This document shows positions 1 through 64,000 of a stretch of 64,000 nucleotides of DNA, piece after piece; within the stretch, counting starts at the first letter, position 1; every line of letters begins with the position of its first letter. The notes under the pieces are model-generated. The model searched no databases. It was not told where the DNA came from and saw only the letters and a program-made list of their open reading frames with translations. Made by a program: the position numbers and the translations under genes. The DNA comes from Luidia sarsii (taxonomy: Eukaryota; Echinodermata; Asteroidea; Paxillosida; Luidiidae), in contig OX465108.1 in assembly GCA_949987565.1 (NCBI GenBank), forward strand, positions 701,656 to 765,655, in the 5' to 3' direction.

Positions 1-522
1 TATCATTAAAACAAAGGTGATGAAAAATGTGCATCACTGGATCATTGACAAGAAATTTCTTAGTCTGCAAAAATACTCCTATGATCTTGAATTTCTTTTA
101 AAATGGTTGATCCATTTCAATGGCCATACTGTCAAAATATTTTTAGCGTTTTCTTTCATGACTGTACTTTGTTTGATTCAATGCTACGCTTCACGTTCCA
201 TGTCTTTTCATCTCAACAAACAAAATCAGTGTGCCTCATAATGCATTTTTTTCTAAAAAGAAAATTTAAAGAGATAAAAGTACTAATGCTCCAATTGTCC
301 TGCTTCTTAAGAATGGATGTAGATCTGTGTCTGAATGCCAGCTTTAGGGCACAGAACTCTGCCAGAACCATGAATTCTCACAGGTTTTGTTTTCAAAAGG
401 CGACTAAAAAATAGATCAGTACATTAACAATGATGGTGCTTGTTCATATTTTGATTCGTTTTGGAATCTAGAATGGATTTTATTTTCTAAGGAGGGTACT
501 AGTGTTTTTGTGCTGTCTTCAG

Positions 523-600
523 GACGTGGCTAAGGGTCATGGAATGGATAATGGCTTGGTACTTGATTGGGGCACCATGACTTTCTTCAAGCAAGCTTAG
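523..600 (+). CDS. Probable terminal coding exon of a gene extending left of the window
   Basis: A pyrimidine-rich tract ending in TCTTCAG (516-522) is followed by 25 open codons and a TAG stop at 598-600. The predicted peptide starts DVAKGHGMDNGLVLDW and ends TFFKQA. It has protein-like composition and no low complexity. No partner exon was found between 1 and 515, so the rest of the gene would lie to the left. I do not recognise the protein. The acceptor context and the clean in-frame stop are direct observations; that it is a real exon is inference. A possible AATAAA occurs near 1404. Confidence 0.4.
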   Translation, partial: DVAKGHGMDNGLVLDWGTMTFFKQA

Positions 601-2160
601 AAATGCTGTACTCAACCGTCAAGCATAGCATCCTCAGAAGGCTGATGCACTGGTCCTGGTCAGTTTTATTGACTGAATTATGACAGCATTGAGCTCAGAA
701 TGTCTTGGTTTGTGCCAATGTTTTCAGTAATTGCACTGGCATTGAGTCTTCAGGCCTTCTAAGTAGACTATACCCTGTTCCTTGTCGTCATATTGGTTAT
801 CATTGTCCTGCTTTACCTCTCTCCTCAACTCTCTCCTCATCCTCTTCTCTTACTTCTCCTTTTCCTCTTCCATTTCCCTCCTCCACTCCCTGTCCCCTCT
901 CTTTCTCCTCTCCTCTCCTCATCCTCTCCCTCTTCCCTTTCCTCCTCCCCATCCTGCTCTTCCTCTTCCTCCTGCACTTCCTGCCCCTTCCCTTTCTCCT
1001 TATCCCCTCCTCCTCGTCCTCTCCCTCTTCCCTCTCCATCCTTTCTCTTCCTCCTCATCCTCTCCCTCTTCCCTTTCCTCCCCATCCTCCTCTCCCTCTT
1101 CCTCTCCCTCCTGCACTTCCTGCCCCTTCACTTTTTCCTCACCCTCCTCTCCCCTTCACCACCGTCGCCATCATTAAATAGCTCACCATTCAGCTCATTC
1201 CATTCACTGATAGGACTCTTGTCTTTCCTGTCTATTTCCAATGCATAGCCCTCCATTTACAGATAAATATACCCAGTTTGTTGTAATCCCTCCCTCCACC
1301 TTGCCTCAAAGAAGGTCTGCTAACCCCCAGCCCCTCACCCCTCCATTCAAGCACCCCTGGCTGACTCACTGAATTGTAAATAATGAGTTTTTATATCAAA
1401 CGGTAAATAAATACTGGCAGAAAGTAATTCTACTAATTGATATAAACGGTAGATTTTGGGGGGTAAATATGTAGGGTGACAAGTGTCATGGGCATTCTAA
1501 ATTGCAAAAGTTGATTTCAAATTAGAATCAGTGATTTATTTTCTTTCTGTAAATAATGCTTTAGAGAGGAAAGGAAATGACAAAGTTGGAGAAAAGAAAT
1601 AGTGATTAAATACAGCCTTGTTCATCGGCATCTTTGAGTTTGTTTTCATGTTTTGTACTTTTTTTGTTGCTTGTTTTATTTTGTTGTGGCTTTGTTTTGC
1701 ATGGAATGCTTCATGTGTTCAGGCATTATGCTCTTCCATTCATGTTATTTTGTTACTTCCCTGGCTACAAGTAATCTTTGTTTCGTTTTTGAGGTGTTTG
1801 TTTAATTCATTGTCTTATTAATTTACCTGGTACTCATTACTTAAATTAGTTGTACTAATGACTTTGTGTTATTTATCTGAGAAAGGGACTCAATAAGATA
1901 GCACAACTGACAGAACTATTTCACAAAAGAATTTAGAAATGAGATTATTGGGCTCAAACTAATCTCTCAGCTTGGAATCAATCTGTAAATATGGCCATTG
2001 TTTTAGTGGTGTTAGTCTTTCACCAAGCCTCTTGTTGGCATCTGAGAAACATGCAGAAGTGTTAATGTTGAGCTTCTGTAAGGCTAAATTCATGTGAAGC
2101 CTTGAGAGGAGTCCACACATTTATGTACAAGTTGTATGGGTCTGTGGTGGCAGTCAACCA
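601..2160. other. Non-coding stretch with a pyrimidine-rich tract
   Basis: No exon is supported here. Bases 813-1175 are almost pure C and T on the plus strand (CTCCTC, CCCTTCC and TCTTCC words). This makes long overlapping open frames of Ser/Pro/Leu, and of Arg/Glu on the other strand, which are composition artefacts. The rest is AT-rich and could include the 3' UTR of the exon at 523-600. Confidence 0.6.
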
Positions 2161-2304
2161 TGGCCTAAATGAAGTGAAGGCTTGGGCCGTGTCCGAAACA
2201 GACTTCCAGAGCTACGGCTAGGGCTATTGCCTTCGCATCTCTGTGTATTTCCAACAGGGGGAAGACCTAGACCTAGCTCTAGACGCCCATTTCGTACATG
2301 GTCT

Positions 2305-2342
2305 TAGGCTAGGGCATTGGCTTAGGCTTAGGCTTAGGCCCT
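2305..2342 (+). repeat. Short TTAGGC-type hexamer run
   Basis: The stretch has several TTAGGC or TAGGGC words in a row, inside a wider GCTAGGGCT-rich patch (2215-2345). Similar GGCTAGGGCT runs occur at 28865-28935 and 56525-56585. All are too short and imperfect to be telomeric and are best read as simple-sequence repeats. Confidence 0.6.
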
Positions 2343-3665
2343 CACCATTCATACTGTGTACTGAACAGTGGGAAAAATCAGTAACAAATCTCAACTGTTA
2401 TTTCAGGTATTGTATGACAGGGAAGAACCCTAAGTTTGCGTCTGATGCAGGAAGGTGTCCAGGTTTTTTTTACCTTGGAATACTGAGTATATGTGTTCAC
2501 TATGTCTAGTACCTTGATCAGACACAAGGTACAATGTGTCTAGTACCTTGACTTACCCTCAGCTTGATGCACTACGAAAACCAATTCTTAAACACAATAC
2601 CACACTGTAAATTGCATTGTATATGAGACCCTTATCACGATTAAGTCTGACCAAAGTGCTGTGTCCTCCGTGTGAAAACAAAATCTGAAATGGATTGGAA
2701 ACCATTTGACGGTTAGTCTGCACCAAATGTAGTTGGACTCATAGGCAAGCACAGGATTGTTGTTGCAGTGACTGTCGAAGCACACACAAGCAGTGATTAC
2801 TTTTGAATATTCATGTAGCCTTGAATGTGATTTGAATAATTTGAATATATTATCCTCCAACCATAGACCTTAGAGCAGTATAGAGCATCTAGATGAGCCA
2901 GATATATAAATATATAAATATATATCAGAGTATAATTATTAACCAAATGATTTTATTTAGGTTTACCTTGATTTTGTAGGGTACTTTTTGCGGTATCTTT
3001 TCACACTGAACAAATGTCAAAAATAAAGTTAATTTAAAAAAAATCAAAAAATGGAAAGAGAAGTTTGTATATAAAAGCACATGTGTTGACCCTAATATGT
3101 TGAATATTCAGTCATCATTTGGGGCAAACTACAGGCACTTTCTTAGCCATGTCATAAATTATACTCACTAGTAATCAGTCGACAATCTAATGAAATCAGT
3201 TTATTTGGTATGGGGAAAAAGCCTCCACAAATAAAATCCTATTCTTTGCTCACTGTTAGCATCTGCTATGGGTAAGCAGGGCATTCTACTTTCTAGGCAT
3301 CTGTGGTTATGCAGCTGTCATCATGGATGCTGCTTATTGGCTGAGCCAAAAATTAGGAGGACCAATCCTAGCAGGACCTTTCCCAAAGGCAGAGGCTAAT
3401 TGGATTAGCATGGAACATGCTGTAAATGGTGCTGTTAGCAAGAAATATGCCCAGACTACAGACCACTCATGGTGGTGGAAGCAAGTCAAGGCTGGTTTGT
3501 GGTGATGATATGTGAGAATATCTCTTTTGTGAGTGTGTGTCGGTCTGAAGTGAACCAATGAACTGTTTCAGGGCATTATGCTCTGTCTGCCATCAGGAGA
3601 CTGAGAATGTCACCACAGATTCCATGATAAGAATGGATTTGTCTGTCATATCTTCTGTTTGCCAG

Positions 3666-3760
3666 TGGAAAAATCTTTCCCTGTGCAAACAAAGTGGGAA
3701 GTCTTTGGTGACACCGTGCAAGTCATCTCTTTTGAAATGGAGTATGACTCTGAAATGTAA
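3666..3760 (+). CDS. Orphan terminal-exon candidate
   Basis: An acceptor-like TGTTTGCCAG at 3656-3665 is followed by an open frame with phase 1 entry. It reads VEKSFPVQTKWEVFGDTV and on to EYDSEM, with TAA at 3758-3760. A second exon-like piece lies upstream at 2407-2454 (TTTCAG acceptor, GTGTCC donor, peptide YCMTGKNPKFASDAGR). Its exit phase does not match, so at least one more exon would be needed. I do not recognise either peptide, and both could be chance. Confidence 0.2.
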
Positions 3761-6700
3761 ACTCAACGTTTCGGGCAGTGTGTACTGTGCCCATGGTCAG
3801 GAGATTCAGGCAAGTTGTGCAAACAATTTGCTTGTTGAGCGGTGCTTAGCTGCCTTGGTGGCATACTGGTGGAAATGAGTTGACACGATTGTGAGACCAC
3901 ATGAGAGCTGTAGATAGAACGTAGATGGCCCAATATTAGAGTCAGAAATCCCCTTGCCCATTCACATCAAGGTTCCATCCCCCAATCTATCTGGTCACCA
4001 TGTTATCAAAACTATACAAAAATATCAGCAAAATTGCTTGTACTACTGCCTACATCCTGAATGTTAGTATGCCAAAATGTTAATTCAATACAAAACTGGA
4101 AAAACTGCATTATGTATGGTCAAAATATTGTCTTAAAAAAAATGGTTTTCACTCTTCTTGAATATTGTTGAAAATCTACAACTGCAGCCAAGACTTGACC
4201 AAACACACTCAGATCTAGGACTTGTTACATGTAGGTCAATTGTTTCAACCTGATTCTACTCAGATGCAGTAAAACAAGGATTTTAACCACTTGCAAAGAG
4301 TCATTTAAAATCAATAGGAGTGAAGACTAACGATATTCATATGTATCCAGTCATTGAATATTCATGGTCTAGGAGCCAGCTGATGAATATGCATATATAC
4401 CACGCTTTTGTAGCCACATTTCATACACTAGTGTAATCTTAGAGTTAGAGGTGACCTAGTAAAGATGCAAACAAACGAAGGGCATTGAGTATCATGCCTT
4501 GGAAAATTATGAAAACAAAAGAAATGTCGTTATGATTTTGGGCAAAACGGTTATAAAGGGACAGATTTGGATGGTTAGGACCACTGCTTAGTAAGGTGTA
4601 TTTTGTTGTATGCATATGCTGTCTGATATAATTATGTATAAAAGAATTCAATCCTATCTGTAATTAAACACAAAGTATTAACTTTTACATTGATCCCTTT
4701 GTCCTTTGTGTCATTATTGTCGAGTCTTTAGAGTGAATTTAGACCATGGAGATAACATCTTGGACCAGTGGAGGGTTGTACAGCTCAGGTATTGAGACAA
4801 GTCAACAACCCAAGAGTGCTGGCATGCAAATGCAAAACCAACAAATTAATTTTGCCATTAATTTTTTTTAAATTCCTGTCAGTTTTCCCTTCTTTTGACC
4901 TTAAACCAGCTTGCAACTTCACAATTAAATTCAATAGTCCAATCGTTATAAAATGTTGTGGCTGGATTTTATTTTAAATTCTCAGTGATGCAAGCGCGAG
5001 GTAAATCAGCTGATACGGTGAAAACTTTCACGCTTGCCTAAAACCGAAATTAGAGTTTGAGTGAGAGCTCAGAATACCGGTAACTTATTAAAAACAACAC
5101 CCATATGAATGGATATCTGTACTGGCATTTGGCATAGCCTGTGCGTGTGTTCTTTTTCCATATACATGTAGACAGGGCTTCAAAGTCTAGATAGCCAGGA
5201 TTAGGGACTGGGCTGGGGCTATTGACAGTCTATTGTCAACCACGCTGTCCAAACACTTTGAATTTAATGACCAATGCATACAAGGCCATCCAAGACACCA
5301 TGGAAGTAAACATATTGGCGCTAGAGATTAAAAAAAAGAATAAGGAAAGAAAAAAGGCTTTAAGGTAAACAAACATCTCCAACATGGGATGACGTATTGG
5401 CTGTGACCTTCTGACCTCCATCATAGTTTGTTGCCATGGAGATGTGTGAGATAATGATGTCATGGAAGAGTCCAATATCTGAACCCAAGGTTTTAGTATT
5501 TTATTTTTGGGGGATGGCAATTTTGTACAAATGGAGGACAGGAAAGGGGATGGGCAGTGTCACGTTATTTTGTAAACAATTCTACCGGTAAGTAACTGCA
5601 CAACACATAGTTGTAGGTATTGAAAGCAATGACAGGGTAAAGAGTATACATGCAGTTTACAAATTGGTTGTTATTCCTGTTTATTTGTGAGTTAACTACT
5701 TATGGAATCAAAAACAATGTCCAATCAAATTGCATTTGTTTTGGAAAAGGTATTGGTAATGTAAAGTGAAGCGCTATTTGTATGCATACTCGCTTTAAGA
5801 AAACAAAATTCATGTACCGAAACATCAGGCCCACTTAATTTTGAGATTTGCATTTTGGTAATTTTACTTTGTCAGTCAGCAGTTTGCAACAACAACAACT
5901 TCATGTACCTTAAATTATTTAATGTGAAATTTCTAAATAGAGCAAACGTATATTAGGAGTAGGACCATTCTCAAAGGTAGAAATAAAGGTACATGTACTG
6001 CTAAAATCGGAATGTTCCGCCCTGGTTCTAGGTCTATCAGATTTGCATTTTTAAGCAGTTTTCAACAGTTTTTTAGTAACTCTTTCCGTAAATATTTACA
6101 GAATTCCTGGAATTGCAATCAAAATGCAGTTTGTATACAGCTGTCTGACTAAAAATTGCTTACTTCATTTTTTTAAAAGACTGGTTACTGACGACTGAAC
6201 AAAATGGAATACTAAACTAAAGGGTCGTCACACAAGTAAAGCAGTATTCAAAGGAATACAACTGAAATGATTCAAGAATCACATCAGCGAGACAAATGTG
6301 TCCAAAGAGTTGTATCTTCAGAGCGGCAGAGCATAAGTGGAAGTCCACACTGGATTTGGAGCGCAGTATCTGTCTGAAGGATGTGACGGCAAGAAGGCAA
6401 CTTTGAGGTGATTGCTGAAGCACAAAAATAGCAGTTATTCTGGTTGTTACGACAAATTCAAAACACTTGTAGTTCGGAGAATGCACACAGCTTTAAAAAC
6501 GACCAAAAGCATTAGGGTCGCAAATTAATTAATTAAATTAGCAAAATTAATGCTTAGGTTGGCTTTCACAGACTCCTCCATAAAAGAAGAGTTTAAATGT
6601 AACGACATATTTCCTTCTCAAAGACGATCTTAACAAAGTCATCTGAGTTTCAGAGATTGGTAGACTTCTGGACGATGGCTAGACACGTTACGATGGTTTG

Positions 6701-6770
6701 TCTCCCTTTGCAATGCAGTCATTTCATTAACAGATGAACATCAAAAACGTCAATTATTGATACAAAACGA
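3761..6770. other. Intergenic, no gene seen
   Basis: No exon with good splice sites or recognisable protein was found. The stretch is AT-rich. It carries one decayed right arm of the foldback repeat family at about 5815-5895. The open frames present look like random background. Confidence 0.5.
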
Positions 6771-6772
6771 CG

Positions 6773-6832
6773 AACAGATGTTGCACGGCAACAGATGTTG
6801 CACAGCAACAGATGTTGCACGGCAACAGATGT
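6773..6832. repeat. 18-bp tandem repeat, about 3 copies
   Basis: The unit CAACAGATGTTGCACGGC is repeated about three times. It probably lies in the 3' UTR of the minus-strand gene that ends at 6962. Confidence 0.8.
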
Positions 6833-6961
6833 CTGCAGACTGCTTCCTGTTGCATCTCACTCGTCTCGTATCCATGGTGACGAGGCATCCCCATCTCCAG
6901 AGCGCATCCTCGTTGCCATGGCGGTGATATGCACAGATGAGACAGAGGAAGCCTTTAAAGT

Positions 6962-7258
6962 TTAAGTCTGAGGCTGGAAGTCATCCGAGCCTTGAGCATC
7001 TTGGGGCTGGGGTGGAGAGACGGGAGAGTTGCCATCATTCAGGCGAGCCAGGAAGGAGGTGAGCAGAGATTTATTCAGATGGTCTGTCTGTGATATCTCT
7101 CGTACCGGTTGTTCCTCATCCTCATCATCTGGGACGATAGCGCTTTCCTCACTCGCTGAGGGAGGAGGTGGGGTGGGTAGCGGTACAGCTTCCTGAACAC
7201 CCGCCCCCTGTCGAACCTCGGTATTCCCACTCGGCTCCATTGTGTCTCCGTCAGGCAT
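6962..7258 (-). CDS. Small acidic protein of unknown function, 98 aa
   Basis: An intact single-exon frame of 98 residues runs from ATG at 7258 to TAA at 6962. The first half is rich in Pro, Glu and Asp: a run of prolines at about 29-34, then an acidic stretch DDEDEEQ at about 43-50. Then comes a helix-like segment, TDHLNKSLLTSFLARLND (about 57-74), that looks like a short conserved binding motif. The tail is Pro/Gln-rich. There is no signal peptide or membrane segment. It is divergently arranged with UGDH and its start is about 0.8 kb from the UGDH leader donor, as expected for head-to-head housekeeping genes. I could not place it in a named family. That it is a gene rests on length, composition and context only. 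Confidence 0.6.
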   Translation of the reverse strand: MPDGDTMEPSGNTEVRQGAGVQEAVPLPTPPPPSASEESAIVPDDEDEEQPVREISQTDHLNKSLLTSFLARLNDGNSPVSPPQPQDAQGSDDFQPQT

Positions 7259-8087
7259 CCTGTATTCTACTTGTATTTTTTAGTGTTTTTTACCGTCGCA
7301 GAATTCGTCGAAGCTCGTCAAATTTCTACAGAAATGCCGGCTCGTGGGTTTTAACTCAATCGCTTCCTTCCTGTTTGGGCAAATTTAGTCGGGCGCTCTG
7401 CTGCGGTTTTCGACTTCTATATTGGTAATACGTTGCAGAGGAGGCAGGATTTCAGACGTCTCCTCTTGGCAAAACCATTTTAGTCAAAAGGGAGATATTT
7501 GGAATAAATATAATTCAAATATCTTAAATACACACATATACTATTCTTTATTCATTTAAAGCAATTTGAATAAGTTATATATTTTTATGATAAATACTAA
7601 AAAAATTCAATAATTATTTATATTATAAATAAATAAAAACAAATATGTAATTGCACCCCTAAATATTGGAATCGCCCATGTGGTATCCAAAAGCACACGT
7701 TGCACTTGCTGTGCACGCATGTTTTGGTACTTGAAAACAATTGCACAATCACTGAATCACTCACTTGTTCTACTACAAGTACTAGTACTGTACTAAGTTG
7801 ACGGTGGTTACACTGGTAGTGGTATGGTCGTGGTGTCACTGTCAGACTAGAGACTAAATGAGTTGAGTGATCGGAGTGACAGGCGACAGTGAAACGGCGT
7901 GATTTGTCTAGGATCGCATCACCAGGGCTCGATGTTGATGTGGTCTTGTGTAGCTTGTGATTTCATTGTGATTTTAACTCGCGCGACCAACCGCAAAGTT
8001 AATTCGATTGGCCCGGACTGTCTGTGAACACGACACATCTTGGAAGCGACACCGAAGGAGATACTGACAAAATCTCGTTTCATTTTG
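7259..8087. promoter_or_regulatory. Divergent promoter region and UGDH leader exon
   Basis: This lies between the start of the minus-strand small protein (7258) and a strong splice donor TTTTG|GTAAGC at 8087/8088. The donor probably ends a non-coding UGDH leader exon running through about 7930-8087. The matching acceptor is CTCTTTGCAG at 8981-8990. No TATA box is convincing. The middle (7480-7640) is very AT-rich. Confidence 0.45.
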
Positions 8088-8201
8088 GTAAGCAACGCAA
8101 ATGTTACTTTGTTAGATTGGATATGTTAACCCTTGAAGTTGAACTGTTGTGTTCACGTCAACCCTATTTACCCGAACGCTTTTTTCTTCGAATTTCCCCT
8201 T

Positions 8202-8843
8202 CCCTACTGCTTGCCCTTCCCTTTGATCTCACCCTGGTCTGTCTACCAGTTTTCCTCCTTTGATCCATTCCCTACTGCTTGCCCTTCCCTTTGATCTCAC
8301 CCTGGTCTGTCTACCAGCTTTCCTCCTTTGATCCCTTCCCTACTGCTTGCCCTTCCCTTTGATCTCACCCTGGTCTGTCTACCAGTTTTCCTCCTTTGAT
8401 CCATTCCCTACTGCTTGCCCTTCCCTTTGATCTCACCCTGGTCTGTCTACCAGCTTTCCTCCTTTGATCCCTTCCCTACTGCTTGCCCTTCCCTTTGATC
8501 TCACCCTGGTCTGTCTACCAGCTTTCCTCCTTTGATCCATTCCCTACTGCTTGCCCTTCCCTTTGATCTCACCCTGGTCTGTCTACCAGCTTTCCTCCTT
8601 TGATCCATTCCCTACTGCTTGCCCTTCCCTTTGATCTCACCCTGGTCTGTCTACCAGTTTTCCTCCTTTGATCCATTCCCTACTGCTTGCCCTTCCCTTT
8701 GATCTCACCCTGGTCTGTCTACCAGCTTTCCTCCTTTGATCCCTTCCCTACTGCTTGCCCTTCCCTTTGATCTCACCCTGGTCTGTCTACCAGCTTTCCT
8801 CCTGTGATCCCTTCCCTACTGCTTGCCCTTCCCTTTGATCTCA
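8202..8843. repeat. 68-bp minisatellite in the UGDH leader intron
   Basis: Copies begin at 8202, 8270, 8338, 8406, 8474, 8542, 8610, 8678, 8746 and 8814, giving about 9.4 copies of exactly 68 bp. Units start CCCTACTGCTTGCCC and differ at a few sites (GCTTTCC or GTTTTCC, CCATT or CCCTT). The array is C/T-rich and lies between the inferred donor at 8088 and the acceptor at 8990. Confidence 0.95.
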
Positions 8844-9056
8844 CCAAAAGTACAGTACTAATACTAGTAATACAGGTTTTTAGTCTTTTATTTTCCATAA
8901 AAAACTGACTGTTTAATAAGCTGAATTTTAATATGGTGTGTTGACACCATCATTTCTAAAGAGGTTATATCTTCACATTTCTCTTTGCAGCAGTAAGTGT
9001 GGTGCGTGAAATAGACACTCCTGACTGAAGATACTAAGTGAGAAGGATACCGTAGA

Positions 9057-12000
9057 ATGGTTGTCCAGAAGGTTTGCTGCATGGGTGCAGGCTATGTGGG
9101 TGGTCCCACCTGTGCTGTCATTGCCTTCAAATGTCCGGAGGTTGAGGTGACTGTGGTAGACCTGAGCAAGGAGCGCATTGACCAGTGGAATTCGGAGGAT
9201 TTTTCATTGCCCATCTATGAGGTAGATATGGCTGGATTTCTGAATATCCTGCTTGGTTTTTATCAAATGAATTGATAATGAAAATGCAATTTCAGTAAAA
9301 AATATTTCATTGATTGTTATGGTTGAATTCAATTAATTTGATTTAATTAATTTTTTGAATGGTTTGATTAATTGGTTGTTTTGGTTCTGACTGGCACCTG
9401 GAATGTTATGGTTGAATTTAATTAATTTTTTGAATGGTTTGATTAATTGGTTGATTTGGTTCTGACTGGCACCCCCACCCTGGCAAAGACTAGTTGACTA
9501 TTTGGGAAGGCCATCATCTAAGGGCTGGATAGCTCAGATGGGTAGAGCGCTGGTATGTAAAACCAGAGGTCTCGGGTTCAAGTCCTGGTCCAGTCAAAGT
9601 TTTCTTTGCCATTTTTCAATTTGTTCAAAAGTTCCGAGTCAGTTTTTCCTTTATTCGTTTGACAAAAAACAATTTTTAAAAAGATTTAGAATAATATGTA
9701 CATTAAGACAATTTATTTAAAAAAAGAAATTTTTGTTAAGAAAGACAGAACCAAGAATGAGAATTACGACTGATGATATTTCATTGGACATTTGTTTATC
9801 ATACTTTTTCATTTTTGACTATTTTTGACAGCCTTTCTTGAAGGATTTAGTGAAAGAATGTCGGGGCAGGAATCTCTTCTTCTCGACGGAGGTAGACCGG
9901 GCCATTCAGGAGGCTGACCTCATCTTTATCTCAGTCAACACTCCCACCAAAACATTTGGGGTTGGCAAGGTAGGATGTACAGCATGGTTATACATTACTC
10001 AGGGTGAAGCACTTACTGCAAAGCTCTTTGTGTGTTGGTGTAGCCTAGGGTAGTCAGGTAGTCTTCACCACATCTCGGATTTTGCTTCTTAACTCTCAAC
10101 TTACATTTAGAGCTAGGTTTCTGAACATATCTAGTTATTTCTGTTGCACATTCAGCAACACACCCATTCCCTCAATGCTTTGCAGTCCTCCACTATGAGT
10201 TTGTCTGTTTGTGCATGATACCCACTGCCCCAGTCCTACGCAATCAAGCTACTAGCGTCTTGACGCAGAGTTTTCAGTCAGTCCAGAGAAGCTGCAATCA
10301 CTTCACCGCATTACTGATGCTCTGCCAGCTTGACCGGCTTGCCAATTCAGGCTTAACAAGTGGCATGGCAGAAGCCTTTTTTGGCCAAATCTTTGAGTTT
10401 CTTCCATTTGTTCGGGGCAGGGTCGAGCGCCTGATCTGAAGTACATCGAGTCAGCCGCCAGAAAGATTGCTCAGATCACAACGGAGGGTCACAAGATTGT
10501 CGTGGAGAAAAGCACGGTGCCAGTCAAAGCTGCTGAGAGTATATCCTGTATCCTGATGGCTAACAAACATCCGGGCTGCTCATTTGAGGTAAGATTGGTT
10601 GCGGATACTCATTAGCTTGATCTATTTGTCGTATTCTGTGGACCTTAACCATTCTGCAATTAGTAAGATGCAGCAGTGGGTGCATTCTGTGGGTATTCTG
10701 TGCACCGAATAAAAATCAGATACAGATATCCATTATCACATCATGTTATGAAGGTTCTCAGTTTATGTTTAATAACTTGAACATTAAAATTTAGTGGGCC
10801 TGACGTTTCGATCCTAGCAGGACCTTTCTCAAAGGCAGAGTGCCTTTAAGAAAGGTCCTGCTAGGATTGAATTTCAGGCCCACTAAATTTTAAGATTTGC
10901 ATTTTGGTAATTTTAGTCAGTAAGCAGTTTGCAACATTTTTGTATAGGATCACATTACTTGAACATTAATAAGAGATTTTATAATTAAAAAAAAAATGGG
11001 GAGAGAGAGAGGAAAAAGTGGACGAAGATTCATTTCCTGTCGTAGATTTTAATCACTGTGGTGGTAACTTTTACCGGAGCTCTTCTGCTGGTAAAACATT
11101 CCAGAGACTTCCTTCCAACAAGCCAGCGTCAATCATGCTTCATTTATTGCTGGTATGACAGTATCAAATGCTGTACAAGACATTACACAAGTTCATTTGT
11201 CTTGAACTTGTTCATTTTTCCCAGGCAGAGGTTGACCTGTGTCCTGTAAAAGTATAGGCTACAGAATGTGATTTTGTTTTCAACTTGTCAGCAAGACCTC
11301 TAGAGTTACGAGTAGATGCTGAAAACAGACGAAGAGATTTGTTCCATTCCATGACTGTGCCCAAGTATTTGCGTAGATGCGCATTGTATAATGCTTCATC
11401 TTAGGTTGACTTTCTAAAGAACATTCAAGGATTTGTAAAATGAACCCATGGGGTGCATGAAAGAATCACTTTGAGAAATTGCAAATCATCCTCGTGCCAT
11501 TTGACTAAACAATACTGGCCACTGAGGAATACCAAATGTTACGACCTAAGCAAGCAAGCCCAGACTGTGGTATTTTCCTAAAGCTATTCAAACAATCTAC
11601 ATCTGTGTGTGCACATACGCTTCCATGACCAGGGCTTTAAACCTTTCACTATGGGATGAAGCGTCACGCCTCTATGCTCTCACTTATATTGGCAGGTCAA
11701 TACAAACTGCAAATTTGCATAAACTCCATTCAGTGGACACAATGATGGGTGTTGACATTAGACTGTACAGCCTGGGTGGTAGTTATCCCTGACTGGCTGT
11801 TGGCATTGTACCATGGAGCTATGATTATAGCTACATGGTTGGACTCTGGTGGATTTCAGACAGTACTGAAGTAGCAAGCCTGAGTGCAGCACCCAGTGTT
11901 TTAGGCTTGAGCCTTCTCAACTGAAATCGGATATCTGGAGAATCTAAAGCATCCAGAAAACAATCACGACCAATTTCCTCCCTTAATTCAGGGGAAACAT

Positions 12001-15000
12001 CTAGATAAGCCTTGAAAACTAGTCTACGAATATCACTAGTCAGTTCAGGTAAAGACTCGCCTTTTCTACGAACCCTTGCTTTCAGCTGAGCACGATAAAG
12101 CTCAGTCTGGCATTGAGGACTAAACCGTTCGTGCAGAGCCTTAACAATAGCTGCATAGTTTGTTTTCTTTGACCCTGGCAAGTCTGTATACACTTGCAGT
12201 GCAGGGCCTCGCAGTTTAACTGCCAGAAAATTGGATGTCTGCACTTCTGTCCAACAATTAATTTGACTACACAGATTAAAATGGGTTAATCAATCATCAA
12301 ATTGGGTGTATCTACCATCAAAAGTATCAGGTACTACTATTGGTTTCTTAACCTGTATAATTACGTACACATGTACAATCTACTGGTGTAGGCCCCTACA
12401 TTGTAAAAGTTTGTAAAGCTGATAAAATTGGAAGTCTGTGTCTGTGATAAAATTGTACATGTCTGTGATAAAATGATGTTCATGTACAGGTAATGTACAT
12501 GGGGCTCAGGTCAAATCAAGTCAAACAAATCGATAAAAAAAAGCATTTTTGATGATTGCGATGATGAAATTCTGTTCGGCTGATGTTTCATTTCTGAAAA
12601 TGAATACAAAACTAAACTTTGTGTCAGATTGACATTACTCGATACAAACTTTATCAGACTTAAATTTGGAATGACTTTTTACAACGTGGTGACCTTTTAG
12701 GAAGCAGTGCTATACATGTAAATCATACTGATCATTCGTTGACAGAATTGTCTGCCCTTTTCCTATCCACACAAATCTTATCAATTGTTTACATTTGTTA
12801 TCATAACTGTATTTGCTAAGTGACCTGCCACCTGTAAAAAATCCCTGGAATGTTTTTTTCTGGTGGTGGGGTTAGGGAGAACCAATTTGGTGCTGGGATC
12901 ACCTCAAACTATTAATGGGATTTCTTTGTTGAATGGTATTAGTAGCTTGGTATACAGTAGGTGTCATTTTGGATGATTTTGAAGGCTCTCTCTTCCAAGA
13001 TTTAGATCTCAAAGGCTTTTTGTAAAGTAGGTCCTGCCTAGATGATGCAGCAGAACATTTAAGATTCAGGAGATTATAAAAAACAAAAAAATGGGGAAAT
13101 TTTCACACAAGTGGGAAAATTTATTGACTCTTTGGGAGAACTTATATTCAGTTCTCAGGATGGGAAAACGTGAATTTAAATATTCACTCTTACACTGACA
13201 GCACTGTGTGCAACTATGCATACTGTCCATACTTGGCCAGTCAGTTTCTTGAAGTATTTGAATCGACCTCTATTGACTCAACCTCTGCACTTCATATACT
13301 GTATGAATAAATAAATATATTCTTTATGCCCGCATTTTGTTCACGCATGAAAAAATGTCTGTATTTTTTCAGCAGGTAGTGAGGCTGAGCAATGGCCATA
13401 CGGTGTTTAATTACTGATACACGTCAAATAGGATAAACACTTAGCTGATAGTATTTTCCTTGAAGCAAAATCATATTATATGTATGCATTACCAGTCAGT
13501 TTGGAGAATTTGAATTTTTTTCTTCTAATATACGGCCCCTTTGTCAAACTGACATAAACCATCTCCTAAACCTAGTGGTTTCAGAATTCTACATTTGACG
13601 TTTAATATTGTCACCATTGTCTTGGATGTTTCCAGGTATTGTCCAATCCAGAGTTCCTGGCTGAGGGGACGGCTATCAAAGACCTGCTGAATCCGGACCG
13701 TGTCCTGGTTGGCGGAGACCAGACTAAGACAGGACGTGTGGCTATGAATGAGCTAGCCTGGATCTACAAGCACTGGCTGAACGAGGACAAAATCATCCTG
13801 ACAAACACCTGGTCCTCGGAACTCTCCAAACTGGTAGGGCTTGACTTAATCGTCTTCAAGAATTACCACAGAATTGGCAAACTATTTACTAACAAAAACG
13901 CAAATGGTCCGAGAATGTTGCTAACTGCTTACTGACTGAAATGAGCATTAAAAATGCAAATCTGACAAAGTGATACAAAATTACAAAAAGGTAGCGAACT
14001 AGTTGCCAACTTCAGCTGCCAGTATTTCTTCAATTTGACTTGACAAAGCATTATAGTAGCATGCTTCGCTAAGTATCCTGAATTTCAAGTAGGGCAAGCC
14101 CTTATTGAATTACACAAATCATCATACAGTCAGGTAAAGAATTGAGCATACATTGCTGATTATGCGTCAAGTAGATTAGACCGTCATTGAATTTCCTCTC
14201 TGTCTCTCTTCCTCCCTTGCAAACCACCACCCTACCCCATCCTACCCCACCCTACCCCACCCTACCCCATCCTACCCCACCCTACCCCACCCTACCCCAC
14301 CCTACCCCACCCTACCCCACCCTACCCCACCCTACCCCACCCTACCCCACCCTACCCCATCCTACCCCACCCTACCCCATCCTACCCCACCCTACCCCAC
14401 CCTACCCCACCCTATCCTACCATATCCCACCCTACCCCTCCCTACCCCACCCTACCCCACCCTACCCCACCCTACCCCACTCTACCCCACCCTACCCCAC
14501 CCTACCCCATCTTACCCCACCCTACCCCACCCTACCCCACCCTACCCCACTCTACCCCACCCTACCCCATCCCTAGGCTGCCAATGCATTCTTGGCACAG
14601 CGTATCTCCAGCATTAATGCAATGAGTGCGATCTGCGAGGCTACGGGGGCCGATGTGGCGGAGGTTGCTCACGCCGTGGGTACCGACTCCCGCATCGGAC
14701 CCAAATTTCTTCAGGCCAGTCTCGGTGAGTCTCCTCGGAGTGCCCGTTGTCAAGATCCTTGCGGGATCTTTCTCAAAGGCAGTCCTACATTTTCGACTCA
14801 CACTCTCAAGACCTGAGGTCTAGCCCAGGCCTGATCTCACTGAATTTGTCCACAAACTGCTCACTGACTAAAATGACCTGCAATACGTAAATCTCAAAAG
14901 TTAGAGGGCATGACGTTTCGATCCTGGCAGGACCTTTCTCAAAGGTCCTGCTAGGATCGAAACTTCAGGCCCTCTAACTTTTGAATTTGTCCACAATTGA

Positions 15001-18000
15001 GAGGGTGTGATACTGTTTTGAACCTGACTTTACATTCGAGTCTACACATGTACGTGAGTCTACATTTAAAAAACTGTAGAGGGCTCGATGTTTCAATCTT
15101 AAACAGGACCTTTCTCAAAGACCCAATCTTCTTGAATTTGTCAAACATACGGAGGATAGAGTCCCTTGAATTTGAATGATATTTCAAGCTACACAGCAAG
15201 GATAGTTTACAGAGTCACCACCTACAACTAGTCTGTTTATTCTAGTGTGTGTAGCTCAGATCACAGCCTCAGTTTTACTGGTAAATTAAAAATATCAGGA
15301 AGTCTAAATGATTTGAGATTGAGACAAAATAACTGACTATATGACAGGATTTCTGCTCACGTTCATTTTGGGGCTGATTTTTTTTTGGGTGGCCAGGATT
15401 TGGAGGGAGCTGCTTCCAGAAAGATGTGCTGAACTTGGTCTACCTCTGTGAAGCATTGAACCTCCCTCAGGTGGCTGCTTACTGGCATCAGGTAGTGTTC
15501 ATGATTAAACTTTGTCAAGATGATTCTGTGCAAAATTCAGAGGCTGTTGCTTTTTTTTTATCCAAGCAGGACCTCTTTCTCAAAAGTAAAGTCCCGCTAG
15601 GATTTGTTAAAATTTGAAAAAGTGAAACTAAAAATTTATCTGTTATGTAAGATGCAAATTATAAAATAGATGGAGGGACTGATGTTTCTATCTGAGCAGG
15701 ACTTTTTACAAGGACCTCCGTGGATAGATGAAAGGATCAGCTAGGATTGAAATAACTGACCCTGTAGCTTTGTCTGCTGTCCTGGTACCCACATGCCAGG
15801 GCAGAATGCGTGCATGCCTTGGTTGGGAGCTTGGTTGTCTTTGCTGCAGTGCACGTCATACATGTCATACACACTGCAAATATTTGATTAGACTTTGATC
15901 CTTCCTAGTATTTGGCTTTCCCTATTGAAAGGGCAATCCCTCCCTCCCTACTTCCTCCCTCCCTACTTCCTCCCTCCGTAACTCCCTCCCTCCCCTCCCT
16001 TGGCAAATATTTCTATCCGAGTCGAATAAACTGAATTTTCCTATAGAAGGGCTGGCGGTTTTGGGAAGGCCAGGACAGAGAACCTTAAGTCTTGTTTTGT
16101 GGTTTGCAGTGAATAAATATGGATCATGTCTACTGTAATCATCTGAAAAAATGTTCTCTTTGGAAGTAATTTAACATAACTGAAGTTTTTCTTATTCTCT
16201 TTTAATGCAATTTGTAATGCAATAAATCAATACAGAGACTGCAATAGGTTTCTTGAAATCCACAGATTTAATTCCGTTTCTCTTTGTTTCGCAGGTCATT
16301 GCCATGAATGATTTTCAGCGTCGACGTTTTGCCAGCAAGATTATCCAGTGTCTGTTCAACACGGTGACCGATAAGAAGATTGCAGTCTTAGGGTTTGCCT
16401 TTAAGAAGGACACGGGGGACACGAGGTAAGTGCTCAAGTGCTCAAGTGCTGAAATTAATTTTGAGTTTGTGAGTAGCGTTGGAGTAGGACAATGCCTCTT
16501 TGAATCACATCAATGTCTTGGTTTACCTCCTCACCTCTAACCGTAGGGAGTCATCAAGTATATACCTGAGCAAGTATCTGATGGAGGAAGGTGCACAGCT
16601 GAACATCTATGACCCCCAGGTGGTGCCTAAGCAGATCATGAGTGAGCTGAAGCATCCAGGCATCTGTGAAAACCCAACACGAGGTGGGTACCAGACCAGG
16701 GAAATTTGAAATGATCCAGAGTCAAACCTTGACTATATCGGCCCGGATAAAAGTCAGGATCCACTAATGCAAACTCACAGTAAATATTCTGAAATTGGAC
16801 ATGATGTTTTGATCCTAGCATGACCTTTTTTGCCTTTGAAAAAGGTTGTGGTAGAATCCGTGTCATACCCTCTACATATGGGACTTAATCATCATGATTG
16901 AGTGTGATCTTCTTCTTGCGTACGAGGCAAGCAGCAATTAGAGGTGCTGCTGTCTCAAGTTGTTGTCGTTCGCCTGGGCTCAATCGGAAGAGCGAGACCA
17001 GTTACCAGGGCCCACCAACTAGGAGGTCGACAACATGGGCCCCATTGAGTGTGACAATAAGCTCTATCTGATACTGAAATCAGAGATGGATGTAGTTCAG
17101 GGCTAGACAGCTCATGTGACAGAGCCCTGATGCATTCAACCACATGTCTCAGTTAAAATCCTGCTGTAGTTTAATGTTCTTAAATTAGTCAAAGTCAACA
17201 AACGTCAACAAACCATTTTGCAACCTGTTTTTAATTCTTAACATTTAAATTTGATTGAAATAATCTTTGTATTTTTGTCTTTATGTCATAGTGGATAACC
17301 TTGTGTCGATTTTCAAGAATCCGTATGAAGCCATCAAGGGTACCCATGCCTTTGTCATCTGCACTGAGTGGGATGAATTCAAGGTACCAGACTCTGTCTT
17401 ATTTACTCTTTGTCATCTTGGGCCGTCTCTTGGTCCTGACTATTGAGAATCCATTTCTATCCCTTGTTTGTCCCGATGGTGCGTGTTTTGGAGAATTTAT
17501 AAAACTCGCTTCACAAATTCATCCTTGGGCAGTTTAGTGGACAGGTGTGTAACATATTTGCATTAAATTGTAGGAGTCATGGGTTCAAATCCTGCCAAAG
17601 CTCATTGGTTTTTTTCTTCATGTACGCCTATGTAATCTGGCAAAGCACTGAGCATAAGATGCTAATTACATGCAAACCATCAGAATGACATTCTCACCGA
17701 TGCAAGTCACCAGGCAATCGGGCAAAGCACTGAGTGAGCATACAGTGCTGACTACACGTCAGGGAAGGGCAAACCCTCATTGAATGACATTCTCACCGAT
17801 GCATATCACCAGGCAATCGGGGCAAAGCACTGAGCATACAGTTCTGACTACACGTCTGGGAAGGGCAAACCCTCATTGAATGACATTCTCACCGATGCAT
17901 ATCACCAGGCAATTGGGGCAAAGCACTGACCATACAGTTCTGAATACACGTCTGGGAAGGGGAAACCCTCATTGAATGACATTCTCACTGATGCATATCA

Positions 18001-18770
18001 CCAGGCAATCGGGGCAAAGCACTGAGCATACAGTTCTGACTACACGTCTGGGAAGGGCAAACCCTCATTGAATGACATTCTCACCGATGCATATCACCAG
18101 GCAATCGGGGCAAAGCACTGAGCATACAGTTCTGACTACACGTCTGGGAAGGGCAAACCCTCATTAAATGACATTCTCACCAATGCAAATCACCAGGCAA
18201 TCGGGCAAAGCACTGAGCATACAGTTCTGACTACACGTCTGGGAAGGGCAAACCCTCATTGAATGACATTCTCACTGATGCATATCACCAGGCAATCGGG
18301 GCAAAGCACTGAGCATACAGTTCTGACTACACGTCTGGGAAGGGCAAACCCTCATTAAATGACATTCTCACCAATGCAAATCACCAGGCAATCGGGCAAA
18401 GCACTGAGCATACAGTTCTGACTACACGTCTGGGAAGGGCAAACCCTCATTAAATGACATTCTCACCGATGCAAATCACCAGGTAATCGGGCAAAGCACT
18501 GAGCATACAGTGCTTATGTGCACACCCACATTGGTAAACCCTCATCCGATATCATTCTCAACAACCCCATATGAACATACCCTCCTACCCATACGTTTGT
18601 CTTTTCCACAGACCCTTGACTACCAGACTGTCTTTGACAGCATGCAGAAGCCTGCCTTTGCCTTTGATGGACGCAGGATACTAGACCATGACCTCCTCCA
18701 GAAGATTGGCTTTCACATTGAGACAGTTGGCCGTAAGACACTTAATAACGACATCAATGGGTACCACTGA
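9057..18770 (+). CDS. UGDH: UDP-glucose 6-dehydrogenase (10 coding exons, 476 aa)
   Basis: This enzyme oxidises UDP-glucose to UDP-glucuronate with two NAD+ in the cytosol. The product feeds glycosaminoglycan synthesis and glucuronidation. Coding exons are 9057-9221, 9832-9969, 10421-10588, 13636-13833, 14577-14724, 15397-15491, 16295-16425, 16547-16683, 17292-17383 and 18612-18770. They sum to 1431 nt with all phases consistent. The N-terminal Rossmann loop GAGYVGG is at residues 10-16. Invariant SELSKLAANAF spans the exon 4/5 junction, with its Lys at about 222. The catalytic Cys is at about 278 in [10 protein letters not shown]. The C-terminal nucleotide-binding domain includes [12 protein letters not shown] and DGRRIL. 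The protein ends about 18 residues shorter than human UGDH and lacks the basic disordered tail. A 5' UTR segment (8991-9056) joins exon 1. The stop codon lies 11 nt before a strong donor at 18781/18782. Introns hold minisatellites, a Ty3/gypsy gag relic and SINE-like copies. Confidence 0.97.
9478..9690 (+). mobile_element. tRNA-headed SINE-like element with intact cloverleaf
   Basis: Bases 9523-9595 (73 nt) fold as a complete tRNA-like cloverleaf. There is a 7-bp acceptor stem with one G-T pair, a D arm with A box TAGCTCAG, and a 5-bp anticodon stem with a 7-nt loop reading GTA (Tyr type). A T arm carries the B box GGTTCAAGTCC. The same 5' flank (TGGCAAAGACTAGTTGACT) and 3' flank (AAAGTTTTCTTTGCCA) recur in other copies, so this is a repeat and not a single-copy tRNA gene. 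It lies in UGDH intron 1. Confidence 0.85.
10790..10947. mobile_element. Foldback (palindromic) repeat, near-complete copy
   Basis: The left arm reads GGGCCTGACGTTTCGATCCT followed by AGCAGGACCTTTCTCAAAGGC. The right arm is its near-perfect inverse and continues through GATTTGCATTTTGGTAA to GCAACATTTTTGTATA. It lies in UGDH intron 3. It is one of about 30 fragments of the family in the window. Confidence 0.9.
11831..12244 (-). pseudogene. Retrotransposon gag fragment (Ty3/gypsy type), antisense in UGDH intron 3
   Basis: An open frame of 137 residues resembles the conserved core of Ty3/gypsy Gag. Features are [11 protein letters not shown], an [20 protein letters not shown] helix, GESLPEL, LVFKAY and RDCFLDAL. 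No zinc knuckle, protease or polymerase frame flanks it, so only an isolated capsid-core piece remains. It runs opposite to UGDH and is probably not expressed with it. The family call rests on motif pattern only. Confidence 0.7.
14228..14573. repeat. 10-bp minisatellite abutting the UGDH exon 5 acceptor
   Basis: About 34 tandem units of CCCTACCCCA (variants CCCTACCCCT, TCTACCCCAC) run up to the acceptor CCCTAG at 14571-14576. The array forms the whole pyrimidine-rich region in front of exon 5 (14577). The 129-residue frame it creates is an artefact of the repeat. Confidence 0.95.
14886..14988. mobile_element. Short foldback repeat copy
   Basis: Both arms are present with almost no loop: GGGCATGACGTTTCGATCCT, then GGTCCTGCTAGGATCGAAAC and GGCCCTCTAACTTTTG. 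It is in UGDH intron 5. Decayed arms also occur at about 15080-15120, 15555-15605 and 15655-15760. Confidence 0.8.
17560..18530 (+). repeat. 96-bp tandem array built from a SINE-like body, UGDH intron 9
   Basis: The word GACATTCTCACC and its variants start at 17687, 17786, 17882, 17978, 18074, 18170, 18265, 18361 and 18456. That is about nine copies, spaced 95-96 bp after the first interval of 99. Each unit carries CACCAGGCAATCGGGGCAAA, GCACTGAGCATACAGTTCTG and GGGAAGGGCAAACCCTCATT. Just upstream (17575-17600) is GGGTTCAAATCC, a tRNA-like B box. So the array looks like an expanded SINE body still joined to a remnant of its head. Confidence 0.92.
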
Positions 18771-18781
18771 CATTGCTGCAG

Positions 18782-19887
18782 GTATGTCATGGGACTCTTT
18801 TTATCACAAATCTTGGTGTACATTATTGGAAGACAACGTAGCTCTCTGACTCCATTACATGTAGCTCAACTCTTTCTCCGTCGCCTATGCAAATGTCTTC
18901 TTACGATTTTTACCTGACAAGGTTGCGTGGCCAATATTCAATGTGTATGATATTGTTTGCCTGCTGAGGCAGATATCTTACAACGTGAGCTGGTTGTGAG
19001 GTTTAGGCGAAGCCAAACTGACCAGCAAATTGGGAAGTTATTTTTGAGGAAAACCTCTATCGTAGGGATGGTTTGGGTGAAAGACAGCATCAAGCAGTGC
19101 TTACATGTCTTCTGTGGAAACATTTTGTATCATGTGAGATGAAAATCTCAGGATGAGTACCGGGGCCAATCTTATAGAGCCGGTTAAGTGGCAACATCTG
19201 CTTAAGCACAAAAAGTCACGATTCATAGGATCACCATGCCAACCCAAACCTCACTCTTGTTTCGTGCCAAGTAATTAAAGAAGAGTGGAATACGAGTCCA
19301 AAGCAAAAGAAAGATTGCGCGACCAATGGTTACATGCCTTCACGTGACTTATAGTTGGTATTTTTGCATCTTATTTGGTGCAAAACAGGAGTGGAAATGA
19401 GCAAAGAAGACTATCACATTGTCCACATTCTTCTTTGTACATTTCCATCGCTGCTCTGTGCCAAATGAGATGCAAAAATACCCACTGTAAGTCACGTGAT
19501 GGCATGTAAACAGTGGTCACGCAATCGGTCTATTGACATCACATTGGGATGTGTTTCTGACTTCAGCGCATTCTGCTAACATTCCCTGACTGGTAACCTA
19601 GGCAACGGCTGGTCCGTTTCTTGTACTCATGCAGCCCCAGAAATCTGACTAAAGCTCTCTCGAATCCTCTTGTCAGGTTTTGTCGCATGCTTGAGTTGAA
19701 ATGGTCTATTTTTTGCTTTAACAAATATTCACCAGGCAATTGTAAAGCTTTCTGCCTGAAAGCTTTATGCTGAGGATTGTTACCTGGTTTAAAAAAACCC
19801 AAATTGGTTGAAACTGGTGAGAATTGTTTATAAAAATTGATAAGTAAATTGATGAAAAATAAACTAAACTAAACTATTACTTAAGGT
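18782..19887. other. UGDH downstream region, probable 3' UTR or UTR intron
   Basis: A strong donor (CAG|GTATGTC) sits 11 nt after the UGDH stop, so part of this stretch may be an intron inside the 3' UTR. AATAAA occurs at 19858-19863. No other coding sequence was recognised. Confidence 0.4.
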
Positions 19888-20503
19888 GATATACAAAAAT
19901 GTTGCAAACTGCTTACTGACTAAAATTACCAAAATGTAAATCTAAAATTTAGTGGGCCTGACGTTTCGATCCTAGCAGGACCTTTCTCAAAGGCAGAGCC
20001 TATGAATTGTGTGTCCTTTGGTTGTATTCCTGTTGTGCTGTACTGTGATTGATGCATGGTATGGGAGAGTACTGCACTAGGGTACCAGGATAAAAATACA
20101 TGATCAGGCTGATGTGAAACTGTGTTCTTTACACTTACCAGTCTGGACAAAACTTGATGCAAAAATACTGAAATTGTATGGAGCCAAAGAGGATTGACCA
20201 AAGCTTGAATTGATGCAAGAAGTCAGTGGAAAAAAATGTACGATTACTGAAAATATACAGATATGAGGGTGTATCATTCAAAAGCTGAAATTTTACGTTT
20301 AAATTTGCGGGATGACTTTTCACAGGATTTTTGACGGTCAATGAATTATTGTTTTGAAAGAAAAATCTCCAAAATGCAGACATCAAAAATAAGGAAGGCC
20401 TGATGTTTTTATCGTACCAGGACCTTTCTCAAGCCAGGACCTTTCTCTGCCTTTGAGAAAGGTCCTGCTAGGATCGAAACGTCAGGCCCACTAAATTTTA
20501 GCT
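19888..20503. mobile_element. Large foldback element with a 434-bp core
   Basis: The left arm (19888-19998) begins GATATACAAAAATGTTGC and runs to CTTTCTCAAAGGCAGAG. The right arm (about 20440-20503) is the inverse of the inner part of the left arm. Between them is a core (20000-20433) that recurs at 20657-21090. The core has no convincing gene; its open frames of 83 and 91 residues recur with the repeat. Confidence 0.8.
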
Positions 20504-20656
20504 AAACTATTACTGTTATTGCTGATCATTTTAATTCAGTACATGTATTTGATACACCGTGATATGCTTTTAAAAATAATTATAATTATGTAATCATGAT
20601 TCAAATGAAACATTTATTTGGGGTCTGTGGGTAGCAGTGCACACTGAATTATTTTT

Positions 20657-21150
20657 CTATGAATTGTGTGTCCTTTGGTTGTATTCCTGTTGTGCTGTAC
20701 TGTGATTGATGCATGGTATGGGAGAGTACTGCACTAGGGTACCAGGATAAAAATACATGATCAGGCTGATGTGAAACTGTGTTCTTTACACTTACCAGTC
20801 TGGACAAAACTTGATGCAAAAATACTGAAATTGTATGGAGCCAAAGAGGATTGACCAAAGCTTGAATTGATGCAAGAAGTCAGTGGAAAAAAATGTACGA
20901 TTACTGAAAATATACAGATATGAGGGTGTATCATTCAAAAGCTGAAATTTTACGTTTAAATTTGCGGGATGACTTTTCACAGGATTTTTGACGGTCAATG
21001 AATTATTGTTTTGAAAGAAAAATCTCCAAAATGCAGACATCAAAAATAAGGAAGGCCTGATGTTTTTATCGTACCAGGACCTTTCTCAAAGGCAGGATGC
21101 TTTGAGAAAGGTCCTGCTAGGATGAAAACATCAGTCCCTCCAAATTTGTA
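20657..21150. mobile_element. Second copy of the 434-bp foldback core
   Basis: 20657-21090 matches 20000-20433 at a constant offset of 657 bases, apparently without differences by eye. It is followed by another pair of short arms with a hairpin (21075-21140). This is a recent duplication or a second insertion of the same element. Confidence 0.9.
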
Positions 21151-24060
21151 AATGATTTACATGGTGTCACCGGAAACACTCCCCTTTTTTTTCTACCATG
21201 CAAACCTTCAAATGTTATGTAATGTGTGGGAGAGCTATTTTTGAGGTTAATGCTTATTTTTTTGTTAAACTGCTTAATGGGATCAGACAAACAGGAATCA
21301 GCATCTTCACTTTTTAATTAAATCGTTGGTAAAAAAAGAAACATCTTAAAGTGCTGGTCATATTGTGACTGATGTTTGTTAAAATTTAAACCCATTTCCT
21401 GGATTGTAATCAGTAGTCATGTGAAAGGAATAGATATTTTTTTATTGGCAGATCATTTTTATTTTATTTTTATTTTGTTTCCTCCAGGTTATGGTTATTT
21501 ATAAAATATTTATTAAATTTAAAAGGTGGTAAAAGTAGGGCTAGCTTCTTCACATTAGATGTCAGAAATGTTGTGACTATGAATCCTATATTCCTGATAT
21601 TGCTGATTTGCTACAGAGGATATCCTTTCGTTTCTTGTATTTTTTTTTCTGTGAAAAATATTGTCCCTTTTTGTCATGTTTGATACAAAGTAATTTTTGA
21701 TCATGCACTATCATCCTGATTTGACAATCTGGAACCAAAATGTATTGGATGCTTAATTTTGTTAGCCATTTCATGAATTCTTTTGTGGCTCAACTGTCTT
21801 TGCTTAGAATGCATGACCCAAGAAATCCATGACTATTAATCCCCTGAAATCAAAATTGACAAATTGACGAATGAAATTCCTTGCTTACCCTTGAAATACA
21901 AGTTGACTTACCATTAGCAACAAATGTTCTGCTGTTGTAAGCAGTTCTTCTCTGCTAGCTGTTATGTATTCTCTGACATCTGGACTGCAGACCCTATCAT
22001 GACTGAATCATGAAAATACAAGAGGCTGCAAACAAATGGACCCCATTTTATCTGTAAAAACACTAAAAACTGAAGGGTGCCTGCACCCCTGCCGTGAAGG
22101 TGGGGAGAAAATGAGTTTTTAGAAATAAACTTGAAACTGTTCAGGGTTTTATTTTAAATTGATGCTTTCTGTCCAAACAGCAAGCAAATTGAATGTTTTG
22201 TGTCTCATATCCAGAATTATGCATTCTTATTTTTTGTTTTGTATATGTGAGATTTTGTATTCGCTGCAGTTGAAAACAATAATAATAAAGGAGGTCAAAG
22301 GTCGTAGGGGAGCTGCCCAAAGAGATATGTGGACTCCCACTGAAAACACGACTTCTGGTAAAGAACACACCAAATTTGAGTTTTAGCTGATTCTTAAAGA
22401 CAGAAAAATTATGCAAAATGATTTTAAACTTAAATGCTGAAAATGTATAAAGGGCTGATGTTCGATCCTAGCAGGACCTTTCTTAAAGACAAGTCTCCCT
22501 CTAAGGCCCTTCAAAAAGTCTTGCTGGGTTGGACATGTTTGCCCCTCTTAATTTGTGAGATGTTTGTAGTTTGTTGTTAAATCCATGTATTTATATTACA
22601 ACACAGACCACAGTGCTCAATTAGCACTGGCAGTGTTATCGATCAGCGGTGTATAATTACTTGTAGTTCTGACAATGTTACACAGCATCGTTGCACATTT
22701 TGTTTCCTCATTTACGTCTGAATTCAATCCCAGTCTTTTCCAGGAAACAGATCATTTAAATAATTAACATTGTAGATATTCAGTATATGGGCTAAAAGGA
22801 AGATTATAGTTTGGTGTGGTACATACCTTGGTTTTCATATATTTTTGATACATGCTTTGTTGACCACATTTTTAGGCATTTGGGTAGTCAACTAGTCATT
22901 GATTTCAGGATATGTGTCAGTCTACATAAGTCTGTTTCTATGGTGATATATATACTAACCCACCTACACTCCAACCCACTCCTGTAATACAATCCATTCT
23001 TGTTATTAGATTTTTGCGCAGAAGAAAATTGGTTAGCTATCCTCAATATCTTGTGATTGGTTATATAGGTTATACTATGTTTGAATTCACTGGCTATGAC
23101 CTCCAATTATGTGCTAGTCTATGGGAGACCCAAGCAAAGGGCTACCAGCACTTTTTTCCATAGACTTGTGTGTTATTGCTAGCCGTAGCCAACTAAGCCG
23201 TAACTGGACACTGCCGAAAGCTGAGATGACGTCTGGCCTCAGACAGTACTTGCTGTAGAATTTTGTGGACCTAAAACCTACAATAGATATGGGGTACGTG
23301 TACATTAATGATATCCATATGAATGTCAGCCATCTTGCTTACAGGGCACCGCTTTTTAGTGAATGAGATTGTACATACTGGCAATGGGAGCTTGGGAGTA
23401 CAAAGGTGGTGGATAGTGGCTTTGGTCTTGAACTTCATCCACCAATGCAGGCTACATCACCTCATGTACAGTGTACAATGTACATGAACATGAACATGTT
23501 CATGCAACTACAGTGTACATTCATCCTTTAGATGCCAGTATATTGTTATAGCCAGGAATTGATTTACTAGGAGTGGTTTTTATGACTCTACAAGTGAAAT
23601 CAATAAAAATGGATATTGTATCGTCGAGATTTATGTTCCTACCATCACAAAAGCAAGACAGAACAACTTCATAAATGTTCACTTTACGTTAAGAAGAGTT
23701 ATTTATTGTATCCATAGTCTGGTTTTAAATAAATAAAATGTAATGATTATAACTTAAATAGTCTGATGTGTGTGTTGTTTTTCTGTTTGGTCATCAAAAG
23801 GTAAGGGATATTTTTAATTTCTGTTTCATAGTTGGAATATATTCAATGAATAGAGAAAAATCCAACATTCTCATTAATATGAGGAAGACCAACAGAACAA
23901 AAACTGAAAATTATTTGACCTCTCCCAATCCTATTTCCTGGATTGACCCCAAAAAGAGAATTATATATAGATACTCTATATATCTATCTATATATCTACC
24001 AGTATATATATATTATATCATTATTTTGTGTTGGTAAGAATACTGAGGGCCTGCAGTAAA
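21151..24060. other. Intergenic gap between UGDH and EIF2B5, no gene seen
   Basis: The stretch is AT-rich with no supported exon. It holds a decayed foldback copy at about 22450-22560 and an (AT)n-like tract at 23955-24015. Open frames are short and random-looking. Confidence 0.5.
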
Positions 24061-24072
24061 AGATATAATTAA

Positions 24073-24370
24073 CACTGCAGGCAATTGGGCAAAGCACTTA
24101 CACAAATCACCCGGCAATCGGGCAAAGCACTGAGAGTACCGTGCTATTGTGTAGGGCAAACCCTCATCGATTTACATTCCTACCTGCACAAATCACCAGG
24201 CAATCGGGCAAAGCACCGTGTACAGTACTGTTGGGTAGGGCAAACCCTCATTGAATTACATTCCTACCTACACAAATCACCAGGCAATCGGGCAAAGCAC
24301 CGAGTGTACAGTACTATGTCGGGTAGGCAACCTGCACTGAATTATATTCCTACCTGCACAAACCAGACTC
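24073..24370 (+). repeat. Tandem copies of the SINE-like body
   Basis: Three to four units share CAGGCAATCGGGCAAAGCAC and GGGCAAACCCTCATTG with the array at 17560-18530, here at spacings of about 84-86 bp (24113, 24199, 24283). The 122-residue open frame across them is a repeat artefact. Confidence 0.85.
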
Positions 24371-24410
24371 TTTTCAGACAACCACAAAACAATAATTATG
24401 ATCTTATTGA

Positions 24411-24416
24411 TTTATT
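24411..24416 (-). terminator. Possible poly(A) signal for EIF2B5
   Basis: TTTATT on the plus strand gives AATAAA on the minus strand, about 1.1 kb past the EIF2B5 stop codon. A second copy lies at 24426-24431. Confidence 0.35.
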
Positions 24417-25503
24417 TCACAGGAATTTATTGTTCTTGATTGTTGAGTTATGAAAATGGCACGTTCCCCCCAAAATGCAGTGATTCCAAGAAATCACAGG
24501 TATAAATAAGACCAACTATGCACACAGACAAGAAAAGAGATGACTCAATAAACTGGTAGCACAATGTGGGGTGTTTATCGACACATTTTTACTCTTTCTC
24601 CCCCAAAACAAAGAGAATATTGTTCACAATGAGCTTCATGTACTGACAACCAATCTTCTCTATGCCTCAACCAATCAGGAGGCTCTTCATATAAGTGGCA
24701 AACAGACCCTTACAAATCCCCAGATCAGGCTCAGGCTTTGTCTCCGTCACGGCGTCACACCAAACCCGAAAATGAAGACTGTGGGACAGTCACTGCAATG
24801 GAAGGTTTGGTTTGTTGTTGGGTACGCAGCAGTCACTTATAAAAAAAGTGGTCAAAACCCTATTCAGCCATATGCGAGATTAGGACAATAGTAAGCAATG
24901 GAGCCATTGCCTAAAGGCCCCCGTCTATTCCCTCCCTGCATTACCCGATGAGGGCGCTCTTCACAATAATTGGCACTTGATGCATTACACATTGAGGGCG
25001 CTATTCAGTGCTTTACCATATCTATCCCATGGGTGCATTCCCATCTGGGGGCGCTCTTTAGAGAGGACAGTAGCACTGACCAAGTGCATGGCATCTTAAA
25101 GAGGTTCTATTCCAGGTGGATACTCCTTGGACAGGATCAATTGTCATGCTCCTTATGACCCTGTCTGACCTTTGACATTGCCGCAAAAATTTGAAACTGG
25201 TCCTGTGACCCGACAGTCATCCATCACATCCCTCCCATTACAACAGAAGACTGGTTACCATACCAACTCCTTCCATGGTTACACCATCTCATTGGACACA
25301 CAGGACTTTATCTTGAGGCAACTTGCTGTCTTGGCAACCATTCGTCCAATGTCTTAGATGGCTAGCCGTCATGACAACCAGCACCATGGTAACTACACTT
25401 CCATCACAGGGGACACACCTGGCTTGCTGGACCCACGGCCCAGCACCCTTCCGTCCCAATAGATGACACTTTGCTATGGTGATTGTTACCATGGCGACTA
25501 TCC

Positions 25504-28500
25504 CTAATCTTCATCACTGTCGCTCTCTTCCTCTGCCTCCTCCAACCATTTGATGAATGGTTGAACCTGCAGTCACAATGTCCAGAAATCAACCATGTCA
25601 GAGACTAACGATGATTCATGAAATCTTCATAAAATTATGGGACTAAAGGCATCTGTTAATACACATCATTTGGATAAAATCTTGAAAAGTTAGCGGATCA
25701 GACATTTTGCAAAGTGATTAAGCAGGTTTATGGAAATGGACCCTGAAGAAACTGTGCAATATCTGGGGTTGGACTAGTACCTGAGTACGTATTTCCCTGT
25801 TGATTGCAGAGGTGAAGTCATCATCAATGGATGGGGGAGCATTGAACCAGTGTAGAATGGCCTCTTCACTTAGTATGTCTGCCTGGTAGAACAACAGCAA
25901 CACTTTGGGCATAGCAGCTACTGTAGGCTTGCTGGTGTGGCAGAAATCCTGAAAGGGGAAGACAAGTCAGAGAGAGAGGGTCAGACAGGGACATTGGCTC
26001 TAGCATGGGCACTGGGTGGAGCATGGGTACTGGGTGGAGCATGGACACTGGGTGAAGTATGGGTACTGGGTGGAGCATGGGCACTGGGAGAAGTACGGGC
26101 ACTGGGTGGAGCATGGGCACTGGGTAGAACATGGGCACTGGGTGGAGCATGGGCACTGGGTGGAGCATGGGCACTGGGTGGAGCATGGGCACTGGGTGAA
26201 GTACGGGCACTGGGTGGAGCATGGGCACTGGGTGGAGCATGGGCACTGGGTGGAGCATGGGCACTGGGTGGAGCATGGGCACTGGGAGAAGTACGGGCAC
26301 TGGGTGGAGCATGGGCACTGGGAGAAGTACGGGCACTGGGTGGAGCATGGGCACTGGGTGGAGCATGGGCACTGGGTGGAGTATGGGCACTGGGTGGAGC
26401 ATGGGCACTGGGTGGAGCATGGGCACTGGGAGAAGTACGGGCACTGGGTGGAGCATGGGCACTGGGAGAAGTACGGGCACTGGGTGGAGCATGTGCACTG
26501 GGTGGAGCATGGGCACTGGGTGGAGCATGGGCACTGGGTGGAGCATGGGCACTGGGAGAAGTACGGGCACTGGGTGGAGCATGGGCACTGGGTGGAGCAT
26601 GGGCACTGGGTGAAGTACGGGCACTGGGTGGAGCATGGGCACTGGGTGAAGTACGGGCACTGGGTGGAGCATGGGCACTGGGTGGAGCATGGGCACTGGG
26701 TGGAGCATGGGCACTGGGTGGAGCATGGGCACTGGGTGGAGCATGGGCACTGGGTGAAGTACAGGCACTGGGTGGAGCATGGGCACTGGGTGGAGCATGG
26801 GCACTGGGTGAAGTACGGGCATTGGGACTGACAATTACCTCCAGAGCGTTCAGACAGTCAAGCTGAGACTCTGCACTCTTGATGTAATTCCGGAACAACG
26901 GAAGCAGTTTCTTCACCAGCTGAAATACAAAACAAGAACCAACCATCCACATGACATACACCATTAAAATGACTATAAATCAATGTAGACATCTTTACAA
27001 AAATATATCTAGGACATCATACATATGAAACTGCAGGTAAATCCTGTGTATCATAGATACATTCTGGTTTGCTAATACTAAGAATATCAAGAGTTGTTGT
27101 ATGAATATTAGGTTGATAGCAAAATTCAAATGAGCCTCGGATTGTGTAATGTGTCATTCTCGAGAGGTTCCACAGACCGTGAGTAGTTTTGGAAGGAGCT
27201 GAGGCGCTTGTAGAGGCTCTGGACTCCTGAGGTGAGGCATCTCTAAGATGGCTTTGACCACGAGCTGGTTGAGCTCCTTCATGGAGATGTTGTAGGCATA
27301 CTTGGAGGAGTTCACCTCTAGGATGAGGTTCTCCACCTTGACGTTCTCCTCAATGGTGCGCTGGAGGCTGTCCGAGACCTCGTTGTAAAACACTGAGGCC
27401 GGTGAAATAAAGAGATGGGCATAGGAGATGGAGAGTGGGGCTCAGAGAAATGGATATATACATTTGCAGAAAGTAGGACAGAGAGTGAGAGTGGAAAACA
27501 GCGACACAGCGAGGGAGAGGCAGAGGGAGAAAAAATGAGAGAGGGTGAGAGGGGGACAAATAGAGGGGGACAAAGACGGGGAGAACGAGAGAGAGAGAGA
27601 GGGTTGGGGGAGAGGGAGAGAGAGAGAGTGGAAGACAGTGACATAGACAGGGAGAGGCAGGGGAAGAGAAAATGAGAGAGGGGAGAAAGAGGGGATGAGA
27701 AGAGGGGGGCAGCGGGGGGCAGAGGGGGGAGAGGAGGGAAGGGATGGAAAGAGAGAACCAATTACAATCCCTCCAATCCAATCAGGGTGGATTGGAATAA
27801 ACCTTCTAATGATTGACATGGATACATATTCATGAGGCTCACATTTGGTGTCATCCGGTGGAGGTGAAGTAGACATCATGATCTCCTCGTCATCGTCCGA
27901 TTCCTCCGAGCTGCTCATCTCCTTCTCCTCCTCAACGGAGACGTTCAAACCTTGGGATGCAGAGTGCAGACATAAAATCATCATTATTCCTTCAAAGGCC
28001 CTTATTGGGTCTGATTCTAGCAGGCCCTTTCTTGAGATTTGCATTTTGGTAATTGTTCGGTAATTGTAATTTGGTAATAAGTTTGGTAACACTGAAAAAT
28101 GGCAAAGAAAACTTTGACTGGACTGGGACTTGAACCCGAGACCTCGTACATGGTGGCCTTCCCCATCTAAGTTCCCAGTAACTTTTCCCTTTATCTCAAA
28201 AATGACTTTTCAATCCATGTAGGACCTTTTCTCAAAGACAAAGATTCCTTATGATGTAAGGTGGTTAAAGGTTAATATTTCTGACTTGCACCCCCCCACC
28301 ACTTGCCAAAGATAGTTTACTAATTTGAAAGGCCTTCATCTAAGGGGTGGATAGCTTGGGGATTAGAATGCTCCTATTTAAATGTTTATTAAAAAGATGA
28401 CGTGTCACGTTACCTAGCAACTGTTGCCGTAGTCCCTCCTCTTCCTCATCCTCATCCTGCGGAGGTTGCCAAACGTAGCCCTCTCCCTCCTCCCCCACCA

Positions 28501-31500
28501 CGTCTGTATCCACGGCAACGTCGCTGCCAGCAGCTTGTCTGGTCAGGAGGGTTCCAGGCGGGAGAGTGATGCTGGGACCAACTCTGACCTGAAAGATTTG
28601 GGAGCAAAGGGCCGAGGGGCAGTCCTGTTAAATGAGGAAGACTGAATTGCACACACCTCTCAAGAATCTCAAGAATTCAAAGGGCTTGACCTTTTCAGCC
28701 AGGAACTTTTTCAAAGGTAGAAAACTTTCAACAACTTTAGGTCCTACTACTACTACTAGGATTGAAACCACAGGCCCTCGATTTATTGGGGAGAGCAAGA
28801 AATATGACACAATGGATTCCAAGACATAGGGGCACGGACTCATTCATGACAGAACCTTGCAGGGGACTATGGCTAGAGTTACGGCTTGGGCTATGGCTAG
28901 GGCTATGGCTAGGGCAATGGCTAGGGCTATTACTCACCCCAAAGGAGACAATGCAGCCAGGACTCAGCACCACCGAGTCCTTCAGCCAGACTTTGTCGCA
29001 GACGACGGCCAGACTTAACTTGCAGTTGGACTCTATCCTGACATCGTCCCAAATGTAGGTGTTCTCTAATGTCACATTCTCACCTAGAACACACACAAAA
29101 CAAAACAAAATTCAGAGTAGAAAGGAAAGAAAAATTGGCTGGGATAATCTTAACAATTCATAAAAAACAGCCCAGAAAATCTGACTGATAAGGACTGAAC
29201 TAGGCCTTAGTGTTTGATATAGCAGCTCTCTACCACCTGAATTATCTAACCCGTCTAAGGGGGCCTTCCCAAAACCCCGAGTCCCTGCATCAACCTCTGA
29301 CTCCGGCTTCATCTTCTGTCTCACAAAGGATTTAGTTTGGCTGAAATGGAAGGCTTGTAGTCCTGGTCAGTACAGAGTATTTCCCTGGAACGGGGGTTAA
29401 AAGGTTGTTCTTGAATACCTGTGATCTCAAAAGTTTAAGGTCCTGCTAGGATCGAAACGTCAGGCCCTCTAATTTTAGAAGTTTATGTATTGTAGGTCAT
29501 TTTAGTCAGTGAGTAAAAATTATATAAGGCTTCATTTCATACAAGGGTAGAGGAGGAATAGGAGAGATTGTTGGAAGAGCTCAGTCCACCCATGACTCAC
29601 CTATTGTGCAATTTTTGCCGATGACTGACTGAGAAATAACCGTGTTTGTGCCGATAGTAGTCCCCTGACCAACTATAACGTCTTCCTGCAAATCGCTACC
29701 CCTGAGAAGGAGGATGACAACAATCAAGATGAAAGAGTGTCTTGATCAACCTTGTACTCAAATATTCACAAGCTTCAGCATCCTGGATAAACATATTCTT
29801 AACTCTGCAATTAATTTTAGTACCCACCTTTACTAAAGAGAAAGAATTTGAAGAGAAGTTGACATCCAGCCCTCTCAAAATAATTTGAAAATTCAAAAGA
29901 AGTTGCCACCTTGGCAAAGACATGTTAGGAATTTGGGAAGATGCTATCTAACGGCTGGATAGCTCATAAGAGCACTGGTACGCAATACCAGATGTATCAG
30001 GTTCAAGTCCCGGATCAGTTAAAGTTTTCTGCTATTTTTCAAAATTTTACAATTACAAAATGATTGGAGAATTGCGGCAAGAGGGTCCTGGAGAGGAGAC
30101 TAACTTGCTGGTACTGACCTCTCCAGTGTGACATTACTGGCAAGGTAGACATTGTGCCTGCCCAGCTTGTAGCCTTCCCCCTCAGCCGCTAAACTGTCTG
30201 GCACCAGGGGATGGGACCACCTCCTTATGACGTCCTTGCTGCATGAGAGAAGCACAGAGAGTACAGCAGCTTTAGGCAGGCTTGAGGCAAGACTACAGAA
30301 TGCCAATCTGGCGCCCTCTACCAGAAAGGGAGACTTCCAGATCATAATTATGTTGTGGTGGATGGAAGCAATGGGCACCAAAATAACCAACCATTGGTGA
30401 ACTGTAACTTCAATGAATTGTAAATTGAATGTGACACCATTCATTTGATTACAGGAAGATTTTAATAATACAATGGACACGACATTGACCAAGACTACAA
30501 TACAAAACAGAGTGCTCAATTCTCTGGACCAAATTGAACCTGGTGAAAGAAAAGACTTGAATATCGCCGGGAGACTGGGTGATGAGAGTTCAGAAATCGG
30601 TGCAAGATTATGTTGGGATGTAAAGCAGAGTATCTTACCTCACAGAATCGTACATCTGTAGGTCTGTTACCCTGGCTGCATAATCTTCCTCTATCACATC
30701 CATGTAAAGTTTGTTGCCTTCAATCTATCAAGAAGGCGAAAAGAATTCTCAAATCAGGTATGGTTGGAGCGTCAGATTTGTGGGATATCAAATAGGAGGT
30801 AGCAATGAATAGGTGGTAGTGACATCCCATACAATATCCTTTTCAGGACATTTTTGTCATTTTAGTAAACAATTATCAAAATGTTATCATGACTATGTGA
30901 GTGCTAATTTTTGGTTTGTTTCTCCGCTGGCCAACACGTGCCTGGCCTGACATCAGTGCAAGGATCTGGTACCTTACCTCCTCATTGACTAAGACTCCTC
31001 GGATGAGATCAGACAGGTCCTGGTAGTCAAAGTTGTCCACAAAGAGCTCGGTGACTCGAGGAGAGCAGACGCTGATGTGGCTGTGCATCAAGTCGTAACG
31101 GACGCTTAGAGCACTGTGCTCCTCAAACAAATTCTGAAAGAAGAAATGCTGTCAATAAGTACTCCTGATCATACTTGTGGTGTGTATTGTGGCAAGGTGT
31201 GGTTCGGTCGCTGTCGGGCTTATAAGTGATTGTAGCTGTGCTCAGGAGTGTTTCTTCATTAGTTAATGATGTCACCTTCAATCAAGGCAAATAAAACCTT
31301 GTCTGGACCGGGACTTGAACCCGAGACCTCTGGATTAACGTACCAGTGCTCTTCCACCTGAGCTATCCAGCCCTTAGATGGTGGCCTTCCCTAATAGTCA
31401 ACTAGTCTTTGCCGGGGTGGGGGCGCCAGTCAGAAGCAACTCAATCATTAACTGCCGTTTTCAATAATTATGATTTTAAAAAAAAAAGACCATTCCTACC

Positions 31501-34306
31501 ATTATTAAAAAATCACTGGAAAAATAAAATAAAAAAGGAAAGATCTAGAAATATTCTCATTTCACTCATTCATTAAATCACTTATTTTCAGATTGCCATA
31601 GAGGGAATTACATAGCTACAGTAGATGGTACTCAGAGGTGAAGAGAATTATCAATAAACGGAATATTATAGCAATGAGGAAGAGACTGAAATGGGTTAAA
31701 TGAAGGGCGTGGCAGCCAATGCATTACCAGGGGCAACCGGGCCTTGGTCTTCCCGTGCATCTTCTGGTAGCTCAGGATGCGCTTGGTGGTATCCGTGGCA
31801 ACCACCACCTCGTCCTCGGCGCTCCGCGTCCGGTGACCGGGGAAGGCGTGCTTGAAGACCATGGTGAGGACGGCCGACTTGTCTGCCTTGAAACGAGCCC
31901 TGATGACAAAGTGGAATCAACTGCTGTCAGCAACAGAGAGGGCAGGATTCAACAAATCCAGGACTAACTTTTCCTTTCACTTCACTTGCTCAGCTTGCTT
32001 TATTTCTTACAATTTTTGGGAGTTTAAATTGAAAAATTACGTACCAGTGCTCTTCCATCTGAGCTATCCAGCCCTTAGATGGCGGCCTTCCCAAATACTC
32101 AACTAATTAATGGTTGAATTGCTTCTGACTGTCACCCCCACCCTGGCAAAGAAGTTTGTTTCACTTCAGAAATCAAATTGAAAAAAATGGGAAAGAAAAC
32201 TTTGACAGGAATGGGACTTGAACCCGAGACCTCTGGATTAATGTACCAGTGCTCTTCCATCTGAGCTATCCAGCCCGTAGATGGTGGCCTTCCAAAACAG
32301 TCAACTAGTCTTTGCCAGGGTATAGACTCAGACTCAGACCTATGCAAACCTTCGCAAAGGAGATTCATGGTAAATGGTGTCACAGCAACCATGTTCATAA
32401 CCTGTAAATTTCTCAATAAATAACCTAAAATCACAGGACGAGCCCTGTCTAATTGTTTTCCCTCTACCCAGCATTTTATTTTTTGGAGGAAGAAGATTTT
32501 GGGGGAGTGACAAGGAGGAAGTGCTGGGGTTGTAATGATACTCACTTGTGCTCTTCCATCAGAGCTTTCAGGGGCATGTTGGAGACCACATCACCACTGA
32601 CGAGGACAAAGTGGGCTCTGATCATGGACTTGCGCTCAATCTCTCTCAGCGCATCGCCGACGGAGTGACATCCCTCCGAGATGATGGGCGTGATGGTGCA
32701 GTGGGAGGTCTCTTTGTTCCACTTGGATTGCCTGCAAGAGTCGGGTCAATCCTTGCATCAATGCCTCGGCTATAGATCAACTTCACGCCAGTCTTTGAAA
32801 ACCCAGACGGGCATTTTCATAGTACGATGTGCTGAGCCCACAGGGCTTATGACACGTTGAGTAGTTCAAACTCTCATTCATCTGCTTTCTCGCTTTTTCT
32901 CACCGATGCAAAATCATATAACATGTATGATAACCGATGCTATACAGACCCAAATCCACCCTACAGCCTTGATCAATTAAGTGGTCTGGTGGGGAAGAAT
33001 GGTCCTGCTAGGATCGAAACATTGGGCCCTCTAACTTTTGAGAGAAAACCCAGGGGAAACCATGACCTACCGTATATGTTTCTTGAGCTGGTCGGCGTGT
33101 GAACAACAGAACACGAAGATCTCTTGCATGCCGGCACCAGCCAGGAACTCAAAAGTGTAATCAATGAGAGGGAAGTTGACCAGTGGTATCAAGGCCTGTA
33201 AGAAGGAGAAGACAGGAATGTAGATCGATGGACATTGTAATAATGACCAAAGCAACCACGAGTCACCCTTAAAAGACCATGAAATTATCATGCAACTAGC
33301 ATTTTGTGACAGAGCAATGCCTTGGCCAATGGACTAGCACCCCCACCCCGGCAAAGACTAGTTGACTATTTGGTAAGGCCGCCATCTAAGGGCTGGATAG
33401 CTCAGATGGCAGAGCACTGGTACGTTAGTCCAGAGGTCTCGGGAACAAGTCCTGGTCCAGTCAAAGTTATCTTTGCCAGTTAAAAAATAAATAAAAAAAA
33501 TAAGACTTTTATTTTTAAGAAACTACGACATTCAGATGATCATAGAAGACGGATTGCAGCGATACAACACAATTGAAAGTGCAACACTTATTACTGGCTT
33601 AAAATAACCCAAATATGTAAATTTCAAAGATACTTATGGAAAATAAAGGGCTTTTATTTTTAGTTTGAGAAAGGACCTGCTCTGATCCAAAGCACAGACT
33701 GACTGGAATTTGTGCTTAGAGTTAGAATAAAAAGTGTACAACTTCTCCTTCCTGGATGAAAGTTCATTAGAGGGCATGGTATTGGGATTCTAGAAGGACC
33801 TTTCACTGTTTTTGAGAATAAGGAACAAGGTCAAATTGAACTTGAAGCTACCAAGTACCATGGAGGAAGGAAGCTACATTACTAGGCCCTAGTTACAAAC
33901 CCAAAACTTTCAGTTTCAATATGGAAGATAACCAAGTTAAAAAACACCCTTAAAATTGTATTATTTTGTTGTCAAATCAATTATAAACAAACGAAGATTA
34001 TATAACACTGAATATTTCAGCTGTGAGGAGTTTTCAGACCATATTTTGGATGCAAAAATCAGAGTGAAACTGACCCATACTATTATTAGTAGGGCGCCCT
34101 CCTGCGGTCTGTTTTGACCGTGGACCTATTCTGAAACACATGTTCAACATCTGACCCTTTCGATGAGTCAATAAGTAACTTGCCCTCGGTCTTTCAGCTA
34201 CTATTGGAGCAAATCGCACGTTGAAGCTGTCGGCTAGTACAACCGCTTGGAAGATGTCCTCCTGCTGTATCACACTGTCGCCTTTTTTACTCTTTTTGGC
34301 CGCCAT
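25504..34306 (-). CDS. EIF2B5: Translation initiation factor eIF2B subunit epsilon (15 exons, 674 aa)
   Basis: This is the catalytic subunit of eIF2B, the cytosolic factor that exchanges GDP for GTP on eIF2. Exons from 5' to 3' are 34306-34184, 33195-33071, 32731-32546, 31899-31728, 31133-30978, 30724-30639, 30238-30119, 29701-29601, 29083-28938, 28588-28414, 27950-27843, 27392-27178, 26919-26839, 25948-25781 and 25566-25504. They sum to 2025 nt with all phases matching. The nucleotidyltransferase-like domain starts at QAVVLADSF (20-28) and includes [12 protein letters not shown] and [13 protein letters not shown]. Left-handed beta-helix hexapeptides span about 300-405. An acidic linker spans about 445-500. 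The W2/HEAT domain (about 505-674) holds [14 protein letters not shown] and LPLFRNYIK, and ends in the acidic [12 protein letters not shown]. Human eIF2B epsilon is 721 aa. The first intron uses a GC donor. Introns carry several tRNA-headed SINE-like copies and an 18-bp minisatellite. Confidence 0.97.
25997..26825. repeat. 18-bp minisatellite in EIF2B5 intron 13
   Basis: About 46 tandem units have the consensus GGGCACTGGGTGGAGCAT. A second unit type ends GAAGTACG or GAGAAGTACG and is interspersed. Because the period is a multiple of three with no stop words, several frames stay open on both strands for 130-327 residues. The flanking splice sites (donor at 26838, acceptor AG at 25950-25949) join exons 13 and 14 cleanly, so the array is intronic. 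Confidence 0.95.
27480..27745. repeat. Purine-rich GA/GGGA tract in EIF2B5 intron 11
   Basis: The plus strand is almost all G and A, with GAGAGAGA and GGGGGA runs. Overlapping open frames here (Arg/Glu/Gly on plus, Ser/Pro/Leu on minus) reflect composition only. Confidence 0.85.
28096..28375. mobile_element. Two tRNA-headed SINE-like fragments, opposite orientation
   Basis: 28096-28170 is a minus-strand copy: the plus strand reads GGACTTGAACCCGAGACC, the inverse of the B box. 28287-28375 is a plus-strand 5' fragment with CACCCCCCCACC, AAAGATAGTTTACTAATTTG and a decayed head. Both lie in EIF2B5 intron 10. Confidence 0.75.
29912..30060 (+). mobile_element. tRNA-headed SINE-like copy in EIF2B5 intron 7
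   Basis: It has the flank CCTTGGCAAAGAC, A box TAGCTCATAAGAGC, anticodon-like stem CTGGTACGCAATACCAG, B box GGTTCAAGTCC, then AAAGTTTTCTGC. It is diverged relative to the copy at 9478. Confidence 0.8.
31280..31440 (-). mobile_element. tRNA-headed SINE-like copy in EIF2B5 intron 4
   Basis: The minus strand reads GGCTGGATAGCTCAGGTGG, AGAGCACTGGTACG, then GGTCTCGGGTTCAAGTCC. The conserved 5' flank (TAGTTGACTATT) and the C-rich CGCCCCCACC word are present. Confidence 0.85.
32036..32325 (-). mobile_element. Two adjacent tRNA-headed SINE-like copies in EIF2B5 intron 3
   Basis: A copy truncated within the tRNA-like head (about 32036-32150) lies beside a fuller copy (about 32175-32325) in the same orientation. 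Both keep GGGCTGGATAGCTCAGATGG on the minus strand. The second has the B box in GGTCTCGGGTTCAAGTCC. Confidence 0.85.
33325..33490 (+). mobile_element. tRNA-headed SINE-like copy in EIF2B5 intron 1
   Basis: It reads CACCCCCACCCCGGCAAAGA, CTAGTTGACTATTTGG, GGGCTGGATAGCTCAGATGG, AGAGCACTGGTACG, and a B box mutated to GGGAACAAGTCC. It ends in TTATCTTTGCC followed by an A-rich tract. Confidence 0.85.
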
Positions 34307-34537
34307 CGTGATCAGCGGACGTTCACACCGCGTTTGTGAACCAGTTTGTCCTCGCCCTAATTCGTAGCGGCTACGACTGGATATAACGCACACTTCTATA
34401 GTAACTGGCTGCAGCCGCTATCTAAGCTCCTTCATCCATTCACGTGCAAATGAAAGTCGTAGCCACTACGCAGCTCCATTTCTACCCCTACGAAATGTCC
34501 TTTCCCTTGTCAGTCAATAGGGGGCGCTAATCCTAAG
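34307..34537. promoter_or_regulatory. Divergent EIF2B5 / SUPT7L promoter
   Basis: Only 231 bases separate the EIF2B5 start codon (minus) from the SUPT7L start codon (plus). Both start codons sit in an ATGGCGGC context (minus: CGATGGCGGCC; plus: AAGATGGCGGCG), which resembles the YY1 core. No TATA box is seen. A GAGCTGCGTAGTGGCTACGA-type inverted motif occurs on both sides (34365-34375 and 34455-34475). Confidence 0.6.
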
Positions 34538-37500
34538 ATGGCGGCGACCATGAACACAAGCATTGACAACAAAACAACTGCAGGCTTGCAAACAACTGAG
34601 CAGGTGAAAACAAAAGTTGAAAAGCTGCACATGTTTTACATTGTAGCAGACAGATTATCTGTTAAAATGTTAAAAGCCACTTTTCATGAGCTATACTAGT
34701 AGTAGTAGTATATAGAGTAATTTTCTTCTAAAAATAAATAAAAATAAAATATTAATAATTATTAAATTAATATTAATTAAGATAATATTATTACTATAAA
34801 TACTGATACCTTCTCCCTGTAGTACTAAACTAATATTAATTTTGTAATAACTAATAATACATAATTACTAGTTAATGCAATAGCCAATAGCCAATTATTT
34901 TATTAATTATCAACAGTACTTAAATTTACAAATTAACAACACTTGTCAACAGATAGGCCTAGTCATAATTCCTAATTCATGATAAATGATATACTGAATA
35001 TTTTGGATGCAGAATGCAACAATGCGGCATTGGGGAGAGATTGTACCTAACCAGTCGGCCACCAAGTCAATGTCCGTGGTTGATATGGACTCTGCAACTC
35101 TCAACCCTAAGACTGTAGACCTGGAGGGACCACACCTCCACCAGCCCACTGCACAGCACCAGGCAGTTTCACAGTCACCGTGAGTAACTGCAATATCTCA
35201 AAATGTCACAGTTTTTCGCTAGCTGAAGCCTTAATTTGTTCGCAGTGGCTGTTATTACGGCAGTCGTCCGTGTGGTTCCCTGACTTCACAGTATTTGTCA
35301 GGATGTTTACCTCGTGGAACCAGACTATCAGCTAATAGACTGGTTCAACCAGCCTGCAATGATGACGAAATACAATCAAGTCAGGGAACCACACGGACGA
35401 CTGCCGTAACAACAGCCACTGCGTAATTTTTTAAAGTTTTCGTTTTACAACCAAAGAACTCATAGTCATAACACCGAATGCTGTGGCTTTGATGTCCTCT
35501 TCCTGGTCTTAGGCCGAAGTGAGTAGAACTTGTGTCAGCTAGGTCTGAGTATAAACACACTTATATGCCCTCACTACAGCCCTTGTACAATGGTCAAAAT
35601 AAAAAAGGAGCAGAGATACTGTATAGCTAATCTGATGGTAGAGTGTAGCTTGCAATTGAAGTCTGTCATTCCTATCACTATCAAATATGGATGTAAAAAA
35701 TATTATAAACATGCACAGAGCTGTCACCTCAAAACTGCGATCCAAACTTCACTCAAAACTTGACTCTGCATAATATTGGGTGAGGGAAATGAAAGTGCCG
35801 AGCATACATGAACCTAAGCCTAAGCCTGTCATTTGTTTGTGACTTGCCATCGTATCTGGCTGGTGTCTCTGACAGGATCCCGTCTGACCAGTGTCGTACC
35901 GATGCCATCAGTATTCACACCATCCAACTCCTGAAGCACAACCGACGGATACGGACCATCATCTCTGCCTCTCAGCAGCTCCAGTCAGAAAGCAATGTAA
36001 GCAGATCAGAGAATTGGATTCCAGTAGGAGCAACATCTTGCCAATGTTGGGACAAAGTACCTTTCCTATATCATGAAAGGTTAAAGCAGAATAGGATCAA
36101 TACATCCACAGCTTTGACTACGAATAGGCCCTTGCGTTGAATGCGTTCACTCATATTGTATTATCACAAAGGTTCCCAAGCTGAGCACTCTGGTAGAAAG
36201 TGGTTCAAAGTCTAAAGAAGGGTGTCTATCGTCCTATTCTATGCTCTGTAGAGACATACCTAAGACCCCCCCCCCCAAAAAAAGACATTTTGATCCTAGC
36301 ATAAATTTTCTTTAAGAGAGGTCCTGGTAGGATTGCAATGTCGGACCCGGTACATTTTGTAAGATTTCTGTCTCCTTCACAGAAGTGGGATGACCGCAGC
36401 GCCAGGCCTCGCCTCCAACCGTTGCCTCTGACTCCTCTCCTGCTTCTTCCTCCCAAGAGGTCCTGGACAAGCAACGGAGACGGCAATGGCCAGGGAGAGC
36501 CACGGGATGAGTGAGTGCAAGGCCTGTGGGGTTTGCTCTTGTAGGGGGTCCTGGGCTCCATCTCATGCAACTCATGGCTGTGCAATGTCTCTGGACCCAG
36601 CCATTGATAGTGCTTAGTCTCTCCTTTGCCCATCTTGTTTGTGATGTTTACTAATAATCTTTTCTTACAAATTGAAAAATTGGCAAAGAAAACTTTGACT
36701 GGACGGGGACTTGACCTAAAGAGCTCTGGATTGAGGTACCATTGGACTTTGTCGAGCATCATCTGATGAGTGCCTCTTTGCTTCCGTTGCAGGAGCCTGA
36801 GGCTGAGGAATGGTCAGAGTGGGGTGGAACTGGACGATGACACCTCACGGATTCTGAGTAGACGAGCCGTTGCAACGATTTGCGCTCACGCAGGATATGA
36901 AAGTGAGTTGAGGGAGGTTTAGAGAGAGAGGGAAAATCAGCATTTGTAAAAAGGTCCTGCTTAGATCAAAACATCAGGTCCTCTTAGTTTTCAAAAGAAA
37001 AAAATCATTTGAATATTGGCAATGTTCAATAAGACTTATCATTCAAAGGTCTGGTCTTGCTTTAAACTGCATGGAATGGAAGGGAAATGCAATGGCTACA
37101 CGGATGTAAGAGGTTCATTGACCAACAAATTCTGCCTTGAATTCGTGAATCATGATAATGATAATGACACATTTGTATAGCGCCAAATCTTTTTACAAAA
37201 TAAAATGCTCCCAGGCACTTAACAATAACTAGGTTAAAAAAACAAATAGTTCACCAAAAGAAGAATGAAAAAATGGTAGATGAGCAAATTGTGTCCTTCA
37301 GTCAATTTTAGAGATGTGAAAGCTCTGTTAAATTGACCTCTGACATTTGACCTTCCTTTGACCTGTCTCAGTGAGTCAGGAATCGGCGGCGGAGATGTTG
37401 ACGGACATCCTGAGAGAGTATCTGACCAAGGTCTGCCTATTGCTGAGGGCTGCGGTAGACCGCGAAGCCCTGACTGGCTACACAGGCTTCCAGGTGGGTC

Positions 37501-40500
37501 AAAGGTGACCCGTACTTGACCTTAGAGAAGTGGGGAAATCCTTTTTGACTTGGGCAGTTTTACAATATAACAGTTATAGTCTAAATGCCTGATAATGTAA
37601 GATTTTAAAGTAATGCAAAAAATAATATTCCAAAATAGTTACCAACTTTAATGTCCAAAAAAATACAAATCTCTCAATAGACCGATTGCGTGACCAATGT
37701 TTACATGCCATCAACTGACTTATAATGGGTATCTTTGCATTTCATTTGGTGCAGAACAGGAGTGGAAATGAGCAAAGAACACTGTCATATTGTCCACATT
37801 CTTCTTTGTACATTTCCATCACTGCTGAGATTGTTTTTGCCCAAAGTTAAAGTAGCTCTTTATTTGATGCCCTCAATGTTTCATTTGTACATAGGACGTC
37901 TTGTCCCAAGTCTTGCAAGAGGTAGGCATTGGTGGCATTCAGACGCTCCACAAATTCTGGAAAGTCAGAATCAAGGATTACCATGCCAACATTCAGAAGC
38001 AGAACACCCAACTCAGAGAGACCTACGACAACTTGAGGGTGAGGCTTTGAATTCCCTTCCTTTGACCTTTGACTAGTACAGAATGGTTACAATCTGGTTA
38101 AAAAAAGGTAAAGGATGTCCCATTCTGTCATCATAGCATAGGGGATGTGCCTTATTAGAGAAGCACAAATGTACAAGGCCACGGCATGATGTAAGGTGGC
38201 CAGTTCCTTTCCTCGCCGCCTTTCAACCTTCCCCAGCTCTAGAGAGAGCCAGGTACCCATTCACTGCTTGGTGGACAGAGAGAGTTCCCAGCTTCTGATC
38301 TGAGTGGGATTTGAACCAGCAACCTCCTGCGCTACAAACGAACGCTCTAACCGTCCGACCACGACGCCTCTCCTAGTTACCTCCTCAAATTGCCCAAATT
38401 GCAAAGTCTGCAAATGTTGAAATGTTGTCTTTTCTTTCCTGCCCAGAATCCGGCTGACTCATTAAGTGACTCCAAGCCCCCAAGGTAGATTCTTCAACCT
38501 TTTCTTTGATTCAACTTTTTTCCGCTTTGGACTGATTTCCGATTCTCAGGGACACTTCAATCTATGATATTTTCACCTGGCCTTTGGCTTTTGTAAGATT
38601 GCTTTCATTTATAATTTGTATTAATTTTTATGCAAATTCACCCAAAACAAGCCACTCAAGGTTAAGGGTTAAGGAAATAAGGAGACAGAGAGGAACTCAG
38701 GAAGGCTGGAGATAGGAATTGACATTCCTCTTATTTTTTTTTTGAATAAATCAGACCTGTGCTTGATTTCATCAAACTCAACGTAACATATGACCTATCA
38801 TAAGACGATGAGCTATGCACTGAAACCATGGGGCCTACCAATATTACGATGGGTTATTTGTCGTAAGCTCAGTTAATATGATCAGAACGCTTTCTGAAAT
38901 CCACACAAGGAATTCTTCTTTTTTTTTTATTGGAGTATCTTGTTACTCCTTTCACTCCTCATCAGATAGGGAGTGAAAGAGAAAGGACTGGTTAGGAATA
39001 AAGACATTTAATTTTTTTCAAAATTTTGATGGGCCTGACGTTTCGATCCTAGCAGGACCTTTCTCAAAGGCAGATTGACAAGGACAAAACAGATACATGT
39101 ACATGAAGGAAGGGGGAAGAGAGTGAATAGGACGCGGATGAGAAACAAAAGACAAAGTGTAAAGCTGGTAGGGAGAGATCAAAGGGAAGGGCAAGGATTA
39201 TGGTAGGGATTAGTGAGAAGAGGGGGAAAGATCAAAGAGAGAAATGTGGAGTAAACACGAAATTACATAATTTGTTTGTTAATTTTGTAAATTGTTTGTC
39301 TAAGATGTTTATATTTTCTTGTGTCAGGTTCAAGGAGGAGCCCTTTGTGGACATTCAGTTTCCTGACACAGAGCAGGAGCAGGAGCTCCCCCCTGAGGCA
39401 ACGGAACAGCCAAGCCAGCCGTTGACTTTCCAGAGCCTGAACGCCATGGAGCTGGAAGAGCAGCCCCGCCCGGCAACCGGCATCGCCGAGGACGACGCTC
39501 ACTGGTACCCCACCACCTACGTGAAGGCAGAGCCTGGGACTGAGATGGGAACCAGGCAGGAGGAGAGCCAAGGGACTGAGAGTGAAGAACACAGTGCTAA
39601 TGTAAGGATTGGAGGGAGTGACTCAGGAAATCACTCAAAGTTCAATGACTACATAGCTGCCAACCATTCCTATTTTGGAGGAATCATTCCTCTCTTTTTT
39701 TGCACTTTTTACAAGCTCTTGATAACAGATCCCAATTTTTGGCTTGTAGTTTGCTTTGTGATTCCTCTTTATTATCAGTATTAAGTATTCATAAAATCCG
39801 TTAAGATAATTTGACAGTTATGTGACTAGGAGATCCTTACAGCTTGACAAAGCAAAAACAAAAAGGGGAAATAAAAAAGCAAGAATAATTATTTTCACTT
39901 TGTGTAACTGTGTATGGTGCTTCAAAAGTGCCATTATAATTGTTAAGCTTTTCATTTGCACTATTGCAGGAGGAGGAGGAGGTGGGTACCAGTCATTCTA
40001 GTCGGTCCCCTGCAGTGGTTGTGGATGTAGATGTCACCTCAGTGCAGTCACGCACCGGCCAGGAACAAACCGTCGTAAACCCCAAGAAGAAGTGAGTATG
40101 GATGGCAGCAGGAGTCATTGGTTCACATCCCGGCCGTGCTCCTTGCTTGCTCATCAAGTAGGCAATGGGACAAGACACAGAACTGACTACTAAGCATAAA
40201 GTGCTAGCAACACAGCAAAGTCAAACCCTAATCCTGACATGGTTATCCCAGCATGACTCTTCTCTTTAGTTCCAGGTTTAAGCAAGACATACTCAAAGTT
40301 TTCTTTGCCAATTTTCAATTTGTTCAAAAGTTCTCAGTCAGTTTTTCCTTTGTTTGACAAGATATACTTCATTAATACAGCATTTAAATAAGAACACATA
40401 AAAATAGACAGTTTTTTTTGCTGTTTTTCAATTTTGTTTAAAATTCTCAGCCTGTTTTTCTTTCGATTGTTTGACATTTTTAAAAATTATAAGTGAACAT

Positions 40501-40568
40501 TTCAAGATGGATCTGTTCATGAGATGGTCTCTGTTTTCCATTCTTCTTTTGATAGGAGGAAGAAATGA
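34538..40568 (+). CDS. SUPT7L: SAGA complex core subunit SUPT7L / STAF65-gamma (11 exons, 434 aa)
   Basis: This is a nuclear scaffold subunit of the SAGA histone acetyltransferase coactivator; its histone fold pairs with a TAF partner. Exons are 34538-34603, 35013-35179, 35876-35996, 36383-36510, 36793-36902, 37372-37493, 37895-38038, 38447-38484, 39328-39601, 39970-40091 and 40556-40568. They sum to 1305 nt in phase. The vertebrate-like N-terminal word RHWGEI lies at 27-32, and IHTIQLLKHNRRIR at about 90-105. The bromodomain-associated histone fold spans about 180-240 (RRAVATICAHAGYE, DILREYLTKV, AVDREAL). EVGIGGIQTLHKFWKVRIKDY follows. The second half is acidic, with sumoylation-type KEEP and VKAEP words, and ends in basic KKKRKK. 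Human is 414 aa. Met26 just before RHWGEI is an alternative start. The last exon codes only four residues and the stop. Confidence 0.95.
35241..35423. mobile_element. 183-bp MULE-like MITE, copy 1
   Basis: Terminal inverted repeats of about 45 bp begin CGCAGTGGCTGTTATTACGG and end with the inverse. The flanks TAATTTGTT (left) and TAATTTTTT (right) look like a 9-bp target duplication with one change. It lies in SUPT7L intron 2. The same-length copy is at 41883-42065. Confidence 0.85.
36668..36760 (-). mobile_element. Decayed tRNA-headed SINE-like copy in SUPT7L intron 4
   Basis: The plus strand shows GGCAAAGAAAACTTTGACTG, then GGACTTGACC and AGAGCTCTGGATTG, the inverse of the tail, B box and anticodon region. 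The 5' end is missing. Confidence 0.7.
38120..38370 (-). mobile_element. Different tRNA-headed SINE in SUPT7L intron 7
   Basis: The minus strand reads GGCGTCGTGGTCGGACGG, then TTAGAGCG and GCTGGTTCAAATCCCACTCA, a tRNA-like head with A and B boxes different from the main family. The body contains GTGAATGGGTACCTGGC and GGAAAGGAACTGGCCACC. The central domain may belong to a widespread SINE superfamily; that is a guess. Confidence 0.65.
40105..40265 (+). mobile_element. Decayed SINE of the B-box / CAATGGG body type in SUPT7L intron 10
   Basis: GGTTCACATCCCGGCC resembles a B box. It is followed by a body with GGCAATGGGACAAGACA and CAAAGTCAAACCCTAATCCT, diverged from the units tandemly repeated at 17560-18530. 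Confidence 0.55.
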
Positions 40569-40873
40569 TGCAGGCATTTCCATGGAGCCACATCAAGATG
40601 GAGAAATGCTATATACCTCAGTATCAAAATTCTTCAGAGTAGTCCTTGAAAATAAGATGTTAGGCACTGGTACTGAAAACCAGAGGTCTGGAGTTCAAAT
40701 CCTGGTCCAGTCCAAGTTTTCTTTGCCATGTTGCAATTGTCGGGGGTATTTCAAATTTCTCCATTTTATTTCAAAGGTTATAAGACAAAAAGCAAGCATC
40801 TGCGGATCTTTTTCTACTCAGTATTTATATAAATTGATTGTAAAATAGCTCATAAGCATTTACTATTGGTTAC

Positions 40874-40879
40874 AATAAA
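40874..40879 (+). terminator. Possible poly(A) signal for SUPT7L
   Basis: AATAAA lies about 300 bases after the SUPT7L stop and about 570 bases before the NDUFA13 start. Confidence 0.4.
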
Positions 40880-41446
40880 TACTGACAACACTTTCAAAGA
40901 AACTCCCCATTTGACTCCTGTATTTATTTGGCTCTTGTAAATCCCTGGGCCACAAGAGGGTGATTTGTATTCCAAAAGTTGCAGCACACTAATTCCCTCC
41001 AAGATGGCTTCGCCGAGTTGATTATCACAGTGTGGACCCACAACTTTTTTTCAATAAGGAGGCTTTGGAGGCTAATTAACTGATATATTGTAGAATAAGT
41101 GAAGCTTAAGACAATCTGGGAGTTCACTCTTCAATTTGATGTCCCAAAATGCTCGCAGAAATTCAGCTTGGATGGCTACACTTTGGGGGTGTTTTTTCTG
41201 CAAAAAATCTGCTAAGAGCGCAAAACTCTAAAAGAATCAGAGACATGAAGGTCCAAACTACAATCCTCAGTATAGCTACAAGAACTGAGAAACTTCTGGG
41301 TGTGGAATAATTAGCTTTGAAAGTGAGTGTTTTTGTAAAGAGTTCAACCGGAACTCGATTTAGTGTTCTGCACGCAAAGACTATTCGTTAAAAGTGAATA
41401 GCGCCCTCACTAGCTCGTTCCCGTCCAGGCTTGCCTTTGGAGCAAG

Positions 41447-43721
41447 ATGGCGACGACTGTGAAGCAAGATATGCCGCCGAAAGGCGGCTATCCTCCCTTC
41501 GATTACAAGCGAGCCCTTCCCAAACGGGGCATGTCCGGTAAGGAAAATGAAGAACAATTGCCCAGGGTGCTGCAAGATTTAATTTGGTGAAGTTTCTATG
41601 GGATTTGTCATGTGAAATTAGGTAACAAGTATTGAAGTTAGTCGGAGACTAACTCGTTTGAGCTCTGATGACCTGTGACTGAGTTGTGTTGCATTGTTTT
41701 CGTGATAAAAAATCATTAATTTTCTTCATTCCCATACCCATAGAGGAATTCCTTCATGCCTTAATTAAGTAGGAAGAAGAGACTGCATATTTTTAAAACA
41801 AAGAAAATCGCGTCAATTTGAATTAATAATAAGAACAGTGTTATTTAGAATAAATTCAAGTCTTCGTACTTCGTAGTTTTAACGCAGTGGCTGTTGTTAC
41901 GGCAGTCGTCCGTGTGGTTCCCTGACTTCACAGTATTTTTCAGGATGTTTAGCTCTTGGAACCAGACTATCAGCTTATAGACTGGTTCAACCAGCCTGCA
42001 ATGCTGACGAAATACAATCTAGTCAGGGAACCACACGGACGACTGCCGTAACAACAGCCACTGCATAGTTCTAAACTACACTACACTACAGACACTGAGA
42101 CAGTACAGTTTTGAGTTTTGTAGTAACTTTAGTCCCAGACTGAGGACTTTGCGAATGCGAGATTTTAGAAGGTTGGTGAAAGGCAAAAAAAGTTTAACAA
42201 ACTGATGTTTTTTGTACGCTCTGACTCTGAGTCTGAGTATTTTTGTGCCCAACTGCTGCCATTACTCATCCGTGTCCAATGTCTTATTGTCTTTCCACCT
42301 TGCATAATGAAGCACACTGATTTTGGTTTTACCTCCACAGGTTACATGATGTTTGCTGCCTGTGCTGCTGTTATGAACGTTGGCTTGTTCACCTATGGTA
42401 GGCACAACAGGAAACGAAGGTAAGGAATGGGCAGCATAGTTTAGATGTCATTCATACGTCAATAACCCACAGACTACAAACTCCTTCCTAGCAGTAGCAG
42501 CGGCAATATTTGGGGAAAAACCCCAGAAAATAAGATAGGAGTTATTACCAAATGGAGGCTTGGGTTTCAAGTACCAATGATTATCTTTTGCTTACAAAGC
42601 GGAAACCATGTTATTCTTTGCTAAGTATACTGATTCGTCATTCATCTTTATGTATACTGATTCGTCATTCATCTTTATGTATACTGATTTGTCATTCATC
42701 TTTATGTATACTGATTCATCATTCATCTTTATGTATACTGATTTGTCATTCATCTTTATGTATACTGATTCATCATTCATCTTTATGTATACTGATTCGT
42801 CATTCATCTTTATGTATACTGATTCGTCATTTGTCCGTGATAGGTTGTGGGCTAGGGAAGAGCAGGAATGTTTTATTGGCATCACGCCTCTTCTGAGAGC
42901 CGAAGATGACAGAAGGTGAGTCGTCATTTCCTTCTAGAAATACTCGTTCCGCTGTCCAGGCATCGGAATGCGTCTGTTTTATCTTTTGCTGCAATTCTAT
43001 TTTCTAACTGGCCATTTTTCAGTGGCAGGGAAAGGTCCTCAAATGTCCACCTGTCTTTATGTTAATTGTGGTCTTTATAAATCAACTAACAGTTTGCAAC
43101 GTGTAACAAAAACAAGATGGCCTTTATTGGCCTGGCAGATTGATCCCAGCTGGATCATTCTTGAAGGCAGAAACTACAGCATTGGTGTCACAAAGGATTC
43201 CTCTATACATCATGTTATGTTCGTGGTTATACATTATTCAAATCCACCACAAGGCAGGAGTCGTGGGTTCAAATCCCGCCCGAGCTGCCTGATTTTTTTT
43301 CATCAGGCATTTGGCAAAGCACTGGGCATTCAGTGCTTATTACGTCGAGAAGGGCAAACCCTCGTTTGCTTATATTCTCCTTCATGCAAACATGTTTTAT
43401 CTATGATGCAACGTGGTACCCGCCACCATAGTACATTATTCAAATCGACCCAAACCCTAACAAAACTTTCTCAAAACAGCAAGATATCCTTTATGGAACC
43501 ATGAGACCCGCCTCTGTCTCCCTCTCTGCAGCACTCTGAAGATTCTGAAGACTAACGTTGAGGAGGAAGCCAAGATCATGAAGGATGTCCCCGGCTGGAC
43601 TGTTGGTGAGAAAATCTACGATTCCAAGCGCTGGATGGACCCCATGCTCCTGGATCTCTACTACCTCCATCCCAGGAAGGTCCGTGAGAAGGAGATGTTT
43701 GGCTTCGCCACCAATGTATAA
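41447..43721 (+). CDS. NDUFA13: NADH dehydrogenase 1 alpha subunit 13 / GRIM-19 (4 exons, 143 aa)
   Basis: This is an accessory subunit of mitochondrial respiratory complex I in the inner membrane, also known as GRIM-19. Exons are 41447-41537, 42341-42419, 42844-42915 and 43532-43721, giving 432 nt in phase. The N-terminus [20 protein letters not shown] and LPKRGMSG match the family. A single transmembrane helix lies at about 32-50 ([18 protein letters not shown]), followed by a basic RHNRKRR. The matrix or intermembrane part has LLRAEDDRR and [13 protein letters not shown], then [11 protein letters not shown]. At 143 residues it is about the usual length. The start codon lies in CAAGATGGCGACG, a YY1-like context. 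Intron 2 holds a 27-bp minisatellite running almost to the exon 3 acceptor. Intron 3 holds a SINE. Confidence 0.96.
41883..42065. mobile_element. 183-bp MULE-like MITE, copy 2
   Basis: It has the same length and termini as the copy at 35241-35423 (CGCAGTGGCTGTTGTTACGG and its inverse). The flanks TAGTTTTAA and TAGTTCTAA fit a 9-bp target duplication with one change. It lies in NDUFA13 intron 1. Confidence 0.85.
42626..42836. repeat. 27-bp minisatellite in NDUFA13 intron 2
   Basis: About 7.8 units of TATACTGATTCGTCATTCAT plus CTTTATG recur every 27 bases (42627, 42654, 42681 and on to about 42816). The array ends 7 bases before the exon 3 acceptor at 42842-42843. The frame through the units (MYTDSSFIF repeated) is continuous with the frame of exon 3. 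Confidence 0.95.
43240..43400 (+). mobile_element. SINE with B box and the 96-bp-array body, NDUFA13 intron 3
   Basis: GTGGGTTCAAATCCCGCC is a good B box. It is followed by a T run, then GGCATTTGGCAAAGCACTG, GGCATTCAGTGCTTATTACG and GGGCAAACCCTCGTT. This single dispersed copy has the same order as the array at 17560-18530 and appears to show the parent element. Confidence 0.8.
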
Positions 43722-44421
43722 GGTTGTCACAGCGATAACGGTTGCTGGGGAAACCGCATCCCGTCTCCTTGGTCTTGCAGTGTGTGGTTTTTTTCTTAGT
43801 TGACTTGCTAGGCCACCCAAACAGATTGAAATTTGTAGACAAATTGGATTGGCTCTGCGATTGGAAAAATGTCGGCAATTTTTTTATATTTATTTTGATC
43901 TCTGATTTGGGACCCTGTCCCGTTTGTTACTGACTGAAGTCTGCAGAAATTTCACACTTCATTCGTGGGAATCTCTCTGTGTACATTATTGGTCGTAACA
44001 AATTCCAGAAAAAACATGACACCAGATTTTATTGATTTGAAAGAGTTATTGCAACTAAACTCTAAATTTACCCATACTCCTTCCATAAGAATTTGGTGTG
44101 TTTGTATTTGGAGTTAGGAAAACATTTAATTGGTTAATACTCTAACCTGTTTGCAAAGATTGTTGCATATTAAGTGATAATCACTCATTTGTGCATGGCC
44201 ATGACGTTTTAAGTTTCCAACCAGATAGATCGTCTCTTATAATCTCTCCAGAATTGTTACCAGATATTTTTCAGATTAATCAAATCCAGAGCAGAATAGG
44301 AATAAAGTTGACTGCATGTGAATGTTTTAAGAATGGTGTAAGAATGGAGGAACACTCATTAGAGTCGTCTTCATTGAAAGTGTTTCTCCACAAATCCTGT
44401 GGCTGTAGGGCAAAAGTTGTA

Positions 44422-44427
44422 AATAAA
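44422..44427 (+). terminator. Probable poly(A) signal for NDUFA13
   Basis: AATAAA about 700 bases after the stop is followed within about 40 bases by a GT-rich stretch (GTGCTGATG, TTTTGTCTGTT). Confidence 0.5.
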
Positions 44428-44534
44428 TGCAATAATCAGTTGCTGTTTTCACCATGATTTGTGCTGATGCCTCAGTTTTCCCTTTTGTCTGTTCCCTGTA
44501 AATATTGGTGAATTATTATCAGAAAGAGTTTTGT

Positions 44535-44600
44535 ACAGTGGCAAAGAAAACTTTGACTGGACTGGGCCTTGAACCCAAGACACAATAGGCAAGACACTTG
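44535..44600 (-). mobile_element. Truncated tRNA-headed SINE-like copy
   Basis: GGCAAAGAAAACTTTGACTG followed by GGGCCTTGAACCC is the inverse of the tail and B box. The rest of the head is absent. Confidence 0.65.
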
Positions 44601-45330
44601 TTTGTTATGTAACGTGAAGAAAGTGTTATTACCAAACCAATAAACAATGGTAGTAACTATAATGTGTGACACAAATTAACAATTTTTATACAGTTATGAT
44701 AACAATCTTTTATCATAAAATTGAATTTTTTAGAAATGGAAAGGTGATTTTCTTCCGGCATAAACTCACGATATTCATAATTTATTCCTACAGAATTAGG
44801 CACAGGCAGTAATTGGTTTAAGACCGCACCAATGCCTGTACTTATACAGGACATGATTTTTACAGGGACATAATAAATAGCAGTTACTGCAAAGTAAAAG
44901 TTTAACTTCTAATGAAATCTGTGCGATTCGGACCCCGAACCTACTGGCAGAAAATTACATTATTTTGTGTGAAAAGTGAAAATGGAGATGATGATTGAAT
45001 AATATAGTTCCCATACTGCTTCATCCAAATTCAAAGCATACTTTTCAAAGAAACAAAAGGGACTGGAGTATGAACAGAAGTTTCTTTTGGAATCCAGGCA
45101 AAATTAAAAGTATTCTTGTATGCAGAAAACGTGCAAGACACGCAATATTTTAGGTACAACAGTGTTCACGCTTGTAAAGACGTGAATTATACATGAAGTA
45201 AAAAAAATAATAAAGAAAAGTAGATTTTCATTAAATGTGAAAATTGGAAGGCGGTTGATATAGCTATACATGCATATGATACAGTTGTGTACATGACTGA
45301 GTTCCTGCTAAGTTAGCTGGTACTCTGCCT

Positions 45331-48300
45331 TCATATTGTCATGGTTCCCAGCGGTACGGAGCTCCTCTGTAGTTTGCCGCTGTCGTACTGGTACCTGTCT
45401 ACCCGCTTGGCTGTGTACGATGTCAGGTGGGTGGTGCCGAATTCCCTGTCCCCGTGCAGGGGCGGGCTAATGTTGGAAGATCTCAACTGCAAAGAAATTG
45501 AACGAACAACTCTTTAGTTTATCTAATCTAATTGGCAATTTAGGTATCTAATTCATTATTTCTGGTCTTAAAATTTAGTGGGCCTGACGTTTCGATCCTA
45601 GCAGGACCTTTCTCAAAGGCAGAGAAAGCCTTTGAGAAAGGTCCTGCTGGGATCGAAACGTCAGGCCCACTAAATTTTAAGATTTGCATTTTGGTAAATT
45701 TAGTCAGTAAGCAGTTTGCAACATTTTTGTATATCACCTTCATTATTTCGGGGTTTTATTCTTGGGAAAATGTTGCCATAGTTTTGACATCTGAGTCGAT
45801 CCTGATTCTCTGAGTGATTCAAATCTTTACCTTAGCGAGTGCGTCTTTGCTGAATGTATGAAGTGGTGCGTCCCTCCACGAAGGAAAGTCGTCCTTTGTG
45901 GTCGAAGTGTTCACCTCTTGGCCTGTCAAAAAAAGTAAAAAAAAAGAAAAAAAGTTAAAAATGTAATTCATATCTCCATTTGCAAACTGCTCCCATAATT
46001 GAATAAATGAGTGAAAATCTGCACGAAAAGATTACTTCTTCGACAAAAAAATAATAATAAAAAACACTGATGAGATGCAATATTAACGAAATGAAACATT
46101 GGTGAAAAAAATTAACGACATTTTGGTTTTCGTCGTTGAAAATTTCCCAGTCAGTAACCAATCCTCTGTGTGATAATTATTATAATGCCTTTGACTTTGA
46201 GAAAGGTCCTGCTAGTATCGAAACGTCAGGCCCTTTAACTTTTCAAATGATAATATTTAGATGGAATCTGTTGGCAGTTGATTCTAAACTGTCCTCACCG
46301 TTGCCATAGTAATCCAGTGGCACCTTGCTCTTAATCTTCTCGTGGCCTGCTACTCGGTCCACGGGTACATGGAAGGCTGGATAGGCATCTGTCTGCGTGG
46401 TGGAGTAGTAGGTGGACGATTGGCCAGGGACACCAAAGGCTACCTTGCTCGCCGTCAGCTTGTTGGCTCCCGATATGATGTCATTCCTAAAGTCCCCAGG
46501 AGGCTACAATTGTGACGACGAAACAAAAATGGCTGATTATTTTGGACGCCTGAACTGCCCTCATCAGGAACGCAACATCTGGCAGGATGAAGTAGGCCTA
46601 ATAGAAAAATTCAATTCAATGAGGGTTTGCCCTGGTCGACGTGATAAACACTGAATACTTGAGTGCTTTGCCCGATGCCTGATGAAACAATTTCAGGCAG
46701 CTAATAGAAAAATGTGCCGAACTTCTTACTGACTTCAACGATAGAAATCACATTTTTCGAGAGACTGAAGTTTCGATCCTACCAGGACCTTTCTCATTCT
46801 TCCTTTGAGAAAGGTCCTGCTAGACAATTAGAATTAGTTCGAAGTCCTTCCAAGTCCGACGGTTATTCTTCTTACTTCAATGTGACACCGAGGAGGATGA
46901 TTATTTTTTATAGTTCAATAGGTTTTCCGAGGATTTAATTATTCATGAATTAATTTTCTTTCTGTTGGTTTATCGGTGCTCGTGAAACGGTTGGCGATCG
47001 CTATAGCGGCTCACCGTTTTATGGTAGAACGTGTAGTTGGTGGTGGTCACTCGACCCTTGACCCTGTCTGGGTCGAGGTCACCTGCTGGGAAACTGCTTG
47101 CGTTACTTTCGTACGGGATCTTCTCCGTCTGAGCTGTAGAGGAAAGTGAAAGAAAAAAATCTGCGTTAATTTGGAAATCTCAAAAATTTAGAGGACTAAA
47201 CGCCTCTATCCTAGCAGGACCTTTCAGAAAGGTCCTGCTAGGAGCGTCAAGACGCCTACATTTTTGAAGATTTATGAAGATTTTAAAGATTTTTCAAAGG
47301 CACGCACGTGGCATTTCGTCCAGTTGGAATGACTTGGCCGCTGTCGTCTCGAATTTGTCGTACTTCTTGTCGTGACCGGCCTTGTAGTTGGTGTTTCCGA
47401 GCCTGGTCAGGGCGTTGTCCCGTCTGTAGACACGGTAATTGGCCGTGCCGGGTTTCGGGTACGACAGGTGCTGGGTGGTGTCTTGATGCACCAGCTTCTC
47501 CTGGTCTCCTTGCGGTATGTTGGAGCCAAGAAGCTGTTTCGAGGAAGGAGGAAAGGTGAAGTAAAGTGACGGACAACACCCCAAAGCTTTCACATATCAT
47601 ACTTGATTAATTTTAAGTTTAGGCAGTGAAATCGGGGACACATTTATTCATGAATTAGTGAAATTCTTCAGATTTTGCATCAGCTTTTTCCGGTCTCCTT
47701 GGGGGTATGTAGGAGCCAAGAAGCTGTTTAGAATTAGGAAGTTAAGACGCTTAAATCATAAAATCTTTGACATTCATTTCTTTGTTATTTTGAAGTTTGC
47801 GGAACTGATAACAAATAATTTTTACTCAGAAAGATTCGACCAGAAATGATATCACTTTCCCAATGATATAATGATTCATATCAAAATGAATCATGTTATG
47901 GAATCATAATTTTGTCAAAGCTTTCATATCTACTTACATCTGGCTTGACTGGGATATAGGGCAAATATCGTCCAGGAAACTGCTCGTCCGTTGAGGTAGC
48001 AAACTGCGTGTGCGTTCTGTCTTCTCCACGGATGGTGCTGGGTCCGCCTGAATGACGATCGATTGTAAAACAGGGAAATCAGTGACGTCATTGATTTAGC
48101 GATATTCTACACTGCCGAGTTCAAAACTAGATTACAAATGACTCATTTCGGAAACAAAAGTCGATGGAATAGAGGTAAGTTTGACGATTTCGCTCCGTGT
48201 AAATAGCATAGAGTAAAAACTGGCTTTGGCAAATCGGGTAAGTTACGCCATGTAAGAGATATCTTTCACAGAATAAATAATGTGGCTCTGAGCGGAGCTG

Positions 48301-49075
48301 GTAAACCAACGTTTCGGACAGGGTGTGCTCTGCCCGTCCTAAAGAGACTGCTGAACGATTGTGCTTATGTGTTCCGGAGATGCCGATGCATGCAGAGGCC
48401 TCTCAAGCTATGCTTAGTTACCGGCTATTTCCAAAGAGATGCCTTAATGGTGTCACCGCAAACTTTCTTCTTTGCGATTCCATCATGAAAACCCCAAAGT
48501 CTTATCTTGGCGTGTGTCTTACCATCATGCATGCATGGTGCTTTCTCCACCTTCACCACGCGAGTGTCATGTCCGAGGAAGTTGCCACGGTAGTCGGATA
48601 CAGGCATGCGTTCCTTCTCTACGTCTCCCTGCGGCACGAAGCTCTTCATGGCGTCACCTACGGGCAGGCTCCTGCTGAGCGGCTTGGGCCCGTAGTGACC
48701 GGCGTGCGTGGTGCGGAACGACTCCACACGCTCGTCCGAGTCCATCCTGAAGTTGGTGCGGTTCAGCTTACGGCACATGGCAACGCGAGGGAGGATGCGA
48801 CCCGTGAAGGCGGTGCTGGATTCCGTACTCGTCTGGCTCCCGCCTTTGGGATCCTTATGCATGACGTCGGCGGGGGCCGGGGGGTCCGAGGCCGGGGCCC
48901 GACCGTAGTGGTCATGGGCGCCGTAGTCCTTGGCAAAGGTGCTCCGCCTGAGGGCGCTGCGGGACAGGCGACGGTCGTTGGCGATGCGGAAGTGTGAGGA
49001 GGAGAGGAAGTCCTTGCCCGTCAGCTGGGCGGGCACGGTGGGGATGGCCGGCAGGGTGACGGCTTCAGAAGGCAT
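45331..49075 (-). CDS. Probable axonemal / microtubule-associated protein, TEX45-like (7 exons, 486 aa)
   Basis: Exons from 5' to 3' are 49075-48523, 48047-47938, 47533-47308, 47133-47015, 46503-46299, 45922-45831 and 45486-45331. They sum to 1461 nt with matching phases. The protein has no signal peptide, membrane helix or enzyme motif. It is rich in Ser, Thr, Tyr and His. Short loosely repeated phrases recur through its length: FLSSSHFRI, RTTHAGHYGP, THTQFATSTDEQFPG, TRLGNTNYKAGHDKKY, TTNYTFYHK, YSTTQTDAYPAF, GTTHLTSYTAKR. Spaced repeats of this kind are typical of proteins that line ciliary doublet microtubules. Length and the HVPVDRVAGHEKIKSKV segment recall TEX45 (C19orf45) and related SAXO-type proteins. 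The family name is from memory of pattern and is uncertain; the gene model is solid. It converges on NDUFA13. Confidence 0.85.
45567..45735. mobile_element. Complete foldback repeat copy
   Basis: The arms GGGCCTGACGTTTCGATCCT and its inverse flank a short CAGAGAAAG-type loop. The right side continues to GCAACATTTTTGTATATC. It lies in the last intron of the TEX45-like gene. Arms or hairpins also occur at 46190-46245, 46735-46830 and 47180-47275. Confidence 0.9.
46590..46700 (-). mobile_element. SINE body fragment in the TEX45-like gene
   Basis: The plus strand reads CAATGAGGGTTTGCCCTGG, GACGTGATAAACACTGAA, then GAGTGCTTTGCCCGATGCC. This is the inverse of the body repeated at 17560-18530. Confidence 0.7.
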
Positions 49076-51640
49076 CTTGACCTTGGTGGCGTTATAACCT
49101 GACCTGACAGTCTATGAACCGTAGAGGGCGGCCTTCTTGGTCTTTTTCAGTTTGAATATAACTTTAAGGCTGAGGAGTTTACTTCATCCTGTTAGAGAAT
49201 CAAAGAAAACAAGGTTCACTTTTTGCCTATTTCAAAAGAATAATAATTTCTATTTCTAGTTAGATGATATCGTAATTACACAAACTGATGCAGTTATTGT
49301 TCCACACTGTGAAAATGTTGGTCAAGTAAACGTTGGGATGTAATAATATCGTTGCTAAACATTTCAGTCTCGGGGCTGATAAGAGGGCCTGATGTTTCAA
49401 ATTCTACCAGGATTTTTCTCAATGCCATGCAGAAAGGTCCTGCTAGGATCGAAACGTCAGCTTTGTGCATTTGTTAGAAGTGGATATCTTTCGGTCATTA
49501 TCAGTGAGAAGTTTGAAACATTGTTTAAGACTTTAAAATTGAATTATCAAAACTGAGGATGGCCTGGACGTTTCGATCTTACAGCAGGACCGCTCTGAAA
49601 GGCAGAACAAACCGCATGCCCCCTGATAAAGGATTTTTCGTTTTGGTTATTTAAGTAGCTTAGAACCTTTCTGCATAATTATTACTCTACAAGCCTATAG
49701 GTCGTTGTTTTGGGTTGATTGCCATCATGGTTGTAGAGTACGGTACTTTATGTTACACTACCAACCAATGACTGCGAAAAATGCACAGATTCATGTCTTG
49801 TTGACAAGGGACTTGAGGCCATCCTGGCAACCCTGACATCACACGAACGGCCACCACGATTTCTAACTCCGCCAGTTCGGGATGTTTTTTATTGTCCTCA
49901 AATCTGAACTTTGGCAAATGAGGTACGGACAATGATGTCACCACTCCAGGTCTGCGGCGGGTTGATTAGGTCAATGGCCCGGTATCAAACACTTCACGTT
50001 AGCCTGGCAACGCTTGTGCATCCCTGCAGACCAACTTTCAAACCACTCTAATATTTCTGTTCACAAAATATTCAGTAGTAGGAACAAGTGTAACCAAACA
50101 ACGCTGAATAGCATCACTTAAGTCAAACAGATTAATTTCAACGCAAAGTTATGCAGAAATGTTACAAACTGCTGATTGACGTATATACCAAATAAAATTA
50201 CCTCAATTCTCATTGACCTAATGCTTCGATCCTTTGAAGACTTTTCTCAAAGGCAAAATGCCAAGGGAAGAAACAAGGGGAAAGGTATAACACGTTATGG
50301 ATGACCAAAAGATACGTGGATAAAGAAGGGAACTGGTAGCCATACCCGGGTTAGATAGTAGGGAAATGCAAGGAGGGAGTAACTGCATGTATAGATTAGA
50401 TTTCTGTAGAACATAATGAGGACGTATAGGTTGATCACCTAACCATACTGTCATCAGACTGGGAGTCTAGCCCGTCCTTCAGCTCACATTTCATGATTTA
50501 TTCAAACCTTTCTTCACAGCTTTCTCAAATAACGCAATGGTTCAGACCAAGAAAGCGTTCCGCTTTTAACAACTCCACTAATACCGATCAGATTTCAAAG
50601 AGAGAAATCTAAAACTTTCCCCATCGAGTGTAAACTTGGACTCGGATATTATATTACTTTCGTTTCACTTCTGGCAATAATAACCTTACTTGGTGTGTTT
50701 TTTTAAGATAAAAATGTTCCAGTTTAGCTGTGACGGTGGAAAAGATGAAAATGTTCAAGCATTTCTGATAAAATAAAACCCAGGGATGGGCAAAAGGTTG
50801 GCCAACGCTTCTTCAGTACCCCAGCCCAGAATAGAAATCCACACCGTGTTTTGTCAGTGTGTCGCATAATACCCCCTCCTTAGATTCATGGGTTTACATA
50901 AGAGGGATCGCTATCGTTTGCACACCCTTAGGGAAGGACATGCAACAGTTACACGGGGCTAATCGGCTCACTGGCCAGGCGTCTCTCAGCAGAGCAAACA
51001 CGGTGCTTTGTCGACCGTTAGATCGATGCGTTTGTCGCTGTGCATCTCCTAACGACACGCTGTTGCCTCAGTCCTAGTCACCCAGCTGCTATGTAAACCC
51101 AAGAGAGTAATCTAATTTGGAGCGCCAGACCCATGCACTCACTGCAGACTGCATGGTTTTCATCAAGGACTATAAGGGAGGTATCCTTGGTTATTAATAA
51201 ATCGTCCAGTTTATCGCTGCTGAATCTCAGAGGGAAGAGACAGGTTGAAGGCAACCTGTTTTCCATTCTATACCCTCGGTGACAGATTAATCACTTATAG
51301 CTTGTTGGATTGCAGGTGTTTTGTTGGTGCGATAACGGAAACCCTTGTACTACATGTACTGATGCCAATACGGCCCTATCGCGGTTGTTCCTATACGTTT
51401 TAAGAATAAATGCACACAGAACACATGTTTCTGATAAAGAGGACTTTGCATTCCTGTGTCGGGAGTCTTCTAGAAATATAATGTTGGACTGATAACAAAA
51501 TTATAAATCGTGAACTGAAACCCCGAGTTCTGCTTATGAGATTGAGGTAATTTAAAATTCAATTCAGTGTGAAACCGATGGAGTAAACATCATCTGAAAT
51601 ATCAAAAGGAGCATTGTCAAAGCACCTAATAAACTGGTAA
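49076..51640. other. Intergenic, upstream of the TEX45-like gene
   Basis: No supported coding exon was found. Decayed foldback hairpins occur at about 49385-49470 and 49560-49605, with an arm at about 50215-50250. The rest has only random short frames. It may hold the promoter and leader exons of the TEX45-like gene. Confidence 0.5.
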
Positions 51641-51641
51641 T

Positions 51642-51799
51642 CATAAAATTTAGTGGGCCTGACGTTTCGATCCTAGCAGGACATTTCTCAAAGGCCTTTG
51701 AGAAAGGTCCTGCTAGGATCGAAACGTCAGGCCCACTAAATTTTATGATTTGCATTTTGGTAATGTTAGTCAGTAAGCAGTTTGCAACATTTGTGTACA
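51642..51799. mobile_element. Complete foldback repeat copy
   Basis: There are two nearly perfect arms around a tiny loop: CATTTCTCAAAGGCC followed by TTTGAGAAAGGTCCTGCTAG. The right side continues to GCAACATTTGTGTACATC. This is one of the cleanest hairpins in the window. Confidence 0.9.
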
Positions 51800-53487
51800 T
51801 CAAAATGGTAATCACCTCACAAATCTAAACCCATTTTGCTCAGATGTCGATGTGTTTTAATGATTGTATAATGGCTGAATTCCCATTCCCGATCTTAATG
51901 TGATTCAATAAATTATATATTACTGATGATAATCATCCTCATACAAATCATAAAGAGAGAGAGAGAGAGAGCTGCTTTAAGTTAGGGGGCCAGGGGGATT
52001 TCACAAGGCTAATGCCATTTTACAGACAGGTCCCATGGTAGGATTGAAACACAAGGCACCCCTACAACTGTTGTCTTGGGACAACACATTCCAGTAACCA
52101 AGTAAACCCTCGTGAAATCATCTTGACACAGCAGTAGAAATGAGCCCCATCGAATGAATCAGACACTGATAAAATTATCATTCAGTGGTCTGAATGTCTT
52201 CAGAAATTGACGTTTGATCCCTGTACAGTCCAATTCGGCTCCGACATCTTGGGTGGAAAACAAACCGACCACTCGTGTCTATACGGGATGCTTGTGGATA
52301 AATAATTATGGTTTTCACCTCTGGAAATTCATCACTGAGTGTATTATAGGGTGGTGCGACCAGAACATGGAGAAATACAATCAGTGAACACGTTGGGTAA
52401 CGGAGATAGTGTTGGGCGAAATCGCTAACACAGTGATCACATCAGAAAATGGTTGTGGTTCACAGTGTTGCTATCTTACCAACACAACCCGACAGCTGGC
52501 CGGAGTTTTGACTCTGTCACCACAAACCAGTTGATAATTAGAACACTGGTCAAATTGTTGGTATTTTTTTACAGTGAAGATATGGATTCTGAACACTCTA
52601 CAGGGTGTTTGTGCCAACCAAACCAGATCTAACGGAAGTAAATTTTACAGCCCAACGTGTGACCTTGACCACTTTCCACTTTCCCAAAATATGTCAGTAG
52701 CTACGGAGACGACTCAATGTAAACACGACAGAAATCGAACTAAAATACAAGATTTTATCAATCTTACCTTCGGACAGCCTAGTCACAATCACCAATCAGC
52801 CCCCAGCGATGTTACTGACAAGAGTGATGCGATCAGAGCTTTCGATTCACCAGAATAATCATGATTTTTGCTCATAAGTCTGCAAGTTATAACATCGGTG
52901 GATACATTCAGTGGGTACCCACACACACTGTGGTTTTCTGGTTGGGTCGGGGTGTTGCTGGCCCGTGCTGCACTCTATGGGTGCCCCCAAGTTGCGTTGC
53001 CATGGGGACTGCGCTCCCCGCGTGTGACGGGACAATAACGCTCGTCAATGCGTGAGGGCGCTTTGATCAATGGCCAATAAAAAAAACATTGAAAGCTGAC
53101 GTCACAAAGGGGTAAGCCCGCTATGATGTTAGTACACGCTGTCTGATGGCAAGTTAGGGAACGATAATTATGAGCCTGACGTTTCGATCCTAGCAGGAAC
53201 TTCCCCACTGAGACAAAGTATTTTACAGAATCGTCAGGATGATTATCAACGGCGGTGTCACAATACTTAGATCGACGTAATAACGCCCCCACCTCTGCTT
53301 CCAAGGAATAACATCAAACCAAATATCCGATGATTCAATTTTAATATAATTTTCGGGGAATTGTTTTTTCAATCATTATTTTTTTAGAATCTCTCGAATG
53401 TAACATAACTTTTTTAACGTGTGGCTCGCATTGCGCCCTCACTCGGGAGGTTTTGTCCATTATTTTGGTTTGCGCGGTGCTTCAAAC
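51800..53487. other. Intergenic and PMF1 upstream region
   Basis: A short (GA)n run lies at 51954-51971. A 94-codon open frame at 52574-52858 has no splice context or family resemblance. A foldback half-arm is at about 53172-53200. CpG density rises toward 53480, as expected for a housekeeping promoter of PMF1. Confidence 0.45.
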
Positions 53488-55846
53488 ATGGCGACCACTC
53501 CAGACGGAATCTTAGAGGCGACTGAAACGTCGGTTATTGAGACGTCTAAGGATGAATCTGGTGAAAAAGAGGCCAAGAAGGAAACAGCAGTGACGGCCTC
53601 CGCCAGTGACGAAGGCTCTCATATGATCCGCCTTCGTGATGCTCTCCAAAAAACTGTCAAAAAATGTCTGGAAGCAGGGAGGTAGGCGATTTGATATTGC
53701 ACTGAATGAATAACCGATTGATTAATTGTATTTGTATTTGTAATAAAATAATTATTACAACTTCCGACTTGTTACAATACAACTGATATACACATACCCT
53801 TTGCACACTTAAGTTAACAACAATTTGCATGGAGAAAAATCACCATTCCTTTTTCCACAATCGTGCATAAACCTCCATGCATAATAAAGTAACATGTATG
53901 GCGTTGTCATATTATTTTTAGTTTTAATTTAAATTTTAATTTTAATCTAATTTTTGAATACTCCATTATTACTAACTAACTAAGGGAATACTGTAATTAT
54001 CCAAAGTTCTGCCCGACATTTATTCATAAGTTTTAATTCAAATAACTCCCAGCTTGTGAAAGTCATCAACAAAAACTTGAAACCTGTACAAAGTTGTAGC
54101 TGATTTTAAATGGTCTCTCTCAATATGTAGTGCATGAATCACGGCCTTGCCCACCTTCCTTCATTGACTTTCAGTTTGTCTTGAATTCCTTCTTGTCATC
54201 ACAGATACAGCAGTTTTGCTCGCAGTTATCACTTTGCCCACGAGAAGCGACCTCAAGCATTGCGCAGCATCAGGGAACAGTTCCTGGAAAATCTGGAGCT
54301 GTCCATCCAGGTTAGCAACTCACTGTTCCTGGAATTTAGTCAGCAATGAGAAAAGTCAGTCTTAGAATGTTTGAAGCCCGCCGCACACGAGAGCTATCTG
54401 CCGAGCTAAAAATCTCTGGAGGCCATTCATTACCTCAGCACGTAGCTCACCGTGTACGGTCAACTTTTGGTTAGATTTCTACTCTTGAGGCAGTGAAACC
54501 AATATCTATGTACCGCTAGTTAATTGTCCAGTTGCATAACCTGTAACTTTTCTAAAGTGTTCGCCTTTACATCTGATTAATTAACTGTGTTTTTTCAAAG
54601 TGTTCTCTTATTTGCTTTCTGTCGACAGCAAGAGCTTGATTTGATGATAAAGGAAGAGGGTCTGGTGAAACTCTTCAATGATCTGGACCAATTGATCCTG
54701 GACGCACCCACGCAATTGAGCCAACCGGCGTGGTAAGATTCAATGGCTTCTCACGGCTTTGGTTTTGGTTGACCTGCATCTGTTTGGAACCAGGCACATT
54801 GAAATATCAGGGGTGGATTTTACTAAGCCATGAGATTCATAGTATCTCAGCGTACAATGGATTTCCCATCATGTTATGACAGGCTGTATCGATCATACTC
54901 GTAGTCTTGAAATTGATCAAAACTTACAATGAGTTTGCTGAAAATTACTACAGGGTTTTGGATCATTTCTGGTTTAAAATAACACAAAAATGTTTCCAAC
55001 TGCGTACTGATTTATAGGACAGAAATGTGACCCAGTACGGTATGAGGATTCTCGTCCAAATTTGAGTTAAAATTTGAGACCTAATTTGCTTTCCAATGAT
55101 ATCAAAATAATTTCCATACGTTGCTGAACTCCAAAGTTACAACGTGAGAGATACGAGGCAACGCAAAATCATGGATACCACTTTTTGAGAAGAAAGGCTC
55201 TACAGTTTGAGGTGTTTTCTGGTCTTTTCTGGTAGGCGTCCGTCTGGGGACCCCGCTGAAGATTCTCGCAGTCACCTGGTCCAGCCCAAGCTGAGAGAGA
55301 AGGAGAGGCTGGGTCACCTCCTTGAGCAGGTGGAGCAGGAGAATCGACGACTCCACCAAGCCCTGCTGCCCCGTAAACACCATCTCCTAGACACCAAACA
55401 CAAGATTAATGAGAGGCTCAAGGAATTTGATAAGGTAAAAGAAAACACACTTGTATGCAATAATGGTGCAAACTGCTTGGAGTAAAATGACCAAAATGCT
55501 TATCTCAAAATTTAGCACGTTTCTCACTTTTCATTTCATAAGTTTTGAAGTTGAATGCTTGCAGTGACACCATTGTAAGAATAAATATAAAATACCTACT
55601 CCAGATGAGACTATTTTACAAAGTTTGAGAAACAAAACTTAAGGCATTTTTTTTTCAATTAAGCTATCTGCATTCAATGGTTAAATGCTTAGTTTTCTCA
55701 TTTTAAAGGAAAGGAAATGATATTTGGTATTTTGATAAATGAATCATTTGTGGCTATCGTTTTGTTTGTAGGCTGCTGCAGCCTGCCGCAAAGTCCCTAC
55801 TGATGAAATGGAGGAGATGAGCACGGTCCTGTCTAGCGCCACCTAG
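53488..55846 (+). CDS. PMF1: Polyamine-modulated factor 1 / Nnf1, MIS12 complex subunit (5 exons, 225 aa)
   Basis: PMF1 (Nnf1) is one of four subunits of the kinetochore MIS12 complex, which links inner centromere proteins to NDC80. Exons are 53488-53681, 54205-54310, 54629-54732, 55236-55434 and 55772-55846, totalling 678 nt in phase. The N-terminal 40 residues are Glu/Lys/Thr-rich and disordered. Then come LRDALQKTVKKCLEAGRYSSF (53-70 region) and FAHEKRPQALRSIREQFLENL. Helices around KEEGLVKLFNDLDQLI follow, then the hallmark QPAWRPSGDP across the exon 3/4 junction (about 132-141). A coiled coil spans about 150-200 (EKERLGHLLEQVEQENRRL). Human PMF1 is 205 aa with the same order of elements. 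The start lies in ACATGGCGACC, again YY1-like. Confidence 0.93.
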
Positions 55847-56359
55847 TGACGAGAATCGGCTAAAAGATTCCCGAGGGGGGGGGGGGCAAAGGTCACAACG
55901 GGAAGGACCCAATGGGCATCAATCTAGTACAGACAACAATTTTAACATCCATGTACCTTTTTGCGTATCTCCCAACAAGGATAACCACTTACCCTTGACT
56001 GTAGTACATAATGAGCATGAACTGGAAAATTAGCCTCACACTTTGTGAATCAGACCCGGGTCCAATTTCATAGAGCTGCTTAAGCATAGAAATCTGCTGA
56101 GAATGACACGTCTTTTCCTTGTAAACGGGATTACAAAGCACATAACAAAGCGATGAGAAATGCTTCTGACTTGAGTTCCAATATTCTTTAGTTAGCACGA
56201 GACAAAGGTGAAGTTTGTGTTAGCAAAGTGATCTTGTGAATCATGACATTTTGTGCTTAAGCAGCTCTATGAAAGCAGCCCCTGGTTGTGGTAATGTGGG
56301 GTTTCAGGTAGGGTTGGGTCAATGAAAGTACTCAACACGCCAATAGTTTCCACTCACAA

Positions 56360-56365
56360 AATAAA
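56360..56365 (+). terminator. Possible poly(A) signal for PMF1
   Basis: AATAAA lies about 510 bases after the PMF1 stop. Another AATAAA lies at about 57415, inside a duplicated segment. Confidence 0.4.
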
Positions 56366-56669
56366 CCAATGGCACCTGAGATTGATCTGACTATCTTACT
56401 AGTCCTTGAAACTGTCAACAATGTAATTAAACTTAAGAGATGGCTCTGGACGATTGGTGGAGTTGACATCGCCTAGAAACATTGAAATAATCCTTGAGTC
56501 ACTCCATCCATGAGCCTGCCTTACTCTTGGCTTTGGCTCTGGCTAGGGCTTTGGCTCTGGCTAGGGCTTTGGCTCTGGCTTGGGCTGCCTTTATCGTCCA
56601 AAAGCCAGGAAGCTGTTATTCTTTGCGCCGTGGTACCTTATTCACAAAGGAAGGAAAAGAAAACTACCA

Positions 56670-56905
56670 GTAGTTGACTATTTGGGAAGGCCACCATCTA
56701 AGGGCTGGACAGCTCAGATTGTAAGAGCGCTGGTGTGCCAAAGACTAGTTGACTATTTGGGAAGGCCGCCATCTAAGGGCTGGACAGCTCAGAATGTAAT
56801 AGCGCTGGTGTGCCAAAGACTAGTTCACTATTTGGGAAGGCCACCATCTAAGTGCTGGTACGCAAACCAGAGGTCTAGGCTTCATGTTCTGGTCCAATTC
56901 TTCAT
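56670..56905 (+). mobile_element. Tandem 5' parts of the tRNA-headed SINE-like element
   Basis: Three consecutive copies of TAGTTGACTATTTGGGAAGG plus CTAAGGGCTGGACAGCTCAG are truncated just after the anticodon stem, at a period of about 69 bp. Only the last continues into a decayed B-box region (56870-56895). A minus-strand remnant lies at 56995-57050. Confidence 0.85.
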
Positions 56906-57329
56906 AATTATTCAAAAGTTCCCAGTTTGAAAAGAAAAACGAATTAGCAGTTAGGTAGCTTTAACCAACTTATTAATGTAGAGATGACAATTTGAATGGT
57001 GGGGAGTTAAACTCAAGACCTCTGGCTTGGTATACCAGCACTCTACCACCCTGTTTACTTTAAGATTGAAGCAGATAGTTTACTTGCTTGTTACTTTTAA
57101 GATGGAATGAGTGCCAGTTTCCTAAAACCCGTCTTAGGCTCAGGCTTTGTATTTCTTTCTTTCGTCCATTTTAAAGTACAAGGCATGAAAACAGGAGGCC
57201 TTTGGCTTAATTTTTTTTTTTACGTTACACTGCATTTTGAAAATAGAGACGAAGCCGAAGCCTGGTTTTGGAAAAGGGCCAAAGAATGAAGAGAAGCCGA
57301 TACCTTGGGAAAAGGCCCACAATTTATTC

Positions 57330-57570
57330 TTACTTTCTATACCCCTGTAAATAATTATGTAAATACACAAATGTAATTTTAAGGCTTTCTTTAAATCCAT
57401 GGTCTGTATATGTTTTAATAAATCAATTTGACTGCCAACAGTTGTATAATTTGTGGTGTAATTATTGGAGTAAACCAGTGTGAGTCTTAGAGCCTTTTAA
57501 ACCCTGATCAAAAGGTGTTTGGAAAAACTGTGTTCCAAGCAGTTGTCTGTTTTATCAGAAATCTCGGAGA
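57330..57570. repeat. Duplicated segment, copy 1
   Basis: The stretch from TTAAGGCTTTCTTTAAATCC to CTGTTTTATCAGAA matches 59695-59900 with few changes. It contains an AATAAA and no gene. It may be the 3' UTR of PMF1 or of the neighbouring minus-strand gene. Confidence 0.85.
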
Positions 57571-58223
57571 TTATGGGTTTTTTAATCAACAGTATTCAAT
57601 AGTTAGGACTTATTGACCAATAATGATCAAAGTTGACATTTTCAACAGCGTTGGTGACAACGTTGGTTCAATATTAGCTAACATTATTTACATTAGATTA
57701 AGTGAAAAGACAGTAATAACACTGATTGTTAATAAAAATAACTAATTATCTGATCTCTGCAACTACAATCTAATATCAAGTAAAATCAAAGATTTCGAAC
57801 GTGACCTTTGCTAACAATGTAGGTCATTTCGTCATTGAGTTCGTGATGTCTGAGTTTCCATTACAAGTCATCTTCTCCCGTCCAAACTATACACTGTAAC
57901 AACTGGCTAGAAAAGTGTTGGGCAAAAGGACCGGGGGAAGGGGTGTGGCTCTGAGAAGAGCAACACCCTATGGACCATATCATTTGTCCAACTCTTGGTC
58001 TGGTTTTATGGGTTTTCTTTCCCATTTTTTCAAAATTTTGCAAAAAGTTCCAAGTCAGTTTTTCCTTAATTTGTAAGTCATCCTTAAACTGCCACAGAGC
58101 TTAAGTGTTACCCGTTTGTATTTGAATCAACGCTAGTCAAAACATTGGTTCAACATGGATCAACAAGTGAACTTTTAGAGAAGTGGAGACATCAGATCTT
58201 AGGACGTAGAGGGCGCTCGCTGA

Positions 58224-61200
58224 CTATTGTCCAAAGAACGGGTTGACCTGATGGTAGTGGCATCCCCCATGCATTGGTTCGTAGTCCATACCCTGGCTGC
58301 TGAATCCCTGCACACCAGCCAGAAGGCAGGAAACGTACGTGTTTGGAAGGCAGCCAATGCACCTGCAGTTGAGAGACAAGTGTTGAAGACAGGTTGGTAT
58401 AACACTTAACACACCATCTACACGATGCAGCCATCCTTTGAGATTCTGACTGTGAGAAAAGTCCTGCTAGCATCGAAACGTCACAACCTGTAGTAAATGT
58501 GTCTTTGAAAACCAACGCCTTTTCCTGAACCATGCATCTTCTCTGTCATCCAAAAGCTGAAACTAAAGGGTGGGGTTCGTTGTAGAGGATGAAGATTGGG
58601 AGGTCTTTTCAAAACGGAGTGTGATCTTCCACATCAAAGTCAAAGGCCTGAAGTTTCCAACCTTGTACTGTGAAAATGGAAGTTTTTGGAGACAAACCAT
58701 GAGGGGGATCCTAAGCCCAAATGCTAGGATTCACCATAGCGTGGAGCACTTGTGTAAAATAATTTATTCATCATCCGTAAAAATCAGTTTTAGTCAAGTC
58801 GTTTTGTTCAGATGTCTTTCTAAATATTTAACGTTCCCATGGGAGTGTCCTGTCGGTCACAACCAGGAATTGGCAATTTGAGTTAGAGTTACACTGGGTG
58901 ATGAATTTCACACATTTACACAGTCAACGATAAACAACCCAACAAATTATTAGTTATGGCCGACAAAAGACATCCTGGTTCACCTACCTGCAGTAGTCAT
59001 CTTTCCCATCCCCGTCCACATCCCTCATGTACCACGTGTTCATGTGGCCCGCGTCGAACCATCCCCCAGTGCTGTTGAAGTTGAACTCACTGGTACCCGT
59101 CATGCCAGCCAGGGCGCACGACAGGAAATAGTCGCCGGTCGAATTGATAACCACCCTGCGAGAAGAGGGAATTAATTCCTCCATCGTCAGTTTTCCCACG
59201 TCTTAAACAAGGTACCAGACTCAATTTATCTTGAGTCATGTTCAAAAACCCAGCAGGCATCGCTTCCAGGTCTGCCTAAAAAAAAAATTGATTCTTTGTT
59301 GAAGAAGTTTGGAAGTCTATTTTCAAAACGGAGTGTTATCTTAAAACCTGAAGCCAAAGACTTTCCGTTTCCACGTCTTGTTCTTACAAATGGTTGGAAG
59401 AACAGACCAAACCGGAGCCTGGGCTTAAGAAAGGATTCGGAAAAAGACCCCACACAGTTTTCTACAAACTCGACCATAGAAGGAACTTTCTCTAATGCCG
59501 AATCTGGGTGGATTGCAGCATGGTGCAGAGTGTTGGCATCCTACCTGCAGTAGTCATTGGCTGCACCCTGTCCCTGCACGTCCGCCCAGCCACGGAACAA
59601 GGAGGGGTCACCGAGGTCAACTACGTCATAGCGACGTGCTCTCACCATTCCCTGCTGCATGTTGTCCGTCGCTGTGTCTTCAATGGTATCTTATGTAAAT
59701 ACATAACAAAAATTAAGGCTTTCTTCAAATCCATGGTCTGTATATGTTTTAATAAATCAATTTGACTGCCAACAGTTGTATACATTGTGGTGTAACTATT
59801 GGGGTCAACCAGTGTGAGTCTTAGAGCCTTTTAAACCCTGATCAAAAGGTGTTTGGAAAAACTGTTCCAAGCAGTTGATTGTCTGTTTTATCAGAATCTG
59901 AGCAATCATTTTGGCGGGAAAGCACGATGGAAGTGCATTGGTATAGCATGTGCATCATGGAAATATGGATTCGTCCGAATTCGGATGAAGTGGTTTCATT
60001 TTACGCACGAGCCTAGAGGAGTCACTGGTCGGCTGCTGTCATAGACTTGCGTGTAAACTGAAGTCGTGGCCAAACATTTCGGCACCGTCTGTCTAGTGGT
60101 AATGTGGAACATAACGAACCAGATTAAGACTTTCAGAAAAAGGGAAAAAATGGCGGGGAAGAGAATTAATAATCAAGGAAAACCTGTTAGGTCAAATGTA
60201 ATGCTTTGCTTCCATGACTTTATATCACATTTACAAATGCCGATTTCAAAAGAGAACTGAGTCAACATGCTTCCAAATGTATATGTACAATAATATAGGC
60301 CTACCCCCAGCGAAGCACATGCCGCTATCTTTGCCGGGGAGCAGATTACAAGAGAATGATTCGGGCCAGTCCAAACCAAAGCTCTGCAGTACGTCATCAC
60401 ATCCGTCCCTTGCCAATTGGCAAAGCTCTCTACAAGGTGGATACGGTATCGATGTAGATCCATCACATCTGGTGGGTAAAAGAGTCAGTCATTCAATCAA
60501 TTAATAATCTTAAGTGTGTCATAAGAAAGGCAGTGAATTTATTGCTGTCTACAATGACCAAGAAGACGAAAAAAGAAATGACCAACAAAAACCAACCCCC
60601 CCCCCAAAAAAAATAAAAAATAAATAAATAATAATAATTGGTAAGCAGTTATCGACAGATTTATAATTATGTTTGGTTCTTGAAAATAAAAACCAACTAT
60701 AGCGTTTCAATCCTGGGAAAGATCTTTCCTTCAAAGACAAGATAAAGCAGTTGATGAGTTTCTGGGCTTAATAAGAGCCCTTCTGGACTAAACACTGGTT
60801 CCTACGAATAACTCAAGTGATACTGGAACCATCTAAGGGTTTGATGGCTCAGGTGATAGAGCGCTGGTACATTACGTTACTTACACATTGCATATTTTTA
60901 ACCAGTTAGTTTACCCTGGTCCTTTTTAAAAGAACAATTGAACGTACTTTGGTAAAAACAGGGAACAGATGAAGCTTGTGTAGTGGGGCGAACAGCCGCT
61001 CACAAGTGGGTGGAACGCTTGGAGCTGTGATTCTGTTTCGGCTTGGGTGGAGTGACCCATCGGGTTCGGGAAGGACGTGTAGTTGTAGCCAAGACTCGAT
61101 TGGCACATTGGCACGGTAATCATTTCACATGTGTCCTCACCTCCCGTGCTTCCCTCCGATGATAGACCTGTCGCCATGGCACGAACATAATACATGGAGA

Positions 61201-63966
61201 CGTATTATGGTATCTGATTGATAACAGCAGCTTCAGATAGCACTTAAAGGCCCAATACAACATTGGGAAGATAGGGAAACATCAACGTCCACAGATTTCC
61301 TTCTAATTTACACACAGTTTGTAGATGGTCATGATAGAATCCTCATGTTAACATCTCATGGTCAGGGTTGCTGTACTTTTCGAGAAATCTTCACTCAAAC
61401 ATAGATAAATAGTTTATTACTCGCGAATAAAAAAAATATTTTTTACACTAGTTACAGAACGGTTTTTTGCCTTTTTCTACTTCCTCAGATAACCATTTGA
61501 GCTAAAACCTTCGCAGGATTTCGTTTTTGGAATGTTAATTGTTTAATACACAAACTGTGGCAATCTTTTGACCTTTACCAATGTTGTTTAGGGCCTTAAA
61601 AGACTAAGCAGTTAGGAAGCATGAATAAGCGTTTGTAGCAACAACTGCCGGTACTTCATCAGATGCAACAACTTCTTCTTTCGATGTTATGGTGCGTACG
61701 AGCCATTGGGGAATCACATTTGAATGGGAATTAAAGCTCACTGGCTTTCATTTTCAAGAGAGGACAGAAACTCATGGATTCGGGGTGCGTGATCATTTCA
61801 GTTGAAGGTATTTCAGGCGATTATGACCACTGACGTCTTCAACAGAAATGACATTTTGAAATGAGGAAAATAATGGGGGAGGAGGAGGATGGTGAGGAAG
61901 AGGACAATCTAAAGGAGGATGGGGAGAACGAAAAGGGTATCAATGATACTACTACAGAAATTCTCTCTTAGGTTCTTGTCAGTTTTCCAAAGCCGAGTGT
62001 AGAAAATGACGCCGCAAGCACACTAATCCACCCGCCTGTTCTGTTTAAATTGACATACCGCCCATAAAGCACCTGCCCTCATGTTGTCTGGGGAGGTTTT
62101 CACAGGAAAGTGAATCCGGCCAGGGGAGGCCGTAATCGATCATGAGGCCCTCACAGCCTTCTCTAGCAGCTTGACAAAGCTCTCGACAAGGTAGCAGCGG
62201 CTGTGAGGGCGCCTCCTCTTCACATCTGTAGGAATCAATCATGACATATTTTTATAATTAGTTAATTAAATTAAGATTAAGACAGCCTGGCGATTCGACC
62301 CCTCATCTGGTTTGATTAGAAATGTCGGGAGGGTGTGATTGGCTCTGACCAATGCAATTCGATATTCCACAGTAGGTTTGATCAATGATGTAGCAGCTTG
62401 TACTTTGATCAACGATCAACGTTGAACAATATTTGTTTTGATATACAAAAATGTTGCAAACTGCCTACTGACTAAAATTACCAAAATGCAAATCTTAAAA
62501 TTTAGTGGGCCTGACGTTCCGATCCTAGCAGGACCTTTGTTTTGTTAAAAAACAATTTGTTTTGTTAAATACTGCCCAACATTCACTGAATTAAAGACTT
62601 GACTAAAGAGGTTCACATGGTACACGTACTTGGGAACGTGAAGTGCACACAGGAAGCTTTTCAGGTGTGGCGAGCACTGAATTTCGACCAAGGGCCACCA
62701 GAACTGATGTATCTCCAGGTCGACCTCTTCTTGACTGTTGTGTCCAACATTGTTAGGCATCGATGTCTGGTTGTAGTCGATGTCTTGGCACAAAGGTATG
62801 GTAATACCTTGACACTGCCTGATAGGCCTAATGTCTGGATTACACGGACAAGACGAAATCAAACAATGTACACAAAAAGATACTTTGGATAGATAATTAT
62901 GCGGGCGTGTGTATGGGAGCCAGAAATAAAGAAAACTTCATAGCGAAGGCAATTTCAGATCTTCCGTTGAATCTTCCCCAAAAGCCATCTGAGCTATCCT
63001 GCCCCAAGATGGTAGCCTTGCCTAATAGTCAACAAGTCTTAGCAGGGGTGGGGCGCCAGTCAGAAGCAATTCAACAATGTATGATGTGGTTTACATACGA
63101 ATTAATACCAGGTATTATGTAGGAAAAAAACCCTACCTTGTTTGTATTCGGGAACGGTGAAGCGCAAGGGTGGTCCCTCGCCGTAGTCATTCAGTCCAGT
63201 AACCTGGAAGATATAGCTACTTGGGCTCATCAAACCTGAGACGACGAATGATTTGTAGATGCTGTCTCCTTCCATCGGTTCGAGGGAGTGAACAAGAGTA
63301 GTCATGGTCGAGGTCTCGTTGTAACGGATCCTGAAGGAGTGTACGCCCAACACGGGGTCAGGGCGGGTGTACAAGATGGCGACCTGGCTCGCGCTCAGAC
63401 GGGTGGAGTTGATGATCCACGGGACATCTTGAGGAGGGAGTCTCGCCATTTCTTCGGAGTGAAAGAAAACGAGAAGAGGGAGATGTTTCAGATCATAATC
63501 CGACTGTGGTGCTGATGGTTGTGGCGCAGGTGGCGGCTGTGGTGTTGAGGACGAAGATGGAGATGGCGAGGATGATTGGGAAGGTGATGAAGTGGAGGAT
63601 GGGGACGGAGGTGATGGTTAGGATGAAGATAGGGAGAGAAAACACAATGAGGAGGACGGCGAGGAAGATGAAGAGGCTGGGGAGGATTTAGAATGATAAT
63701 TAAACTACATAACATGCTTTCCGAAGCCGATTTCGCACTAGGGTTAATGACGCTGAAAGCACAACAGTCCACCTGCCTGTTCCGTTTTAATTGACATACC
63801 TCCCATAAAGCACCTGCCATCATTTTGTCTGGGGAGGTTTTCACAGGAAAGTGAATTCGGCCAGGAGAAGCCGAACTCCATCATGAGGTCCTCACAGCCT
63901 TCTCTAGCAGCTTCACAAAGCTCTCGACAAGGTAGCAGCGACTGTGAGGGCGCCCCCTCTTCACAT
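58224..63966 (-). CDS. Secreted mosaic protein: Frizzled CRDs, FN3 and VCBS-like repeats (3' part, 9 exons, 562 aa)
   Basis: Exons from 5' to 3' are 63966-63800, 63451-63137, 62834-62630, 62225-62059, 61167-60948, 60468-60305, 59689-59545, 59155-58988 and 58362-58224. They total 1690 nt with every junction in phase, ending in TAG. The 5' end is beyond the window. Domain order is: second half of a Frizzled cysteine-rich domain, one fibronectin III domain, two complete Frizzled CRDs each with ten cysteines, then three short repeats. CRD marks are [31 protein letters not shown] and [13 protein letters not shown]3 marks are [16 protein letters not shown] and [16 protein letters not shown]. The C-terminal repeats contain [16 protein letters not shown], a calcium-binding VCBS/FG-GAP-like loop, and YFLSCALAG. 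No transmembrane helix is seen. CRDs bind Wnt-type lipids or act as protein contacts, so an extracellular role is likely but the function is unknown. Confidence 0.92.
59695..59900. repeat. Duplicated segment, copy 2
   Basis: It matches 57330-57570 (GGTCTGTATATGTTTTAATA, TTTGACTGCCAACAGTTGTA, ACCCTGATCAAAAGGTGTTT). It begins at the acceptor side of the exon at 59689-59545, so the intronic flank of that exon is part of the duplicated unit. Confidence 0.85.
60826..60880 (+). mobile_element. Truncated tRNA-headed SINE-like copy
   Basis: ATCTAAGGGTTTGATGGCTC, then AGGTGATAGAGCGCTGGTAC, keeps the A-box half of the cloverleaf only. Confidence 0.6.
61855..62045. repeat. GA-rich tract and upstream part of a tandem duplication
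   Basis: A GGAGGAGGAGGATGG-type tract is followed by GCCGAGTGTAGAAAATGACG, then the exon at 62059. The same order (GATGG-rich tract, GCCGATTTCGC, exon) is found at 63500-63800. Confidence 0.75.
62439..62539. mobile_element. Foldback repeat, left arm only
   Basis: It begins GATATACAAAAATGTTGC, continues through CTAAAATTACCAAAATGC to GTGGGCCTGACGTTCCGATC, and stops after AGCAGGACCTTTG. It shows the outer part of the arm in full. It is in an intron of the mosaic gene. Confidence 0.85.
62985..63075 (-). mobile_element. Truncated tRNA-headed SINE-like 5' part
   Basis: The plus strand reads CTGAGCTATCCTGCCCCAAG, ATGGTAGCCTTGCCTAATAG, then GGGGTGGGGCGCCAGTCAGA, the inverse of the A-box half and the C-rich 5' flank. 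Confidence 0.7.
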
Positions 63967-64000
63967 CTGTAGGAATCAATCATGACATAATTTTATAATT

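What the first reader, a model, noticed from the sequence alone, without database searches (positions are those of the whole stretch)
58224..63966. Unusual secreted Frizzled-CRD / FN3 / VCBS-like mosaic gene
Nine phase-matched exons give at least two complete ten-cysteine Frizzled CRDs, half of a third, an FN3 domain, and a C-terminal set of short repeats with a DVDGDGKDDYCR loop. There is no seven-helix or kinase part, so it is not a Frizzled receptor, ROR or sFRP of usual build. I know of no standard vertebrate protein with this order. It could be a lineage-specific Wnt-binding or matrix protein.
Basis: partly seen in the sequence, partly recalled or inferred. Interest (0 to 1): 0.75.

Follow-up and report, generated by a model that had tools for sequence, protein, structure and literature searches.

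The report
Sea-star secreted multi-Frizzled-domain Wnt-modulator gene
This is part of a sea-star gene for a probably secreted protein with several Wnt-binding (Frizzled-type) domains and an unnamed C-terminal module; it belongs to a little-studied echinoderm family in which one sea-urchin member is reported to restrain Wnt signalling in the embryo.

Summary
Nine minus-strand exons (63966 to 58224, phases consistent) join into 562 aa: half of one Frizzled CRD, an FN3 domain, two complete CRDs and a C-terminal 131-aa module ending at a stop. The 5' end lies beyond the window. The order FN3-CRD-CRD-module also occurs in uncharacterized Patiria proteins (LOC119745889-891), and a module tree places the window with Patiria and Acanthaster, so it is a sea star. 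The closest studied relative is sea-urchin sFRP-1, reported to antagonise Frizzled5/8-JNK signalling; its cloning primer matches the start of P0013, which has the same FN3 and module. The window gene lacks the Ig domain of sFRP-1, so I call it an Ig-less sister, not an ortholog. The module has no Pfam match of its own; it is two cysteine-bearing FG-GAP-type blades related to bacterial propellers, and ends CRD, Ig and other proteins in echinoderms, hemichordates, molluscs, an annelid and a priapulid. Most likely the protein is a secreted Wnt-binding modulator; the first complete CRD largely keeps the fatty-acid groove. There is no binding, expression or transcript evidence. New here: the shared module, and a duplicated CRD unit at the window's edge.

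The parts
63800..63966 (-). E1: second half of a Frizzled CRD; first half beyond the window
   Evidence: Phase 2/1, AG/GT; near-copy of E4
63137..63451 (-). E2: FN3 domain
   Evidence: Phase 1/1; Pfam fn3 E 6.4e-5, 23.5 bits, under the cut-off of 25; iterated profile finds FN3 of relatives incl. sea-urchin P0013 303-391
62630..62834 (-). E3: first half of complete CRD A
   Evidence: Phase 1/2; Pfam Fz, PDB matches Fz8/Fz7
62059..62225 (-). E4: second half of CRD A
   Evidence: Phase 2/1; 52% identity of CRD A to FZD7
60948..61167 (-). E5: first half of complete CRD B
   Evidence: Phase 1/2; PDB matches Fz10/Fz5/Fz4
60305..60468 (-). E6: second half of CRD B
   Evidence: Phase 2/1
59545..59689 (-). 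E7: linker and first blade (GWADVQGQGAANDYC) of the C-terminal module; alternative acceptor at 59677
   Evidence: Phase 1/2; module HMM
58988..59155 (-). E8: rest of blade 1 and start of blade 2 with the loop DVDGDGKDDYC
   Evidence: Phase 2/2; module HMM
58224..58362 (-). E9: end of blade 2, C-terminus and stop codon (58226-58224)
   Evidence: Phase 2 in; whole module 70-73% identical to the five Patiria proteins P0001, P0006-P0009
63746..64000 (-). Upstream copy of a likely tandem duplication (E1 plus intron flanks), 91.4% to 62005-62259, offset 1741 bases, cut by the window end
   Evidence: blastn; alignment

Best explanation
A sea-star gene of the echinoderm family that includes sea-urchin sFRP-1: a secreted, multi-CRD protein that binds lipid-modified Wnts (or Frizzled CRDs) outside the cell and so limits or shapes Frizzled signalling. 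Shown here: exon structure, family, CRD and FN3 folds in a Patiria relative's model, groove residues, module homology. Inferred: secretion (the signal peptide would be upstream of the window), Wnt binding, antagonism. The FN3 and the linked CRDs would act as a multivalent arm; the C-terminal two-blade FG-GAP-type module, with one likely Ca2+ loop and disulfides, would tether or oligomerise the protein in the matrix, the step least supported.
Against: No binding, expression or transcript data. CRD A has one extra Trp (HQFWWPL) inside the lipid contact stretch, which could disturb the groove. CRD B is less conserved. The Ig domain of sFRP-1 is missing, so its tested function may not carry over. 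The architecture is not uniform among the sea-star relatives: the FN3 profile does not list P0002 and P0005 lacks the module. Some CRDs lack the lipid groove (ROR2, passages of PMC11219042). In the 71-CRD tree 36 of 68 inner branches are open. The P0007 model is poor outside CRDs and FN3 (mean pLDDT 61; module under 50).
Confidence: 0.62

Rival explanations
1. An extracellular-matrix or innate-recognition protein in which the CRDs serve other lipids or partners, and the C-terminal module is the business end (lectin-like or matrix-binding), with Wnt a side issue.
Confidence: 0.25
2. E1 and E2-E9 belong to different transcripts: E1 is part of an upstream copy and the FN3-first gene is separate.
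For: In Patiria P0007 and sea-urchin P0013 the CRD before FN3 is of a divergent lineage, whereas E1 is a canonical near-copy of E4. Patiria isoforms X3 and X4 (P0008, P0007) share one 3' part but differ 5'.
Against: E1 to E2 is in phase with AG/GT sites. A tandem duplication with offset 1741 explains a canonical CRD before FN3 within one gene. Saccoglossus P0173 also has a canonical CRD followed by FN3.
Confidence: 0.25
3. A decaying or chimeric copy that is not expressed.
For: Recent exon duplication; 12 of 13 exon differences between E1 and E4 lie in codons that change the residue (no significance test made); extra Trp in CRD A.
Against: All nine exons open with splice sites in place, two CRDs that align with FZD7 across their length, and the six cysteines conserved in 18 of 18 aligned modules.
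Confidence: 0.1

Closest known systems
Sea-urchin sFRP-1 (S. purpuratus, here P0013 / LOC115917869)
   Same: Several CRDs, FN3 after a CRD, same C-terminal module, no netrin domain
   Different: Has an Ig domain between CRD3 and CRD4; BLAST pieces against the window protein are 28-41% identical
Patiria miniata LOC119745889/890/891 (P0001, P0006-P0009), uncharacterized
   Same: FN3, then two (three in P0001) CRDs, then the module; 47-56% identity
   Different: The CRD before FN3 scores weakly there (60-66 bits) and is divergent; in the window it is canonical
Canonical sFRPs (sFRP1/2/5, sFRP3/4)
   Same: Secreted CRD protein, Wnt modulation expected
   Different: CRD plus a netrin domain (passages); here several CRDs, FN3 and an FG-GAP-like module
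Bacterial FG-GAP_3 (PF13517) proteins with DYCR repeats (L001, L002)
   Same: Same repeat unit: the module profile matches at 1.5e-34 and 3.6e-33 (E for the locus's own frames)
   Different: Several tandem repeats against two blades; no CRD seen in those frames

Membership tests
CRD plus DYCR-module family (echinoderm sFRP-1-related) | One or more ten-cysteine Frizzled CRDs | tested here: met
   Pfam Fz, three stretches; two complete CRDs
CRD plus DYCR-module family (echinoderm sFRP-1-related) | C-terminal module that ends the protein | tested here: met
   HMM i-E 3.2e-58, residues 431-561 of 562 (the profile was started from this sequence); independent relatives match the same module
CRD plus DYCR-module family (echinoderm sFRP-1-related) | Secreted: signal peptide | not testable with these tools
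   5' end beyond base 64000
Sea-urchin sFRP-1 (strict ortholog) | Ig domain between the last two CRDs | tested here: not met
   E4 joins E5 directly, no Ig match
Sea-urchin sFRP-1 (strict ortholog) | FN3 following a CRD | tested here: met
   Iterated profile, P0013 303-391 i-E 2.9e-23
Canonical sFRP | C-terminal netrin (NTR) domain | tested here: not met
   No NTR match; stop follows the module
Frizzled receptor | Seven-helix Frizzled region (PF01534) after the CRD | tested here: not met
   No match between the CRDs and the stop
ROR/MuSK | Kinase domain | tested here: not met
   No match in the 562 aa seen
FG-GAP/VCBS propeller | Direct match to a Pfam FG-GAP or VCBS model | tested here: not met
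   None for the window module, none among the seven families listed for 18 modules at E up to 1
FG-GAP/VCBS propeller | Homology to proteins that do match | tested here: met
   Module profile matches L001 and L002, which pass PF13517
FG-GAP/VCBS propeller | Closed ring of about seven blades in one chain | tested here: not met
   Two blade-like repeats only
FG-GAP/VCBS propeller | DxDxDG-type Ca2+ loop | tested here: inconclusive
   Blade 2 DVDGDGKDD fits by sequence; blade 1 DVQGQGAAND lacks acidic positions; binding not tested

The most novel reading that the evidence does not exclude
Frizzled CRD plus the two-blade DYCR module defines a third old bilaterian class of secreted Frizzled-related proteins beside the two netrin-bearing sFRP classes, kept in echinoderms, hemichordates, molluscs and annelids and lost or not found in vertebrates and arthropods; the module may complete a propeller by joining two or more chains, making a multivalent Wnt trap. 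This would move the origin of the sFRP-1 kind earlier than the echinoderm-only origin proposed in PMC5778778.
Probability: 0.35. Interest if true: 0.62.

Novelty: new member of a known kind. Interest (0 to 1): 0.42.

Why it matters
It links a set of uncharacterized multi-CRD genes to one with a reported role in embryonic Wnt control, shows that they share a C-terminal module with no Pfam match of its own, and suggests that this kind of secreted Wnt modulator may be older than thought.

Tried and rejected
Rejected: Frizzled receptor, ROR/MuSK and canonical sFRP (no 7TM, kinase or netrin match). Corin and the fish multi-CRD proteins were seen; the fish ones end differently and lack the module.

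Full report
Observation. The gene lies on the minus strand. Nine exons with AG acceptors, eight GT donors and agreeing phases give one 562-aa frame to a stop at 58226-58224. The window ends inside the gene: E1 is the second half of a CRD and everything before it is unseen. Pfam gives Fz three times (E 2.1e-71); fn3 is sub-threshold at 23.5 bits for exon E2 alone; the last 150 aa have only one weak match, DUF7057 at E 0.41, and NCBIfam none. Two limits: E7 may start at 59677 instead of 59689 (both phase 1), and the E1-E2 junction rests on phase only, since E1-E3 would fit as well.

What the gene belongs to. The protein search (144 proteins at E 0.001 or better among 4763 candidates, 120 listed) puts mostly sea-star proteins first: Patiria LOC119745889 (E 9.7e-206), Asterias amurensis, then Acanthaster LOC110989938 and 936 and Patiria LOC119745891, 889 (two more isoforms) and 890. 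The one outsider among the first nine rows, P0003 (Meganyctiphanes), is a multi-CRD protein without the module. Patiria P0007 reads: weak CRD 55-143, FN3 148-242, CRD 252-369, CRD 381-494, module 528-659. The sea-star set is not uniform: Acanthaster P0005 has no module, and the FN3 profile does not list Asterias P0002. The tree of modules places the window next to Acanthaster plus Patiria with Asterias outside (SH-like supports 0.96, and 0.98 for the whole group), so I take the window to be from a sea star. The plus-strand neighbour at about 53.4-55.5 kb is a PMF1/Nnf1 gene (joined pieces, E 9.1e-16), which bounds the gene on its 3' side.

Tested relative. Passages of PMC5778778 describe sea-urchin sFRP-1: four CRDs, an Ig domain between CRD3 and CRD4, no netrin domain; morpholinos remove anterior neuroectoderm markers and injected mRNA expands foxq2; it is placed as an antagonist of Frizzled5/8-JNK signalling. 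The paper says that the sea-star genome has at least four related genes and that hemichordates appear to lack one. Its forward primer encodes MEFPP; P0013 begins MEFPPQ. P0013 has four CRDs, a sub-threshold Ig (19.7 bits against 30), the FN3 (303-391, i-E 2.9e-23 after three profile rounds) and the C-terminal module (785-919). The passages I read name neither the FN3 nor the module. In the CRD tree, CRD2 of P0013, the first CRD of Patiria P0007 and of Asterias P0002, and CRD3 of a second sea-star type (P0136) form one group (SH-aLRT 93); in P0007 and P0013 this is the CRD before the FN3. The window gene has no Ig, and Pfam gave none in the Patiria proteins scanned (P0001, P0007), so I call it an Ig-less sister of sFRP-1.

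Duplication at the edge. 63746-64000 matches 62005-62259 at 91.4% with a constant offset of 1741: exon 154 of 167 identical, 5' intron 33 of 34, 3' intron 46 of 54. The match runs to the window end. The simplest reading is a tandem duplication of an FN3-plus-CRD unit, which would explain a canonical CRD before the FN3 and predicts copies of E3 and E2 just beyond 64000.

Novelty. The gene is a new member of a known, little-studied family. The points I did not find in the papers searched are the shared module and its FG-GAP origin, and that hemichordates (Saccoglossus P0173: CRD, FN3s, module; Ptychodera P0023 and Glandiceps P0127: CRD, Ig, module) and molluscs (P0024 and others: CRD, module) have CRD-plus-module proteins. 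Motif and gene-id searches returned no paper on this family. A single origin of CRD plus module is not shown. The annelid paper PMC4669655 (abstract and passages) reports CRD-only genes in Platynereis and one in Aplysia; whether the latter is the module-bearing P0034 I could not tell.

Noticed in passing
window 53404-55482 (+): PMF1/Nnf1 kinetochore gene in several exons; joined pieces match PF03980 at E 9.1e-16.
   Followed up: partly
window 9523-9596, 31300-31372, 32203-32275: tRNA-Tyr and two tRNA-Asn predictions, the last with anticodon att.
   Followed up: no
window 8200-8845, 14227-14575, 17672-18511, 26002-26826, 42625-42831: Long tandem arrays with periods 68, 10, 96, 36-90 and 27.
   Followed up: no
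window 62436-62541 and copies near 10848, 19887, 45637, 51703: A dispersed repeat of about 100 bases, 94-96% identical, in several places of the window; another of about 206 bases at 57355-57560 and 59691-59896 (91%), the latter ending next to the E7 acceptor.
   Followed up: no
window 48428-49111 (-): ORF with a sub-threshold SAXO5-like match (20.3 bits against 27).
   Followed up: no
P0139-P0151 (metagenome proteins): Thirteen proteins with the module near the N-terminus and a LamG domain (the four read also begin with a hydrophobic stretch); source organism unknown, no relative in viral contigs by two scans.
   Followed up: partly
P0011, P0012 (Fundulus, Anableps): Fish proteins with several CRDs and a different C-terminal part, no module; uncharacterized.
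   Followed up: no
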